From contig NZ_FUWS01000012.1 in the NCBI RefSeq assembly GCF_900167435.1, positions 130,323-194,322 on the forward strand: a DNA stretch of 64,000 bases, read 5' to 3'. The notes beneath the pieces were generated by a model. That model had not been told where the DNA came from, did not search any database, and saw nothing but the letters and a program-made list of their open reading frames with translations. The stretch comes from Marinactinospora thermotolerans DSM 45154 (GTDB lineage Bacteria; Actinomycetota; Actinomycetes; Streptosporangiales; Streptosporangiaceae). This document shows, piece by piece, positions 1-64,000 of this stretch. The position numbers and the translations under genes are program-made. How positions within the stretch are numbered: position 1 is the stretch's first letter; each line of letters begins with the position of its first letter.

Positions 1-909
1 CGCCAGAACCCGGTCGAGGATGAGCGCGCCCGCGCCGATCACATCCACCCGCCCGGGGTGCATGACCGGGATCGCGGCGCGCCGCTCGCGCGGCATGGCC
101 AGCAGCTCCCGGGCGATCTCGTGCACCCGGGCGGCCGGGACCCGGGCCTGGTGGATGCGCTCGGGGTCGTACCCCTCAAGGCCCAGGGCGATGGCGGCCA
201 CCGTCGTGGCGGTACCGGCGACGCACACCACCGTCTTGGCCCCGTCCAGCGGGACGTCGAGGGCCGCCTGGTCCAGCGCCGCGTCGATGTCGGCGGTCGC
301 CGCCGCGATCTGCTCGGCCGTGGGCGGATCGTCGTGGAGATGGCGCTCGGTCATCCGGACGCAGCCGATGTCGACCGAGCGGGCCGCGCGGACCGGCCCC
401 TCGTCCCCGCCGTCCCCCTCGTGGCCGAGCACGAACTCGGTGGACCCCCCACCGATGTCGACCACCAGGTAGGGGCGGGCGAACCCCGCGCCGGGCCCCT
501 CTTCCGTCTCCAGCTCCGCGGTGGCCCCGATGAAGGACAGACCGGCCTCTTCCTCACCGGTGATGACCTCGGGCTCGACCCCCAGGATCGCGCGGACCCC
601 GTCGACGAACTCCTCCCGGTTGGCGACGTCGCGGGTGGCGCTGGTCGCGACCATCCGCACGGTGTCGGGCCCGGGTTCGACGCCGTGGCGCCGCATCAGC
701 TCGACGTAGCCGCGCAGGGCGGCGAAGGTGCGCTCCAACGCCTCGGGCGCGAACGCTCCCGTGCGGTCGACGCCCTGGCCCAAGCGGACCACCTCCATGC
801 GCCGTTCCACGTCGAGGAGCTGCACCTCGTCATCGCCCAGCTCCATGACGGAGGAGACGAGAAGGCGGATGGAATTGGTGCCGCAGTCGATGGCCGCCAC
901 GGTGTTCAC
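1..909 (-). CDS. ppx: Ppx/GppA-family exopolyphosphatase, 3' end cut by window edge
   Basis: Exopolyphosphatase or pppGpp phosphohydrolase of the ASKHA fold, cytoplasmic, hydrolysing terminal phosphates of polyphosphate. The N-terminus reads VAAIDCGTNSIRLLV, the phosphate-1 loop. Near residue 145 comes YLVVDIGGGSTEFVLG, the second phosphate loop, and AGTATTVAAIALGL follows later. 303 codons are visible and the usual final 20-30 residues lie outside the window. The GTG start overlaps the stop of the upstream DUF501 gene in a GTGA arrangement, so translation is probably coupled. The order eno, ftsB, DUF501, ppx is the standard actinobacterial one, which supports the call. Ppx and GppA activities cannot be told apart from the sequence alone. 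Confidence 0.93.
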   Translation of the reverse strand, partial: MNTVAAIDCGTNSIRLLVSSVMELGDDEVQLLDVERRMEVVRLGQGVDRTGAFAPEALERTFAALRGYVELMRRHGVEPGPDTVRMVATSATRDVANREEFVDGVRAILGVEPEVITGEEEAGLSFIGATAELETEEGPGAGFARPYLVVDIGGGSTEFVLGHEGDGGDEGPVRAARSVDIGCVRMTERHLHDDPPTAEQIAAATADIDAALDQAALDVPLDGAKTVVCVAGTATTVAAIALGLEGYDPERIHQARVPAARVHEIARELLAMPRERRAAIPVMHPGRVDVIGAGALILDRVLA

Positions 910-1469
910 TGGCCGTCCTCGGATTCTTCGGTGTCGTCGTCGACGTGGACGCAAGGCCCCTTCGCCCACCAGTCGGGCAGGGCGTCCAATGCCTCGCGGC
1001 CGAACGGGTTGGTGCCCGGCGCGGCGAGTTCATGCCCCACCAGCGCGTGCAGGCACTTGACCCGTGTCGGCATCCCGCCCGCGCTCTGCATCCCCTCGGG
1101 CAGCGGCTCGACCCCGTCGGCCCGGGCGAGCGCGGCCCGATCGGCCACGTAGGACTCGTGGGCCTTCTCGTAGGCGGCGCGCAGCTGCGGGTCCGTGTCG
1201 AGCCGGTCGGTCATCTCGCGCATGAGGCCGTCGGCCTCGAGCCTTCCGATGGCCGACGCGGCGCGAGGGCAGGTCAGGTAGTAGGTCGTGGGGAACGGGG
1301 TGCCGTCCTCAAGACGAGGCGCGGTGCGCACCACATCGGGCAGTCCGCAGGGACAGCGGTGCGCGACGCCGCGCACCCCCCGAGGCGCGCGGCCGAGCTG
1401 GAGCTCGACGGCGGCGCGGTCGGCGCTGGTGAACCGCCCATCGGGGGCGGGGGATTCGGCGGAATTCAT
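906..1469 (-). CDS. DUF501 domain protein
   Basis: 187-residue cytoplasmic protein of the DUF501 family, function unknown. It is nearly always found between ftsB and ppx in actinobacteria, as here. Visible features are the LGRAPRGVRGVAHRCPCGLPDVV segment near residue 27 with a CPC pair, and a conserved CLHALVGHELA stretch near residue 139 followed by NPFG and a WW pair. It could be metal-binding given the Cys and His residues, but nothing shows this directly. The ATG start lies 42 bases after the ftsB stop, and the end overlaps the ppx start by four bases, indicating one transcription unit. Confidence 0.9.
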   Translation of the reverse strand: MNSAESPAPDGRFTSADRAAVELQLGRAPRGVRGVAHRCPCGLPDVVRTAPRLEDGTPFPTTYYLTCPRAASAIGRLEADGLMREMTDRLDTDPQLRAAYEKAHESYVADRAALARADGVEPLPEGMQSAGGMPTRVKCLHALVGHELAAPGTNPFGREALDALPDWWAKGPCVHVDDDTEESEDGQ

Positions 1470-1511
1470 CTCGCGTTCAGGGTATCCGGTACGGCGGCCT
1501 GAGTGACCGGT

Positions 1512-2282
1512 TCAGTGCCGTGGGGGCTGGGCCTCGGGGATCTCCTCGGGCTCGGTCCGCGCCCGGTCGGCCTCCTCGATCGACTCCCACAGCCGGGCGA
1601 ACCACGGCTTGTCGGGCGCCTCGGACTCGCGGGCCCCCTCTTGCGCCCCCTCGCTGTCGAGCACGACGTAGGCGGTCTCGCCCGGATACTGGTAGTGCAG
1701 CCGGGTACGCGCCTCGCGTTCGACGTAGGCGGGGTCCTCGAGTTCGTCCTGGCGCTGCTGGAGTTCCTCGACCTCGCGCCGGATCTGCTCCTGCTCGGCC
1801 TGGAGTTCGGCGATCCGGTAGCGCTGGGCGACGTACTCGCGCAGCGGGTAGGCCAGGCTCAGCGCGATCACGCACATGACCAGCGCGAGGATCGCCGCCC
1901 GGCTGGTCAGCGCGGGCCGGCCGCGTTCGGCGCCGTCGCCGCCCCGTTCGGGGCCGCCGGCCGTCCGGGGGGCCGGATCCACCGTGACCCGGCGCGCGCC
2001 GCCCGTGGCGGCACGGGCCTTCCGCCCGCGCGGGGCGGGGGTCCCGGCGTCCGCCTTCTTCACCGCCCCCGCGCGACCCGCCCCCTTCGGGGAGGTCCCG
2101 GAAGCGCCGGCCTTCGCGGCGGGCGTCCGCCCCGTGGAGGGACGTTCCGGTTCGCCCCCGGCGCCGCCCTTCTTCTTCGCGTTCCCGCGCTGTCGCGGGA
2201 CGCCGCCGGAGGCGCCGGAGGCCGGAGGTCCCGCCTTACCTTCGCGGCGGGACCCCTTCGGCTGTTCCGGCACCTTCGGCAC
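1512..2282 (-). CDS. ftsB: FtsB/DivIC-like septum formation initiator
   Basis: Bitopic cell-division protein of the FtsB/DivIC family, expected to act with FtsL and FtsQ in the divisome. About the first 120 residues are a low-complexity, Gly/Ala/Pro/Lys/Arg-rich cytoplasmic tail. One membrane segment follows (AAILALVMCVIALSLAY, roughly residues 124-140). After it comes a short extracytoplasmic coiled coil rich in Glu, Gln and Leu (RIAELQAEQEQIRREVEELQ) and the family motif ending in RTRLHYQYPGE. The tail makes the protein 256 residues, much longer than the roughly 100-residue E. coli FtsB but normal for actinobacteria. The start is GTG, six bases after the enolase stop, so it is probably transcribed with eno. 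Confidence 0.9.
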   Translation of the reverse strand: MPKVPEQPKGSRREGKAGPPASGASGGVPRQRGNAKKKGGAGGEPERPSTGRTPAAKAGASGTSPKGAGRAGAVKKADAGTPAPRGRKARAATGGARRVTVDPAPRTAGGPERGGDGAERGRPALTSRAAILALVMCVIALSLAYPLREYVAQRYRIAELQAEQEQIRREVEELQQRQDELEDPAYVEREARTRLHYQYPGETAYVVLDSEGAQEGARESEAPDKPWFARLWESIEEADRARTEPEEIPEAQPPRH

Positions 2283-2288
2283 AGCGCG

Positions 2289-4888
<2,600 letters not shown>

Positions 4889-5098
4889 CCTGCGGCGCGG
4901 GGGAGGACGCGCCCCTCCCCCGCGCCGTCTCGGAACCCGTCGGGGCCCCGACACCACCGGGACGCCGACCTCCCACAGCCCCCTCCCCGAACGGGCCCCT
5001 CCCCGTCCCGGACCGGCCGCCGCCGCTCGTGTCCGGAAGGTGCCACGCGGACCACCCCGGCCACACGGGTAGCGTCCTGTGGGGGTGAGGGGAGGGCC

Positions 5099-6487
5099 AT
5101 GGTCGACGCGCGGACGAGACCGTCCCCCGACACCGGGCGCGCCACGGAGCTGCTCCTGCTCCTCATGGCGCTCGGGGTGGGCCTCTGCTGCCTGGCACTG
5201 GCCGGCCTGGAACTCTCCGGTTCCCTTCCCGCGTGGTTCGCCGCCCAGGCGGCGACGCTCGCCGGCGTGGCGATCGCCCTGCACGTGGCCCTACGGCTGC
5301 TCGCCCCCTGGGCCGACCCGTTGCTCCTGCCGCTGGCCGTCGCGCTCAACGGGATCGGGCTCGCCGTGATCCGGGGGCTGCACGGGGGCGAGGAGGACTG
5401 GACCGGCGTCGCCGGACGGCAGCTGCTGTGGACCGTCCTCGGCGCCGCGGCCGCGCTCGCGGTGCTCGTCCTCGTACGCGAACCGCGCCGGCTCCAGCGT
5501 TTCCCCTACCTGCTGGCCGTGGCGACCATCCTGCTCATCGCCGTTCCCGTCGTCCCCTTCGTCGGCATCGAGATCTACGGTGCCCGCCGCTGGATCGGCT
5601 GGGGCGGGGTCACCGTGCAGCCCTCGGAGTTCGCCGAGATCACGCTGGTGCTCTTCCTCGCCTCCTACCTCACCCTCAAACGCGACGTGCTGTCGCTGGC
5701 GGCCAAACAGGTGATGGTCGGCCCGGTCAAGGTGTTCAGCCTCCCCCGACTCCGCGACATGGGACCCATGGCTGCGGCGTGGGCGCTGTCGATCCTGCTG
5801 CTCGTGGGCACCAGGGACCTCGGCACCTCGTTACTGCTGTTCGCGCTGTTCCTCGCCATGCTCTACGTCGCGACGGGGCGCAAGTCGTGGGTGGGGATCG
5901 GCCTGGCGCTGTTCTTGGGCGCGGCCTACGTCTCATGGTGGCTCTTCTGGCACGTCCGCCAACGGGTCACCATCTGGCTGGACGCCTTCGAGCCCGAGCT
6001 CTACCACGGCGCCGACAGCAGCCGGCAGGTCGTGGAGGGCCTGTTCGCGCTCGCCGACGGCGGCCTCACCGGAACCGGGTTCGCGCACGGGCGCGCCGCG
6101 ACGATCTTCGCCGCGGACAGCGACTACATCCTCGTCTCCATCGGCGAGAAGTTCGGCCTGACCGGCCTGATGGCCGTCGTCGTCCTCCTGTTCCTGCTGG
6201 TGGAGCGCGGGTTGCGGACCGCGCTGGCGACCCGGGATCCCTTCATCAAGATGGCCTCGGCGGGATTCGCGTTCCTGTTGGCCTTCCAGGTGTTCGTGGT
6301 GCTCGGCGGGGTCACCCGGCTCATCCCGCTCACCGGTCTGACCACGCCCTTCCTGTCGGCGGGCGGCTCGTCGCTGGTGTCGAGCTGGATCACGGTGGCG
6401 CTGTGGCTGCGCATGAGCGACACGGTCCGCCGCCCGGAGACGCCACCGCCCCCCGGGGAGCCGCCCACCCAGGCGCTGCGCCCCTGA
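5099..6487 (+). CDS. FtsW/RodA/SpoVE-family protein (SEDS)
   Basis: 462-residue SEDS-family membrane protein, a class of peptidoglycan glycosyltransferases that work with a class B penicillin-binding protein in elongation or division. Ten or more hydrophobic segments are seen. Family signatures include GARRWIGWGGVTVQPSEFAEI near residue 163, LGTSLLLFALFLAMLYVA and the C-terminal GLTTPFLSAGGSSLVSSW. The ATG lies just behind GGGGAGG. No penicillin-binding protein gene is adjacent, unlike the ftsW locus in the division cluster or the rodA-pbp pair, so it may be an extra SEDS protein. A hairpin terminator follows. FtsW versus RodA cannot be decided here. Confidence 0.85.
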   Translation: MVDARTRPSPDTGRATELLLLLMALGVGLCCLALAGLELSGSLPAWFAAQAATLAGVAIALHVALRLLAPWADPLLLPLAVALNGIGLAVIRGLHGGEEDWTGVAGRQLLWTVLGAAAALAVLVLVREPRRLQRFPYLLAVATILLIAVPVVPFVGIEIYGARRWIGWGGVTVQPSEFAEITLVLFLASYLTLKRDVLSLAAKQVMVGPVKVFSLPRLRDMGPMAAAWALSILLLVGTRDLGTSLLLFALFLAMLYVATGRKSWVGIGLALFLGAAYVSWWLFWHVRQRVTIWLDAFEPELYHGADSSRQVVEGLFALADGGLTGTGFAHGRAATIFAADSDYILVSIGEKFGLTGLMAVVVLLFLLVERGLRTALATRDPFIKMASAGFAFLLAFQVFVVLGGVTRLIPLTGLTTPFLSAGGSSLVSSWITVALWLRMSDTVRRPETPPPPGEPPTQALRP

Positions 6488-6492
6488 ACCAC

Positions 6493-6531
6493 CCGCCCGG
6501 CCGGCCCCCTCCCCGGGGACCGGCCGGGCGG
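6493..6531. terminator. Bidirectional hairpin terminator between the FtsW-like gene and mazG
   Basis: Perfect 12-base-pair stem (CCGCCCGGCCGG paired with its complement) around a 15-base loop. It lies between convergent genes and has no T-run, as is usual in high-GC actinobacteria. Confidence 0.7.
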
Positions 6532-6563
6532 ACGGGGACGCACCCGCCGCGCGAACCGACCGA

Positions 6564-7310
6564 TCAGCCCTGTGCGGCCGCCCGCGCCCGCTCCCAGTAG
6601 GACCGCCACTGCTCGGGGTCCAGGTCGCGGGGATCACGCCCGTCGGCCCTGGCCGCGTCCTCGGCCGCGCGGACCCGCTCGTCGAACCTGCGGGCCGCGG
6701 CCCGCAGGTCCATCTCGGGGTCGGCGCCCCGGCGGCGTTCGGCCTCGATCGCGGCGAACAGCTCGCCGCCGGGACCGCCGTCGTCACCGATGAGCTCCTG
6801 GGGCAGACCGTTGCGCACGGCGCGCTTTTGAAGCTCGTAGGCGAGCAGGGCGGCGGGCTGCCCGAAGGGGACCCCCGCCAGGATCGACGCCTCGGCCTGC
6901 CCCTTGGCCGCGCGCTCGGCCGCCTTGATCGTCTCCCAGTTCGCGCGCACGTCGTCGGCCCCCGCCACCGCGGTGTCGGCGAACACGTGCGGATGGCGGC
7001 GGGTGAGCTTGTCGATGATGGCGCCGGCGACGTCGTCGATCGTGAATCCGTCCTCGCCGGGAGAGCGCTCCTGGGCGACCCGGGCGTGGAAGACGACCTG
7101 GAGCAGGACGTCGCCGAGCTCTTCGCGCAGCGTCGCGTAGTCGCCCTGCTCGATCGTCTCCAGCGTCTCGTAGGACTCCTGGATCAGGTACTTGGCGAGG
7201 GACTCGTGGGTCTGGTCGGCGTCCCACGGGCACTCCCGGCGCAGCCTGTCCATGACCTCGACCAGGTCGAGCAGGCGGTGGCCGGGAGGCGTGGTCGGGT
7301 CGGTGCTCAT
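6564..7310 (-). CDS. mazG: MazG-family nucleoside triphosphate pyrophosphohydrolase
   Basis: All-alpha NTP pyrophosphatase that hydrolyses (d)NTPs to monophosphates and pyrophosphate, with a housecleaning role. The metal-binding helices are clear: CPWDADQTHESLAKYLIQESYE near residue 26, then LREELGDVLLQVVFHA near residue 62 (ExxD pattern). The protein has 248 residues and a Glu/Arg-rich C-terminal tail. I used the ATG of MSTDPTT. It is four bases beyond the stop of the upstream lipoprotein gene and behind a GAGGG. Synteny with mfd and eno matches other actinobacteria. Confidence 0.92.
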   Translation of the reverse strand: MSTDPTTPPGHRLLDLVEVMDRLRRECPWDADQTHESLAKYLIQESYETLETIEQGDYATLREELGDVLLQVVFHARVAQERSPGEDGFTIDDVAGAIIDKLTRRHPHVFADTAVAGADDVRANWETIKAAERAAKGQAEASILAGVPFGQPAALLAYELQKRAVRNGLPQELIGDDGGPGGELFAAIEAERRRGADPEMDLRAAARRFDERVRAAEDAARADGRDPRDLDPEQWRSYWERARAAAQG

Positions 7311-7314
7311 GCCC

Positions 7315-8073
7315 TCAGCCTCCCACGCCCCCCGGGAGGGCCGGCAGGGGCTCCACCGCCGGGGCCGACAGCTCACCGACGCCCGGGACGATCGTCAGCG
7401 TGGCCGGGTCGATCTCGCCGTAGCGCGGGCTCACCTCGATGTCGACGTCCCTGAGGTAGGGGGCGAGGCTCAGGGCCAGGTAGTCGTTGACGACCTGCTG
7501 GCGCACGACGGGTTCGTTGCGGGTCAGCGCCGCCTGGATCTCGCGTTCCAGCTCCTCGCCGGACAGCCCCGCCACCGCCCCCTGGGCGGCCATGTCCTCG
7601 CGCATGGTGGCGCGAGCCCGCTCGGCCAGCACGGAGATCTCGGCGGGGTCGGCGCGCTCGACCAGCTCCTCGCCGATGACGGCGAGACGGACCTGGTCGT
7701 CGATCTGCGGGGCGGCGAGCCCCTGGGCGAGCAGGGTGTCGCGTCCGCCCAGCTCGGTGAGCTTCTCCTGGGTCCGTTGCGCTCCCGTGTCGATGCCGTT
7801 GTCCTTCGCGATGCGGTCGAACAGGGTCATGGCGATGCGGTTGCTCAGCACGCGGCCGGCCAGCATCGGCCGCTGTTCGTCGGCGACCTCTTGTCCCTGA
7901 CCGGCCAGCGCGGCCTCGTACTCGGCGATCTCGGAGCGGATCTCATCGTTGCCGATCCGCTCGCCGCCGACGATGGCGGCGGCCCCGGCCTGGCCGGTGG
8001 AACAACCGGTGAGGGCGGCGAGGGCCAGGGCGGTCAGGAGCAGGGGGGCGCGGCGCGAAGAGGTGGGGCGCAC
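7315..8073 (-). CDS. SurA N-terminal-domain-like lipoprotein
   Basis: 252-residue predicted lipoprotein with a basic start, a hydrophobic stretch and the lipobox LTGC (Cys at about residue 24), so it should be anchored on the outer face of the membrane. The mature part resembles the helical N-terminal chaperone domain of SurA/PrsA: GGERIGNDEIRSEIAEYE near residue 37, then LSNRIAMTLFDRIAKDNGI. I see no parvulin-type PPIase domain. It is probably an extracytoplasmic folding factor that lacks isomerase activity. The start is GTG behind AAAGG, and its end is four bases from mazG, so the two form an operon. Confidence 0.8.
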   Translation of the reverse strand: MRPTSSRRAPLLLTALALAALTGCSTGQAGAAAIVGGERIGNDEIRSEIAEYEAALAGQGQEVADEQRPMLAGRVLSNRIAMTLFDRIAKDNGIDTGAQRTQEKLTELGGRDTLLAQGLAAPQIDDQVRLAVIGEELVERADPAEISVLAERARATMREDMAAQGAVAGLSGEELEREIQAALTRNEPVVRQQVVNDYLALSLAPYLRDVDIEVSPRYGEIDPATLTIVPGVGELSAPAVEPLPALPGGVGG

Positions 8074-8191
8074 GGCAGGGCCTTTCGGTCGGCGGAGGCG
8101 ACCCGGGGCGGTCGCCGCGCACCACGTTACTTCGCCGGTGGCACAGAGTCCCGGACCGGACGCGCTCCGCCACCCCCGGCTCCCGCGCGTC

Positions 8192-9700
8192 TCAGCGGGG
8201 CAGCCAGCCCCCCTCGCCCAGCATGGTGACGACCTCGGCGACGGACTCCTCGATCGTGGCGGCGGCGGTGTCGATCGTGAGGTCGGCGTCCTCAGGGGCC
8301 TCGTAGGGATCCGAGACCCCGGTGAACTCCGGGATCCGCCCGGCCCGCGCCTGGGCGTACAGCCCCTTGCGGTCGCGCGCCTCGCACACCTCGATCGGGG
8401 TGGCCACGTGGACCAGCAGGAAGTCGCCCGTGGCCTCCGCCATGGCGCGCACCTCGGCGCGGGTCGCGGCGTAGGGCGCGATCGGGGCGCAGATGGCGAC
8501 GCCGCCGTGCCGGGCGATCTCGGCGGCGACGTAGCCGATACGGCGGACGTTGAGGTCGCGGTCGGCCCGGGAGAAGGTCAGCCCCGACGACAGCATCCGC
8601 CGTACGACGTCACCGTCGAGGAGGGTCACGGTCCGCCCGGCGGCGCGGACGGCCTCGGCCACGCCGCGCGCCACCGTGGACTTGCCCGAACCGGACAGAC
8701 CGGTGAAGAAGAGGGTCAGGCCGCGGCGGACGCGCGGCGGCCGGCGGGCCGCGAGCGCCGCGGCGACCTCGGCGGGGGTGAACCAACCGGGCAGTTCCTC
8801 GCCGCGCGCGAGCATCAGGGCGACCTCGGCCTCGTCGGGCTCCTCGGCCGCGTCACCCGGTGCGACCAGGTCGGCCGGCCGCCAGGCGCCACGGGCCAGG
8901 TCGTAGCGCAGCGGAGGCGGGGCCAGGAAGGGGATGGGGGCGCCGTCGGCCGGAGGGGTGGCCATCGGCGTGGCGTGTTCGACCAGCACGTGCGTCGCGC
9001 CATAGGCCCGCGCCACGTGCGCGGCGAGGAGGGCGCGACGCGAAACGACGTCCTCGCCCGGGTCGAACCCGTCGCCGGGGCCGGGCAGGGTGACCACGAC
9101 GACGCGGGTCCCCTCGGGCAGCGCTCCGACCGCCGCGAGCACCATGGGCGCCGCCCCCTCGGAGTCGAGAGGGGCGTCGACGAGCACGAGGACATCGGCC
9201 GGGACGCCGCCACCGGCCTCCCGCGCGGCGGCCCGGACACGGTGCAGCGCCCGGTGGTGCAGTGGGGTGTCGGTGACGACCGCGAGCAGCGGTCGGTCGC
9301 CGCCCCCGTCACCGCGCTCGGCCCGCACCTCCTCGGCGGTGCGGCGGAGGTGGCGCAACGCTCCGTGGACCGGCGGTGCCACCGGGCGCACCGGTCCGGC
9401 GAGCCGGTGCCCTCCCTCCGCCCACCAGCGCTCGGTGACCTCCAGCTCGGCCAGCGGCGCTCCCTCGGGGTCGGTGAGCAACAGCCTTTCGACACCGGCG
9501 AGTTCGTCGGGGATCGGGAGCGTGACCGGCACCGGCCAGTCGGTCCCGTCGGGCAGCCGGCCGTGCTTGACCACCGAGGCCGCCTCGGCCGCGGTGAGGA
9601 AGCCGGCCAGCGGACAGGCGCCGCCCAGGATCAGTTCCAGGTGGGCCATCGCCTGGGGGTCGGGGGTGAAGGTCGGGCGGTCGCCGGCGGACCCGCTCAT
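8192..9700 (-). CDS. cysC: Adenylylsulfate (APS) kinase with degenerate N-terminal ATP-sulfurylase-like domain
   Basis: The C-terminal 175 residues are APS kinase, making PAPS from APS and ATP. The P-loop GLSGSGKST is near residue 332, followed by LLDGDVVRRMLSSGLTFS and DRDLNVRRIGYVA. The first 320 residues align with ATP sulfurylase at the start (LELILGGACPLAGFL, then WPVPVTLPI). The catalytic motifs are missing. QxRNPxHRAH is replaced by a TPLHHRALH string near residues 145-153, HPLVG by DAPLD, and GRDHAG by EHATP. I infer a pseudo-sulfurylase domain, with APS supplied by CysDN (28-30 kb). The ATG follows GAGGGAG. 502 residues. The gene precedes mfd in divergent orientation and could feed the nearby sulfotransferases with PAPS. 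Confidence 0.88.
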   Translation of the reverse strand: MSGSAGDRPTFTPDPQAMAHLELILGGACPLAGFLTAAEAASVVKHGRLPDGTDWPVPVTLPIPDELAGVERLLLTDPEGAPLAELEVTERWWAEGGHRLAGPVRPVAPPVHGALRHLRRTAEEVRAERGDGGGDRPLLAVVTDTPLHHRALHRVRAAAREAGGGVPADVLVLVDAPLDSEGAAPMVLAAVGALPEGTRVVVVTLPGPGDGFDPGEDVVSRRALLAAHVARAYGATHVLVEHATPMATPPADGAPIPFLAPPPLRYDLARGAWRPADLVAPGDAAEEPDEAEVALMLARGEELPGWFTPAEVAAALAARRPPRVRRGLTLFFTGLSGSGKSTVARGVAEAVRAAGRTVTLLDGDVVRRMLSSGLTFSRADRDLNVRRIGYVAAEIARHGGVAICAPIAPYAATRAEVRAMAEATGDFLLVHVATPIEVCEARDRKGLYAQARAGRIPEFTGVSDPYEAPEDADLTIDTAAATIEESVAEVVTMLGEGGWLPR

Positions 9701-9995
9701 GGACGCTCCCTCAGTGTGCGCAGACGCTTCGCACCAGCGTATTACCCGGGGTCGCGGCGCCGGCCGGCCGGTCGGAAACGCCCTTCTTGGCCCGGATGGG
9801 CGGGAACAGCGGTAAGCCGCCATGTGTTGTCATCAGATGTCCGATGACTTCCCCCCACCGTCCCGGCCCTGGTGATCCCGGCCCCCGTGGTACGGGTCCG
9901 CGCGTAGGCTAGGAACGGGGAGCCCACCGATCCAGCACCGCGCGTCCCGCCCGCCGCATCCATCGGTACCACCGTCACACGCCCCACCTGGTGAT
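9701..9995. other. Divergent intergenic region between cysC and mfd
   Basis: 295 bases with no convincing gene. It should carry promoters for both neighbours. The one structured element seen is an inverted repeat at 9829-9848, listed separately. Confidence 0.6.
9829..9848. promoter_or_regulatory. Inverted repeat GTCATC-N8-GATGAC upstream of mfd
   Basis: The 20-base string GTCATCAGATGTCCGATGAC has perfect six-base arms and an internal GATG repeat. It resembles sites of GntR/FCD-type regulators. It lies 147 bases before mfd, and no regulator gene is adjacent, so its owner is unknown. Confidence 0.3.
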
Positions 9996-12900
9996 ATGAG
10001 CCTTTCTGGACTTCTCGCCGTCGTCGCCGACGATCCGGCCCTCAAGAAAGCGATCGCAACCGCCCGCGGCGGCCACGATCCTCGTCTCGATCTCGTGGCG
10101 CCGCCCGCGCTGCGCCCGTTCCTGTTGGCCGCGCTGGCCGCCGGGGCCCCCGTGGGGGCGGACCGTCCGGTCCTCGCCGTCACGGCGACCGAGCGCGAGG
10201 CGGCCGACCTCGCCGACGCCCTCGGATCGCTCCTGCCCGCCGAGTCGGTCGCGCTCTTCCCCGCCTGGGAGACGCTGCCGCACGAGCGGTTGTCGCCGCG
10301 CTCCGACACCGTGGGCCGCCGGCTGGCGGTGCTGCGCCGCCTGGCCCACCCCGACCCCTCCGACCCGCTCACCTCGCCGCTGCGGGTCGTCGTCGCCCCG
10401 GTGCGCAGTGTGCTCCAGCCGCTCGTCGCCGGGCTCGGCGACCTGCGGCCCGTGCGCATCCGGCCGGGCGATGAGGCCGAGCTCGACGACGTCGTGCAGG
10501 CCCTGGTCGAGGCCGGCTACGCGCGGGTCGACCTGGTCGAGAAGCGGGGCGACATCGCCGTGCGCGGCGGCATCCTCGACGTGTTCCCGCCCACCGAGGA
10601 ACACCCGCTGCGGTTGGAGTTCTGGGGCGACCGGGTCGACGAGATCCGCTACTTCCAGGTGGCCGACCAGCGTTCCCTGCCCGGCAAGCCCGACGAGACC
10701 CGCGCCGGCTCGGCGCCGGGTCTGTTCGCCCCTCCCTGCCGGGAGCTGCTGCTCACCCCGGCGGTACGCGAACGCGCCCGCGCGCTCGCGGCCGACCACC
10801 CCGCCCTGGCCGACATCCTGGCCAAGCTCGCCGACGGTGTCGTGGTCGAGGGGATGGAGGCGTTCGCGCCGGCGCTCACCGACCACATGGAGCTGCTGCT
10901 GGAATACCTGCCGGCCGGAGCCCACATCGTGGCCTGCGACCCCGAGCGCATCCGCACCCGGGCGCTGGAGCTCGAGGCGACCAGCAAGGAGTTCCTGGAC
11001 GCCTCCTGGGTCAACGCCGCCTCCGGCGGCGAGGCCCCCATCGACCTGGGCGCCTCCGCCTACAGGTCGATCGCCCAGGTCCGTTCGGACGCCGACCGGC
11101 TGGGCCTGGCCTGGTGGACGATCACCCCGTTCGACCCGGGCGCGCCGGCGACGGCCGAGGAGGACGACTCCCTCCTCATCGGCGCCACCGCCGCCGACGA
11201 GTACCGCGGCGACACCGAGCGCGCGCTCGCCGACGTCAAGTCGTGGCTGCACGACGAGTGGCGGGTCACGCTGGTCACCCAGGGGCAGGGGCCGGCGGAA
11301 CGGTTGGTGTCGATGTTGCGCGACTCCGGCCTGGGCGCCCGGCTCCAGCCGGACCTGTCCTCCGCGCCGGACCCCTCCGTCGCGACGGTGACCACCGGAC
11401 GGATCGAACACGGCTTCGTCTGGCGTTCGGTGCGCACCGTCGTGCTCACCGAGACCGACCTCGCCGGGCAGAAGTCCTCCACCAAGGACATGCGGCGCAT
11501 GCCCAGCCGGCGCAGGGGCGCGATCGACCCGCTCCAGCTCAAGTCCGGCGACTACGTGGTGCACGAGCAGCACGGTGTGGGCCGCTACATCGAGATGGTC
11601 AGCCGCAGCGTCCAGGGGGCCACCCGCGACTACCTGGTCATCGAGTACGCGCCGTCCAAGCGCGGGCAGCCCGGCGACCGGCTGTTCGTGCCCACCGACC
11701 AGCTCGACGAGGTCACCCGCTACGTCGGCGGCGAGGCGCCCACGCTGAGCAGGATGGGCGGGGCCGACTGGACCAAGACCAAGAACCGCGCGCGCAAGGT
11801 CGTCCGGGAGATCGCCGGCGACCTAATCCGGCTGTACTCCGCGCGCCAGGCCTCCCCCGGCCACGCCTTCGGCCCGGACACGCCCTGGCAGCGCGAACTC
11901 GAGGACGCGTTCCCCTACGTCGAGACGCCCGACCAGCTCGCGGCCATCGACGAGGTCAAGCGCGACATGGAAAAGCCCGTCCCGATGGACCGGCTGATCT
12001 GCGGTGACGTCGGCTACGGCAAGACCGAGGTCGCCGTCCGCGCGGCGTTCAAGGCGGTCCAGGACGGCAAGCAGGTGGCCCTGCTGGTGCCGACCACCCT
12101 GTTGGTGCAGCAGCACCTGTCGACGTTCACCGAACGCTACGCCTCGTTCCCGGTCACGGTGAAGCCGCTGTCGCGCTTCCAGACCGACTCCGAGGTCGAG
12201 GCCACCCGCGAGGGGTTGCGCACCGGCCAGGTCGACGTCGTCATCGGCACGCACCGGTTGCTGTCGTCGGAGACGAAGTTCAAGAACCTCGGCCTGGTGA
12301 TCATCGACGAGGAACAACGGTTCGGCGTCGAGCACAAGGAGGCCCTGAAGCGGCTGCGCACGCAGGTCGACGTGCTGGCGATGTCGGCGACCCCGATCCC
12401 GCGGACCCTGGAGATGGGCCTGACCGGCATCCGCGAGATGACGACGATCCTCACGCCCCCGGAGGAGCGCCACCCGGTGCTCACGTTCGTGGGCCCCTAC
12501 GACGAGAAGCAGATCGCCGCGGCGATCCGCCGCGAGCTGATGCGCGAGGGCCAGGTCTTCTTCGTGCACAACCGCGTGGCCTCGATCGACCGCGTGGCCG
12601 CGTCCCTGAGCAGGCTGGTCCCCGAGGCCCGGGTCGCCTACGCCCATGGCCAGATGAACGAGCAGCAGCTCGAGAAGGTCATGGTCGACTTCTGGGAGAA
12701 GAACTTCGACGTGCTGGTCTCGACCACCATCGTGGAGTCGGGGCTGGACGTGCCCAACGCCAACACCCTCATCGTCGACCGCGCCGACACCTACGGCCTG
12801 TCGCAGCTGCACCAGCTCCGCGGCCGGGTGGGGCGGGGCCGCGAACGCGCCTACGCCTACTTCCTGTACCCGCCCGAGAAACCGCTGACCGAGACCGCGC

Positions 12901-13589
12901 ACGAGCGGTTGGCGACGGTCGCGCAGCACACCGAGACCGGCGCGGGCATGTACGTGGCGATGAAGGACCTGGAGATCCGCGGCGCGGGCAACATCCTCGG
13001 CGCCGAGCAGTCCGGGAGCATCGCCGGGGTCGGTTTCGACCTGTACGTGCGCATGGTCGGCGAGGCGGTCCGCGAGCTCAAGGGCGACGCCTCGGCCGCC
13101 GAAGAGGTCGAGACCAAGGTCGAGCTGCCGATCAACGCCCACATCCCGCACGACTACGTGCCCGGCGAACGGTTGCGCCTGGAGGCCTACAAGCGGATCG
13201 CGAGCGTGTCGGGCCTCGACGACATCGTGGCGGTGCGCGAGGAGCTGGCCGACCGTTACGGCGAGCCTCCGCAGCCGGTCGACAACCTCCTGGCCGTGGC
13301 CCGCTTCCGCGTGCTGGCCCGCAGCGCCGGACTGAGCGACGTCGTTCTGCAGGGCAACCAGGTCCGCTTCGCGCCGGTGGAGTTGCCGGAGTCCCGCCAG
13401 TTGCGGTTGCGGCGGCTGTATCCGAAGTCGCTGTTGAAGGAGGCCACGAGCACGCTGCTGGTCCCCGCGCCCAAGTCCGGGGGGCTCGGCGGCCGTCCGT
13501 TGCGCGACCTGGAGCTGCTGAAGTGGTGCAGCGATCTGGTCGAGGCCATCTTCGAGCCGGACCTGGCCGGGGCCTCGACCAGGTCCTGA
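9996..13589 (+). CDS. mfd: Transcription-repair coupling factor Mfd
   Basis: 1197-residue DNA translocase that removes RNA polymerase stalled at lesions and recruits UvrA. The order of domains is normal. UvrB-like modules come first (PAWETLPHERLSPRSDTVGRRLAVL near residue 88; RGGILDVFPP). The RNA-polymerase-interacting domain follows (KSGDYVVHEQHGVGRYIEM near residue 515). The helicase core has Walker A GDVGYGKTE near residue 670, the DEEQ box near residue 770 and motif VI HQLRGRVGRGRERAYAY. A TRCF C-terminal domain ends the protein. The ATG follows GGTGAT. Here mfd runs opposite to mazG, whereas in Mycobacterium the two are co-directional. Confidence 0.98.
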   Translation: MSLSGLLAVVADDPALKKAIATARGGHDPRLDLVAPPALRPFLLAALAAGAPVGADRPVLAVTATEREAADLADALGSLLPAESVALFPAWETLPHERLSPRSDTVGRRLAVLRRLAHPDPSDPLTSPLRVVVAPVRSVLQPLVAGLGDLRPVRIRPGDEAELDDVVQALVEAGYARVDLVEKRGDIAVRGGILDVFPPTEEHPLRLEFWGDRVDEIRYFQVADQRSLPGKPDETRAGSAPGLFAPPCRELLLTPAVRERARALAADHPALADILAKLADGVVVEGMEAFAPALTDHMELLLEYLPAGAHIVACDPERIRTRALELEATSKEFLDASWVNAASGGEAPIDLGASAYRSIAQVRSDADRLGLAWWTITPFDPGAPATAEEDDSLLIGATAADEYRGDTERALADVKSWLHDEWRVTLVTQGQGPAERLVSMLRDSGLGARLQPDLSSAPDPSVATVTTGRIEHGFVWRSVRTVVLTETDLAGQKSSTKDMRRMPSRRRGAIDPLQLKSGDYVVHEQHGVGRYIEMVSRSVQGATRDYLVIEYAPSKRGQPGDRLFVPTDQLDEVTRYVGGEAPTLSRMGGADWTKTKNRARKVVREIAGDLIRLYSARQASPGHAFGPDTPWQRELEDAFPYVETPDQLAAIDEVKRDMEKPVPMDRLICGDVGYGKTEVAVRAAFKAVQDGKQVALLVPTTLLVQQHLSTFTERYASFPVTVKPLSRFQTDSEVEATREGLRTGQVDVVIGTHRLLSSETKFKNLGLVIIDEEQRFGVEHKEALKRLRTQVDVLAMSATPIPRTLEMGLTGIREMTTILTPPEERHPVLTFVGPYDEKQIAAAIRRELMREGQVFFVHNRVASIDRVAASLSRLVPEARVAYAHGQMNEQQLEKVMVDFWEKNFDVLVSTTIVESGLDVPNANTLIVDRADTYGLSQLHQLRGRVGRGRERAYAYFLYPPEKPLTETAHERLATVAQHTETGAGMYVAMKDLEIRGAGNILGAEQSGSIAGVGFDLYVRMVGEAVRELKGDASAAEEVETKVELPINAHIPHDYVPGERLRLEAYKRIASVSGLDDIVAVREELADRYGEPPQPVDNLLAVARFRVLARSAGLSDVVLQGNQVRFAPVELPESRQLRLRRLYPKSLLKEATSTLLVPAPKSGGLGGRPLRDLELLKWCSDLVEAIFEPDLAGASTRS

Positions 13590-13594
13590 CCCGT

Positions 13595-13628
13595 CACACG
13601 GCGAGGCCCCGCGGGGCCTCGCCGTGTG
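13595..13628. terminator. Bidirectional terminator between mfd and hmp
   Basis: Perfect 16-base-pair stem (CACACGGCGAGGCCCC and its complement) with a two-base loop. It fills the gap between the convergent mfd and hmp stops. Confidence 0.85.
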
Positions 13629-13629
13629 T

Positions 13630-14829
13630 TCAGGCGTCCTGGGGCAGCCACAGATCCGGGCCGAACACCTCGTAGTGGATGGAGCGCGGGGAGATCCCCG
13701 CGGCGAGCAGGTCGGCGCGGACGGCCCGCATGAAGGGGAGCGGCCCGCACATCAGGACCTCGGTGTCGGCGGGGATGTCCAGGCCGGTCAGGTCCATGCG
13801 CCCGGGTCGGGCGTCACTGTCCCCGGGGTCCTCGTACCAGACGACGCCGCGTGCCCGGGGCAGCCGGTCGATCAGGCCGGCGACCTCCTCGCCCAGCGCG
13901 TGGGTGCGGGGGGAGCGGTCGGCGTGCAGCGCGAGGACGGGCCGCTGCGAGCCGCTGTCGACGAGGTCGTGCAGGACCGCGGCCATGGGGGTGATCCCGA
14001 TGCCCGCGGAGACGAGGAGCAGCGGGGTGTCGCCGGGGCCGGGGACGACGTCCCCGAACGGGGCGGACAGGGTGAGTTCGGCTCCGACGTCCACGGTGTC
14101 GTGGAGCAGGGTCGAGACCTCTCCCTCGGGGGCGCCGGGCTCGCGGACCCGCTTGACGGTGATGCGCCGGGTGTCCCCGCCGGTGCCGCCGGAGAGGGTG
14201 TACTGGCGGAGCTGGTGCAGGCCGTCCGGCATGCGCACGCGGACGCTGACGTACTGGCCCGGCCGGGCCGGCGGGAGCGGGGCGGGGCCGGCGGTGGGAC
14301 GCAGGAGGAACGACACCGCGTCGGGCGTCTCCTGGCGACGTTCGACGACCGTCCAGGTCCGCCACACGTCGTCGCCGTCCTGGATCCCGGCGACGGCGCG
14401 CAGGCGCGCCTCTGCGGCGATGAGGGCGCCGGCCATGAGCCAGTAGACCTCGTCCCAGGCGGCGGCCACGTCGGGCGTCAGGGCGTCGCCGAGGACCTCG
14501 GTCATGGCGCCGAACAGGTACTTGTGGACGATGACGTACTGGTCGTCGGTGACTCCGACGGCGACGTGCTTGTGGGCGATGCGGGAGAGCAGGGCGTCGG
14601 GACGCTCGTCAGGGTGGTCCAGCAGCGCTCGGGCGAAGCCCGCGATGGAGCCGGCGAGGGCCCGCCGCTGTTCGCCATTGGCCTGGTTACCCCGGTTGAA
14701 CATGCCGTCGAGCAGGTCGGGGTGCTCGGCGAACATCGTGTCGTAGAAGCGAGCGGTGATCTCGTCCAGGGCCGCACCGACGACGGGCAGGGTCCGGCGG
14801 ACGAGTTCGGCGGATTCAGCGGACAGCAT
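13630..14829 (-). CDS. hmp: Flavohaemoglobin, nitric oxide dioxygenase
   Basis: About 399-residue Hmp-type enzyme oxidising NO to nitrate with O2 and NAD(P)H. The globin domain covers roughly residues 1-140, with the proximal-His region IAHKHVAVGVTDDQY and VHKYLFGAM. The FAD domain contains GQYVSVRV and RQYTLSGG. The NAD domain contains SAGIGITPMAAVLHDL and ends with MCGPLPFMRAVRADL and HYEVFGPD. The start ATG lies behind GGAGG. An NsrR-type operator lies 35 bases upstream and the nsrR gene is next, so nitrosative-stress induction is expected. Length and motifs are normal. Confidence 0.96.
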   Translation of the reverse strand: MLSAESAELVRRTLPVVGAALDEITARFYDTMFAEHPDLLDGMFNRGNQANGEQRRALAGSIAGFARALLDHPDERPDALLSRIAHKHVAVGVTDDQYVIVHKYLFGAMTEVLGDALTPDVAAAWDEVYWLMAGALIAAEARLRAVAGIQDGDDVWRTWTVVERRQETPDAVSFLLRPTAGPAPLPPARPGQYVSVRVRMPDGLHQLRQYTLSGGTGGDTRRITVKRVREPGAPEGEVSTLLHDTVDVGAELTLSAPFGDVVPGPGDTPLLLVSAGIGITPMAAVLHDLVDSGSQRPVLALHADRSPRTHALGEEVAGLIDRLPRARGVVWYEDPGDSDARPGRMDLTGLDIPADTEVLMCGPLPFMRAVRADLLAAGISPRSIHYEVFGPDLWLPQDA

Positions 14830-14863
14830 GCTGGGCCTCCTTCGGCGCGGAACACGACGCCTG

Positions 14864-14886
14864 AATAGGAATCTGAAATGCATATT
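14864..14886 (-). promoter_or_regulatory. NsrR operator upstream of hmp
   Basis: On the minus strand a perfect half-site AATATGCATTT is followed by one base and a second half AGATTCCTATT. Compared from memory with the published 11-1-11 NsrR dyad (AAnATGCATTT n AAATGCATnTT), the first half is exact and the second keeps about eight of eleven positions. It sits in the nsrR-hmp gap, where such a site is expected. Confidence 0.8.
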
Positions 14887-14932
14887 AAGACGCCCACGCG
14901 GCCTCCCCCATCCGGGTCCCGCCTACCCCGTT

Positions 14933-15385
14933 TCAGACGGGAAGACCGTCTCCCGGGGGCCGCAGCGCGTGGAGGACCGGCCCGGTCGGGGGCGCGACCA
15001 GCGATTCGACGCTGACCCCGTCGAGGGAGGCGAAGAAGGCCTCCTGCGCGGCCCGCAGGGCCCCGCGCAGGCGGCACGCCGACCGCAACGGACAGGGCGG
15101 GTCGTCCTCGCAGCCGACGACGTCCCCGCCCCCTTCGAGCTCGCGCACGATCATCCCGACCGAGGCGCGCCGCCCGGCCTCGGTCAACCGCAACCCGCCG
15201 CCCCTGCCGCGACGGGCCTCCACCATGCCCATGTCGGAGAGGCGGGCGACCACCTTGACGGCATGGCTGTAGGGCACCACCAGGAGTTCCGCGACCCTGC
15301 GCGTGGTCAGCAGCTCCCCCTCTTCCGCCACCGCGAGCCGCATCACGATGCGCAGTGAGAGGTCGGTGAAAGCCGTCATCCGCAT
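14933..15385 (-). CDS. nsrR: Rrf2-family Fe-S regulator NsrR
   Basis: 150-residue Rrf2 winged-helix repressor that senses nitric oxide through an iron-sulfur cluster. The N-terminus MRMTAFTDLSLRIVMRLA and the helix-turn-helix LTTRRVAELLVVPYSHAVKVVARL are typical of NsrR. The cluster ligands are visible as Cys-x5-Cys-x5-Cys in the segment GCEDDPPCPLRSAC, the same spacing as the Streptomyces protein. The gene is immediately upstream of hmp on the same strand, with the operator between. I used the ATG of MRMT; the ATG two codons later is also possible. Confidence 0.93.
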   Translation of the reverse strand: MRMTAFTDLSLRIVMRLAVAEEGELLTTRRVAELLVVPYSHAVKVVARLSDMGMVEARRGRGGGLRLTEAGRRASVGMIVRELEGGGDVVGCEDDPPCPLRSACRLRGALRAAQEAFFASLDGVSVESLVAPPTGPVLHALRPPGDGLPV

Positions 15386-15592
15386 ACCCCCACGGTAGGT
15401 CCTCGTCCAGGGGCGAACGGCCATCGCCCTCGACCACGCCACGGAAAAGAGACGGGCAGCCCCGGTTCAACATGCACGCCGAAAACCCTGTGCAAGGTAA
15501 ACCACGGAACGCACCCGAGCGACTACCCTTGGTGATTAACGTCCTCCGGACCGTGACCGGCCCCCGCCCCTCCCAGAAAGGATCGGCACCCC

Positions 15593-17212
15593 ATGGACAC
15601 CGCCGCCCCCGGACCCGAGCTCGCCGACTACACCGCCCTGCTGCGACGGCGCTGGTGGGTGGTCGCCGCCGGTACCGCGGCCGGCGTCGTCGTGGCCACC
15701 ACGGCCCTGTTCCTCGTGCCACGCTCCTACACCGCCGAGACCGCCGTGCAGGTCCTGCCCACCGGCATCGCCGAACTCACCGGCGAACGGTCGGGCCGCA
15801 CCAACGGCGAGGTCAACCTCGACACCGAGGCCCAGGTCGTCCGCTCCGCCGAGGTCGCCGGCACCGCGGTGGCCCGGCTGGGCACCGGCGAGGACGTCAC
15901 CGAGGTCCGCGAACGGGTCGAGGTCACGGTCCCGCCGAACAGCAGCGTCCTGGAGATCTCCTACTCGGCCGGCTCCCCCGAACACGCCCGCGCGGGCTCC
16001 ACCGCGTTCGCCGAGGCCTACCTCGACTACCGCGCCGAACAGGTCGGCGGCCAGATCGAGGGAAGGTTGGAGGCGCTACGCGCCGACCGCGACGAACGCT
16101 ACGAGGAGCTCGAGGAACTCGCCGAGCGCGCCGCTTCGGGCACCGGCGCCACCCGGTTGCGCGCCGAATCCCGCCTCACCTCGGTCCAGGACGAGATCTC
16201 CGAGCTCAACGCGCGGATCAACCCGCTCGCCGCGCTGGCCGACTCCCTCGACCCCGGCCGGATCATCACCGCCGCGGTCGCCCCCGAATCCCCCAGCTCG
16301 CCCATCCCCCACCTGTGGCTGGGCAGCGGCGCCCTGCTGGGACTGGTCCTGGGACTGGCCGTCGCCTACCTCGTCGACCGTGGCGACCCCCGGCTGCACA
16401 CCGTCCGCGAGCTCCAGCGCGCCGACGCGCCGGCGCTCCTGCTGGACCTGACCGGTGAGGGCCACGGCGGCGGCCGGATCGGGCTCTCGTCGTCCGGCTC
16501 CCGGACCGGTCAGGCCTTCAACGGCCTCGCGCACGCCCTGGGGGCCGCGCTCGGCGAGGACGGCCGCACCGTGGTGGTGACCGGTGCCTCGACCGGTCAC
16601 GCCGGGGCCACCGTGGCCGCCAACCTCGCCGCCGCCCTGGCCCGCACCGGAGCCGACGTCCTCCTCGTCTGCGCCGACCCCGACGGCGCCTCCGCCACCA
16701 GGGTCCTCAACCTGCCCGCGGGCCCCGGGCTCGCCGAGGTCCTCGCCGACGCCGCCGACCCCACCACGCTGGAGCGGCGCCCGGCCGCCCTTCCCGGCGT
16801 GCGCGTGCTCCTTCCCGGCGACGACCCCTCCCGCGCGGCCGAGCTGCTCCAGCGCGAGACGATGACCAGCCTGGTCGGGCGCCTGCGCGCCGACACCCGC
16901 CACGTCGTCATCGCCACCGCGCCCATGTCCGAACGGGCCGACGCCGCGGCGCTGGCCTGCGTGGCCGACGCCGTTCTCGTCGTGGTCGAGCTGGGGCACA
17001 CCCACGTGGCCGACCTCACCCAGGGCGCGCGGCGCCTGGACGGCAGCGGTACCGGGCTGCTGGGCACGGTGGTCCTGCCCCGCCAGGCCGTTTCAGCCCC
17101 GGCCGCCCCGTCACCGGCGGCCCCCGCGCGGTCGGAGCCCGCCGGCGACGACCTTCCCGACGCCACCACGAACGTCGGCAGCGACGACGCCGACCTGGCC
17201 TCGCGACGCTGA
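15593..17212 (+). CDS. Wzz-type chain-length regulator fused to a degenerate BY-kinase-like domain
   Basis: 539-residue polysaccharide co-polymerase. The Wzz domain begins at residue 12 (YTALLRRRWWVVAAGTAAGVVV, first membrane segment) and has an extracytoplasmic part with a coiled coil around residues 160-210. The second membrane segment is near residue 241 (WLGSGALLGLVLGLAVAYL). A ParA/BY-kinase-like fold follows. Its Walker A equivalent near residue 330 reads GASTGHAGATVAANLA without the usual Lys-Ser/Thr, Walker A' reads CADPDG, and there is no C-terminal Tyr cluster. It is therefore probably structural and not a kinase. The ATG follows GAAAGGA. It leads the left exopolysaccharide operon, and the next gene overlaps its stop by one base. 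Confidence 0.85.
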   Translation: MDTAAPGPELADYTALLRRRWWVVAAGTAAGVVVATTALFLVPRSYTAETAVQVLPTGIAELTGERSGRTNGEVNLDTEAQVVRSAEVAGTAVARLGTGEDVTEVRERVEVTVPPNSSVLEISYSAGSPEHARAGSTAFAEAYLDYRAEQVGGQIEGRLEALRADRDERYEELEELAERAASGTGATRLRAESRLTSVQDEISELNARINPLAALADSLDPGRIITAAVAPESPSSPIPHLWLGSGALLGLVLGLAVAYLVDRGDPRLHTVRELQRADAPALLLDLTGEGHGGGRIGLSSSGSRTGQAFNGLAHALGAALGEDGRTVVVTGASTGHAGATVAANLAAALARTGADVLLVCADPDGASATRVLNLPAGPGLAEVLADAADPTTLERRPAALPGVRVLLPGDDPSRAAELLQRETMTSLVGRLRADTRHVVIATAPMSERADAAALACVADAVLVVVELGHTHVADLTQGARRLDGSGTGLLGTVVLPRQAVSAPAAPSPAAPARSEPAGDDLPDATTNVGSDDADLASRR

Positions 17213-18609
17213 TGGACGTCTCCTCCACGTCGGGCGCGCCCGCGTCCCTCTCCCCGGCCGCCACTACTCCGTCCCGGTTCACCTCCTGGCCCGCCGGATG
17301 GCCGTTCGTCGCGCTGTTCGCCGGTTACCCCCTGTGGTGGGCCCTGGGGCTCGGCCAGTTCGCCTTCTGGGTATTCGCGCTGCCCATGGCGCTGCACCTG
17401 TGGCGCCGCAAACGCGCGGGCCTGCTGCGGCTGCCCCCGGGGTTCACGCTGTGGGCGCTGTTCCTGGTGTGGTCGGTGGCCGGTCTGGCGCTGCTCGGGC
17501 TCACCCCGCCCGGCGCGCTGCCCGGCAGCGCCGGACTCGCCGGCGCGCTCGTCCGGGTCCTCACCTACCTCGCCCTGACGGTGCTGCTGCTCTACGTCGG
17601 CAACCTCTCCCGCGCCGAGTTCTCCGACGGTGCCGTCGCGCGCGCCCTGGGCTGGCTGTGCCTGGCGACCGTCGCCGGGGGGCTGCTGGGCACGTTCGCG
17701 CCCTACTTCGAGTTCACCGCGCCGCTGGAGCTGCTGCTGCCCGGCCCCCTGGCCCGCGACCCCTACCTCCAGACGCTCATCCATCCCGCCGCGGCCCAGG
17801 TCATGGACGTCCTGGGGTACGAGGCACCCCGGCCCAAGGCGCCGTGGGAGTACACCAACTCCTGGGGCAACAACCTGTCGCTGCTGGTCATCTGGCTGGT
17901 CATCGGCTGGGTGTGCCGTGGGCGGGGATGGCGGCGGTGGACCGCCTGCCTGGCGCTGGCGCTGTCCGTGGTGCCGATCGTCTACTCGCTCAACCGGGGT
18001 CTGTGGGTGGGGCTGGCCCTGTCGATCCTGTTCGCGCTGGTGCAGCTGGCGCGCCGGGGCCGGATCGTCGAGGTGGGGCTGTGCTGCCTGGCGGGCCTCC
18101 TCGCCGCGGGGGCCCTCCTGCTCTCCCCCTTGATGGGGATCGTCGAGGACCGGGCCGCCAACCCGCACAGCGACGACGGCCGGGCCGTCGCCAGCGCCGC
18201 CGCCGTGCGCGCCGCGATGGACTCCCCCGTCATCGGCTGGGGCTCCACCCGCGAAGCCCTGGGCAGCGGCACCTCCATCGCCATCGGCAAGTCCCCCGAA
18301 TGCCCCCAGTGTGGCAACCACGTCATCGGCAACAACGGCCAGCTGTGGCTCCTCCTCATCGCGAACGGGTGGGTCGGGACCGCGTTCTTCCTGGGCTTCT
18401 TCGCCCAGGCGGTGTGGCGGCACCGGTTCGACGTGTCCCTGGTGGGTTCGGGTGCGCTGCTGACCGTCCTGCTGCTGTTTTGGTACATGTTCTTCTACGT
18501 CGCGCTCACGGCGCCGCTGGCCCTGTCGTTGACCGCCGTCGCCCTTCTGTGGCGCAGGTCCACGCCCGCCCCCGGCGCCGTCGCGACTCCCGAGGGGGTT
18601 GGGCGATGA
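17212..18609 (+). CDS. O-antigen ligase/Wzy-like polysaccharide polymerase
   Basis: 465-residue membrane protein with about ten to twelve hydrophobic segments. A large extracytoplasmic loop lies near residues 175-215. A second lies near residues 315-375 and contains RGWGSTREALGSG-like residues and a CPQCGNHVIGNNGQLW stretch. This layout matches the O-antigen ligase/Wzy superfamily, which joins lipid-linked repeat units or ligates polymer outside the membrane. The start overlaps the wzz stop (TGATG) and the end overlaps the next gene (ATGA), so translation is coupled. Polymerase is favoured over ligase because Wzz and Wzx partners are present. Confidence 0.8.
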   Translation: MDVSSTSGAPASLSPAATTPSRFTSWPAGWPFVALFAGYPLWWALGLGQFAFWVFALPMALHLWRRKRAGLLRLPPGFTLWALFLVWSVAGLALLGLTPPGALPGSAGLAGALVRVLTYLALTVLLLYVGNLSRAEFSDGAVARALGWLCLATVAGGLLGTFAPYFEFTAPLELLLPGPLARDPYLQTLIHPAAAQVMDVLGYEAPRPKAPWEYTNSWGNNLSLLVIWLVIGWVCRGRGWRRWTACLALALSVVPIVYSLNRGLWVGLALSILFALVQLARRGRIVEVGLCCLAGLLAAGALLLSPLMGIVEDRAANPHSDDGRAVASAAAVRAAMDSPVIGWGSTREALGSGTSIAIGKSPECPQCGNHVIGNNGQLWLLLIANGWVGTAFFLGFFAQAVWRHRFDVSLVGSGALLTVLLLFWYMFFYVALTAPLALSLTAVALLWRRSTPAPGAVATPEGVGR

Positions 18610-19841
18610 CCAGCGAAGCCGCCTATCTGACCGAGCTCGCCGAGATCCTGTGGCCCTGCGGCGGCACACTGGGCCGCGGCCGCGACGACTCCCCGTTCAA
18701 CGGCGCCGTCCCCCTCAGGTCGGGAGCGGCCCGCGAGTACCTTCCCGTGCCCTCGGCGCACAATCCGCGCATCATCCTGCCCGTCGCCAACCGCCACGCC
18801 GCCGCGCGCGGCGTGGCGGCGTTCGCCCAACGGCACTCGCTGCGCGACCGGGTCCGCCTCGTCCTGCTCACCGGCGCGTTCGCCAGCGGTGTGGCGCCCC
18901 TCCTCCTGCGCGACCGGCTGCGTGTGGCGTCGGGGCACGCGATCGAACACGCCCTGTCGGCCGCGCTGGACCGCGAGGTGGTGATCGCGATCCACGTCGG
19001 GCCCCCGCGGGCCAACCGCAAACCGGTGCTGTTGCTGCTCACCCCCGGCGGACGGACGATCGGCTACGCCAAGGTGGGGGTCAACCCGCTGACCTCGCGA
19101 CTGGTGTCGGCCGAGTCCGAGGCGCTGCGCCTCCTCGCCGAGACCCGTTTCAGCGGCATCACCGTGCCCCGGCCGTTGCACACCGGAACGTGGAACGGCC
19201 GACCCCTGCTGGTCCAAGAGCCCTTGCCGGTCGGCGACCAGACCGACCGCCCCACACGCCGCCAGCTCCTGCGCTGCGCGCTGGAGATCGCGGAGCTGGA
19301 GCCCCTGCGCGAGGAACACCTGTCGGCCTGCGCCTACCGTCACACCCTGGCCGAACGCATCACCGAGATCGGCGACCGCGCCGAGGCCCCGGCGCTGCGC
19401 GCCGCGCTGGAGGGACTGCCCGACGTGCGTCTGCCGTTCGGGGCCTGGCACGGCGACCTCACCCGGTGGAATCTCGCCTGTACGCCACGGCGCGCGTTCG
19501 TGTGGGACTGGGAGCGGTTGACCTTCGGTGTCCCCATCGGTTTTGACGTGCTCCATTACGAGCTGAACGAGTGCGTGCAGGCCGGCGTCCACCCGGGGGT
19601 CCACCGCTGGTTGGACAGTGGGGCGCGGCTGCTGCGCGACCCCCTGATGAGCGGTGCCGGGGTGCGCCCCGATTCCGTCTCCACCGTGATGGCGCTCTAC
19701 CTGATCGACCTGGCAACACGCTACCTGCGCGACCGTCAGGCCGAGGCCGGCGGTCGCCTGGCCGCCATCGACGACTGGCTCCTCCCGGCGCTGGCCGGAC
19801 TGGAGGAGCGGGCCGCCCACGAGGCACGCCTGTCCTGTTGA
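18606..19841 (+). CDS. APH-fold phosphotransferase-like protein in the polysaccharide operon
   Basis: 411-residue soluble protein whose C-terminal half has the aminoglycoside-phosphotransferase/choline-kinase fold. The catalytic loop WHGDLTRWNL (Asp near residue 284) and the metal-binding VWDWERL are present. GIGYAKVG-type strands near residue 150 take the place of the ATP-binding Lys region. The N-terminal 130 residues have no motif I recognise. Overlaps with wzy (ATGA) tie it to the exopolysaccharide operon. It could phosphorylate a sugar, a lipid carrier or a protein partner; the sequence does not say which. Aminoglycoside resistance is unlikely given the context. Confidence 0.75.
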   Translation: MTSEAAYLTELAEILWPCGGTLGRGRDDSPFNGAVPLRSGAAREYLPVPSAHNPRIILPVANRHAAARGVAAFAQRHSLRDRVRLVLLTGAFASGVAPLLLRDRLRVASGHAIEHALSAALDREVVIAIHVGPPRANRKPVLLLLTPGGRTIGYAKVGVNPLTSRLVSAESEALRLLAETRFSGITVPRPLHTGTWNGRPLLVQEPLPVGDQTDRPTRRQLLRCALEIAELEPLREEHLSACAYRHTLAERITEIGDRAEAPALRAALEGLPDVRLPFGAWHGDLTRWNLACTPRRAFVWDWERLTFGVPIGFDVLHYELNECVQAGVHPGVHRWLDSGARLLRDPLMSGAGVRPDSVSTVMALYLIDLATRYLRDRQAEAGGRLAAIDDWLLPALAGLEERAAHEARLSC

Positions 19842-19942
19842 CCCGCGTGCCCTCGCTCCGCCCGCCCACCGGCGGGCGGTCCCATCCACCGCCGCGCACC
19901 CGTCCGTTGGACGCGGTCCTCACAACCAGGAGCAACCAACCC

Positions 19943-20800
19943 ATGTCCGCCACCTTGTCCATCCCGCCGGCGATCGGCGCCCCGTTGCAGCGCACCGCGC
20001 GATCCGCCTCGGGGCTGTTCGGCCAGGCCACCCGGTCCATGCGCGTGCTTCCCACCTTCCTCATCGTGGGCGCGCAGCGTTGCGGGACGACGTCGCTGTT
20101 CAAGGCGCTGCTCCAACACCCCGACGTCTTGGGGCCCACCCTCCGCAAGGGGGTGCACTACTTCGACACCGGCTACGACCGGGGATCGGCCTGGTACCGG
20201 GGTCACTTCCCCACCCGGTCGCGGGCCCGCGACCGGCAGGTCGGCGAGTCCAGCCCCTACTACATGTTCCACCCGCTGGCCGCCGAGCGGATCGCCCGCG
20301 GCCTGCCCGGGATCAAGGTCATCGTGGCCCTGCGCGACCCGGTCGAACGCGCCTACTCCGCCCACGTGCACGAGAGCGCGCGCGGTTTCGAGACCGAGCC
20401 GTTCGAGCGCGCGCTCGAGCTCGAGGAGGAGCGGCTGCGCGGCGAGGAGGAGCGGCTGCGCGCGGAGCCCTGGGCCTACTCCCACAGCCACCAGCACCAC
20501 GGCTACCTGGCCCGTGGCCGCTACGCCGACCAGTTGGCGCGCCTGGAGAAGCACCTGGGCCGCGGCCGGATGCACGTCGTGGACAGCGAGGAGTTCTTCG
20601 AACGGCCCGAGGAGACGTTCGCGCGGATCGAGGACTTCCTCGGCCTGCCGCACCACTCCGACATCCGCTTCGAACGGCACAACGCCCGCCCCCGCGCGGG
20701 GATGGACCCCGTTCTGCGCGCCCGGCTGACCGAGTACTTCGAACCGCACGACGAGCGCCTGGCCCACTGGTGGGGGCGCACCCCGTCGTGGCGGCGCTGA
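19943..20800 (+). CDS. PAPS-dependent sulfotransferase, carbohydrate type
   Basis: 285-residue sulfotransferase expected to move sulfate from PAPS to a hydroxyl of a glycan or lipid. The 5'-phosphosulfate loop is FLIVGAQRCGTTSLFKAL near residue 39, and the 3'-phosphate motif is IVALRDPVERAYSAHVHE near residue 126. KGVHYFDTGYDRGSAWYRGHFP and the C-terminal SDIRFERHNARPR are typical of the NDST/HNK-like bacterial group. A Glu-rich stretch is near residue 155. I used the ATG behind AGGAG. It is plus-strand, 101 bases after the phosphotransferase gene, and inside the exopolysaccharide operon. The acceptor is not known. Confidence 0.9.
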   Translation: MSATLSIPPAIGAPLQRTARSASGLFGQATRSMRVLPTFLIVGAQRCGTTSLFKALLQHPDVLGPTLRKGVHYFDTGYDRGSAWYRGHFPTRSRARDRQVGESSPYYMFHPLAAERIARGLPGIKVIVALRDPVERAYSAHVHESARGFETEPFERALELEEERLRGEEERLRAEPWAYSHSHQHHGYLARGRYADQLARLEKHLGRGRMHVVDSEEFFERPEETFARIEDFLGLPHHSDIRFERHNARPRAGMDPVLRARLTEYFEPHDERLAHWWGRTPSWRR

Positions 20801-20852
20801 CCCGCGGCGCGTACGAGGGCCGCACGGCGGTGGCGAGATCCGGGAGGGGACG

Positions 20853-22412
20853 ATGGGGCACGGAGGCGACGGCGACACCGGACTGGGCCGGGTGGCCCGC
20901 GGCGGCGCGGTCGGCATGGCCGGCGCGGCGGCGGGTGCCGCGCTGAACGTGGCGCTCGTCGTGGCGGTCACCCGCGCCTTCGACCAGGAGACCGCGGGGG
21001 CCTTCTTCTCCGCCACCTCGGTGTTCCTCATCGTCGTCGCGGTCGCGGGCCTGGGCACGCCCAACGCGCTGGTCCACTTCACCGCTCGATCGCGGGCGCT
21101 CGGCGCGGCCGGACGGGTGCCGGCGCTGTTGCGGGCGGCCCTGGGGCCGGCGACCGCGGTCGCGGTGCTGCTCGCCGGTGTCCTGGCCGTCCTCGCCGAC
21201 GACTTCGCCGCCTGGCTCGGGGTGCCCGAGGCAGCCACCTACCTGCGGCTGCTCGCGCCCTTCCTGCCGTTCGCCGTGTGCATGGAGGCTGCGCTGGCGG
21301 TGTCCCGCGGGTTCCGCGACATGCGGGCGAGCGCCCTGTTGGACAAGGTGGCCCGCCCTCTGGCCCAGCTGGCGTTGCTCGGCGCGGTCACGGCCTCCGG
21401 CGGGGCCGCGTTGCTCGCGGTGGCGTGGGCCGGCCCCTACCTGCCGGCCGCGGTCCTGGCCTGGTGGTGGATGCGGCGCATCGCGCGCGGCCCCGCCGCC
21501 GGACCGTCGGCCGACGACGCCGGGGCCGTCGTCCCACGCCCGGTCGCCCGCCGTGAGCTGTGGTCGTTCGCGCTTCCCCGCTCGCTGGCCGACATCGCCC
21601 AGATCGGCAACCAGCGCAGCGGGATCGTGCTGGTGGCGGCCCTGCGCGGCGCGGCCGACGCCGCGTTGTTCACCGCGGCGACCCGGTTCATGGTCGTCGG
21701 CCAGTTCGGCGCGCAGGCGATCCAGTTCGCCGTCCAGCCCCGGCTGGCCGAGCTCCTGGCGGTGGGGGATCGGGACGGCGCGAACCGGCTCTACCAGGCG
21801 AGTACGGCGTGGCTGATCTGTCTGGCCTGGCCGTTGTACCTGTTGACGGTGGTGTACGCGCCCCTGCTGTTGCGCCTGTTCGGCGCGGATTACGCGGCCG
21901 GGGCCGAGGTGCTCGTGGTGATCACGTTGACGATGCTGCTGGCCTCGGGCTGTGGCATGGGCGACCTCGTCTTGATGACCGCCGGGCGCACGAGCCGCAA
22001 CCTGCTGAACAATCTCGCCTCGCTCACCGTGAACGTGGCGTTGTGCCTGCTCCTGGTCCCCATGTGGGGGGCCGTGGGCGGCGCGCTGGCCTGGTCGGCG
22101 GCGATCGTGCTGCGCAACCTCGCGCCCATCGTCCAGCTCGCCGGTTCGCGGGGGCTGCATCCGTGGAGCCGGGCGTGGCCGCTCGCGGCCGGGGTGTGCC
22201 TGTGGTGGTTCGGGGCGGTCCCCCTCGCCCTCCAGGCGCTGCTGGGGGGCGGGGTGGTGTCGTTGGCCGTGGCGTTGGCCGTGGGGGGCGCCGGGCACGC
22301 CGTGTCCCTGTGGCGGCTGCGCGTCCCCCTCGCGCTGGACGGTCTACGGGCCCCTCTGCGGGGAAGGGGCGAGGCGGTCACGTCCACGACGACGCGACAT
22401 CACGTGAAGTGA
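20853..22412 (+). CDS. Wzx/MATE-like polysaccharide flippase
   Basis: 519-residue membrane protein with about 12-14 hydrophobic segments, of the oligosaccharide flippase (Wzx/MurJ-like, MOP) superfamily. It should flip undecaprenyl-diphosphate-linked repeat units outward. The N-terminal GGAVGMAGAAAGAALNVALVVAVTRAF and ETAGAFFSATSVFLI match the usual first two helices. A central loop (ADDAGAVVPRPVARRELWSFALPRSLADI) starts the second half. The ATG has GGGAGGGG just upstream. Together with Wzz and Wzy it completes a Wzy-dependent export set. Confidence 0.87.
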   Translation: MGHGGDGDTGLGRVARGGAVGMAGAAAGAALNVALVVAVTRAFDQETAGAFFSATSVFLIVVAVAGLGTPNALVHFTARSRALGAAGRVPALLRAALGPATAVAVLLAGVLAVLADDFAAWLGVPEAATYLRLLAPFLPFAVCMEAALAVSRGFRDMRASALLDKVARPLAQLALLGAVTASGGAALLAVAWAGPYLPAAVLAWWWMRRIARGPAAGPSADDAGAVVPRPVARRELWSFALPRSLADIAQIGNQRSGIVLVAALRGAADAALFTAATRFMVVGQFGAQAIQFAVQPRLAELLAVGDRDGANRLYQASTAWLICLAWPLYLLTVVYAPLLLRLFGADYAAGAEVLVVITLTMLLASGCGMGDLVLMTAGRTSRNLLNNLASLTVNVALCLLLVPMWGAVGGALAWSAAIVLRNLAPIVQLAGSRGLHPWSRAWPLAAGVCLWWFGAVPLALQALLGGGVVSLAVALAVGGAGHAVSLWRLRVPLALDGLRAPLRGRGEAVTSTTTRHHVK

Positions 22413-22429
22413 CGTTTAAATTACTCACT
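22408..22429 (+). promoter_or_regulatory. BldD-like palindrome and possible promoter before the PssD-like gene
   Basis: Arms AGTGA and TCACT are separated by 12 AT-rich bases containing GTTTAAAT, as in the BldD box pattern AGTGA-n-TCAC. The left arm overlaps the flippase stop codon. The site is the most AT-rich stretch for kilobases and ends 19 bases before the next start, so an internal promoter is likely. BldD ownership is inferred from the pattern only. Confidence 0.4.
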
Positions 22430-22448
22430 GTTATGAGATCATGGCGGC

Positions 22449-22907
22449 ATGTCTTCCGCCCCTGTTCTGTTCGTCGCGTCCAGCGGGGGACACCTCGCCC
22501 AACTGTGTGCCCTGCGGCCGTGGTGGGAGGAACGAGAACGGGCCTGGGTCACGTTCCGCACCCCCGACGCGGAGTCCGCACTCGCCGGCGAGGACGTGCG
22601 CTGGGCCTACCACCCGACCACCCGCCACCTCGGCAACCTGGTGCGCAACACGGTGCTGGCCGCGCGCACGCTCGCGCGCACGCGACCCTCGGTCGTGGTC
22701 AGCACGGGCGCCGGAGTCGCCCTGCCGTTCTTCGCACTGGCCTGGTTGCTGCGGATCCCCACCGTCTACATCGAGGTCTACGACCGCATCGACACCCCGA
22801 CCCTGACCGCTCGGCTGTGCCGTCCGTTCACCCGCCTGTTCCTCGCCCAGTGGGAGGAACAGCGCGCGTTCATGCCAACCGCGATCACCGTAGGGCCGCT
22901 GCTATGA
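22449..22907 (+). CDS. Alg14/PssD-like glycosyltransferase subunit
   Basis: 152-residue protein resembling Alg14 and the bacterial PssD/EpsE subunit, the membrane-anchoring partner that recruits an Alg13-type catalytic subunit. The N-terminus LFVASSGGHLAQLCALRPWW is the family hallmark. RPSVVVSTGAGVALPFFALAWLLRIPTVYIEVY follows near residue 80, and the C-terminus ITVGPLL is typical. The next gene, overlapping by ATGA, begins with the Alg13/PssE half, so the pair should form one GT-B glycosyltransferase. By analogy with rhizobial PssDE it would add the second sugar to the primed lipid carrier. Confidence 0.88.
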   Translation: MSSAPVLFVASSGGHLAQLCALRPWWEERERAWVTFRTPDAESALAGEDVRWAYHPTTRHLGNLVRNTVLAARTLARTRPSVVVSTGAGVALPFFALAWLLRIPTVYIEVYDRIDTPTLTARLCRPFTRLFLAQWEEQRAFMPTAITVGPLL

Positions 22908-24388
22908 CCGAGCTTCGCATCCAGGCCGATCCCCGGCCGCTCATCCTCGTCACGGTCGGCACCGACCACCATCCCTTCGACCGGCTCATCGACTGGATCG
23001 ACGCCTACGCCGAGCAGCACCCCGGCATCCGCGTCCTGGTCCAGCACGGTGCGACACGCGCCCCCTCGATCGCCGAGGGCATCGCCTTCCTCGAACGCGA
23101 GTGGCTGGACTCCGCGATGCGGCGGGCCACCGCCGTGGTCACGCACGGCGGCCCGGCCACGATCACCGAGGTTCGCCGGCATGGCCGGCTGCCCATCTCG
23201 GTGGCCCGCGATCCCGAGCTTGGCGAGCACGTCGATGATCACCAGCTCCGCTTCGTGGCCCGGTTGGACGAGGCGGGGATGATCCGGTCCTGTGCGAGCT
23301 CCCAACAGTTGTGGGCGACCCTGGACAAGGCGCTCAAACAGCCGGACGACTTCGTGCTGGGGGAGACCGAGGGCGAGCGGCCCGACGTGGTCCGGCGCGC
23401 CGGTTCGCTCATCGACCTGCTGGTCACCGCGGAGCGGGGGCCCGTCGACCGCCCGCTCCCGCCGCCCGCCGAGCACACCGAGATGCCCGACGTGACCGTC
23501 GTGGTGCCCACCCGCGACCGGCCCGAGCTGCTGCGCCGCACGCTGCGCGCCATCGCCGTACAGGACTACCCCGGCCGGATCGTCACACTGGTGGTCTACG
23601 ACCACGACGAGCCCGACCACTCCCTCGCCGAGGACGGCGGCGACCGGCCGGTCCGGGTGGTGACCAACACCCACAGCCCCGGCCTCGCCGGTGCGCGCAA
23701 CACCGGGGTGCTCGCCGCCGAGACCGACCTCGTCGCGTTCTGCGACGACGATGACACGTGGCTGCCGAGCAAACTGCGCCGCCAGGTCGAGGTGCTGCTG
23801 GCGGAGCCCGAGACCGAGATCGTGTGCTGTGGTATCCGGGTCGCCTACGAGGCGACCGAGGCCGATCGGATCCTGGAGCGCACCACGATCACCTTCGCCG
23901 ACCTTCTGCGTTCCCGGCTGACCGAGCTGCACCCCTCCACCTTCGTGATCCGCCGCGATGCGATGGTGCACGGCTGCGGGACGGTCAGCGAGGAGATCCC
24001 CGGCAGCTACGGCGAGGACTACGAGCTGCTGCTGCGCCTGGCCCGTAGGGCCGCCATCCGCAACGTCCCCGAGGTGGGGGTGCGGGTGCTGTGGCATCCA
24101 CGCTCCCACTTCACCGGCCGTTGGCAGACGATCTCGACGGCCCTGCGCTGGCTGCTGACGGAGTACCCGGAATTCCGGCTGGTCCGGGCCGGTTACGCGC
24201 GGGTGGCGGGACAGATCGCCTTCGCCGAGGCGGCGGCCGGTCGCCGGCGCGCCGCGCTCGCGTGGGCCGCCGCCACGCTGCGCGCCCGGCCACGGGAGCC
24301 GCGCGCCTACCTCGCCCTGGCAGTGGCGTGCGGGGTGTCCCCCAACGCCGTCCTGCGCGCGTTGCACCTGCGGGGCAAAGGGGTGTGA
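22904..24388 (+). CDS. Alg13/PssE-like subunit fused to a GT2 glycosyltransferase
   Basis: 494-residue two-domain protein. Residues 10-170 are Alg13/PssE-like: PLILVTVGTDHHPFDRLI at the start, then VTHGGPATITEVRRHGRLPISVAR, the UDP-sugar site, and LGEHVDDHQLRFV. A Pro-rich linker follows. From about residue 195 a family 2 glycosyltransferase begins (DVTVVVPTRDRPELLRRTLRAI) with GLAGARNTGVLAA and the metal-binding FCDDDDTWLP near residue 279. A possible catalytic GEDYELLLRLARR follows. One polypeptide should therefore carry two consecutive transferase activities, the first needing the upstream PssD-like subunit. A terminator follows directly. Confidence 0.87.
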   Translation: MTELRIQADPRPLILVTVGTDHHPFDRLIDWIDAYAEQHPGIRVLVQHGATRAPSIAEGIAFLEREWLDSAMRRATAVVTHGGPATITEVRRHGRLPISVARDPELGEHVDDHQLRFVARLDEAGMIRSCASSQQLWATLDKALKQPDDFVLGETEGERPDVVRRAGSLIDLLVTAERGPVDRPLPPPAEHTEMPDVTVVVPTRDRPELLRRTLRAIAVQDYPGRIVTLVVYDHDEPDHSLAEDGGDRPVRVVTNTHSPGLAGARNTGVLAAETDLVAFCDDDDTWLPSKLRRQVEVLLAEPETEIVCCGIRVAYEATEADRILERTTITFADLLRSRLTELHPSTFVIRRDAMVHGCGTVSEEIPGSYGEDYELLLRLARRAAIRNVPEVGVRVLWHPRSHFTGRWQTISTALRWLLTEYPEFRLVRAGYARVAGQIAFAEAAAGRRRAALAWAAATLRARPREPRAYLALAVACGVSPNAVLRALHLRGKGV

Positions 24389-24392
24389 CCGC

Positions 24393-24423
24393 GGGACCGG
24401 GCCGGTCTTCACGGCCCGGTCCC
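24393..24423 (+). terminator. Terminator at the end of the left exopolysaccharide operon
   Basis: Perfect 12-base-pair stem (GGGACCGGGCCG with its complement), seven-base loop, five bases after the glycosyltransferase stop. Confidence 0.75.
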
Positions 24424-24474
24424 GTCGCGCGGCCCCACCGGTGCGCTGTCACACCGCCGTGGTGTCATGTCCGG

Positions 24475-24897
24475 ATGGACCGCGCCATCGAGGAGACCAA
24501 CCGGCGGATGTTGCGCGCCCGGGACGCGATGGACCGCGCCTACGGTGCCCCTCTGGACATCCCCGCCCTCGCCCGGATCGCTCACGTGTCCGAGGCCCAC
24601 TTCATCCGGACGTTTCGCGCCACCTTCGGTGAGACGCCCCACCGTTACCTGCAACGGCGTCGGGTGGAGCGCGCGATGTTCCTGCTGCGCACGACCGAGC
24701 ACAGCATCACCGAGATCTGCTTCGACGTGGGTTTCAACAGCCTGGGAACGTTCGGCCGCACGTTCCGCGCCATCGTCGGGGAGTCCCCGGGTGCCTACCG
24801 GCTGCGCGGCCCGCTGCCCGCCGTGCCGAACTGTTTCGCGATGGCCTGGATGAGACCGAGCAGTCTCGGAGCAGCCGCCCCGGCGGTAGACGACTAG
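24475..24897 (+). CDS. AraC-family transcriptional regulator
   Basis: 140-residue protein that is nearly all DNA-binding domain: two helix-turn-helix motifs (LDIPALARIAHVSEAHFIRTFRATFGETPHRYL near residue 23 and ITEICFDVGFNSLGTFGRTFRAIVGESP near residue 75). It has no ligand-binding N-terminal domain. The following gene was a VOC-domain (glyoxalase-like) gene 11 bases downstream, now broken. AraC-VOC pairs of this size are common in actinobacteria and usually co-transcribed. The start ATG was taken because it begins the family-typical MDRAIE segment. Its regulatory target is unknown, and a link to the polysaccharide genes is not shown. Confidence 0.85.
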   Translation: MDRAIEETNRRMLRARDAMDRAYGAPLDIPALARIAHVSEAHFIRTFRATFGETPHRYLQRRRVERAMFLLRTTEHSITEICFDVGFNSLGTFGRTFRAIVGESPGAYRLRGPLPAVPNCFAMAWMRPSSLGAAAPAVDD

Positions 24898-24907
24898 CGT
24901 CGTCACC

Positions 24908-25321
24908 GTGTTCACCGCGATCGCGCGGTCTCAGATCTTCGTCTTGGCCCAGGACGAGACACTCGATTTCCACGTCGGCGAACTGGGTCTTGAGGTGGGT
25001 GCCGAGGCCGACCTGGGCTTCATGCGCCGGCTGACCGTCCACGCCCCCGGCGGCCCCTCCCGCCAGATCCCGCTGGAGCGGCCGGAGCCCCCGCCATGGA
25101 CGAGGCGACGGCGCGGCAGGTCCGTGAGATGGTCGCCAAGGGCGCCATGGGCGGCCGGCTCATCCTGGCCACCGACGACTGCCGGAAGACGTATGAGCTG
25201 CTCGAACGGGGCGTGGAGTTCACCGATCCGCCGCTCCGGCGCCCCTACGGCATCGACTGCGGCCTGCGCGCCCCCTTCGGCGATCGGGATCCGGATCGGG
25301 CGGCTCGACCCCCTTCCCTAG
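24908..25321 (+). pseudogene. VOC-family (glyoxalase-like) gene with two compensating frameshifts
   Basis: The GTG frame reads a normal VOC start (FTAIARSQIFVLAQDETLDFHVGELGLEVG, then LGFMRRLTV) up to about position 25093. The homologous reading then continues in another frame (MDEATARQVREMVAKGAMGG, then LATDDCRKTYELLERGVEF and RPYGIDCGLRAPFGDR). Near 25287 it returns to the first frame for IRIGRLDPL and a stop. A one-base loss followed by a one-base gain explains this. The original product was about 137 residues. Either this is a pseudogene partner of the AraC gene, or the assembly has two indel errors in GC-rich runs. Confidence 0.8.
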
Positions 25322-25346
25322 TTCCCCGCCGACCGTCGCGGGCGTC

Positions 25347-25378
25347 CCCCGACCGGCCCATGGCCGGGTCGGTCGGGG
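25347..25378 (-). terminator. Terminator downstream of the GH26-like lipoprotein gene
   Basis: Thirteen-base-pair stem with one G-T wobble (CCCCGACCGGCCC with GGGTCGGTCGGGG) and a six-base loop, ten bases beyond the stop of the minus-strand gene. It can also serve the plus strand. Confidence 0.7.
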
Positions 25379-25388
25379 TGGGAAGCGG

Positions 25389-26717
25389 TCAGTCGCGCTC
25401 CTGGCGGGGATCGTCGCCGATCCCCTTCAGTTTGTCGACGAGCTCCAACGCCTCCAGGATCGCCTCACGGGCCTCGTCGGGGATGTTGAGGTAGTCGTGC
25501 CGGCTGGCCTCGACGAACCCCTCGCGGGCGGCCTCGTTCTTCAGCACCCGGAAGTCGCAGGTGGGAGCGGTCATGTCATCCCAGATCTGCACCGCCCGGA
25601 CCCGCTCGTACTTGGTCAGGGTCTCGGGGATCTCGGCGTACCACTGGGCGGTGGCGTCGGGATCGCCGGGGATCGGCACGGTCCCGGCCTCGCCGATCAT
25701 CACCGGCTTGTCCGGGTCGATGCCGTGCCGCTCGCCCTCGGTCTGCACCCACTCGTACATGGGCGCCAGGGCCTCCTCGAACGACAGGACGTGGTCCCAT
25801 CGCGGCTGCAGCTCGCAGCCGGTCATGTTGTAGGCCTCCCAGCTGATCCAGTCGACGTAGTCGTTGCCCGGCCACAGGCCCGGCAGACGGTCGAAGTTGT
25901 GCGGCCAGCCGGTCACGTTCCACACGAAGATCGCGTTGTCCGCGCCGTTGTCGCGGTACAGGTCGACGATGTGCCGCCACGCCTGGACGAACTCCCGTGG
26001 GGTGCCGCGCTTGTTGTAGCGACGGTTGGCGTCGGCCTCGTGGTCGAAGGTGATGAACACGGGCGCGCCGAGCTCGGCGACGCCCCGGGCCTGGGAGCGC
26101 AGCGAGTCGTCGAAGCGTCCCTCGATGATGTCGCTGTAGTCCACCGCGGGATGGCCCTTCCTGGTGAACCTGCGCGCCTCGACGTTGGCGTGGATGAAGC
26201 GCCCCTCGGCGGCGAGGTGCCGTTCCCGTTCGTTGGGCAGCTCGTGCTGGTCCACCCCGTGCCAGGTGTAGACGATGTCCATCCGCCGCCCGCTGGCCTC
26301 CTCCAGCGGGTAGACGTTGCCCCGCCACGGGCTGGCTCCCCACCAGACGCCGCACGACGGTTCGAGGATCTCGTCGACGCGGCAGTCGGGATCGGTCCCG
26401 GGAGAGGGAACGGTCGAGGGCCGCGGCGAGGGCGTACCGTAACCGGGCGGCAGGGAGAACGCCGGATGTGACGGGGTCGGGGAGGGCGCGTCGTGCCCTC
26501 CGATGGTCGTGGACGGTTCGTAGGTGGGCGAATCCGAAGGGTCGTCGTGCACGTTCGCGGGCCGTATGGTGTAGTCGCCGCAGCTGGTGACGAACAGTGT
26601 CACCGCGATGAACAGGGCGCCGGACCATGCGGCCCGGTGCCGTTGGCGACCTGGCCGAACCCGGCCCGTCCCTTTGCCCGATCCCCCCGTCTTCGCGGAA
26701 TCATCTTTTCCGCGCAT
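25389..26717 (-). CDS. GH26-like glycoside hydrolase, predicted lipoprotein
   Basis: 442-residue secreted protein. A basic N-terminus, a hydrophobic stretch near residues 32-46 and FVTSCGD give a lipobox-like Cys. A 60-residue Pro/Ser/Thr linker follows, then a TIM-barrel domain of the GH26 (mannanase/glucanase-like) type. Candidate catalytic residues are Glu in FITFDHEADANRRYN (acid/base) and Glu in KPVMIGEAGTVP (nucleophile). WNVTGWPHNFDRLPGLWPGNDYVDWISWEAYN fits the family strand 6. It may cut or trim the locus polysaccharide outside the cell, but the substrate is inferred from position only. The start could be the ATG used or a TTG two codons earlier; neither has a strong ribosome-binding site. 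Confidence 0.8.
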   Translation of the reverse strand: MRGKDDSAKTGGSGKGTGRVRPGRQRHRAAWSGALFIAVTLFVTSCGDYTIRPANVHDDPSDSPTYEPSTTIGGHDAPSPTPSHPAFSLPPGYGTPSPRPSTVPSPGTDPDCRVDEILEPSCGVWWGASPWRGNVYPLEEASGRRMDIVYTWHGVDQHELPNERERHLAAEGRFIHANVEARRFTRKGHPAVDYSDIIEGRFDDSLRSQARGVAELGAPVFITFDHEADANRRYNKRGTPREFVQAWRHIVDLYRDNGADNAIFVWNVTGWPHNFDRLPGLWPGNDYVDWISWEAYNMTGCELQPRWDHVLSFEEALAPMYEWVQTEGERHGIDPDKPVMIGEAGTVPIPGDPDATAQWYAEIPETLTKYERVRAVQIWDDMTAPTCDFRVLKNEAAREGFVEASRHDYLNIPDEAREAILEALELVDKLKGIGDDPRQERD

Positions 26718-27068
26718 ACACAACTGATTACCATATGAACACTTCTCGTAACGCTAAGTAACGGAAAACGGCGAGTTGCGGACCATCGGCATAGCCCGGG
26801 TCACGTTCTACCGGCGATCGCCCCCCCGCGGCCCCACAGCGCGCGTGGTCGCGCCCGCGTCCCTCCCGGTCCGGGCGCGCCGCCCACGGATCACCGGGGC
26901 CGCGACGGGGCACGGGGCGTCGGCCATCGCCGGCGGCGCGATCCGCCGCCCCTCGCCCTGATCGGACACGGGCCGCCGGGTTCCCCGAGGACGTCGACGA
27001 GGCCGGCCGGCGCCGCCGGCCCCCCATGCGCCGGCCCGGTCCGAACCCGCCGGACGGGCCGTGGCGGC
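26718..27068. other. Intergenic region upstream of the GH26-like gene
   Basis: 351 bases without a credible gene. The part next to the hydrolase gene (26718-26775) is unusually AT-rich and should contain its leftward promoter. A short GGCCGGC/GCCGGCC hairpin at 27001-27021 may end transcription of the sulfotransferase gene coming from the right. Nothing else was recognised. Confidence 0.55.
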
Positions 27069-27992
27069 TCAGTAGCCGTACCGCCGCCGCACCGGGGCGG
27101 TCAGCGCCGAGACGACGACCCGGTGCCGGACGGCGAGCCCGCTCCGCCACGCGGTGTCCGCCCGCACCTCGACGGGCCCCGTGGTGAAGCGCATGGGGTT
27201 GCCCGAGACCGTATGGGACTCCGACAGCCTCACGGTGCCGTCCACGGCGACGGGGACGTCCCCGCGGTGACCGGCGAACTCCGCGATCGCGCGGAACTCC
27301 GCCGCCGGCGCCGCGACGAAGTCCTCGTAGCGCACCCGGCGGGTGGGGACGCCGGCGCGGGCCAGCGCTGCGAACACCGTGTTCTGCGCCATCCACTGCA
27401 CCGCCGCGCGCGGCGGGGAGTAGCGCGCCATCTCCTGTTCGAGGCTGCTCGCGGTCGCCTCCGGACGCGGCAGCCGCTTGCCCCAGGAGTGGGCCACGGC
27501 ACGCGGGTCGCGCACGACGTGCAGGACGCGCAGCCCGCCGCCGTAGCGTCGGCGCAGGCACGCCGCGAGTGAGGCGTGCTTGCTGGAGTCGACCACGACC
27601 TCACAGCCGCTCACGGCCGCCACCGCGGCGTAGAGGCGGTCGTACAGGGCCGTGTAGCGCGCCACGCGCTCGGCCATCCCCTCGGGCAGGTCCCGCCCCA
27701 GCAGCCGGGGGACGAAGCGCGTACGGTCCACCGAGTCCTTCAGCGCCAGCACCTCGGACGGGTCCAGGCGTTCCCAACCGCCGAACGCCTCGACGCCGAC
27801 CTCACGCCAGAAGCCGCAGTCGCGGAACGGCGCCCCACACCCACAGGGCTCACCGTCCACCAGGCTACGCCGCCACATGTGCACGACCTCGCCGACCGAG
27901 CACACACCGGGAAGCTCGCCGAGAAGCCGTTCGATCAGGGTCGACCCGGAGCGGCCGATGCCCCCCACAAAGACCAGCCGGAAGTTGTCCAT
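27069..27992 (-). CDS. Sulfotransferase, Sulfotransfer_3-like
   Basis: 307-residue PAPS-dependent sulfotransferase. The 5'-phosphosulfate loop is LVFVGGIGRSGSTLIERLL at residue 6, and the 3'-phosphate site is VLHVVRDPRAVAHSW near residue 172. A Cys-rich CGCGAPFRDCGFW motif near residue 50, VVVDSSKHASLA and RVRYEDFVAAP mark the actinobacterial group. It shares only the cofactor motifs with the sulfotransferase at 19943, so the two probably sulfate different positions. It lies 136 bases after cysN on the same strand, at the end of the right operon. The ATG was used; an in-frame GTG six codons upstream is possible. Confidence 0.88.
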   Translation of the reverse strand: MDNFRLVFVGGIGRSGSTLIERLLGELPGVCSVGEVVHMWRRSLVDGEPCGCGAPFRDCGFWREVGVEAFGGWERLDPSEVLALKDSVDRTRFVPRLLGRDLPEGMAERVARYTALYDRLYAAVAAVSGCEVVVDSSKHASLAACLRRRYGGGLRVLHVVRDPRAVAHSWGKRLPRPEATASSLEQEMARYSPPRAAVQWMAQNTVFAALARAGVPTRRVRYEDFVAAPAAEFRAIAEFAGHRGDVPVAVDGTVRLSESHTVSGNPMRFTTGPVEVRADTAWRSGLAVRHRVVVSALTAPVRRRYGY

Positions 27993-28128
27993 GGGTAGCC
28001 ATACTGCCACGCTCGGTAGCGTTCGCGGCGAGGGCGGGCCGTCGGGGCCGCCGGCGAACCGGGTCGGGCCGGACGGGCGGGACCCCTCGTCCGAAGGGGT
28101 GGCCGTGGCCGCCCGGCCCACGGTCGGC

Positions 28129-29397
28129 TCAGCCGGTCTGGACGATCATGCCGGCCCCCACCGTCGTGTTCGTCCCCTCGTCGATGAGGACGAACCCGCC
28201 GGTGAGGCGGTTGCGCTTGTACTCGTCGGCGAACAACGGCTGGGTCGCGCGCAGGCGCACCCGGCCGATCTCGTTGAGGGAGAGGCGGTCTGCGGCCTCG
28301 TCCCGGTGGAGGGTGTTGACATCGAGCCGGTAGTGGAGGTCGCGGACCATCACCTTGGCCGTGCGCGTCGTGTGCTTGACGATCAGCCGGGAACGCGGGG
28401 TGAGGTCGCGCGCCTCCGACATCCAGCACACCATCGCGTCGATGTCCTGGGTGACGGCCGGCTGGTTGTTGGGCCGGCAGATCATGTCGCCTCGGGAGAT
28501 GTCGATGTCGTCCTCCAACAGGAGCGTGACCGACATCGGCGCGAACGCCTCCTCGACCTCCCCGTCGGCGGTGAGGATGCGGGAGATCCGGGTCGGCAGG
28601 CCCGAGGGCAGGTGGACGACCTCGTCGCCCGGCTTGAGCACGCCTCCGGCGACCTGACCGGCGTACCCGCGGTAGTCGTGCAGCCGGGGGTCGTCGGCGC
28701 GCTGCGGCCGGATCACGTACTGCACCGGGAACCGCACGTCGATGAGGTTGCGGTCGGAGGCGATGTGCACGTTCTCCAGGTGGTGCAGCAGCGAGGGGCC
28801 GTCGTACCACGGCATGTTGAGGGAGCGCTCGACCACGTTGTCCCCGTGGAGCGCGGAGATCGGGATGAAGGTCAGGTCGGTGACGTCGAGCTTGGTGGCG
28901 AAGGCCGAGAACTCGCGCTTGATCTCCTCGAAGCGCGCCTGGTCGTAGTCGACCAGGTCCATCTTGTTGACCGCGAGCACCAGGTGCGGGACCTGGAGCA
29001 GGGTGGCCAGGAAGGCGTGGCGGCGGCTCTGCTCCTGGAGCCCCTTGCGGGCGTCGACGAGGATGATCGCGAGGTCCGACGTCGACGCCCCGGTGACCAT
29101 GTTGCGCGTGTACTGGATGTGGCCGGGGGTGTCGGCGATGATGAAGGTCCGGCGCGGCGTCGCGAAGTAGCGGTAGGCCACGTCGATCGTGATGCCCTGT
29201 TCGCGTTCGGCGCGCAGACCGTCGGTGAGCAGGGCCAGGTTGGTCTGCTCCTCGCCTCGGGTGCGGCTGGTCCGTTCGACCGCGTCGAGCTGGTCCTCGA
29301 AGATCGACTTGGAGTCGTACAGCAGGCGGCCGATCAGTGTGCTCTTGCCGTCGTCGACGGACCCGGCCGTCGCGAATCGCAGGATGTCAGTGCTCAT
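28129..29397 (-). CDS. cysN: Sulfate adenylyltransferase subunit 1 (GTPase)
   Basis: 422-residue EF-Tu-like GTPase subunit that drives synthesis of APS from sulfate and ATP by CysD. Visible motifs are the P-loop TAGSVDDGKSTLIGRLLYD, GITIDVAYRYF, G3 ADTPGHIQYTRNMVTGAS, G4 AVNKMDLVDY and G5-like ISALHGDNV. C-terminal beta-barrel domains follow. There is no fused APS kinase domain, so APS kinase must come from elsewhere, probably the gene at 8192. It lies 78 bases downstream of cysD in the same operon. Confidence 0.97.
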   Translation of the reverse strand: MSTDILRFATAGSVDDGKSTLIGRLLYDSKSIFEDQLDAVERTSRTRGEEQTNLALLTDGLRAEREQGITIDVAYRYFATPRRTFIIADTPGHIQYTRNMVTGASTSDLAIILVDARKGLQEQSRRHAFLATLLQVPHLVLAVNKMDLVDYDQARFEEIKREFSAFATKLDVTDLTFIPISALHGDNVVERSLNMPWYDGPSLLHHLENVHIASDRNLIDVRFPVQYVIRPQRADDPRLHDYRGYAGQVAGGVLKPGDEVVHLPSGLPTRISRILTADGEVEEAFAPMSVTLLLEDDIDISRGDMICRPNNQPAVTQDIDAMVCWMSEARDLTPRSRLIVKHTTRTAKVMVRDLHYRLDVNTLHRDEAADRLSLNEIGRVRLRATQPLFADEYKRNRLTGGFVLIDEGTNTTVGAGMIVQTG

Positions 29398-29475
29398 GTG
29401 CAGGTGTCCCCAGGGGTCGATAAGGGCGCGGCGGTGGAGCGTGGGGTGCGGGAGAGGGCGTCCCGCCGGGCGGGT

Positions 29476-30402
29476 CTAGAAGTAGCCCTCGCGCTTACGG
29501 TCCTCCATGGCCGCCTCGCTGGCGCGGTCGTCGGCGCGGGTCTGTCCGCGCTCGGTGATGCGGGTCGCCGCGATCTCGGCCATGACCTCGTCCAGCTCGG
29601 TGGCCGAGGAGCGAACCGCGCCGGTGCAGGTCATGTCGCCGACGGTGCGGTAGCGGACCATGGCCTCGAACACCGGTTCGTCGTCGTCCCGGGAGATGAA
29701 CGGGCTGTCGGCGAGCAGGATCCCGTCGCGCTCGAACACCCGGCGCCGGTGCGCGAAGTAGATCGAGGGGAGTTCCAGCCGCTCGCGCGCGATGTAGCCC
29801 CACACGTCGAGTTCGGTCCAGTTCGACAACGGGAAGACGCGGATGTGCTCGCCGCGGTTGATGCGGGTGTTGTAGATGTTCCACAGTTCGGGCCGCTGGT
29901 TCTTCGGGTCCCACTGGCCGAACTCGTCCCGGAAGGAGAACACCCGCTCCTTGGCCCGCGCCTTCTCCTCGTCGCGTCGCGCCCCGCCGAACGCGGCGTC
30001 GAAGCCGTTGTCCTCGATGGCTTCGAGCAGGGCCGCGGTCTGCAACCGGTTCCGGCTGGCCCAGCGCCCGGTGGGCTCGGTGACCTTGCCGGCGTCGATC
30101 TGCTCCTGGACCGAGGCCACGACCAGGCGGACCCCGGCCTGGGCCACCCGGCGGTCCCGGTACTCCATGACCTCGGGGAAGTTGTGCCCGGTGTCGACGT
30201 GCATGACCGGGAACGGGATCGGTCCCGGCCAGAACGCCTTCTCCGCGAGACGGAGCATCACGATGGAGTCCTTGCCGCCGGAGAACAGCAGAACCGGCCG
30301 CTCGAACTCGGCGGCCACCTCCCGCATGATGAAGATCGCCTCGGCTTCGAGGAAATCGAGTTGGGAGAGTTGGTAACGCCCCAGGGCCGCCGACTGACTC
30401 AT
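29476..30402 (-). CDS. cysD: Sulfate adenylyltransferase subunit 2 (catalytic)
   Basis: 308-residue PP-loop ATP pyrophosphatase subunit of ATP sulfurylase. The PP-loop LLFSGGKDSIVMLRLAEKAF is near residue 38. VMHVDTGHNFPEVMEYRD, GGARRDEEKARAKERVFSFRD, FPLSNWTELDVWGYI and the C-terminal KREGYF are all diagnostic for CysD. It starts 40 bases after cysQ with GAGGCGG ahead of the ATG. Its place behind a priming glycosyltransferase gene and cysQ, and not in a cysteine-assimilation operon, suggests dedicated sulfate activation for polymer sulfation. Confidence 0.97.
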   Translation of the reverse strand: MSQSAALGRYQLSQLDFLEAEAIFIMREVAAEFERPVLLFSGGKDSIVMLRLAEKAFWPGPIPFPVMHVDTGHNFPEVMEYRDRRVAQAGVRLVVASVQEQIDAGKVTEPTGRWASRNRLQTAALLEAIEDNGFDAAFGGARRDEEKARAKERVFSFRDEFGQWDPKNQRPELWNIYNTRINRGEHIRVFPLSNWTELDVWGYIARERLELPSIYFAHRRRVFERDGILLADSPFISRDDDEPVFEAMVRYRTVGDMTCTGAVRSSATELDEVMAEIAATRITERGQTRADDRASEAAMEDRKREGYF

Positions 30403-30442
30403 GAAACCGCCTCGCTCGCGTCACTTCCGGACGCGGGAGCCC

Positions 30443-31234
30443 TCAGCCCCCCGCGTGTGGTCCGGCGCTGTCCAGATCCGCGACGTTGCGGATACTGGCC
30501 AACAACATACTCGACAATTCCGGTCGGCATACAAGGATATCGGGGAGCGACGGATCGGTCTCGTTGTAGGTCAGCTTCGAGCCGTCGATTCGCGAGGCGT
30601 GCAGGCCGGCGGCCCGCGCCACGGCCACCGGGGCCGCGCTGTCCCACTCGTACTGTCCACCGGCGTGCAGGTAGATGTCGGCGATCCCCAACAGCACCGC
30701 GCAGATCTTCGCGCCGGCCGACCCCATCGGGACGACCTCGGCGCCGAGCCGGGTCGCGAGCCGCTGCACGAACTCCGGTGGCCGGGTCCGGCTGGTGGTG
30801 ATGCGCAGTCGCTGGTCGGCCGGACGCTCCTCGGGCAGCCACGGCGGGTCGACCGTGGACAGCGTGCTGCCCTGGGCCGGCAGCGACACCGCCCCGGCCA
30901 CCAGGTCGCCGTTCTCCCACAGCGCGACGTGCACCGCCCAGTCGCCCCGTCCCGCCTCGGCGAACTCACGCGTCCCGTCGAGCGGGTCGATGATCCACAC
31001 GCGCCGGGCCGACAATCGGGCGGGGTCGTCGACCCCCTCCTCGGAGAGGACCGCGTCACTGGGGCGCAGGCGTCCCAGCGCGGAGAAGAGGAACTCGTGG
31101 GAGAGTCGGTCTCCCAGGGTGCGCAGGACGTCGGGCTCCTCGAAGCCGTGCCGGTCCCGCAGCCGGAGCAACTGCTGCCCGGCTTCGGTGGCGAGGTCGC
31201 GCGCCACCTCGTGGTCGTTTCGGATGCTGCTCAC
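30443..31234 (-). CDS. cysQ: 3'(2'),5'-bisphosphate nucleotidase CysQ
   Basis: 263-residue member of the inositol monophosphatase fold. It should hydrolyse PAP, the by-product of sulfotransferases, to AMP and phosphate. The Mg-binding residues are visible: SEEGVDD near residue 69, WIIDPLDGTREFAEAGRGDWAVHVAL near residue 83 and YEWDSAAPVAVARAAGLHAS near residue 205. A GTG start five bases after the upstream sugar-transferase stop gives VSSIRNDHEVA, the normal N-terminus. Tight spacing on both sides places it in the operon. PAPS hydrolysis is an alternative activity of the family. Confidence 0.9.
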   Translation of the reverse strand: MSSIRNDHEVARDLATEAGQQLLRLRDRHGFEEPDVLRTLGDRLSHEFLFSALGRLRPSDAVLSEEGVDDPARLSARRVWIIDPLDGTREFAEAGRGDWAVHVALWENGDLVAGAVSLPAQGSTLSTVDPPWLPEERPADQRLRITTSRTRPPEFVQRLATRLGAEVVPMGSAGAKICAVLLGIADIYLHAGGQYEWDSAAPVAVARAAGLHASRIDGSKLTYNETDPSLPDILVCRPELSSMLLASIRNVADLDSAGPHAGG

Positions 31235-31239
31235 CAGAC

Positions 31240-32712
31240 TCAGTATGCTCCCGCCCCGCGGATCACCGCTGAACACGTCTTCCACAGGATCTGGACGTCG
31301 AGGGTCAACGACCAGTTTTCCACGTACCTCAGATCCAGCCGGACGGATTCCTCCCAGGAGAGGTCGGAACGTCCACTGACCTGCCACAGCCCGGTCATTC
31401 CCGGCTTCACGACGAGCCTCCGCCGTACGTCGTGACCATAGCGGGCCACCTCCTCGGGCAGCGGGGGCCGCGGCCCCACCAGGGACATGTGCCCCAGCAA
31501 GACGTTGAACAGCTGCGGCAGCTCGTCCAGCGAATAGCGCCGCAGCCAGGCCCCCAGCGGGGTGACCCGCGGGTCCTTGCGCATCTTGAACAGCACGCCG
31601 TCGTGCTCGTTGCGGGGGCGCAGCACCGCCTTGAGCGCCTCCGCTCCGACCACCATCGTACGGAACTTGTAGACGGTGAACTCGGCCCCGTCCTTGCCCA
31701 CGCGGGTCTGCCGGAACAGGGCCGGTCCGGGTCCCCCCATCCGGATCAGCAGGGCCAGCACCACGAACAACGGGGACAGCAGCACCAGCGCGCACGCCGC
31801 GGCCACCCGGTCGAACAGCCCCTTCACCAGGCGGCGCACACCGGCCAGCTCCGGGTGCTCCACGTGGAGCAGCGGCAACCCCGCCACCGGGCGGATCGTG
31901 GTCCGGGGACCGGCCACCTCCATCAGGGCGGGCGCGACCGTCAGGTCGGTGCCGCTCTTCTCCAGCTCCCAGGCCAGCCGGCGCAGCTCCACCCCGTCCA
32001 TCTCGGGACAGGACAGCACCGCCACCGTGTCCGCGCGGACCACCCCCACCACGGCCGGGATGATCGAGAAGTCCCCGTAGACGGGACAACCGTCCACATC
32101 GGTGACGCCGGAGTCGTCCCAGGAGCCGGGCAGGCACACGCCCACGACGTTCATCCCGTGATAGGGCTCCGAGCGGAACTGCCGGATCAGCTCCCGCGCG
32201 GCCTCCCGGTGCCCCACGACCACGACCCGCCGCATGCACGCCCCCCTCGTCCGCATGCGGTGCAGGCGCTTGCGCAGCGCGTAGCGCAGGACCAGGCTGA
32301 GGAGGGTGGTGGCCGGCAGGGCCACCAGCACGTAGCCGCGGGCGACGTCGGTCTGACTCGTGTAGGCGGTGATCGCCACGGTCGCGGTCAGCGTGGCCCC
32401 GGCGGTCAGGACCCGCCGGAACTCCTCGGTCCCCACCCCGATGAAGCGGCGCTCGTAGCCGCCGGCCACCGCGATCACCGCCGCCCACAGCAACGGCAGC
32501 GCGAGGGACAGCATCACGTAGGGGGACGTCGCCGGCGCGGGGACCACGTCGGCGAAGCGGGTCTGTGCCACGCCCAGCCCGGCGACCGCGGCCGCCCCCA
32601 TGTCAACCGCGAGAAGGGCGCGAACGTAGGAACGTGTCCATCCCGGGGACGGTGACGTCGCGACGGTCCGTATCCGTTTGACGTCGGTCCGCACGCCACT
32701 CAATACGGCCAT
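31240..32712 (-). CDS. WbaP-type polyprenyl-phosphate sugar-1-phosphate transferase
   Basis: 490-residue exopolysaccharide priming enzyme. It should transfer a hexose-1-phosphate to undecaprenyl phosphate and so start the repeat unit. Four to five N-terminal membrane segments are followed by a CoA-binding-like domain (MRRVVVVGHREAARELIRQF near residue 167) and a further hydrophobic hairpin near residue 305 (FDRVAAACALVLLSPLFVVLALLIRM). The catalytic C-terminal region carries KFRTMVVGAEAL, LRRYSLDELPQLFNVLLGHMSLVGPRP and KPGMTGLWQVSGRSDLSWEE. The ATG of MAVLSGV lies behind GGGAG. First gene of the right operon. The sugar (Glc, Gal or other) is not predictable. Confidence 0.93.
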   Translation of the reverse strand: MAVLSGVRTDVKRIRTVATSPSPGWTRSYVRALLAVDMGAAAVAGLGVAQTRFADVVPAPATSPYVMLSLALPLLWAAVIAVAGGYERRFIGVGTEEFRRVLTAGATLTATVAITAYTSQTDVARGYVLVALPATTLLSLVLRYALRKRLHRMRTRGACMRRVVVVGHREAARELIRQFRSEPYHGMNVVGVCLPGSWDDSGVTDVDGCPVYGDFSIIPAVVGVVRADTVAVLSCPEMDGVELRRLAWELEKSGTDLTVAPALMEVAGPRTTIRPVAGLPLLHVEHPELAGVRRLVKGLFDRVAAACALVLLSPLFVVLALLIRMGGPGPALFRQTRVGKDGAEFTVYKFRTMVVGAEALKAVLRPRNEHDGVLFKMRKDPRVTPLGAWLRRYSLDELPQLFNVLLGHMSLVGPRPPLPEEVARYGHDVRRRLVVKPGMTGLWQVSGRSDLSWEESVRLDLRYVENWSLTLDVQILWKTCSAVIRGAGAY

Positions 32713-32838
32713 AAACTCCCACCTTCGACGGGGACCCCCTGTTTCCACGCACAACGACGTCACACAACGGCGGAGCCGGTCTCATTGGTGGGGATCAGGG
32801 GGCGCGGAATGCGCTCTGACCCGTAAAGAGTAGCTAAA

Positions 32839-32848
32839 CGTGATCACT
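32839..32848 (-). promoter_or_regulatory. AGTGATCACG site in the promoter region of the right operon
   Basis: A BldD-type AGTGA/TCAC dyad without spacer, read on the minus strand, 127 bases before the WbaP-like start, with further GTGA/TCAC strings at 32856-32864. An AT-rich segment (TTTAGCTACTCTTTAC) lies just downstream on the same strand and could hold the -10 element. It may share a regulator with the palindrome at 22408. Confidence 0.3.
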
Positions 32849-32938
32849 CTGTCGCGTGACGTGACGGATCGTAATCAGAAAAGCCCTCTGAGCAGCGCGG
32901 ATAACGGATGGCTGTAAGTTCTCCGCCACCCCGCAGAC

Positions 32939-32976
32939 GACGAGGGGCCTCCCGCTCGGGCGGAAGGCCCCTCGTC
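32939..32976 (-). terminator. Terminator downstream of pth
   Basis: Twelve-base-pair stem (GACGAGGGGCCT with AGGCCCCTCGTC) with a 14-base loop, 14 bases beyond the pth stop. Confidence 0.75.
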
Positions 32977-32990
32977 AGCCGCGGCGCGGC

Positions 32991-33569
32991 TCAGCGCGCG
33001 GTGTGGAACACGTTCTGGGCCCGCTCCAGGCCGTCCTTGAGCACCGCCTCGACGGCGTCGGCGGCCAGCTCGACGTTGAGGTCCAGCTCCTTGGCCTCGG
33101 TCGAGGAGAAGTTCGTCAGCACGTACTTGGCCGGGTCCATGCTCCCCGGCGGCCGACCCACGCCGAACCGCACCCGAACGTAGTCGGGGCCGCCCAGCGA
33201 CGCGGAGATCGAACGCAGACCGTTGTGGCCACCGGCGCCCCCGCCGCGCTTGAGCCTGAGCGTGCCGTAGGGGATGTCGAGCTCGTCGTGTACGACGAGA
33301 ACGCGCTCGACCGGGATCTTGTAGAAGGAGCACAGCCCGGCGACCGGGCCACCGGACAGGTTCATGTAGGAACGCGGCTTGGCCAGCACGACCGGGACCC
33401 CCGCCAACCGGGTCTCGACCACCTGGGCGTTCGCCTTGTGGGACTTCCAGCGTTCGCCCCCACGCCGGGCCAGCGTGTCGACGACCATGAACCCGGCGTT
33501 GTGCCGATGCCCCGCGTAGTTGGGTCCGGGGTTGCCCAGACCCACGATCAGCCACCTCTCGGTGTTCAC
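32991..33569 (-). CDS. pth: Peptidyl-tRNA hydrolase
   Basis: 192-residue enzyme releasing tRNA from prematurely dropped peptidyl-tRNA. [25 protein letters not shown] carries the catalytic His. [46 protein letters not shown] and [10 protein letters not shown] complete the signature. I took the GTG start ([10 protein letters not shown]), behind GGGAG and typical for the family. It lies 107 bases after rplY in the conserved glmU-prs-rplY-pth order. Confidence 0.97.
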
Positions 33570-33676
33570 GTCACTCCCATGCGCCTCGGGGGAGCGGTCC
33601 TCCGACACGAATGCGCGGCCCCCCGACAGGCGTCGCAGGAGACCGCGCATCATCGGCGGAAGACCCGTTCCGGGGC

Positions 33677-34309
33677 TTACTCGGCTTCCCCGGCGGGAGC
33701 CTCGGCGACCTCGGCGTCAGCGGCCTCGCCCGTGGGGGCCTCGGCGCCCTCGCCCTCGATCTCCTCCTCGGTGCGCTCGGCGGCGACGGTGAGGAGGATG
33801 GTCTCGGCGTCGGTGGACAGCTCCACACCGGAGGGCAGCTTCAGGTCGCCGGCGGTGACGTGCGCGCCGACCTCAAGGCCGTCGACGTCGAACTCGACGC
33901 CCTCGGGGATGTGGGTGGCCTCGGCGAGCACCTCGACCTGGACGAGCTCCTGGTTGAGCACGCCGCCCTTGGCGATCTCGCCCGTGAGGTTCACCGGGAT
34001 CTCGACCGCGACCTTCTCGCCCCGCTTGACGACCAGCAGGTCGACGTGCTCGAGGAAGCCCTTGATCGGGTCGCGCTGGACGCTCTTGGGCAGGGCCAGG
34101 TTGTCCTTGCCCTCGATGCCGTCGACACGCAGCAAGACGTTGGGGGTCTTCAGGGCGAGCATCAGGTCGTGGCCCGGCAGGTGGATGTGGCGCGGCTCGG
34201 TGCCGTGGCCGTAGAGGACGGCCGGCACCTTACCCGCGCGGCGGGCGCGACGAGCGGCACCCTTCCCGAACTCGGTGCGCGGTTCGGCAGCGATGCGTAC
34301 CTCGGACAC
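33677..34309 (-). CDS. rplY: Large ribosomal subunit protein bL25 (Ctc form)
   Basis: 210-residue L25/Ctc protein binding 5S rRNA. The N-terminal L25 domain ([31 protein letters not shown], then [11 protein letters not shown]) is followed by the TL5/Ctc beta domain ([34 protein letters not shown]). A Glu/Ala-rich acidic tail of about 35 residues ends the protein. The GTG start is seven bases behind GAGGAG. Its leader contains a cluster of CRISPR-like hairpin repeats, described separately. Confidence 0.96.
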
Positions 34310-34323
34310 GACGAAACTCCTCG

Positions 34324-34473
34324 GGATCACCCCCGCAATGGCGGGGAAACACGACTTCTGTAGAACCACTCCCGCATGGGGCGGGGAGACCCGCATTCAC
34401 GGGGAACACGACCGCGCCGCGCCACCCAGAGAGCCCACGCGACCGCGGGGACGAGCCCCACAGACGCGGGGAC
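34324..34473 (-). repeat. Cluster of degenerate type I-E CRISPR-like repeats upstream of rplY
   Basis: Read on the minus strand, four units share the pattern GTGTTCCCCGC, a four-to-six-base loop, then GCGGGGGTGATCC. The best unit (34324-34352) begins GTGTTTCCCCGCC and ends GCGGGGGTGATCC. The others, ending on the right near 34390, 34409 and 34473, are progressively altered, and the second and third overlap. Spacing is irregular (38, 19 and 64 bases between right ends), so this is not an intact array. There are no cas genes and no leader. It looks like an array remnant or a repeat-derived hairpin leader. Confidence 0.45.
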
Positions 34474-34519
34474 ACTCATTTCAGTCTACCGGCTCGCGGG
34501 ACGACTCCGGACACGGGCG

Positions 34520-34553
34520 GCAGGCCCGGGACGCGATCCTTTCCCGGGCCTGC
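34520..34553 (-). terminator. Terminator downstream of prs
   Basis: Perfect 12-base-pair stem (GCAGGCCCGGGA with its complement), ten-base loop, nine bases after the prs stop. It suggests rplY is transcribed from its own promoter. Confidence 0.75.
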
Positions 34554-34562
34554 GTCGTGGGA

Positions 34563-35540
34563 CTAGCTCGCGCCCTCGAACAGGCTGGTGACCGAGCCGT
34601 CGCTGAAGACCTCGTTGATGGCCCGGGCCAGCAGCGGGGCGATCGACAGCTGGGTCAGCTTGTCGAAGGAGCGCTCCTTGGGCACCGGCAGCGAGTTGGT
34701 GATGACGACCTCGGAGATCCGGGAGTTCTGGAGGCGCTCCGCGGCCGGCCCCGACAGCACGCCGTGCGTGGCGGCGGCGATGACCTTCGAGGCGCCCTGC
34801 TCGAACAGCGCGTCGGCGGCCTTCACGATCGTGCCGGCGGTGTCGATCATGTCGTCGACCAGGATGCAGGTGCGGCCCTCGACCTCGCCGACCACCTCGT
34901 GCACCTTGACCTCGTTGGCGACGTCGGGGTCGCGCCGCTTGTGGATGATCGCCAGCGGCGCGCCCATCCGGTCGGCCCAGCGGTCCGCGGTGCGGACGCG
35001 TCCGGCGTCGGGAGAGACCACGGTGGCGTCGGCGACGTCGACCTGCGAGGCGACGTAGTCGGCGAGGATCGGCAACGCGAAGAGGTGGTCCACCGGGCCG
35101 TCGAAGAAGCCCTGGATCTGGTCGGTGTGCAGGTCGACCGCCATGAGCCGGTGCGCGCCCGCGGTGTAGAACAGGTCCGTCATCAACCGGGCGGAGATGG
35201 GCTCGCGCCCGCGGTGCTTCTTGTCCTGCCGGGCGTAGCCCAGGAAGGGCGTCACGACGGTGATGCGCTTGGCCGAGGCCCGCTTGAGCGCGTCCACCAT
35301 GATGAGCTGCTCCATGATGGACTCGTTGATCGGGTCGGAGTGGCACTGCAACACGAAAGCGTCGCAGCCGCGCACCGACTCCAGGTAACGCACGAAGATC
35401 TCGCCGTTGGCGAAGTCCTGGAACTTCGTCGGCGCCACGTCGATACCGAGCTGTTCGGCCACCTGTCCTGCCAGCTCAGGGTGGTTGCGCCCTGAGAAGA
35501 GCATGAGTTTCTTCTGACCTGCGGCCTTCATGCCGGTCAC
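34563..35540 (-). CDS. prs: Ribose-phosphate pyrophosphokinase (PRPP synthetase)
   Basis: 325-residue class I PRPP synthetase feeding purine, pyrimidine, His and Trp synthesis. LMLFSGRNHPELAGQVAEQLG starts the protein. DFANGEIFVRYLESVRG, the flexible-loop GYARQDKKHRGREPISARL, the Mg and substrate motif AVDLHTDQIQGFFDGPVDHL and the PRPP loop CILVDDMIDTAGTIVKAA are all present. A GTG start (VTGMKAAGQKKL) matches the usual actinobacterial N-terminus and lies behind GGGGG. It is 17 bases from the glmU stop, so the two form an operon. Confidence 0.97.
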   Translation of the reverse strand: MTGMKAAGQKKLMLFSGRNHPELAGQVAEQLGIDVAPTKFQDFANGEIFVRYLESVRGCDAFVLQCHSDPINESIMEQLIMVDALKRASAKRITVVTPFLGYARQDKKHRGREPISARLMTDLFYTAGAHRLMAVDLHTDQIQGFFDGPVDHLFALPILADYVASQVDVADATVVSPDAGRVRTADRWADRMGAPLAIIHKRRDPDVANEVKVHEVVGEVEGRTCILVDDMIDTAGTIVKAADALFEQGASKVIAAATHGVLSGPAAERLQNSRISEVVITNSLPVPKERSFDKLTQLSIAPLLARAINEVFSDGSVTSLFEGAS

Positions 35541-35557
35541 TGCTGTTTCCCCCACAA

Positions 35558-37012
35558 TCAGTCGCTCGCAGCGCTGTTCTCGTCCGCCCGTCGCGCGGCC
35601 TCGGCCGCGGGCGTCCCAGGGCGCTTGCGCTGTACCCACCCCTCGATGTTGCGCTGCTGACCGGCCGAGACCGCCAGTGCGCCGGGTGGGACGTCTTCGC
35701 GGACCACCGTTCCGGCGCCGGTGTAGGCGCCGTCCCCGACCCGGACGGGCGCGACGAACATGTTGTCGCTGCCGGTGCGGGCGTGGTCGCCGATGGTCGT
35801 GCGGTGCTTGGTGACACCGTCGTAGTTGACGAACACCGACGAGGCGCCGATGTTGACCCCACGGCCGATGTCGGCGTCGCCGACGTAGGTCAGGTGCGGA
35901 ACCTTCGTCCCCTCGCCGATGTTGGCGTTCTTCACCTCGACGTAGGTGCCGATCTTGACCTTGCGGTCCAGCACCGCGCCGGGACGCAGGTAGGCATAGG
36001 GACCGACGGTCGCCTCGGGGCCGATGAGCGCCTCGTGGGCGACGGTCATCGACACCACCGCGTCGGCGCCGACCTCGGTGTCACGCAGGACCGTGGCCGG
36101 ACCGATGTGGGCGCCCTCGCCGACGACGGTGCGCCCCTGGAGCTGGGTCTGCGGTTCGATGACCGCGTCACGGCCGACGCGGACCCCGGCGTCGACCCAG
36201 GTGGTGGCGGGGTCGACGATGGTCACGCCGTCGCGCATGAGAGCGGTGAGCAGCCGGTCGTTGAGCAGCCGGCGGGCCTCGGCGAGCTGGACGCGGTCGT
36301 TGACCCCCTGGATCTCGACCCAGTCGCCGGCCAGCGCCGCGCCGACGCGGTGACCGTCGCCGCGCAGGATCCCCACGGCGTCGGTGATGTACTCCTCGCC
36401 CTTGGCGTTGTCCGTGGACAGCCGCTTGACGACGTCGCTGAGGAGGGCGCCGTCGAAGGCGTACATGCCGGAGTTGATCTCGTCGATGGCGAGCTGCGCC
36501 TCGTCGGCGTCGGCGTGCTCGACGATCCCGGTGAAGACGCCATCGGCGTCGCGGACGATCCGGCCGTACCCCGCGGGGTCGGGGACCCGGGCCGAGAGCA
36601 CGGTGACGGCGTTCCCGGCCTCCTCGTGGGCGGCGACGAGCCCGGCCAGCGTCGCGCCGCGCAGCAGCGGCGTGTCGCCGTAGGCGAGCACGACCGTGCC
36701 CGACAGCTCGACACCCTGCTCACGCAGCGACTCCACCGCCATGCGGACGGCGTGGCCGGTGCCGTTCTGGCTGTCCTGGACGGCGGTGCCGACTCCGGGG
36801 GCCACATGCTGGAGGTGCTGGACGACCTGCTCGCGCCCGTGGCCCACGACGACCACGGTGCGCTCGGGGTCGAGTTCGGCGGCCGCGGCCAGGACGTGGC
36901 CTAGCATGCTGCGGCCGCAGATCTCGTGCAGGACCTTGGGAAGCCGGGACTTCATTCGGGTGCCCTCGCCCGCCGCGAGGACGATGACGGCAGCCGGGCG
37001 GCTCACGCTCAC
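35558..37012 (-). CDS. glmU: Bifunctional GlmU (UDP-GlcNAc synthesis)
   Basis: 484-residue enzyme acetylating glucosamine-1-phosphate and then uridylating it to UDP-GlcNAc for cell wall and polysaccharide. The N-terminal uridyltransferase has VIVLAAGEGTRMKSRLPKVLHEICG, QNGTGHAV and YGDTPLL. The C-terminal left-handed beta-helix shows hexapeptide repeats (IGPATVLRDTEVGADAVVS and following), EVKNANIGEGTKVPHLTYVGDADIG and the acetyltransferase His in NYDGVTKHRTTIGDHA. The GTG start VSVSRP is nine bases behind GAGGAG. Confidence 0.97.
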   Translation of the reverse strand: MSVSRPAAVIVLAAGEGTRMKSRLPKVLHEICGRSMLGHVLAAAAELDPERTVVVVGHGREQVVQHLQHVAPGVGTAVQDSQNGTGHAVRMAVESLREQGVELSGTVVLAYGDTPLLRGATLAGLVAAHEEAGNAVTVLSARVPDPAGYGRIVRDADGVFTGIVEHADADEAQLAIDEINSGMYAFDGALLSDVVKRLSTDNAKGEEYITDAVGILRGDGHRVGAALAGDWVEIQGVNDRVQLAEARRLLNDRLLTALMRDGVTIVDPATTWVDAGVRVGRDAVIEPQTQLQGRTVVGEGAHIGPATVLRDTEVGADAVVSMTVAHEALIGPEATVGPYAYLRPGAVLDRKVKIGTYVEVKNANIGEGTKVPHLTYVGDADIGRGVNIGASSVFVNYDGVTKHRTTIGDHARTGSDNMFVAPVRVGDGAYTGAGTVVREDVPPGALAVSAGQQRNIEGWVQRKRPGTPAAEAARRADENSAASD

Positions 37013-37310
37013 TGGCGGAGACTCCTCATGTCGCTGGCGGATGATCTGTGCGTCGGCGCACGACGGGATCGAACCCACGAAGCCGACGTGACGTGTCGGC
37101 GAAACTGACGGCAGTTTGCGGGCGCGCGAACAGAGAAGAGCCCGGGCCGACATGGGCAGCATACATCCGGGGCAATGCGACGGTGGGGGCGGTCCCACCC
37201 GGAGGACGGGACGCCGCGCCCGGCTCCGTCGGAGGCCGGGGCCGTGGGCGGCCCGCTCGGCGCGCCGCCTGTGAGATCGGCTACCCCCGCAGCGAGGCGG
37301 ACCTGAAGGG

Positions 37311-37382
37311 CTCCCGGGCTAGGACTCGAACCTAGAACAGACGGACCAAAACCGCCGGTGTTGCCGATTACACCACCCGGGA
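37311..37382 (-). tRNA. tRNA-Gln (anticodon TTG)
   Basis: 72-nucleotide cloverleaf on the minus strand. The acceptor arms TCCCGGG and CCCGGGA pair, with discriminator G. The D-arm contains GGTGTAATCGGC. The anticodon stem GGCGG/CCGTC encloses the loop TTTTGGT with anticodon TTG, and the T-arm is CTAGG TTCGAGT CCTAG. No encoded CCA. It lies upstream of glmU on the same strand, separated by about 300 bases in which I see no gene, only GC-rich imperfect hairpins near 37180-37260. Confidence 0.95.
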
Positions 37383-37572
37383 CCGCGATCAGAGCACACC
37401 CGGACCGACGTCGCTTCCGATCGGGGTTCGACCGCTGAGGCAAACGATAGCGGGTCGTCCCCACCAGAGCACACCCATATGTCGCGGTCAGGCCGCGCCG
37501 AGGTGACACGCCCCTCTCCCCTTTTGTCGCGAGCGGGACTTTGCCGCCTGTTTTCCCGCTCACATCTTGCCA

Positions 37573-37616
37573 AACCTACGGCTGCGTAGGTTACGGTTAC
37601 GTAGGTATAGGTTACG
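37573..37616 (+). promoter_or_regulatory. Operator/promoter region of the desaturase operon
   Basis: The perfect inverted repeat AACCTACGgctgCGTAGGTT (37573-37592) is followed at once by further copies of the half-sites, GGTTACG and TACGTAGGT, up to 37616. Similar TACGTAGG/TTACG arrays precede desaturase genes controlled by TetR-type repressors in actinobacteria, and a TetR gene follows this desaturase. About 85 bases remain to the start codon. Confidence 0.7.
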
Positions 37617-37700
37617 CGGCCGTCGTCCGGGCGTCGCGTCCTCGCCCCTACCCGGCGAGGACGCGACGATTCACACAACGGCCTTGAACGAGGTGGGCAG

Positions 37701-38657
37701 ATGACCACAGCACCCGAGACCGCTCTCGACTCCACGAAACGCACGCCCGAGCCGGAGCTGGACCCGGAGGGCCAGTCACTCGGCAACCGGATCACGGTCT
37801 TCTTCTTCGTCCTGGTCCCCCTGCTCGCTCTCATCGCGGCCGTCCCCTTCGCCTGGGGGTGGGGACTGACCTGGCTCGACATCGCCATCGGCGCCGTGTT
37901 CTACGTCATCGGCGGCCTGGGCATCACCGTGGGCTTCCACCGGCACTTCACCCATGGCTCCTTCAAGGCCAAGCGCCCGCTGCGCATCGCCCTGGCCATC
38001 GCCGGCAGCCTCGCCATCGAGGGCGGCGTCATCAAGTGGGTCGCCGACCACCGCCGTCACCACAAGTACGCCGACGCCGAGGGCGACCCGCACTCGCCGT
38101 GGCGCTTCGGCGACGACTGGCGTTCGGTCGCCAAGGGCCTGTTCTACGCGCACATGGCCTGGATGTTCCTCAGCGAGGAGAAGACCTCTCCCAAGCGCTT
38201 CGCGCCCGACCTGCTCAAGGACAAGGACCTCGTCAAGATCGACCGCTGGTTCGGCGCGATCGTGTTGTTCTCGCTCCTGGCCCCGGCCGTGATCGGCGGT
38301 CTGATCACCATGTCCTGGTGGGGGGCCTTCACCGCCTTCTTCTGGGGCGGCCTGGTGCGCGTGGCCCTGCTGCACCACGTGACCTGGTCGGTCAACTCGA
38401 TCTGCCACACGATCGGTGAGGAGAACTTCGAAGTCCGCGACCGTTCGCGTAACGTGTGGTGGCTGGCGATTCCCTCGTTCGGGGAGTCCTGGCACAACCT
38501 CCACCATGCCGACCCCACCTGCGCCCGGCACGGCGTCCTGAAGGGTCAGATCGACATCTCCGCTCGCGTCATCTGGGCCTTCGAGAAGCTGGGCTGGGCC
38601 ACCAAGGTGCGCTGGCCCAACGCGGAACGTCTCGCCGCCAAACGCGTCAGCGTCTGA
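37701..38657 (+). CDS. Acyl-CoA/acyl-lipid delta-9 desaturase
   Basis: 318-residue membrane di-iron desaturase introducing a double bond into saturated fatty acyl chains. Three His boxes are visible: HRHFTH near residue 80, HRRHHKYAD near residue 116 and WHNLHHADPTCARHG near residue 262. About four membrane segments lie in two hairpins (ITVFFFVLVPLLALIAAVPFAWGWGL first). The ATG follows GAGGTGGG. The preceding operator array and the TetR gene 14 bases downstream suggest feedback control by fatty-acyl signals. Confidence 0.95.
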   Translation: MTTAPETALDSTKRTPEPELDPEGQSLGNRITVFFFVLVPLLALIAAVPFAWGWGLTWLDIAIGAVFYVIGGLGITVGFHRHFTHGSFKAKRPLRIALAIAGSLAIEGGVIKWVADHRRHHKYADAEGDPHSPWRFGDDWRSVAKGLFYAHMAWMFLSEEKTSPKRFAPDLLKDKDLVKIDRWFGAIVLFSLLAPAVIGGLITMSWWGAFTAFFWGGLVRVALLHHVTWSVNSICHTIGEENFEVRDRSRNVWWLAIPSFGESWHNLHHADPTCARHGVLKGQIDISARVIWAFEKLGWATKVRWPNAERLAAKRVSV

Positions 38658-38671
38658 TCTGATTGGCGATC

Positions 38672-39310
38672 ATGGAAGCCGTGAGCGAGCAGAAACCCCG
38701 GTCCCGCAGGAAGCGCATGACCGGCAAGGAACGTCGAGAACAACTTCTCGACATCGGGCGGGAACTGTTCGCCGAGCGCGGCTTCGACGGTACGTCGATC
38801 GAGGAGATCGCGGCTCGGGCGGGCGTCTCCAAACCCGTGGTCTATGAGCACTTCGGCGGCAAGGAGGGCATCTACGCCGTCGTCGTGGACCGTGAGATGC
38901 AGCGGCTGCTGGGCATGGTCAGCGACGCCCTGATCGGTGACCACGCCCGCACCAAGCTGGAGCGCGCGGCCTTGGCACTGCTGCGCTACATCGAGGAGAG
39001 CAGCCAGGGTTTCCGGATCCTGGCCCGCGACTCCCACGCCGCGTCGGCCACGGGGAGTTTCGCCAGTCTCATCAGCGACATCGCCTCACAGGTCGAGCAC
39101 ATCCTGGCCGAGGAGTTCAAGTCACGCGGCTACGATCCCAAGCTCGCCCCGCTGTACGCGCAGTCGCTGGTGGGCATGGTCGCCCTCACCGGACAGTGGT
39201 GGCTGGAGGTGCGCAAGCCCAAACGCGAGGTGGTCGCCGCGCACCTGGTCAACCTGGCCTGGAACGGCCTGTCGAGCCTGGACCCCAAACCGCGGCTGGA
39301 GAGCGCGTAA
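38672..39310 (+). CDS. TetR-family regulator downstream of the desaturase
   Basis: 212-residue TetR repressor. The helix-turn-helix lies near residues 20-65 (RREQLLDIGRELFAERGFDGTSIEEIAARAGVSKPVVYEHFGGKEGIYAVV). The all-helical C-terminal part (ARDSHAASATGSFASLISDIASQVEHILA) resembles fatty-acid-responsive members such as FasR-like proteins. Co-transcribed with the desaturase 14 bases upstream, it most likely binds the CCTACG/CGTAGG array at 37573. I used the ATG of MEAVSEQ; a TTG three codons earlier and a GTG three codons later are alternatives, and ribosome-binding sites do not decide. Confidence 0.88.
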   Translation: MEAVSEQKPRSRRKRMTGKERREQLLDIGRELFAERGFDGTSIEEIAARAGVSKPVVYEHFGGKEGIYAVVVDREMQRLLGMVSDALIGDHARTKLERAALALLRYIEESSQGFRILARDSHAASATGSFASLISDIASQVEHILAEEFKSRGYDPKLAPLYAQSLVGMVALTGQWWLEVRKPKREVVAAHLVNLAWNGLSSLDPKPRLESA

Positions 39311-39394
39311 CGGCGCCGTGCCGCCGGGTGCCCCTGCCGGCCGGAGCCGCGCCGCCGGATCGGTTGAGGGGGAACTCGCTCTCCGACCGCACTA

Positions 39395-39408
39395 TCTCGA
39401 TATCGAGA
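39395..39408 (+). promoter_or_regulatory. Palindromic MarR-type operator TCTCGATATCGAGA
   Basis: Perfect 14-base palindrome ending 14 bases before the MarR gene's ATG, inside an AT-rich patch. The position implies autoregulation by occlusion of the promoter or start region. Confidence 0.7.
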
Positions 39409-39422
39409 GATAAGCTGTGGCC

Positions 39423-39932
39423 ATGCGCGACGAGGTTGATGGGCTGGTCGAGGCGTGGCGGGCGGAACGCCCCGACCTCGACGTCGAGCCGCTCCAGGTC
39501 CTCAGCCGGGTCTCCCGCCTGGCCCGGCACCTGGACCGCGCACGACGCACGGTGTTCACCGAACACGGCCTGGAGCCGTGGGAGTTCGACGTGCTCGCCG
39601 AGCTCCGCCGCTCCGGACCGCCCTACGAGCTGAGCCCGGGCCGCCTGCTGCGCGCCACGCTCGTCACCTCCGGCACCATGACCAACCGGATCGACCGCCT
39701 CGCCGCGGCCGGCCTGGTGCGCCGCTTCCCCGATCCCGCCGACAAGCGGGGCGTCCTGGTCCGCCTGACCGATGAGGGCCGGGAGCGGGTCGACGGCGCG
39801 CTGACCGCGCTGCTGGACTACGAGAAGACGATCCTGGGAGCGATGCCCGCCTCGGAGCGGCGCCGGCTCGCCGCCCTGCTCAGGTCCCTGCTGTCCCCCC
39901 TCGACGAGCCCGACCCCCGCCAGCGCACCTGA
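39423..39932 (+). CDS. MarR-family transcriptional regulator
   Basis: 169-residue winged-helix repressor. VLSRVSRLARHLDRARRTVFTEHGLEPWEFDVLAELRRSG forms the dimerisation and first helices. The recognition helix ATLVTSGTMTNRIDRLAAAGLVRRFPDPADKRGVLVRLT, with the DxR wing, is typical of the MarR family. A perfect palindrome just upstream suggests autoregulation. No efflux or enzyme gene is divergently paired, so the wider target is unknown. The ATG was chosen; an in-frame GTG two codons earlier is possible. Confidence 0.9.
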   Translation: MRDEVDGLVEAWRAERPDLDVEPLQVLSRVSRLARHLDRARRTVFTEHGLEPWEFDVLAELRRSGPPYELSPGRLLRATLVTSGTMTNRIDRLAAAGLVRRFPDPADKRGVLVRLTDEGRERVDGALTALLDYEKTILGAMPASERRRLAALLRSLLSPLDEPDPRQRT

Positions 39933-40001
39933 GACCGTGGACGGGCGCGTCCCGGCGCGGCCGTCCCGACCGCCTGTGCCCGGACGTCCCGAGGAGCAGA
40001 C

Positions 40002-40934
40002 GTGACCCCACGCAGATGGGCCTCCGCCATGGCCGCCGCCGCCCTGACCCTCCTGGCCGGATGCACCGCCGCCTCGGAAGGTCCGTCCACGGCGCCCTCC
40101 GACCTCCCGCGTCACTACCTGTCCCTGGGAGACTCGCTGGCCGTGGGGGCCCGCCCCGACGGGACCGGCGGCCTGGTCGAGACCGACGAGGGCTACCCCG
40201 ACGTGCTCGCGCGCACCCTGCGGGAACGCCTCCCCTCCCTGGAACACGAGCGGCTGGGGTGCTCGGGAGAGGACAGCGCGAGCTTCCTCGGCGGAGGGGC
40301 GCCGGGATGCGACCACCCGGCCGGGTCCCAGCTCGCCGCGGCCGAGGGGTTCCTCCGCGAGCACCGTGACCGGACCACGCTGGTGACGATCGACATCGGC
40401 GCCAACGACGTCATGCGCTGCGCCTCCCTGACGGAGGGGCTCTCGTCCGCGCGCATCGACGAGACCTGCGTCCGCGAGGGGCTGTCGGCCGTCGAACGCA
40501 ATGTCCCGCAGATCGCCGAGCGGCTGCGCGCCGCGGCCGGCGAGGACGTCCCCATCGTCGGCATGACCTACTACAACCCGTTCCTCGCCGTCCTGCTGCT
40601 CGACGGCGCCGGGACGGCGGCCCCACCCCTGGCTGAGGGGCGCGCCCCCGGGGAACTCGCCCGCTACTCGGCGGACGTCGTGGCCGAGCTGAACGCGACG
40701 CTCACCGACGCCTACGCCTCCGCGGGGATCGAGGTCGCCGACGTCGCCGCGGCCTTCGACTCCGACGATTTCCAGGTCCCCGCCGACAGCGAGACCGGCC
40801 TGCCCGCCAACGCGCAACTGATCTGCGACACCACCTGGATGTGCGACATCGGGGTGGGGCCGGACATCCATCCCCGCCCCTCCGGAGCCGAGCGGATCGC
40901 CCGGACGTTCGCCGACACGCTCGAAGGGACCTGA
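40002..40934 (+). CDS. SGNH/GDSL-type hydrolase lipoprotein
   Basis: 310-residue predicted lipoprotein esterase or lipase. The signal peptide ends in LLAGCT (lipobox Cys near residue 21). The SGNH blocks are YLSLGDSLAVGARP (catalytic Ser near residue 44), a Gly region, TIDIGANDVMRC (Asn) and DIHPRPSGAERIA with the catalytic Asp and His. Several Cys pairs (LGCSGEDS with APGCDH; LICDTTWMCDIG) suggest extracellular disulfides. The GTG start lies behind GAGGAG. The substrate is unknown; neighbours do not indicate one. Confidence 0.9.
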   Translation: MTPRRWASAMAAAALTLLAGCTAASEGPSTAPSDLPRHYLSLGDSLAVGARPDGTGGLVETDEGYPDVLARTLRERLPSLEHERLGCSGEDSASFLGGGAPGCDHPAGSQLAAAEGFLREHRDRTTLVTIDIGANDVMRCASLTEGLSSARIDETCVREGLSAVERNVPQIAERLRAAAGEDVPIVGMTYYNPFLAVLLLDGAGTAAPPLAEGRAPGELARYSADVVAELNATLTDAYASAGIEVADVAAAFDSDDFQVPADSETGLPANAQLICDTTWMCDIGVGPDIHPRPSGAERIARTFADTLEGT

Positions 40935-40966
40935 GCCGGCGTAGCGCGCGGCGCGGGGAGGACGGG

Positions 40967-40996
40967 GCGGGGCGGCCCGGCACCGGGCCGCCCCGC
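40967..40996. terminator. Bidirectional terminator between the SGNH hydrolase and ABC-F genes
   Basis: Perfect 14-base-pair GC stem (GCGGGGCGGCCCGG with its complement) and a two-base loop between convergent stops. Confidence 0.8.
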
Positions 40997-40999
40997 GGG

Positions 41000-42784
<1,785 letters not shown>

Positions 42785-42902
42785 CGTGGTTCCATTGTGC
42801 TGGCTCCACCCGACCGCGCGGACCATTCCTCTTCCTGCGCGCACTCCCCGAAACGCCGGCGACCCCCGCCGATCATCGTGCGAGGGCTCGCCGGTCGCGG
42901 GG

Positions 42903-43841
42903 TCAGGCGGCGAAGAAGGAACGTACGGCGGCGGCGATGCCCGGCACGTCGAGGCCGTGGAGGCGATCATGGTCGGCCGTCGTCCCATAGGCCCGCACCT
43001 CCGTCTCGCGGGAGACCCCCAGCGACCTTTGCCGGTGCCGCCGGTCCTCCAACGCGACCGCGACCTCGGGGGCGGAGGTTCCCGCCAGGTAGGGCTCGAC
43101 CACCATCACGTCGGCCCGGCCGGCCGCCGCGACGATCCTGTTCAGCCCCGCGCGGTCGAACGGTCGCACCGTGGCCAGGTAGGCCACCGTCACGTCGACC
43201 CCCTCCGTCGCGGCGAGCACCCGGTCCAGCATCGGCCCCACCGCCACGACCACTCCCAGTGACCGCGCCGACCCCGCCCGGACGACCACCATGCCCTGTC
43301 CCACCGGACGGGCCGCCGCGTTGCCCCGGGAGGACAGGCGCAGGTAGACGCGCTCGTCCGAGGCCAGCGCGGAGCGCAGCAGGTCCGGCACCTCGTCCTG
43401 GTGGCCGGGGACGTGCACGGTCCAGCCCGGCAGGGTGTCCAGCAGGGCGACGTCGCCCGGCGCCATGTGGGTGCGCCCGGCCTCGGGCGCGTCGTAGGAG
43501 CCGCCGATGCTGACCAGCACCGCGCCGACGTCCTGGTGTCCCAGGTCGAGTTTGACCTGCTCGAACGGACGCTCCAGCAGGAAGGGGGTGTAGGTGTGCA
43601 CGACCGGGCGCAGACCGGTCAACGCCAGGCCGCCGGCGACACCGATCATCAACTGCTCGCGTATGCCGACGTTGATGACCCGGTCCGGGTGCCGGGCGGC
43701 CACCGCGGTGAACCGATCGGCGGAGATGTCGGCGAGGACCAGGGCCACCCGGGGGTCGGCGTCCAGCGCCTCGGTCACGGTGGTGATGAACACCTCCCGC
43801 ATCTCCTGGGAGGTGACGGTCGGTGGGACGGTCAGGGTCAT
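42903..43841 (-). CDS. Split transketolase, C-terminal subunit
   Basis: 312-residue protein covering the pyrimidine-binding and C-terminal domains of a transketolase-like enzyme. VALVLADISADRF, the catalytic-Glu region RVINVGIREQLMIGVAGGLALTGLRPVVHTYTPFL, GGSYDAPEAGRTHMAPGDVALLDTLPGWTVHVPGH and a C-terminal Rossmann-like domain are seen. The N-terminal partner is encoded six bases upstream. Together they would transfer a two-carbon ketol unit, in the pentose phosphate pathway or in a specialised sugar pathway. Its full-length counterpart is normally elsewhere in actinobacterial genomes, so this pair is likely an alternative enzyme. Confidence 0.9.
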   Translation of the reverse strand: MTLTVPPTVTSQEMREVFITTVTEALDADPRVALVLADISADRFTAVAARHPDRVINVGIREQLMIGVAGGLALTGLRPVVHTYTPFLLERPFEQVKLDLGHQDVGAVLVSIGGSYDAPEAGRTHMAPGDVALLDTLPGWTVHVPGHQDEVPDLLRSALASDERVYLRLSSRGNAAARPVGQGMVVVRAGSARSLGVVVAVGPMLDRVLAATEGVDVTVAYLATVRPFDRAGLNRIVAAAGRADVMVVEPYLAGTSAPEVAVALEDRRHRQRSLGVSRETEVRAYGTTADHDRLHGLDVPGIAAAVRSFFAA

Positions 43842-43847
43842 CTGTTG

Positions 43848-44540
43848 TCACTCCTTGGGTGCGACCCGGGCCACGACGGCCAGCGGGTGTCCGGTGTGGG
43901 GGGCGGTGAACGCCTCGTAGAGGGCCGCGTGGTCGCGTCCGTTGACGGTGCGGGTGGCCCACCCCTCACGGGCGAACCGGTCGGCGATGCCGCCCGGCCA
44001 GCCGAGTGACGCCGAGCGGTTGTCGATGACGACGGCGGTGAGTTCGGTCATCCCGAGCCTTCCGGCGACCGCGATCGCCTCGTGGTTGCTGCCCTCGTCC
44101 AGTTCGGCGTCGCCGAGGAGGACGACGACGCGCGGGGTGGTGCGGCCCTGGGCGCGCAGCCCCAGCACCGTGCCCAGGGCGAGCCCCAGGCCGTGTCCGA
44201 GCGAACCGCTGCCGATCTCCACCCCGGGGATGAGGGTCCGGTCGGGATGCTGTCCGAGCGGGGAGTCGACGCGGTTCCAATGGCGCAGCGTGCGCGCGTT
44301 GAGGAACCCCTTCGCCGCGAGCACCGCGTAGTAGCAGATCGGCCCGTGCCCCTTGGAGAGGAGGAACCGGTCACGGTCGGGGTCGTCGATCCGGTCGGGG
44401 GCCACGTTGAGGACGCGGTCGTAGAGGACCCAGAGCACATCCAGGGTGGACGTCGCGGCCGCCTGGTGTTTCTCGTCGCCTGACATCAGTCCGATGAGCG
44501 CGGGCAGATCGGCGTACCTGGAAAGAGTCGTCGTCGCCAT
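43848..44540 (-). CDS. Split transketolase, N-terminal (thiamine diphosphate) subunit
   Basis: 230-residue N-terminal half. RFLLSKGHGPICYYAVLAAKGF near residue 60 and GVEIGSGSLGHGLGLALGTVLGLRAQG are typical. The thiamine diphosphate and Mg motif is GDAELDEGSNHEAIAVAGRLGMTELTAVVIDNR near residue 142. It starts opposite soxR across a 65-base gap with a SoxR-box-like palindrome. There is no ribosome-binding site before the ATG, and the proposed -10 element is seven bases upstream of it, so the mRNA may be leaderless. Confidence 0.9.
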   Translation of the reverse strand: MATTTLSRYADLPALIGLMSGDEKHQAAATSTLDVLWVLYDRVLNVAPDRIDDPDRDRFLLSKGHGPICYYAVLAAKGFLNARTLRHWNRVDSPLGQHPDRTLIPGVEIGSGSLGHGLGLALGTVLGLRAQGRTTPRVVVLLGDAELDEGSNHEAIAVAGRLGMTELTAVVIDNRSASLGWPGGIADRFAREGWATRTVNGRDHAALYEAFTAPHTGHPLAVVARVAPKE

Positions 44541-44546
44541 GCCGCC

Positions 44547-44577
44547 AGTCTCGAACCTCGAGTTAACTAGAGGTCAA
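44547..44577 (-). promoter_or_regulatory. SoxR-type operator inside a 19-bp-spacer promoter
   Basis: The palindrome ACCTCGAGTTAACTAGAGGT (44555-44574, one mismatched pair) lies between a -35 element TTGACC (44572-44577 on the minus strand) and a weak -10 element GAGACT (44547-44552), with a 19-base spacer. A long spacer carrying the operator is the hallmark of MerR-family activation. The site serves the split transketolase on the minus strand and lies 31 bases before soxR on the plus strand. Confidence 0.7.
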
Positions 44578-44605
44578 GCGTCCGGACCCTGGAACGGAGA
44601 GTGAC

Positions 44606-45067
44606 GTGGCACACCTTCCCGTACGACTGACCATCGGCCAGCTGGCCGAACGCAGCGGCGTACCGCACACCACCCTGCGCTTCTACGAGGAGCGCGGCCT
44701 CATCACCAGCGAGCGCACCAGCGGCAACCAGCGCCGCTACCACCGCAGCACGCTGCGCCGGCTCGCGTTCATCTCGGCCGCCCAGCGCGTCGGCCTGTCC
44801 CTGAGCCAGATCCACGACGCGCTGGCGACCCTGCCCGACCAGCGCACCCCGACCGCCGCCGACTGGGCGCGCCTGTCCGAGCAGTGGCGGACCGAGCTGG
44901 ACACCCGCATCGACGCGCTGCAACGGCTGCGCGACCGGCTCACCTCGTGCATCGGGTGCGGGTGTCTGTCGCTGCGCTCGTGCGGCCTGCACAACCGCGA
45001 CGACGTTCTCGCCGCCAACGGCCCCGGGGCTCCCCTGCTCAAACCGGCGCGGGAGGGCGGCATGTGA
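44606..45067 (+). CDS. soxR: SoxR-type redox-sensing MerR regulator
   Basis: 153-residue MerR-family protein with an N-terminal winged helix (RLTIGQLAERSGVPHTTLRFYEERGLI). A dimerising coiled coil follows, then the [2Fe-2S] motif Cys-x2-Cys-x-Cys-x5-Cys (CIGCGCLSLRSC near residue 114), the exact SoxR spacing. In actinobacteria SoxR responds to redox-active metabolites and not to superoxide generally. The GTG start follows GGAGA. Its likely binding site lies in the divergent gap with the split transketolase genes. Confidence 0.95.
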   Translation: MAHLPVRLTIGQLAERSGVPHTTLRFYEERGLITSERTSGNQRRYHRSTLRRLAFISAAQRVGLSLSQIHDALATLPDQRTPTAADWARLSEQWRTELDTRIDALQRLRDRLTSCIGCGCLSLRSCGLHNRDDVLAANGPGAPLLKPAREGGM

Positions 45068-45103
45068 CCCGCCGCCCGGCCGTCTCCACGGGCTTGCCGG
45101 CGC

Positions 45104-46024
45104 TCAGCCGACCACGGTGGTACCGGGCACGTCCCCGTGCGCCCGGACCGTGCGCGCGCACCGCCCCGACCCGTCGAGCGCGGCGGCCACCTCGGCCGCC
45201 GCGGTCTCGTCGGCCGCGAGGAAGGCGCACGTCGGCCCCGACCCCGACACGATCGCGCCGAGCGCGCCGGCCCGCCTGCCCGTCGTCAAGACGTCGCGCA
45301 ACCGCGGGCGCAGCGAGAACGCGGCCCGCTCCAGGTCGTTGGAGAGGGCGGCGCCCAGCGCCCGGGCGTCGCCGGCGGCCAGTGCCGCCACGAGGTCGTC
45401 ATCGAGCCTGGGCCGCGGCGCGTCCGGGCGCAACCGGTCGTACTCGGCGAACACCGAAGCGGTGGACAGGCCCGCCTCGGCCAGGGCGAACACCCAGTGG
45501 AAGCGGCCACGGCAGGGCACCGGGGCCAGGCGCTCGCCCCGCCCGGTGCCCACGGCCGTCCCACCGACCAGGGGGAAGGGCACATCGCTGCCGAGCTCGG
45601 CGGCGAGCCGCAACAGCTCCTCCCTCGGGACCCCCGTCCCCCACAATGTGTCGCACGCCACAAGGGTGGCCGCGGCGTCCGCGCTGCCCCCGGCCATGCC
45701 GCCGGCCACCGGAATGGCCTTGCGCAGGTGGATTCGGACAGGACCGCCGGCACCCGTCTCACGTGCCAGAAGTCGAGCGGCCTTGGCGGCCAGGTTGCTG
45801 GCGTCCAGCGGGACGTCCGCGGCGCGGGAGCCGATCTCGCCGTCGATGCTCAGCGACACCGGCCCCCGGCCCGAACCGGGTTCCCCCGGCGTGACGGTAA
45901 CCTCGTCGAAGAGCGAAACAGCGTGAAAGACATTGACCAGATCGTGGTATCCATCTTCACGCGCTGGCCCCACCGCTAGCTGAAGGTTCACCTTCGCGGG
46001 TACCCGGACGGTTACGGCGGTCAT
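45104..46024 (-). CDS. ispE: 4-diphosphocytidyl-2-C-methyl-D-erythritol kinase
   Basis: 306-residue GHMP kinase of the non-mevalonate isoprenoid pathway. VRVPAKVNLQLAVGPAREDGYHDLVNVFHAVSLFDEV starts the protein, the ATP loop is IPVAGGMAGGSADAAATL near residue 110, and GAIVSGSGPTCAFLA lies in the C-terminal motif. It belongs to the conserved ispE-rsmA-rpfB-tatD-metG neighbourhood. Here it is separated from rsmA by an inserted protein-kinase gene running in the opposite direction. The ATG of MTAVTV was used; a GTG three codons earlier is possible. Confidence 0.96.
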   Translation of the reverse strand: MTAVTVRVPAKVNLQLAVGPAREDGYHDLVNVFHAVSLFDEVTVTPGEPGSGRGPVSLSIDGEIGSRAADVPLDASNLAAKAARLLARETGAGGPVRIHLRKAIPVAGGMAGGSADAAATLVACDTLWGTGVPREELLRLAAELGSDVPFPLVGGTAVGTGRGERLAPVPCRGRFHWVFALAEAGLSTASVFAEYDRLRPDAPRPRLDDDLVAALAAGDARALGAALSNDLERAAFSLRPRLRDVLTTGRRAGALGAIVSGSGPTCAFLAADETAAAEVAAALDGSGRCARTVRAHGDVPGTTVVG

Positions 46025-46274
46025 AGCGGTCACGAGTCCTAGATCGTAAAGGAAACCCCACCCCCGTGAACCCACCCGTCCACATGGGCTGTTCACGCGG
46101 TTCACTTCCCGTGTCCGCGACAGCGGACGGCTCCGCCCTTTCCTCCCCGGCCCCCGTCGCCCTTGCGACACGGCTGGCCGAAAAGAGCGCGGCGACCGGT
46201 GCGGGTGGGTATCAGGACACGATCCCCGCTACCTTTGGGCCAGACGGAGTTTGGACACCGTCGGGGAGGGTCGC

Positions 46275-48170
46275 TTGCCGTCGGATGGGCTCCCGAAGAA
46301 CCTGGAACCGTTGGCCGCCGGAGATCCGGCGACCATCGGTCCATACGTGCTGGCCGGACGCCTGGGCAGCGGAGGAATGGGGACGGTCTACCTCGGCCGC
46401 GCCCCCGAGAAGGGTGCCCAGGTTGCGATCAAGGTGATCCGGCCGGAGCTGGCCTTCGACGAGGCCACCCGGGCCCGCTTCCGCGACGAGATGGAGAACG
46501 CCCGCAGGGTGGCCTCCTTCTGTACCGCCAAGGTGCTCGACCACGGCACGTTCGAGAACCGGCCCTACATGGTCACCGAGTACATCGCCGGGACCGCGTT
46601 GGCCGAGCACATCGCCACGCATGGGCCGCTCGACTCCAGCACCCTGCACGGTTTCGCCCTGGGCGTGGCCGCCGCGCTCGCCGCGATCCACGGCGCCGGC
46701 CTGGTCCACCGCGACCTCAAGCCCGCCAACGTCCTGCTGTCGTTGTCGGGTCCCCGGGTGATCGACTTCGGCATCGCCAGGGCGCTCAACACCGCCACCA
46801 ACCACACCCAGACCGGGATCGTCATGGGCAGTCCCGGTTGGATGGCCCCCGAGCAGCTCCTTGAGGAGAAGGTCACCACCGCGGCCGACATCTTCGCCTG
46901 GGGATGCCTCGTGGCGTTCGCCGGGACCGCGACGCACCCCTTCGGCAACGGTGACGCGATGACGCTCGGCAAACGGGTGCTCTTCGCCGAACCGCAGATC
47001 AACGGTCTCGACAGCCCTTTGGACCGGCTCGTCGCCCAGGCCCTGGCCAAGGAGCCCGAACGGCGTCCCAAGGCCCAGGACCTCCTGCTGGCCCTGGCCG
47101 GAGGCGGCGGGAACACCGAGGACAGCGGCGACGCCAACGACATGGTCAGCCACGCGCTGCACCAGTCGTGGCGGCCGAACCTGCCCCCGATCCCGCCCAT
47201 GCCCCCGCAACAGCACCAGGGCGCGCCGGGACCGCACCAGGGCGGCGGCCCGCGCCACCCTCAGCAGCCCGCTCCCCTGCCCGGCCAGGCCCCGCAGCAC
47301 GCCCCGTCCTATCCCGGCCACCCCGGCCCGCCCGGCGCGGCCCCGCAGGGCGCCCACCAGGGCCGGCAGATGGGGCACCTCGGCGCGCCCGGCCCCGCTC
47401 CACAGCGGCCCGCCCACCACACGGGGCAGTTCCCCACGGCCGGCCCCCAGCACGGCGGTGCGGGAGCGTCCTCGGGGACCCAGCATCCGGCCCCCGCCCG
47501 AGGTCCCTCCGGCGCCCGACCCCAGGCCCAGCCCTACGTCCCGCCGGTTCCACCGCCCCCGCGCGCACCCGCGCAACCCGCCGGCCGGCGCAACCGCTGG
47601 CTCATCGTGGTCGCGGTCACGGCGGTGGTCCTGCTCATCGCCCTGTTCGCGCTGCTGACCGCGCTCGGCGCCAACGGCCTGTCCTGGCCCTGGCAGGACA
47701 ACGCCTCCTCCTCCGGGCAGGAGGCCCCCTCGGCCGACGGCCCCGCCGAGGACGGCGACGGCGCCGACCCCGCCCCCCGGTTCTCGGGCAGCGACGGGAC
47801 GCTGAACTTCACGGTGCTGGACTACCGCTGCGGCACCGGGATCGGCGGCCGGCCACAGTTCCCCGAGCGCACCTACTGCGTCTTCCCGGTCCAGGTGCGT
47901 AACCTCACCACCCAGACGGTCGAGATCCAGCCCGAGTGGAACCGGCTGTTCGACAGCGAGTCCATGGAGTACCTGGCGACCGATCCGACCCCGGAGGAGG
48001 CCGACCAGTCCCTGTGGGGGCGGATCGGCCCCGGCGAGACGGCCGAGGGGGAGATCGTGTTCGCCATGGCGGCCGACACGCAGCCCTCGGTCCTCATCCT
48101 GCACGGCCGCGAGACGAGCGAGGGCGCCCGGATCAGGCTGGCGACGACGCCCGCGGGAGAGCCCGCCTGA
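46275..48170 (+). CDS. Membrane-anchored Ser/Thr protein kinase with DUF4352-like extracellular domain
   Basis: 631-residue PknB-type (Hanks) kinase. The glycine loop GRLGSGGMGTVYLG is near residue 29. Catalytic Lys lies in VAIKVI, the catalytic loop is HRDLKPANVLL near residue 149, and DFGIA, GSPGWMAPEQ and ADIFAWGCLVAFA follow. A 170-residue Pro/Gln/His/Gly-rich linker comes next, then one membrane segment near residue 445 (WLIVVAVTAVVLLIALFALL) and an extracellular domain of about 130 residues (LNFTVLDYRCGTG, VQVRNLTTQTVEI) resembling DUF4352. There are no PASTA repeats, so the signal is not peptidoglycan of the usual kind. I chose a TTG start behind GGGGAGGG. Convergent with rsmA, 14 bases apart. 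Confidence 0.9.
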   Translation: MPSDGLPKNLEPLAAGDPATIGPYVLAGRLGSGGMGTVYLGRAPEKGAQVAIKVIRPELAFDEATRARFRDEMENARRVASFCTAKVLDHGTFENRPYMVTEYIAGTALAEHIATHGPLDSSTLHGFALGVAAALAAIHGAGLVHRDLKPANVLLSLSGPRVIDFGIARALNTATNHTQTGIVMGSPGWMAPEQLLEEKVTTAADIFAWGCLVAFAGTATHPFGNGDAMTLGKRVLFAEPQINGLDSPLDRLVAQALAKEPERRPKAQDLLLALAGGGGNTEDSGDANDMVSHALHQSWRPNLPPIPPMPPQQHQGAPGPHQGGGPRHPQQPAPLPGQAPQHAPSYPGHPGPPGAAPQGAHQGRQMGHLGAPGPAPQRPAHHTGQFPTAGPQHGGAGASSGTQHPAPARGPSGARPQAQPYVPPVPPPPRAPAQPAGRRNRWLIVVAVTAVVLLIALFALLTALGANGLSWPWQDNASSSGQEAPSADGPAEDGDGADPAPRFSGSDGTLNFTVLDYRCGTGIGGRPQFPERTYCVFPVQVRNLTTQTVEIQPEWNRLFDSESMEYLATDPTPEEADQSLWGRIGPGETAEGEIVFAMAADTQPSVLILHGRETSEGARIRLATTPAGEPA

Positions 48171-48184
48171 CGGCCGCGGTCCGA

Positions 48185-49054
48185 TCAGGCCGGGCGGTTC
48201 TCGGCGATGCGGGCGAACGCCTCGACTCCCAGCGCCTCGCCCCGGGTGGCGGGCTCCACCCCGGCCGCGCGTAGCGCCGCCTCGGCCGCGGGCGCCGAGC
48301 CCGCCCACGAGGCCAGGGCCGCCCGCAGCGTCTTGCGGCGTTGCGCGAAGGCGGCGTCGATGACGGCGAACACCTCTTCCCGGGAGGCCGTCGTCGCGGG
48401 AGCGGCCCGGCGGCGCAGCTCGACCAGGCCGGAGTCGACGTTGGGCGCCGGCCAGAACACGTTGCGCCCGATCGCCCCAGCCCGGCGCACCTCGGCGTAC
48501 CAGGCGGCCTTGACCGAGGGGGTGCCATAGGTGCGGCTTCCCGGCTCCGCCGCGAGACGGTCGGCGACCTCGGCCTGGACCATGACCAGGCCCCGCCGCA
48601 GCGAGGGCAGCAGTTCCAGGAGGTGCAGCACCACGGGCACGGCCACGTTGTAGGGCAGGTTGGCCACGAGCGCCGTGGGCGCCGGTCCCGGGAGCTCGGT
48701 GATCCTCATCGCGTCGGCGGTGACCACCTCCAGGCGGTCGGCGAGGCCGGGGGCGTGTTCGGCGACCGTCCCGGGCAGCGCGGCGGCGAGCCTGGGGTCG
48801 ATCTCGACCGCGGTGACCCGGCTGACGTGGGGGAGCAGCGCGAGCGTCAACGATCCCAGCCCCGGGCCGACCTCGACGACGACGTCGTCGGCCTCGACAC
48901 CGGAGGCGCGCACGATCCGGCGCACGGTGCCGGCGTCGATGACGAAGTTCTGGCCCAGGGTCTTGGTGGGGCGCACGCCCAACCGGTCGGCCAGCCGCCG
49001 AACGTCGGCGGGGCTGAGGAGCCGGGCGGTGCCGGAGGTGTCGGGAGAGGTCAC
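48185..49054 (-). CDS. rsmA: 16S rRNA A1518/A1519 dimethyltransferase
   Basis: 289-residue KsgA/RsmA enzyme dimethylating two adenines in helix 45 of 16S r[26 protein letters not shown] opens the domain. The SAM motif is [17 protein letters not shown] near residue 60, with [12 protein letters not shown] and the target motif [16 protein letters not shown] near residue 128. The C-terminal helical domain has [12 protein letters not shown]. The GTG start is abutted by GGGAGG with no spacer, so initiation may be unusual or leaderless. A strong terminator separates it from rpfB. Confidence 0.95.
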
Positions 49055-49082
49055 CCTCCCATTTTCGCAGGACCGCGACGCG

Positions 49083-49131
49083 CCCCGGCCCCGGACCGTC
49101 CTCACGCGAGGAGGACGGTCCGGGGCCGGGG
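49083..49131 (-). terminator. Strong terminator between rpfB and rsmA
   Basis: Perfect 21-base-pair stem (49083-49103 with 49111-49131) with a seven-base loop, just after the rpfB stop. It implies that rsmA has its own promoter in the following 28 bases. Confidence 0.85.
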
Positions 49132-49137
49132 AAGCGG

Positions 49138-50343
49138 TCACTGGTGCAGGTGGACGCCGCACACGGGCCACTGGCTCTGCCAGTTGCCGCCGACCATGTT
49201 GTAGAGGGTCTTGGCGCGCATCGTCTGCTCCTCGGGGCTGGCCTCGCTCGGCAGGCCGCTGCCGCCGGCCGACTGCCAGGTGGGGATGGAGAACTGGTAC
49301 AGGCCGTAGTAGCCGGCGGGGTTGACCGCGGTGGGGTCGCCTCCGGACTCGCACTGGGCCAGCCCGGCCCAGTTGAGGCTGTCGGCGGAGCCGCCCACGT
49401 TGGGGTCGACCTCGGGCTCCTCTTCCTTGGTGCCGATCTCGGTGACGCCGGCCACCGGTTCCTTGACGACCTCCTCCTTCAAGACGACCTCGGTCTCCTC
49501 GCCCTCCTCCATGACCATGGCGTAGGTGACCTTCTTCACGCCGTCCTCGGGCTCGGTGACGACCTTCTTCTCGCCCTCGTCGAGGTCGGGGTTCTCGCGC
49601 TCCTCGACCTCGGCCTCGATCGGGACCTCCTTGGTCTTGGGCTCGCCGAGCAGTTGCGTGACGTCGATGACCATGCCGTCGGTGACCTTGGTGTCGGCCG
49701 CGGGCTCGACCTCGTCGTGTTCGCCGAGCGTGATGCCGTTCTCCTCCAGCACCTCTCCGACGGTCGCGGCGACGGTGTCGACCTCGATCCGGACCTGGTC
49801 GCGCAGGATGACGAGGTGGCGGCCTTGACGCGCTTCGACGCGCAGGCCCTCCAGGGGGATCTCCTCGCTGCGCTCGACCGACAGGGTGAGGGCCTCGTCG
49901 GCCAGCCCGATCTGGCCGAGAGCCTCGCCGACGGTGAGGGCGGTGACCCGGTGGGTCTGCTCCTCGCCCTCGATGTCGAGGATGAGGTCACGGGCGCTGC
50001 GGACGAGGATCATCCCGCCCTGGCCGAGCTCGGTGTCGGGGGAGGGGGCCACCGCGTCCTGCTCGTCCAGGGCGACCCCGGCCGAGTCGAGCACCTCGGC
50101 GACGGTTCCGCCGAAGGTGTGGACCGTACGGGTCTGGCCGTCGACGTCGACCGTGATGCGCTTGTCCATGGCGAAGGCGGTACCCCCGCCGGCGACCAGG
50201 AGGGCGACCGCGGCGGCGACGCCGATGACCAGACCTCGGGGACGTCTACCGCGGCGGGGAGAGGAAGCGGAGGGACCGGCCGAGGCGGCGGGGGCCTTGG
50301 CCCGGCGGCGGGAACGGCGGGAAGGTGCAGACCGGATGCGCAC
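49138..50343 (-). CDS. rpfB: Resuscitation-promoting factor RpfB-like (DUF348-G5-Rpf)
   Basis: 401-residue cell-wall hydrolase acting outside the membrane in dormancy exit and growth. A basic N-terminus is followed by one membrane/signal segment near residues 37-58. Three DUF348 repeats follow ([86 protein letters not shown]). A G5 domain comes next ([35 protein letters not shown]). The lysozyme-like Rpf domain starts near residue 328, with the catalytic Glu in [25 protein letters not shown]. The GTG start has no strong ribosome-binding site. Confidence 0.95.
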
Positions 50344-50626
50344 GATTCTCAGACCTTCGCGATCACAGGGAGGAGGAAGCGGGGGCGGAGCGGTCCGCCG
50401 GCTCGGGCCCGGCGGTCTCCGGCGAGGGGCGCGCGGCGCGCGGAATGCCCGCTGTACCGACGATCGCCGGCATCCGGAAGTTACCACAGGGGCCACATTT
50501 CTGCTTTGGGGATGGCCGAATCAGAAGCCATTGGCGGCTGTCACGACCCGAACGCCATCTGGAGACGGACGAGTCGGCACAATGAGGAGCCCAACCGGAA
50601 ACGCCGCACCACCGTGGAGGTCGCGC
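50344..50626. other. Divergent region between rpfB and the CoA transferase gene
   Basis: 283 bases. A TGTGGTAACTT string on the minus strand around 50480 looks like a promoter element for rpfB and would leave a leader of about 130 bases. I looked for the c-di-AMP (ydaO) riboswitch that precedes some rpf genes and did not find its conserved core. Confidence 0.45.
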
Positions 50627-51727
50627 ATGGGTCCCCTCAATGGAATACGGGTCGTGGAGTTCACCGGGATCGGCCCCGGCCCGATGGCCGCCATGCTCCT
50701 CGCCGACCTGGGCGCCAGCGTCATCCGGATCGACCGGCCCGCCGCGGCCGAGGCGGCCGGCCGGGGACAGGTGCCGCACATGAGCGCGGGCCGTCCCGTG
50801 ATCGGCGCCGACCTCAAAAGCGAGGCGGGGCTGCGCACCGCGCGCGAACTCGTCGCGGCGGCCGACGTCCTTCTGGAGGGCTTCCGGCCCGGTGTCATGG
50901 AACGGTTGGGCCTGGGGCCGGACGAGTGCCTCCAGGCCAATCCGGGGCTGGTCTACGCGCGGATGACCGGCTGGGGCCAGGACGGACCGCTCGCCCACCG
51001 CGCCGGACACGACATGAACTACATCGCGCTCAACGGCGCACTGCACAGTTTCGGACGCGCCGGACAGGCACCGCTGCCACCGGCCAACCTCGTCGGTGAC
51101 TTCGGCGGCGGCACGATGTTCGTCGTCACCGGCATTCTCAGCGCGCTCGTGGAGCGCCAGCGTTCCGGGCGGGGGCAGGTGGTCGACGCGGCGATGGTCG
51201 ACGGCAGCGCGCTGTTGATGTCCATGGTCTATGAGGACCGCGACCGTGGCGCCTGGAGCGACGAACGCGGCACCAACTACCTCGACACCGGCGCCCCCTG
51301 GTACGACGTCTACGAGTGCGCCGACGGCCGGCACGTCAGCGTCGGCTGCATCGAACCCCGGTTCTACGCCGCGTTCCTCGACGGGTTGGGGCTGGCCGAC
51401 GCGGACCTGCCCGACCAGTGGGACCGGGACCGCTGGCCCGAGCTGCGTGCCCGCTTCGCCGCGGTGCTGCGCACCCGCACTCGCGCCGAGTGGGCGGAGG
51501 TCTTCGGCGACACCGACGCCTGCGTCCAGCCGATCCTGTCGATGGCCGAGGCCCCCGACCACCCGCACGTGCGGGCGCGCGGCTCGGTCGTCCGCAAGGG
51601 CGATCGCGTCTTCCCCGGCCCCGCCCCGCGTTTCAGCCGGACCCCCGGCCGGACCACCCGCGACCCCGACTTCGCCGCGCCCTCGTTGGAGGACACGCTG
51701 AAGGAATGGGGGGTCTCCTCCCCCTGA
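50627..51727 (+). CDS. CaiB/BaiF CoA-transferase family, alpha-methylacyl-CoA racemase-like
   Basis: 366-residue class III CoA-transferase fold protein. LNGIRVVEFTGIGPGPMAAMLLADLGASVIRID is the usual start. DLKSEAGLRTARELVAAADVLLEGFRPGVMERLGLGP follows, then GHDMNYIALNGALHSFGRAG with His-Asp and NLVGDFGGGTMFVVTGI with Asp. These match the residues used by the mycobacterial racemase Mcr, so racemisation of 2-methylacyl-CoA in branched-lipid breakdown is favoured over CoA transfer. The ATG is seven bases behind GGAGG. It sits between rpfB and tatD, where these are usually adjacent, so it looks inserted. Confidence 0.9.
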   Translation: MGPLNGIRVVEFTGIGPGPMAAMLLADLGASVIRIDRPAAAEAAGRGQVPHMSAGRPVIGADLKSEAGLRTARELVAAADVLLEGFRPGVMERLGLGPDECLQANPGLVYARMTGWGQDGPLAHRAGHDMNYIALNGALHSFGRAGQAPLPPANLVGDFGGGTMFVVTGILSALVERQRSGRGQVVDAAMVDGSALLMSMVYEDRDRGAWSDERGTNYLDTGAPWYDVYECADGRHVSVGCIEPRFYAAFLDGLGLADADLPDQWDRDRWPELRARFAAVLRTRTRAEWAEVFGDTDACVQPILSMAEAPDHPHVRARGSVVRKGDRVFPGPAPRFSRTPGRTTRDPDFAAPSLEDTLKEWGVSSP

Positions 51728-51729
51728 CC

Positions 51730-51762
51730 GGGGACGGCCCGGGCGGGGCCGGGCCCGTCCCC
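51730..51762. terminator. Terminator between the CoA transferase and tatD genes
   Basis: Imperfect hairpin (GGGGACGG-CCCGG with CCGGGC-CCGTCCCC, one bulge) between convergent stops. Confidence 0.6.
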
Positions 51763-51766
51763 GCCG

Positions 51767-52696
51767 TCAGGCCAGGCCGAACGCCCGCACCGCGTTGGCC
51801 GCCACGGCGGAGGCGAGCTCGTCCTCGGCCATGTCCTTGGTCTGGGCCAGCGAGCGCAGCGTGTGCGGGATCAGGTAGGGGGCGTTGGGACGCCCCCGGT
51901 AGGGCTTGGGGGTCAGGAACGGGGCGTCGGTCTCGACCAGGATCAGTTCGGACGGGGCGACCCGCGCGGCCTCGCGCAGCGGCTCGGCGCTGGCGAAGGT
52001 GACGTTTCCGGCGAAGCTCATGAAATAACCACGGTCGGCGCACACCTTGGCCATCCGCGCGTCCCCGGAGAAGCAGTGGAAGATCACCGTGCGCGGCGCG
52101 CCCTCCTCCTCCAGGACCCGCAGCACGTCGTCGTGGGCGTCCCGGTCGTGGATCATCACCGCCAGGTCGTGGCGCCGGGCGATGTCGATGTGCCGGCGGA
52201 AGGACTCCTGCTGGGCCCGCACCCCCTCGGGTCCGGTGCGGAAGTAGTCGAGACCGGTCTCGCCCACCGCGCGCACCTGGGGCAGCGCGGCGAGCCGGTC
52301 GATCTCGGCGAGCGCGTCCTCAAGAGCGGCCATGCCGCCCGCCGGACGACGCTTGCCGGCCCAGTCGGTGTCATCGGGTTCCACGCCCGGCGCGCCGTCG
52401 CCGTGGACGATCCTGGGCGCCTCGTTGGGGTGCAGCGCGACGGCAGCCCACACCGTCTCGTGGCGGGCGGCGACGTCGGCCGCCCATTGTGAGGACGGAA
52501 GGTCCACCCCCACCTGGATCAACGGGGTGACGCCGACCGCGGCCGCCGCCGCGATGATGTCGGGGACGTCCGGCGTCTGCATGTCCATGTGGGTGTGGCT
52601 GTCGGCCACCGGGATCCGCAGCGGCTCGGGCGCGGGTGGCGGCGTCTGGGCGTTGCGGTTGCGCACGGCCTCACCGCTGCGCTTGCTGGTACTCAC
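51767..52696 (-). CDS. tatD: TatD-family metal-dependent hydrolase (DNase)
   Basis: 309-residue TIM-barrel hydrolase. Metal ligands are visible in VADSHTHMDM near residue 31, AVGETGLDYFR near residue 163, VMIHDRDAHDDVLRVL, FHCFSGD and LVETDAPFLTPKP. The family has 3'-5' exonuclease activity on DNA; E. coli TatD is not needed for Tat export despite its name. A GTG start gives the normal N-terminal length plus a 25-residue Pro-rich lead. The neighbours metG and rpfB are conserved. Confidence 0.93.
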   Translation of the reverse strand: MSTSKRSGEAVRNRNAQTPPPAPEPLRIPVADSHTHMDMQTPDVPDIIAAAAAVGVTPLIQVGVDLPSSQWAADVAARHETVWAAVALHPNEAPRIVHGDGAPGVEPDDTDWAGKRRPAGGMAALEDALAEIDRLAALPQVRAVGETGLDYFRTGPEGVRAQQESFRRHIDIARRHDLAVMIHDRDAHDDVLRVLEEEGAPRTVIFHCFSGDARMAKVCADRGYFMSFAGNVTFASAEPLREAARVAPSELILVETDAPFLTPKPYRGRPNAPYLIPHTLRSLAQTKDMAEDELASAVAANAVRAFGLA

Positions 52697-52791
52697 GGAA
52701 GTCCAGTCTATGGACGGGCGGGCGAGAGCGTTGCGGACGGCTTCGGCGGGCACCCGCGTCATCGGGCGGCGCCCGCCGGGATGCACCCGTC

Positions 52792-52829
52792 TCGCGTCTC
52801 CGGTCCCCGCGCGGGGACCGGAGACGCGA
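52792..52829 (-). terminator. Terminator downstream of metG
   Basis: Perfect 38-base palindrome (19 bases per arm, starting TCGCGTCTCCGG) ending five bases before the metG stop. It separates metG from tatD transcription. Confidence 0.85.
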
Positions 52830-52834
52830 CGGGA

Positions 52835-54652
52835 TCAGCCCGCGGCCTCTTCGAGACGCGCCAGCTCCTCGTCGACCACGCTGGGGTCGAGCTTGGCGAA
52901 CAGCGGGGTCGGGGGCTCCAGCGGGGTCCCCGGCCGGATCGGGATGGACTCCCAGCGCGCCTCGCTGTCGGCGTAGTCGCCGGTGATGACCGGGTAGGTG
53001 GAGGTGCCCTCCTCGCCGCCGATGGAGTCGGTGACCTCTTCCAGGCGCGGCATCGCCGACCAGACCCCGGTCCCGCCGAGCATGGCGTAGACCTTGTTGG
53101 AGGACGCGGGGAGGAAGGGCGTCAGCAACGTCTTGGCGTCGTCGACGAGCTGGAGCGCGACGTGCAGCACCGTCCTCATCCGCTCCGGGTCGGTCTTCTT
53201 CAACGCCCACGGGGCCTGGTCGGAGATGTACTTGTTGGCCTCGGCCACGGTGCGCATGGCCTCTTGGAGGCCGGCCTTGAACCGGGAGCGGTCGATGTGG
53301 CCGCCGACGACGTCGAAGGCCGCCTTGGAGGCGTCCAGGACACGGCGGTCCTCGTCGGTGAGCTCGCCCGCCTCGGGGATCGCGCCGATGTTCTTGGCCG
53401 CCATCGAGATGGAGCGGTTGACGAGGTTGCCCCACGCGGCGACGAGCTCGTCGTTGTTGCGACGGACGAACTCGGCCCAGGTGAAGTCGGTGTCCTGGGT
53501 CTCGGGTCCGGCCGCGATGATGTAGTAGCGCAGCGCGTCGGCGGAGTAGCGCTGGAGGAAGTCGCGCACGTAGATGACGACCCGGCGGGAGGAGGAGAAC
53601 TTGCGCCCCTCCATGGTCAGGAACTCGCTGGAGACCACCTCGGTGGGCAGGTTCAGCTCACCGAGCGTCCCGGGCCGGCCGCCGCGGTCGCCCTTGCCGT
53701 TGTAGCCGAGCAGCATCGCGGGCCAGATCTCGGCGTGGAAGACGATGTTGTCCTTGCCCATGAAGTAGTAGGACTCGGCGTCCTCCGCCTGCCACCAGCG
53801 CCGCCACGCCTCGGGGTCGCCGCTGCGCTGGGCCCACTCGATCGCGGCCGAGAGGTAGCCGACGACCGCGTCGAACCACACGTAGAGCCGCTTGTTGGCC
53901 TGTTCGCTCCACCCCTCGATCGGGATGGGAACGCCCCAGTCGAGGTCGCGGCTGATGGCGCGCGGCTGGAGGTCGTCGAGGAGGTTGAGCGAGAACTTCA
54001 AGACGTTCGGCCGCCACTGCCCGGCCTTGGACTTCAACCACGTTCCGAGGATCTCGGTGAACGCCGGGAGGTCGAGCATGAAGTGCTCGGTGTCGACGAA
54101 CTCCGGGGTCTCGCCGTTGATCTTGGAGCGGGGGTCGATGAGGTCGACCGGGTCGAGCTGGTTGCCGCAGTTGTCGCACTGGTCGCCGCGGGCGCCGTCG
54201 TAGCCGCAGATGGGACAGGTGCCCTCGACGTAACGGTCGGGCAGGGTGCGCCCGGTGGAGGGCGAGATGGCGCCCTTGGTGGTCTTGGTGAAGATGTAGC
54301 CGTTGTTGTAGAGCCCGGTGAAGAGCTCCTGCACCACCGCGTAGTGGTTGGCGGTCGTGGTGCGGGTGAACAGGTCGTAGGAGAGGCCGAGCGCGACGAG
54401 GTCCTCGGCGATGATGCGGTTGTACCGGTCGGCGAGCCGGCGCGCCGTCACCCCTTCCTGGTCGGCGAGGACCTGGATGGGGGTTCCGTGTTCGTCGGTG
54501 CCGCTGACCATGAGCACGTGGTTGCCCGACATTCGCTGGAACCGGGCGAAGACGTCGGAGGGGACCCCGAATCCGGAGACGTGCCCGATGTGGCGAGGGC
54601 CGTTGGCGTAAGGCCAGGCCACTGCGGTCAGGATGTGGCGTTTCGACGACAT
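52835..54652 (-). CDS. metG: Methionyl-tRNA synthetase
   Basis: 605-residue class I synthetase. The HIGH motif is [24 protein letters not shown] near residue 15. A zinc knob of four Cys ([18 protein letters not shown]) is near residue 145. KMSKS is replaced by KFSSSRR near residue 352, the form usual in actinobacteria. The anticodon-binding helical domain follows, and there is no C-terminal EMAP-like tRNA-binding domain. Plausible single-gene unit, with its own terminator. Confidence 0.98.
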
Positions 54653-54821
54653 GACACAAGCCTAAAGCCGCACGCGCCCGGATTCGCACGTCTTCCCGAC
54701 CGCGCGCGGCCGCTGCGGCGCGACCTTTTCGTGAGGTCCCCTCGGTAGGGTGTGAAACCTGAGGCCCAGGTGGCCGCGCCCGCCCCCGTGGGACGTCACG
54801 GCGGGTGTCCCGCGGCCTCCC

Positions 54822-55274
54822 ATGACCCGAGGGAAGGTGGTCACCCCGGTGCTGCGTGCCCTGGCCACCCTGCTGGCCGCCTTGGTGGTCGCGCTGTGCG
54901 CGCCGGCTCCGCCGGCCGCGGCCCTCGGGCTGCCCGAGCCCTCGCCCCGGCCCGAACGGTCGTCCTCCTTCACCGTCGGCTTCGGGCCGCACGCGGTCAT
55001 CGGCCCCGCCGACTCCGCCTCCATCGCGCTGGCCCTCGCCAAGTGGGGCGGTGAGCACCGGTCGGCCCCGCGCGACCTCCCCGACGGCTACCTGCCCGGT
55101 GTTCCGGCGCCGCGCCGGTCCGACGGCGACCACCGCCTCCCGCCGCCGCCGGGGGAACAGGGCCGGCCCGACGCGGGCGTGCCCTCGGTTCTGCCGCCCA
55201 GCCGCGCGCCCCCTCACGACGCCGCTCCCCCATCCCCGTCCCCGGCCCTGCCGGGGAGTCCCGACCAGTCGTGA
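54822..55274 (+). CDS. Small secreted Pro-rich protein of unknown function
   Basis: 150-residue hypothetical protein. A signal-peptide-like segment (VLRALATLLAALVVALCAPAPPAAA) is followed by a short possible domain (SFTVGFGPHAVIGPADSASIALALAKWG) and a Pro/Ser/Arg-rich, probably disordered C-terminus. No family was recognised. It ends 12 bases before secDF on the same strand. A GTG five codons after the ATG has a better GAGGGAAG ahead of it. It could be a false gene given how open all frames are at this GC content. Confidence 0.45.
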   Translation: MTRGKVVTPVLRALATLLAALVVALCAPAPPAAALGLPEPSPRPERSSSFTVGFGPHAVIGPADSASIALALAKWGGEHRSAPRDLPDGYLPGVPAPRRSDGDHRLPPPPGEQGRPDAGVPSVLPPSRAPPHDAAPPSPSPALPGSPDQS

Positions 55275-55286
55275 GAGGCCTTTCCA

Positions 55287-57872
55287 TTGTCCAGTTCATC
55301 GGGAGCCGGAAGCCGCTGGCTACGCGGTATCGTCTCCCTTCTCATCGTGCTCGGTGCGTTCACCGCGGCATGGTTCATCCCGCCGAAGCTGGGGCTCGAC
55401 CTCAGTGGCGGCACCCAGATCATCCTGGAGACCCAGGACGGTGACGACGGCACCGAGGCCAACGCCGAGAACACCGACAAGGTCGTCGAGGTGCTGCGCC
55501 AGCGCATCGACCGGCTCGGTGTCAGCGAGGCGACGATGTCGCGGTCCGGTGAGAACCGGATCATCGTCGAACTGCCCGGCGTGCAGGACCCGACCGAGGC
55601 CGCCGAGATCATCGGCCAGACGGCGCAGCTGACCTTCCACCCGGTCCTCGGCGTGGCCCCGGCCCAGGGGACCGGGGTGCAGGCGCCGGCCGACGAGGCC
55701 AACGCCCCGGCCTCGGGCAGCGAGGAGACCCCCGAGGAGGGGTCGGGCGGTTCGGAGCTGTCGGAGCAGGACCTTCAGGAGCTCCTCCAGGGCCAGACCG
55801 GCGGCGCCCCGGCCGGTGGCGCCCCCGCCGCCGACCCCGAGGACGTCGCGCTGACCCTCCCCGACGACCAGGGCCAGCAGCTCCAGCTCGGCGAGGCGTC
55901 CATCAAGGGCGACCAGGTGGGCAACGCCGAGGCCGGACTCGACCAGTTCCAGAGCAACTGGATGGTCAACGTGACGTTCCGCGGCGAGGGCCGCGAGGCG
56001 TGGCGGAAGCTGACCGCCGACGCCGCCTGCTACGACACCGGCGACGTCCGGCGTCGCGTCGCGATCGTCCTGGACAACGAGATCATCTCCTCCCCCGAGG
56101 TCAACACCGACGTGGCCTGTGACGCCGGCATCAGCGGCGGCACCACCTCCATCACCGGTGACTTCGACCAGGAGAGCGCCAACGACCTGGCGGTCCTGAT
56201 CGAGGGCGGTTCGCTGCCGCTGCCGGTCCAGGAGGTGCAGCGCCAGACCGTCGGACCGACGCTGGGCGAGGAGGCCATCCGCGCCAGCTTCATCGCCGGC
56301 GGGGTCGGCATCCTGCTGACCGCGGTCTACATCTGCTTCGCCTACCGTTTCGCCGGCTTCCTCGCCTCGGTCGCGCTCGCCTGCTACACCCTGATCGCCT
56401 ACGCGGCGCTCGTGGTGCTCGGCGCGACGCTGACGCTGCCGGGCCTGGCCGGGTTCGTGCTCGCGATCGGCATGGCGATCGACGCCAACGTGCTGATCTT
56501 CGAGCGGGCCCGTGAGGAGTACCAGCGCCAGGAGCGGGTCTACGAGGCGAACAAGTCCGCCGGCATGGCCGACGCGACCGAGTCCGAGGCCGAGCAGGCC
56601 GAGGCCGGCGTGCTGTCGCGCCGCCGCCGCCGGGCGATCCCGCCGAACCTGCAGAAGGCGTTCCTCACGGGTACCCAGAAGGCGTGGAGCGCGGTCCTCG
56701 ACACCAACGTCACCACGTTGATCGCCGCGGCGCTGCTGTTCTTCCTCGCCTCGGGCACCGTGCAGGGCTTCGGTGTGACGCTGGGCCTGGGCACGCTCGC
56801 GTCGATGATCTCGGCGCTGGTCATCGCCCGGGTGTTCGTGGAGTGGGCGGTGCGCCGCAAGGTGGTGCGCAAGCACCCCGGCATCAGCGGCATCTCGCGG
56901 ATCAGCCGGGTCCGCGCGTGGCTGACCCGCCGCAACCCCGACCTGATGAAGCGCAGCACGCTGTGGCTGGCCATCAGCGGGCTGATCACGGTCGTGGCCG
57001 TCGTCGGCATGGTGGTGCGCCCGCCGAACTTCGGTGTGGAGTTCACCGGCGGCCGGGTCATGGACTTCACGACGAACGAGACCATCAGCGTCTCCGAGGC
57101 CCGCGGGATCGTCTCCGACGCGGGGTTCCCCGAGGCGGTGGTCCAGGAGTCCGGCGACGGCGACATCTCGGTGCGCACGGGCGAGATCAGCGACCAGGAG
57201 GCCGCGAGCATCCAGGACGCGCTGGGCGAGCAGGCCGGTGGGGCCGAGCGGATCAGCGACGAGAAGATCGGCCCGAGCATGGGCGACGAGCTGCGCAACA
57301 AGGCGCTGCTCGCGCTGCTCGCCGCGCTGGTGCTCCAGATGGGCTACCTGGCCTGGCGGTTCCGGTGGTCCTTCGGCGTGTCGACGATGGCCGCGCTGGT
57401 CTTCGACATCGTGCTGGTCATCGGCCTGTTCTGCTGGCTGGGCAAGCCGATCGACGGCGTCTTCCTCGCCGCGATCCTGAGCGTCATCGGCTTCTCGGTG
57501 AACGACTCCGTGGTCGTGTTCGACCGTGTTCGCGACGAGTGGGCCCACGACACCAAGTCGCCGTTCTCGCGGATCGCCAACAGCGCGATCCTGCACACCC
57601 TGCCGCGAACGGTGAACTCCGGTATCGGTGGCCTGTTCATCCTGGCGACACTGGCGATCTTCGGTGGTTCGTCGTTGACGGACTTCTCGATCGCGATGCT
57701 GGTGGGCCTGATCTCGGGCATGTTCTCCACGATCTTCGTGGGGACACCGCTGGCGATCTGGTTGCAGAAGTTCGACAAGACCCCGCCCCCGCACGTGGTA
57801 CGGGAGAAGAAGACGCGGCAGCGCTCCGAGATGCGCAAGGCCCGCGAGAAGAGCGACGGCGCGGTCGTGTGA
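55287..57872 (+). CDS. secDF: Protein translocase SecD-SecF fusion
   Basis: 861-residue RND-type Sec accessory driven by proton motive force, pulling substrates through SecYEG. The SecD half (residues 1-555) has the D1 motif LGLDLSGGTQIIL and a P1 head with an inserted acidic Gly/Glu/Ala-rich loop (residues 130-185). Membrane motifs are GLAGFVLAIGMAIDANVLIFERAREEY and FLASGTVQGFGVTLGLG. The SecF half begins near residue 555 (LWLAISGLITVVAVVGMVV), then FGVEFTGGRVMDF and LSVIGFSVNDSVVVFDRVRDEW. The start is TTG. No yajC or ruv genes are adjacent, unlike the standard secD-secF locus, so this may be a second SecDF system. Confidence 0.95.
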   Translation: MSSSSGAGSRWLRGIVSLLIVLGAFTAAWFIPPKLGLDLSGGTQIILETQDGDDGTEANAENTDKVVEVLRQRIDRLGVSEATMSRSGENRIIVELPGVQDPTEAAEIIGQTAQLTFHPVLGVAPAQGTGVQAPADEANAPASGSEETPEEGSGGSELSEQDLQELLQGQTGGAPAGGAPAADPEDVALTLPDDQGQQLQLGEASIKGDQVGNAEAGLDQFQSNWMVNVTFRGEGREAWRKLTADAACYDTGDVRRRVAIVLDNEIISSPEVNTDVACDAGISGGTTSITGDFDQESANDLAVLIEGGSLPLPVQEVQRQTVGPTLGEEAIRASFIAGGVGILLTAVYICFAYRFAGFLASVALACYTLIAYAALVVLGATLTLPGLAGFVLAIGMAIDANVLIFERAREEYQRQERVYEANKSAGMADATESEAEQAEAGVLSRRRRRAIPPNLQKAFLTGTQKAWSAVLDTNVTTLIAAALLFFLASGTVQGFGVTLGLGTLASMISALVIARVFVEWAVRRKVVRKHPGISGISRISRVRAWLTRRNPDLMKRSTLWLAISGLITVVAVVGMVVRPPNFGVEFTGGRVMDFTTNETISVSEARGIVSDAGFPEAVVQESGDGDISVRTGEISDQEAASIQDALGEQAGGAERISDEKIGPSMGDELRNKALLALLAALVLQMGYLAWRFRWSFGVSTMAALVFDIVLVIGLFCWLGKPIDGVFLAAILSVIGFSVNDSVVVFDRVRDEWAHDTKSPFSRIANSAILHTLPRTVNSGIGGLFILATLAIFGGSSLTDFSIAMLVGLISGMFSTIFVGTPLAIWLQKFDKTPPPHVVREKKTRQRSEMRKAREKSDGAVV

Positions 57873-57890
57873 CCGCCGCCGTCCCGGCCT

Positions 57891-57929
57891 GACGACGCCC
57901 CTGGCGCCTCCCGCGCCAGGGGCGTCGTC
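57891..57929. terminator. Bidirectional terminator between secDF and rsmI
   Basis: Perfect 17-base-pair stem (57891-57907 with 57913-57929), five-base loop, followed by CCTTT on the plus strand. Confidence 0.88.
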
Positions 57930-57975
57930 CCTTTCGGGCGGGGTCGGGAGCGCGCCTGAGCGGGGCCGGCCCCGC

Positions 57976-58845
57976 TCAGGCGCGGTGGACGGCGTCGTAG
58001 ACCTCGCGTTTGGGGACCCCCAGGCGCCGGGCCACCTCCTGGATCGCCTGCTTGCGGGCGACCCCCTCGGCCTCGCGGGCGGCGACGGCCGCGGCGAGCT
58101 CCTCGGGGGTGCGGTGCCGCTCGCCTTCCACGGCCCCCGCGACGACAATGGTGATCTCGCCGCGCACCTCGCCCGCGGCCCACGCGGCGAGCTCCCCCAG
58201 GGGGGCGCGGCGCACCTCCTCGTAGGTCTTGGTGAGCTCCCGGCACACCGCCGCGCGCCGGTCCTCGCCGAACACGCGCGCCATCGCGGCGAGCGTGGCG
58301 GCCAGGCGGTGCGGCGACTCGAAGAAGACCATCGTGCGGCGCTCGGCCGCCAGCTCGGTCAGCCTGGTGTCCAGCCCCTTGCGGGGCGGGAACCCCTCGA
58401 AGCAGAAACGGTCGGTGGGCAGGCCCGACAGCACCAGGGCGGTGGTCACCGCCGAGGGTCCGGGGATCGCGGTGACCCGCACGCCGGCCTCGACGCAGGC
58501 GGTGACCAGCCGGTACCCGGGGTCGGACACGCCCGGCATCCCCGCGTCGGTCACGACGAGGACGTCGCGACCGGCCCGCAGGTCGTCCAGCAGTTCCTCG
58601 GCGCGGCGGCGTTCGTTGGCGTCGTAGTAGGAGACCACGCGGGCGCCGGCGGTCCCGCCGAGCCGGACGCCGATGCGGGCGGCGAACTGGCGCAGCCTGC
58701 GGGTGTCCTCGGCCGCGATGATCGCGGCGTCCTCCAGCGCCTCGCGCAGCCGGGGCGGCGCGTCGTCGTCCTGTCCGATGGGCAGGCCGGCCAGGACCAG
58801 CGTCCCGGTCCCCGCCTCGACGGTTCCGCCGTTTTCGCGCTGCAT
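57976..58845 (-). CDS. rsmI: 16S rRNA (cytidine-1402 2'-O)-methyltransferase
   Basis: 289-residue tetrapyrrole-methylase-fold enzyme modifying C1402 in the 16S rRNA decoding centre. LVLAGLPIGQDDDAPPRLREALEDAAIIAAEDTRRLRQF starts the domain. The glycine motif VLVVTDAGMPGVSDPGYRLV is near residue 93. IPGPSAVTTALVLSGLPTDRFCFEGFPPRKG and FFESPHRLAATL complete the pattern, and a helical C-terminal tail ends the protein. The ATG of MQREN was used; the preceding GTG has slightly better spacing to GGGGGA. Divergent from the mannosyltransferase gene, as is usual in actinobacteria. Confidence 0.95.
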   Translation of the reverse strand: MQRENGGTVEAGTGTLVLAGLPIGQDDDAPPRLREALEDAAIIAAEDTRRLRQFAARIGVRLGGTAGARVVSYYDANERRRAEELLDDLRAGRDVLVVTDAGMPGVSDPGYRLVTACVEAGVRVTAIPGPSAVTTALVLSGLPTDRFCFEGFPPRKGLDTRLTELAAERRTMVFFESPHRLAATLAAMARVFGEDRRAAVCRELTKTYEEVRRAPLGELAAWAAGEVRGEITIVVAGAVEGERHRTPEELAAAVAAREAEGVARKQAIQEVARRLGVPKREVYDAVHRA

Positions 58846-59251
58846 CACTGGAAAATCCCCCGAACCGCGTGGAAGGTACGGCCATGAGAGCCGTTGGAAG
58901 CGTCTGGCCCCCCGCTTCCGGACGAAACCGGCATGACGCCGATCCGCGTCCGGCCGTGTGCATCTAGTATGGCGGCGTCGACGCCATCGCCCCGTCCCCG
59001 GGGCGGGCACCGAAGTCCTTCTCCGCCGGTCCGGGCCCAGTGCCGGGCCGGGGAACCGGACGGCCGTGCGGTGGCCCACCGGTTCCGCGGGTGTCGCGAG
59101 GCCCCGCCGTCGCCACGGCGGCGTCGCGGTGCCCATCCCGGCAGCTGACCCCCTTGCTGCCGTCAGCCGAAGGTAGCGGAAAGGAGACGGCGCTCCCCCG
59201 CCCCCCGCGTGCCGCGGGACGCGGGCCGGGGGCTCCTCGCCGAAGAGACGC
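58846..59251. other. Divergent intergenic region between rsmI and the mannosyltransferase gene
   Basis: 406 bases without a gene I can support. A TAGTAT string at 58966-58971 is a possible plus-strand -10 element, leaving a leader of roughly 275 bases for the mannosyltransferase. The last 40 bases contain AAAGGAG at 59178, too far from the start to act as its ribosome-binding site. Confidence 0.45.
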
Positions 59252-60871
59252 ATGACCACCACAGCCCTGACCCCGGCCCCGGCCCCCGGCCCCTCCCTCC
59301 GCTCGCGGCTGGTGCCCCCGATGCCCCGGCCCGCCTGGGTCGGTTGGCTGGCGGCGGTGCTCGTGGCCCTGTTCGCCGGCGCACTGCGGTTCATCCGTCT
59401 GGGAGAACCCGCCCAGATCTACTTCGACGAGACCTACTACGCCAAGGACGCCTTCGCGCTGCGCGAGTTCGGGGTCGAGCACGAGTCCCTGGAGAACGCC
59501 GACGAACTGCTCGCCCAGGGGGTGCACGACATCTGGACCGGCGGGGGCGACTTCGTCGTGCACCCGCCGCTCGGCAAGTGGCTGATCGCCCTGGGCGACT
59601 CGGTGTGGGGGCTGCTCCCGTTCGGCGTGTCGATGTCACCGACCGGGTGGCGGGTCGCCGCGGCCTTCTTCGGCGCGCTGTCGGTCCTGCTGTTGGTGCG
59701 CGTCGCGTTGCGGATGACGCGCTCGGTGCTGCTGGGGGCCACGGCCGGGCTCATCATGGCCCTGGACGGGCTGCACTTCACCATGAGCCGGATCGCGATG
59801 GTGGACATCTTCCTGATGACCTGGGTCCTGGCCGGCTTCGCCTGCCTGGTGGTCGACCGGGACCGGACCCGGGCCCGTCTGGCCGGCCTGGTCGACGCGG
59901 GCCGGGAGCCGGCCTCGTGGCTGGGCGTGCGCTGGTGGCGGATCGCGGCCGGCCTGTTCCTGGGACTGGCCTGCGCCACGAAGTGGTCGGCCCTGTTCTA
60001 CGTGGCGGCCTTCGGCCTGCTCACCGTCGCCTGGGACTACGGGGCGCGGCGCACCGCCGGACAGCAGCGGGCCGGCCGGGTCTGGTTCCTGGCCGACGCG
60101 GTCCCCGCCTTCTTCTCGATCGTGGGCGTCGCCGCGGTGACCTACCTGGCGTCGTGGGCGGGCTGGTTGACGAGTTCGCTGGGGTGGGGCCGCGGTTGGG
60201 CCGCGCAGAACGTGACCGGGCTGTGGGCGAAGCTCCCCGAACCGGTGCTGGCGGTCGTCAACCCGTTGCGCAGCCTGGCGTACTACCACGCCGAGATCAT
60301 GTCGTTCCACAGCGGCCTGTCCAGCCCGCACGACTACGCCTCCCGCCCCTGGGAGTGGATCGTCATGCGCACGCCGGTCGCCTTCTACTACAACGGCGAC
60401 GAGACCGAGTGCGGCGCGGTGAACTGCTCCAGCGCGATCCTGGGCATCGGGTCGCCGGCGGTGTGGTGGCTGTCCATCATCGCGTGTGTCGTGCTGCTGG
60501 GCTGGTGGGTCACCTACCGCGACTGGCGGGCGGGGGCGGTGCTGTTGGGTGCGGCGGCGAGCTGGCTGCCATGGTTCGCCTACCCCGAGCGCACCATGTT
60601 CGTGTTCTACGCGCTGCCGATGCTGCCCTTCCTCGCGCTGGCGATCACGCTGTCCCTGGGACTGCTGATGGGCGGCCCGTCCGGCGAGGCGTCGCGGTCG
60701 ACCGTGGCCCGGGCGGCGACCGGGGTGGTCTTCGGCGTGGTGATGCTGTTGATCGTGGCCAACTTCGCCTACCTGTACCCGGTCCTCAGCGCCGAGGTCA
60801 TCCCCTACGACGCCTGGGCCGACCGCATGTGGTTCCCCACCTGGATCTACGGCAACGCCTCTCCGGAGTGA
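59252..60871 (+). CDS. Dolichyl-phosphate-mannose-type protein O-mannosyltransferase (Pmt)
   Basis: 539-residue GT39 (GT-C fold) membrane enzyme moving mannose from polyprenyl-phosphate mannose onto Ser/Thr of secreted proteins. The catalytic Asp-Glu lies in the first extracytoplasmic loop (IYFDETYYAKDAFALREFG near residue 56). VVHPPLGKWLIALGDSVWG, ALDGLHFTMSRIAMVDIFLMTW and GLACATKWSALFYVAAFG follow. The C-terminal part has HDYASRPWEWIVMRTPVAFYY and WFAYPERTMFVFYALPMLPF. About ten membrane segments. Placement opposite rsmI is conserved. Confidence 0.95.
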   Translation: MTTTALTPAPAPGPSLRSRLVPPMPRPAWVGWLAAVLVALFAGALRFIRLGEPAQIYFDETYYAKDAFALREFGVEHESLENADELLAQGVHDIWTGGGDFVVHPPLGKWLIALGDSVWGLLPFGVSMSPTGWRVAAAFFGALSVLLLVRVALRMTRSVLLGATAGLIMALDGLHFTMSRIAMVDIFLMTWVLAGFACLVVDRDRTRARLAGLVDAGREPASWLGVRWWRIAAGLFLGLACATKWSALFYVAAFGLLTVAWDYGARRTAGQQRAGRVWFLADAVPAFFSIVGVAAVTYLASWAGWLTSSLGWGRGWAAQNVTGLWAKLPEPVLAVVNPLRSLAYYHAEIMSFHSGLSSPHDYASRPWEWIVMRTPVAFYYNGDETECGAVNCSSAILGIGSPAVWWLSIIACVVLLGWWVTYRDWRAGAVLLGAAASWLPWFAYPERTMFVFYALPMLPFLALAITLSLGLLMGGPSGEASRSTVARAATGVVFGVVMLLIVANFAYLYPVLSAEVIPYDAWADRMWFPTWIYGNASPE

Positions 60872-61163
60872 TCCGTCACCGGTCTTCCCCTACCGTTCAT
60901 CGGGAATTCTCGTGGGCTCGCCACGCCGGATTATTCGCTTTTCGGCTATGAATTTCCTCGCGTGAAAGTCTCGGCAATCCCGGGATAGGGCTGGTAGTGT
61001 CATTGACCGGTTGCGGTTGTAGTTTCCATGGATGCCCTAGGCGCCTCGCGGAACTTCACGTGGGCGCTTGTTCGAAGGGCGTTTGATCACTCCCGGGGGC
61101 GGGCGCCCGGCAACCCGAGACCAGCAGGGTGCGGTCTCGTTGTAGTCCCCAAAGGGAGAGCAG
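60872..61163. other. Leader and promoter region of the cold-shock gene
   Basis: 292 bases with no gene on either strand that I can support. A TTGACC string at 61002-61007 is a candidate -35 element, followed by an AT-richer patch. This would give the cold-shock mRNA a leader of over 100 bases, as is common for csp genes. No typical cold-box sequence could be confirmed by eye. Confidence 0.4.
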
Positions 61164-61367
61164 ATGGCTCAGGGCACCGTGAAGTGGTTCAACTCTGAGA
61201 AGGGTTTCGGGTTCATCGCCGTCGAAGGCGGCGGCCCGGACGTGTTCGTTCACTACTCGGCGATCGCGGGTACCGGCTTCCGGAACCTGGAAGAGGACCA
61301 GTCGGTCGAGTTCGAGATCACGCAGGGCCCCAAGGGCCCGCAGGCGTCGAACGTCCGCGCGCTCTAG
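61164..61367 (+). CDS. CspA-family cold-shock protein
   Basis: 67-residue single OB-fold RNA chaperone. RNP1 is [10 protein letters not shown] and RNP2 is VFVHYSAI. The first residues [17 protein letters not shown] and the end PQASNVRAL are typical of actinobacterial CspA/ScoF proteins. The ATG is behind GGGAGAG. A hairpin and then a stronger terminator lie downstream. Confidence 0.97.
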
Positions 61368-61386
61368 TGTTCAAGGACTTCTCGTG

Positions 61387-61419
61387 ACGGACTCCGGGGG
61401 TCCTCCCCCCGGAATCCGT
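61387..61419 (+). terminator. Hairpin downstream of the cold-shock gene
   Basis: Fourteen-base-pair stem with one mismatch (ACGGACTCCGGGGG with CCCCCGGAATCCGT) and a five-base loop, 20 bases after the stop, without a T-run. Confidence 0.65.
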
Positions 61420-61505
61420 TCCGATGGTCCGGCGTACCCGTAGCGGGTACGTCCGCCCCGGCTGGCCGGGGCGGGAACGGCGGGCCACGTCTGTCGTCTT
61501 ACTCG

Positions 61506-61538
61506 GCCCTTCGCTCGTCTCCCGGGCGAAGGGCTTTT
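61506..61538 (+). terminator. Intrinsic terminator with T-run
   Basis: Nine-base-pair stem (GCCCTTCGC with GCGAAGGGC), 11-base loop, followed by TTTT. It is one of the few T-tailed terminators in the window. It lies just beyond the stop of the convergent channel gene, so it can end transcription from both sides. Confidence 0.8.
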
Positions 61539-61546
61539 CCGTTCCC

Positions 61547-62416
61547 TCAGGTCCGCATCCCGTCGGGTTCCCCGCCCGACCCCTCGATCTGCGCCGGGGC
61601 CACGGCCCCCAACCTGCGCACCTGCTCCCCGAGCGCCGCCACCTGCTCGCTCAGCGCCCGCAGTTCGGCCATGACCACCTCGTGCTGGACCAGTTCGAGT
61701 TCCTGGTCCTCCTCCCAGCGGGGCGCGTTCATCTCCTGCTCCATGGTGGTGACCATGACCGCGATGATGAGGTTGAGCACGATGAACGCGCTGAGCACGA
61801 TGAAGACGACGAAGAAGACCCAGGCGTAGGGCGCGTCGTCGATCACGGAGCTGGAGATGTCGGGCCAGTTCTCCGTGGTCAACAGCATGAACAAGGTGTA
61901 CATCGTGGTACCGAGGTCGCCGAAGTACTCCGGCGCGATGTCCTCGAACAGTTTCTCGCCGAGCACCGCCGCCGTGTACATGATCACGAACAGCAGCCCG
62001 ATGACCGTCCCCAGGCCGGGCAGCGAGCGCAGCAGCGCCGAGACCACCTCGCGCATGTGCGGGATGACGCTGATGAGACGCAGTAGGCGCAGCACCCGCA
62101 ACAGCCGTAGCACCGACAGACCGACCGCGGCCGGGATGACGGACAGCCCGACGATGGCGAGGTCGAACCAGTTCCACGGATCGCGGAAGAAGCCCCTTCC
62201 GTGGGCGAAGACGCGCAGCGCCAGCTCGGCGACGAAGAACGCCACGAAGACGTGCTCGACCGTTTCCAGGTGGTGGAAGAGATGGGAGAAGCGGTCCTGG
62301 TAGGTCTCGATCCCCAGGGTGATCCCGTTGAGGACGATGACGGCGACGACGGTGTTCTGGAACCACCGGGCCTCGACCATCCGCCGTGTCCGTTCCCGCG
62401 CTCCGCCGTTGCGCAC
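61547..62416 (-). CDS. Voltage-gated cation channel (BacNav/ion_trans family)
   Basis: 289-residue single-domain six-helix channel. S1 is QNTVVAVIVLNGITLGIETY near residue 20. S4 shows Arg every third position (LRLLRVLRLLRLISVIPHM). The pore has the filter TTENWPDI near residue 183, which fits the BacNav pattern Thr-x-Glu-x-Trp. S6 is FFVVFIVLSAFIVLNLIIAVMV, and a C-terminal acidic neck and coiled coil follow (ELELVQHEVVMAELRALSEQVAALGEQVRRL). The filter suggests Na+ or mixed cation selectivity. The GTG start follows GGAGGAG. Its physiological role in filamentous actinobacteria is not established. Confidence 0.92.
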   Translation of the reverse strand: MRNGGARERTRRMVEARWFQNTVVAVIVLNGITLGIETYQDRFSHLFHHLETVEHVFVAFFVAELALRVFAHGRGFFRDPWNWFDLAIVGLSVIPAAVGLSVLRLLRVLRLLRLISVIPHMREVVSALLRSLPGLGTVIGLLFVIMYTAAVLGEKLFEDIAPEYFGDLGTTMYTLFMLLTTENWPDISSSVIDDAPYAWVFFVVFIVLSAFIVLNLIIAVMVTTMEQEMNAPRWEEDQELELVQHEVVMAELRALSEQVAALGEQVRRLGAVAPAQIEGSGGEPDGMRT

Positions 62417-62627
62417 CGTCTCCTCCTCACGCGCCCCGGCCACCCTAGCGGGCGCCCCCTTCGCCGCCCGCGGGTGGATCCGGTTCGCGCGTGAGCCTGG
62501 TCCCATCCGTCCGCTCCGGCTCCGCCGGCGTACGGGACGCGGCCGGACCGCTGTCCCCGATCACCAGGACAGCGGTTAGTCTGCTAGGTGGCGTGACCGG
62601 CCACGAGGGGTCGCTGGAGGAGAACGG

Positions 62628-62945
62628 ATGTTCAACATTGGGGCGGGCGAGTTCATCGTCCTCGCTGTCCTGGCCCTCCTCGTCTTCGGCCCGGACCAGC
62701 TCCCGAAGGCCGCGGCGCAGGCGGGGCGGGCGTTGCGGCAGCTCCGCAAGCTCGCCGACAGCGCCAAGAACGACATCCAGCAGGGGCTGGGACCGGAGTT
62801 CAAGGACTTCGAGGTCGAGGACCTCAACCCGAAGAGGTTCGTGCAGAAGCACTTCTGGGCCGAGGACGACGACGAGCCCGCGCCCCGCAGTCCGGCCGCG
62901 CGCCTGAACGGTCGGCGTCCGCCGTTCGACCCCGAGGCGACCTGA
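62628..62945 (+). CDS. tatB: Sec-independent translocase TatB
   Basis: 105-residue Tat component with one N-terminal membrane helix (AGEFIVLAVLALLVFGPDQLP) followed by the amphipathic helix (KAAAQAGRALRQLRKLADSAKNDIQQGLGPEFKDFE) and a charged tail. The length and the LVFGPDQLPKAAAQAGR motif favour TatB over TatA. The ATG lies behind GGAGGAG. tatA and tatC are not in the window. Confidence 0.92.
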   Translation: MFNIGAGEFIVLAVLALLVFGPDQLPKAAAQAGRALRQLRKLADSAKNDIQQGLGPEFKDFEVEDLNPKRFVQKHFWAEDDDEPAPRSPAARLNGRRPPFDPEAT

Positions 62946-62992
62946 ACCGTAACTTCGGGGGAAATCCGCGCCGTGGGCGTCCGCTCCCACGG

Positions 62993-63439
62993 TCACCCGA
63001 AGGTCAGCACCACGACCAGGCCCACCACCAGCACGACCGCCGAGCCGAGCATCACCACCGGTGAGCTCGCGACGAGGACGAGGAGCTCCGTGACGGCGGT
63101 GCCCCCTATGATCGCCGCGCCCCACGGCCACCGCGCGGCCGGCTGCCACCCGTGGCGCTGTTCCCGCTGGATGACGACGAGCAACGCCACGCCCACCGCG
63201 GCCCACATCAGCAGGTGGGCGACGACCCTGGCGGTCACCGGAACGTAGTCGGCCAGGCTCGCGGTGACCATCACGAACAGCGCGGTGCCGGCCAGCAGCC
63301 CCCAGTGGCCCCTGCGGCGCAGGACCGGGATGGGTTTGAGCCGGGCCGGGGTGGTGCGCCGGAAGTCGCGCACCGGGGGCGTCTCGGCCTGCGTGGCCTC
63401 CTCGTCGTACCCGTCCCAGCGCTCCGACGCCTGTGTCAC
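62993..63439 (-). CDS. DUF3017 small membrane protein
   Basis: 148-residue protein with a polar N-terminus of 48 residues and three to four hydrophobic segments (HWGLLAGTALFVMVTASLADY; VAHLLMWAAVGVALLVVI; GAAIIGGTAVTELLVLVA; VVMLGSAVVLVVGLVVVL). It resembles the actinobacterial DUF3017 family, function unknown. The GTG start is four bases behind GGGAGG. Convergent with tatB, 47 bases apart. Confidence 0.75.
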   Translation of the reverse strand: MTQASERWDGYDEEATQAETPPVRDFRRTTPARLKPIPVLRRRGHWGLLAGTALFVMVTASLADYVPVTARVVAHLLMWAAVGVALLVVIQREQRHGWQPAARWPWGAAIIGGTAVTELLVLVASSPVVMLGSAVVLVVGLVVVLTFG

Positions 63440-63598
63440 GTGGCCTCCCGTCCCGCGCGGGCATCCGGCACCGCCCCGCGCCCTCCTGGAAAGCATCACC
63501 GCCCGTGGAACGGCCCAACCGTGGACCGCGGCGACCGAACCGGGATGTACCCGAACGGTCAGGTCCGGTCGCCGCGCGGTCAACCCCCGTGGCCGGGA

Positions 63599-64000
63599 TC
63601 AGTCGTAGTAACGGTCGTGCTCCGCGTGGTCGGTGCGCCGGTCGCCGCTGAGCGGCCGGAACCGCAGGACCTGCGGGTCGTGGTCGCTGACCTGGTCGTG
63701 GAACTCCGCGTTGACGTGCACGATGTCGTAGTCGACGCGATCGGCGAGGCGGGGGGCGGCGAGCATGTGGTCGAGGGCCTGGGAGTTGCCGTCGTAGACG
63801 TAGCTGTAGCGCTCGGACTCCGGCAGCCGGGTCATCGGGTTGTGCAGACCCCCGCGGCCGGTGAGGATGCGCAGCGTCGGGGCGAACCAGAAGTCGTTGA
63901 GGTCGCCGACGACCAGCACGTTGGCGTCGCGGTCGGCCGCGAGGAGTTCGTCGGTGAAGTCCCGGACGAGTTCGGACTGGGCCTCGCGCTGCGCCTCGGT
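63599..64000 (-). CDS. Endonuclease/exonuclease/phosphatase-family protein, C-terminal part only
   Basis: The last 133 residues of a larger protein whose start lies beyond the right edge. NVLVVGDLNDFWFAPTL carries the Asp and Asn of the EEP active site, LDHMLAAPRLADRVDYDIVHVNAEF follows, and SDHDPQVLRF has the catalytic His. It resembles the large secreted nucleases of the NucH/ExeM type, in which this domain lies near the C-terminus. A weak ten-base-pair hairpin at 63528-63575 may be its terminator. Confidence 0.85.
   Translation of the reverse strand, partial: TEAQREAQSELVRDFTDELLAADRDANVLVVGDLNDFWFAPTLRILTGRGGLHNPMTRLPESERYSYVYDGNSQALDHMLAAPRLADRVDYDIVHVNAEFHDQVSDHDPQVLRFRPLSGDRRTDHAEHDRYYD

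Follow-up and report, generated by a model that had tools for sequence, protein, structure and literature searches.

The APS kinase gene in a 64,000-nucleotide stretch of the Marinactinospora thermotolerans DSM 45154 genome (the window) almost certainly encodes, judging from sequence comparison, a two-domain, monofunctional APS kinase with an intact C-terminal kinase behind an N-terminal sulfurylase-like domain (SLD) that has no active site. We consider it probable (roughly 0.7) that the enzyme turns APS made by CysDN into PAPS for exopolysaccharide sulfotransferases, and that the dead domain is retained for assembly or activation of the kinase. The architecture itself is already known from Thiobacillus denitrificans (2009) and Entamoeba; the new elements are how large and how separate the actinobacterial clade is, its link with cysDN, and a short form of ~400 residues. 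A literature search on dead sulfurylase domains in actinobacteria returned nothing relevant, which is no proof of absence. The gene has the following parts:

8192-9700, minus strand: two-domain APS kinase gene, 502 amino acids; ATG at 9700, last codon at 8195, stop at 8192-8194
9386-9673, minus strand: PUA-like N-terminal part of the SLD, residues 10-105, with a DPEG motif (Pfam PUA_2)
8741-9385, minus strand: dead Rossmann part of the SLD and linker, residues 106-320 (weak Pfam ATP-sulfurylase match; fold match to 3CR8 and other sulfurylases)
9248-9277, minus strand: former QxRNPxHxxH motif, now VTDTPLHHRA, residues 142-151 (alignment against intact fusions)
8912-8992, minus strand: former GRDHAG substrate-loop region, residues 237-263, 27 residues, partly of low model confidence
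9464-9466, minus strand: E79, counterpart of E90 in the Entamoeba histolytica enzyme EhAPSK, Glu in 60/60 aligned actinobacterial dead forms
8201-8728, minus strand: APS kinase domain (KD), residues 325-500, every signature intact (Pfam, NCBIfam and motif alignment)

The coordinates that an earlier, sequence-only reading gave for the gene are correct, with the amendment that it lies on the minus strand. A ribosome-binding site rated good (GAGGGAG, just 5' of the ATG at 9700) and the same MSGS start in the ortholog from locus L004 both back this start. A single chain joins the sulfurylase fold (residues 1-320) to the kinase (residues 325-500). Pfam matches are clear for PUA_2 (residues 14-93, 52.6 bits), weak for ATP-sulfurylase (residues 117-240, 26.1 bits against a cut-off of 24.3) and 191 bits for APS_kinase (residues 326-477). 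The protein passes the NCBIfam cut-off for apsK (TIGR00455, 181.8 versus 138.7 bits) and falls short of those for the bifunctional family PRK05537 (377.7 versus 669 bits) and the sulfurylase sopT (44.6 versus 322.95 bits). The kinase signatures GLSGSGKST, LDGD, RDRKGLYA and FTG are kept throughout the aligned orthologs, and together with the apsK score they bear out the earlier claim that the kinase half is intact. The PUA-like part is 64-77% identical to sister genera and 37-40% identical to intact and Thiobacillus proteins, while conservation is lowest in the Rossmann part, at 23-27% identity to intact or Thiobacillus-type proteins.

The active site was compared in an alignment of 91 sequences, which included 60 actinobacterial dead forms and, as intact controls, 26 fusions that all carry QxRNPxHxAH and GRDHA. 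The controls come from Rhodobacterales, Gammaproteobacteria, Acidobacteriota, Planctomycetota and a few actinobacteria (including the relative genome G046), and six further Rhodobacterales fusions checked outside the alignment were intact too. In the window protein, QTRNPLHRAH has become V142-T-D-T-P-L-H148-H-R-A151, so that the motif has lost Q, R, N and its second His, and the first His (H148) is its sole remnant. The stretch that carries GRDHAG, exactly 46 residues long in every intact sequence, is 27 residues long in the window protein, which thus lacks the QxRN, HxxH and GRDHAG motifs of a bifunctional Sat-APS kinase. This comparison confirmed the predicted loss of the sulfurylase active site, as the sequence-only reading had claimed. 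That reading had also seen 'EHATP' standing in for GRDHAG, a detail that we rejected: as a leftover of DHAGP it is not conserved, and sister genera show ERGAG, PHPAG, DRAPG or nothing at this position. The alignment was also used to look for catalytic residues at shifted positions, and none is preserved there. In 60/60 aligned dead forms from actinobacteria, the Q-R-N set, second His and GRDHAG loop are missing, and nothing conserved takes their place. It is therefore vanishingly improbable that the domain remains a working sulfurylase whose catalytic residues have moved, even with H148 of HxxH kept and the fold intact, and the presence of CysDN also speaks against this idea.

An AlphaFold model of the window protein, built with 24 sequences, has a mean pLDDT of 88.8 and a pTM of 0.85. 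Its best fold match is 3CR8 (Z 31.1, rmsd 2.9 over 453 residues), but Penicillium 1I2D and Aquifex 2GKS follow no more than 1 Z unit behind, and therefore fold alone does not choose among them. By sequence, 3CR8 ranks first by far (2e-89 in one search and 5e-147 in another). This structure is a hexameric two-domain APS kinase with no sulfurylase activity, according to the account of Gay, Segel and Fisher (2009, Acta Cryst D 65:1021) given in PMC13213808 and PMC3734648. The T. denitrificans enzyme shares with the window protein its domain order, fold, intact kinase and inactive sulfurylase-like domain. However, it keeps the Q and first His (QARQPMHRAQ, compared with VTDTPLHHRA) and a 46-residue loop (compared with 27), and branches separately in the kinase tree. 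The second sulfurylase also differs, being a stand-alone Sat in the near relatives of Thiobacillus at L113 and L121 and CysDN in the window genome. EhAPSK likewise combines a dead N-terminal SLD with an intact kinase, and its substrate loop is missing where that of the window protein is shortened; the crystal structure of its dead domain (PDB 23VK/23VL) has no such loop (PMC13213808). EhAPSK is a mitosomal eukaryotic enzyme for sulfolipid synthesis, with 477 residues and a shorter domain, in contrast to the 502-residue bacterial protein. Bifunctional Sat-APS kinases (Aquifex 2GKS, PRK05537, Rhodovulum L099) have the same architecture, which is likely the ancestral state; those checked among our loci keep QxRN, HxxH and GRDHAG, unlike the window protein, which scores below the PRK05537 cut-off. 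Fungal ATP sulfurylase (Penicillium 1I2D, 1M8P) has the same two domains and fold with one of the two dead, but is the reverse case, in which the dead domain is the kinase and senses PAPS.

Matches to the window protein, some to the kinase half only, were found in 54 of 60 relative genomes. Named members of the clade are Streptomonospora, Nocardiopsis, Actinomadura, Actinoallomurus, Micromonospora, Dactylosporangium and Saccharopolyspora, and none of the sampled orthologs from these genera has the sulfurylase motifs. The motifs are kept in fusions from Rhodobacterales, Acidobacteriota and others. On the kinase tree the actinobacterial dead forms make up one clade (support 100), and the Thiobacillus-type dead forms are interspersed with intact ones. 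This placement suggests that sulfurylase activity was likely lost repeatedly, yet the data do not statistically reject a tree with all dead forms in one clade (p-AU 0.19), and repeated loss is therefore not proven. Outside the actinobacteria, dead or partly dead fusions occur at L113, L117, L121 and L142, and their loss patterns all differ (QPEHALFRPQ, QPYEPVHRAE, QAGQPLHRPQ and QTHRAIHRAQ, respectively). A Dyella fusion (L139:10001-11590) has intact sulfurylase motifs and a very long KD branch, and its kinase half may be altered. The ~400-residue form, which has lost the end of the SLD and the linker, is present in about a dozen genomes (including L049, L039, L041, L045 and L031); its structure prediction was poor (mean pLDDT 60) and the model was not used.

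Purifying selection acts on the dead domain. Within close pairs, dN/dS is 0.14-0.36 for the SLD, with 0.03 in one near-identical pair, compared with 0.08-0.24 for the KD, and in Micromonospora the SLD value is close to that of the kinase. Between the window protein and its nearest relatives, which are at greater divergence, SLD dN/dS is 0.47-0.50. Relative to the KD, these values indicate that the domain is maintained, less strictly than the kinase. Eight residues (E22, G33, D77, E79, G80, A84, G102 and G113) are identical in 46/46 long forms, and dead and intact proteins alike carry E22, L75, D77, E79, G80, A84 and G102. At P82, G113 and W273 the 46 long dead forms are invariant, where intact ones mostly have M, Y and Y. 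A functionless domain in decay would be consistent with the loss of parts of it in the ~400-residue forms and with the fast divergence of the Rossmann part, but dN/dS is far below 1 in every close pair, and this, with the eight invariant residues, makes such decay very unlikely.

A role for the retained domain is suggested by its homologs. Removing the dead domain of EhAPSK lowers kcat ~100-fold, although the deletion construct aggregates, per its authors, and E90A or Y133A lowers kcat 21-60-fold; E90 and Y133 touch the kinase domain of the neighbouring subunit (PMC13213808). With EhAPSK numbering shifted by 23 to allow for the tag (verified at K315, R418, K421 and F435), E90 aligns with E79 and Y133 with G113, which is Gly throughout the actinobacterial clade, so that one contact residue is retained and the other lost. 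The E79 position is also Glu in 25/26 intact fusions and is not specific to dead domains. The Thiobacillus equivalents of E90 and Y133 are given as E106 and P142 (PMC13213808); P142 agrees with our alignment, but the aligned Glu is chain residue 108, not 106. The mode of action of the domain differs between the two enzymes, with a dimer and a flexible domain in EhAPSK and a tightly packed hexamer in Thiobacillus (PMC13213808).

The window also contains the genes expected of a sulfation pathway:

28129-29397, minus strand: CysN, GTPase subunit of the APS-making ATP sulfurylase, with no CysC fusion
29476-30402, minus strand: CysD, catalytic subunit of ATP sulfurylase; no second full CysD was found in the genome
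27069-28121, minus strand: sulfotransferase (Sulfotransfer_3), adjoining cysN
19571-20800, plus strand: second sulfotransferase (Sulfotransfer_3/_1), among the polysaccharide genes; its true start may lie downstream of the listed ORF start
30443-31204, minus strand: inositol monophosphatase/CysQ-like phosphatase, candidate PAP recycling enzyme; start approximate
15593-24388, plus strand: exopolysaccharide genes (Wzz, O-antigen-ligase-like, flippase, Alg14-like, glycosyltransferases)
31240-32763, minus strand: initiating sugar transferase (Bac_transf)

The proposal that the enzyme completes a PAPS route is supported by CysDN and the two sulfotransferases within the same window. No other Sat-type sulfurylase was detected in the window's own genome. 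A CysH encoded elsewhere in this genome has CC...CxxC cysteines, which we take to be the APS reductase motif, and cysteine synthesis therefore should not need PAPS. Across 41 order-level genomes, the APS kinase and CysD genes share a contig in 24 and lie ≤25 kb apart in 22, among them the genomes whose contigs span several megabases. Much of the window's gene group recurs at L065-L070, L072 and L110. A full CysD was found in 13/13 tested actinobacterial genomes with the dead domain, compared with 5/31 genomes of intact fusions (Fisher p 9e-5, ignoring common descent). The dead-domain genomes L113 and L121, which have no CysD, have a stand-alone Sat (about 300 bits), and no other sulfurylase was seen in the draft dead-domain genome L142. 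In Aestuariicella (L104:10001-14237), an intact Sat-APS kinase fusion directly adjoins cysDN, an apparent redundancy of two sulfurylases.

In the explanation that we favor, APS would be made by CysDN and phosphorylated to PAPS by the window enzyme, and PAPS would feed the two nearby sulfotransferases of the exopolysaccharide locus; from its gene context, the sulfated product is presumably an exopolysaccharide. The SLD would descend from a working bifunctional enzyme and would have lost catalysis because CysDN, another sulfurylase, already makes APS. It would have been retained for keeping the kinase oligomer assembled and the neighbour's KD active by contact, and by comparison with the homologs this assembly or activation role is the most likely one. 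The sequence-only reading offered an allosteric or a docking module. Allostery is plausible by analogy with EhAPSK (PMC13213808), but an allosteric sensor that mirrors fungal sulfurylase and binds APS, PAPS or ATP without turnover seems unlikely. The predicted overall fold is kept, the domain is under selection and the mirror case in Penicillium is established (1I2D/1M8P); against these points, Q, R, N, one His and 19 substrate-loop residues are gone, the Rossmann part is the least conserved, and the ~400-residue forms lose still more.

We regard as equally doubtful a role as a docking module, which would place the kinase next to CysDN for direct hand-over of APS. Many bacteria have CysC fused to CysN, so that proximity seems useful, and both the linkage of CysDN to the APS kinase gene in most long-contig genomes and the consistent co-occurrence with CysD fit such a module. 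However, Thiobacillus-type dead domains are found in genomes without CysD (L113 and L121), and at L104 CysDN also sits beside an intact fusion. Somewhat less doubtful, though still unlikely, is a scheme in which the actinobacterial SLD, as a separate lineage, was rebuilt into a regulator of polysaccharide sulfation. Such a regulator would split APS between APS reductase (for cysteine) and PAPS, might bind CysDN, and in one subgroup would have been trimmed to ~230 residues, the smallest module.

The graded series of intact fusion, dead long form and dead ~400-residue form amounts to a natural deletion series for the role of the dead domain in the kinase. The Thiobacillus and Entamoeba arrangement is not rare: a large group of actinobacteria usually has its APS kinase in this form, tied to cysDN and sulfotransferases. 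In the named actinobacterial genera, a label of bifunctional sulfurylase/kinase on these genes would be mistaken.

Some other genes in the window also drew attention. A predicted lipoprotein-like protein (25389-26723, minus strand) has no Pfam match, appears glycoside hydrolase-like by eye, and is conserved near sulfation genes in relatives, at 67% in L066 and about 25-30% in others. At 13630-15442, between mfd and the polysaccharide genes, are a globin and an NAD-binding oxidoreductase (flavohaemoglobin-like) and, by eye, an Rrf2-like regulator. A TauE/SafE family (sulfite exporter-like) gene (3947-4888, plus strand) lies close to the APS kinase gene, as it does at L071 and L074.
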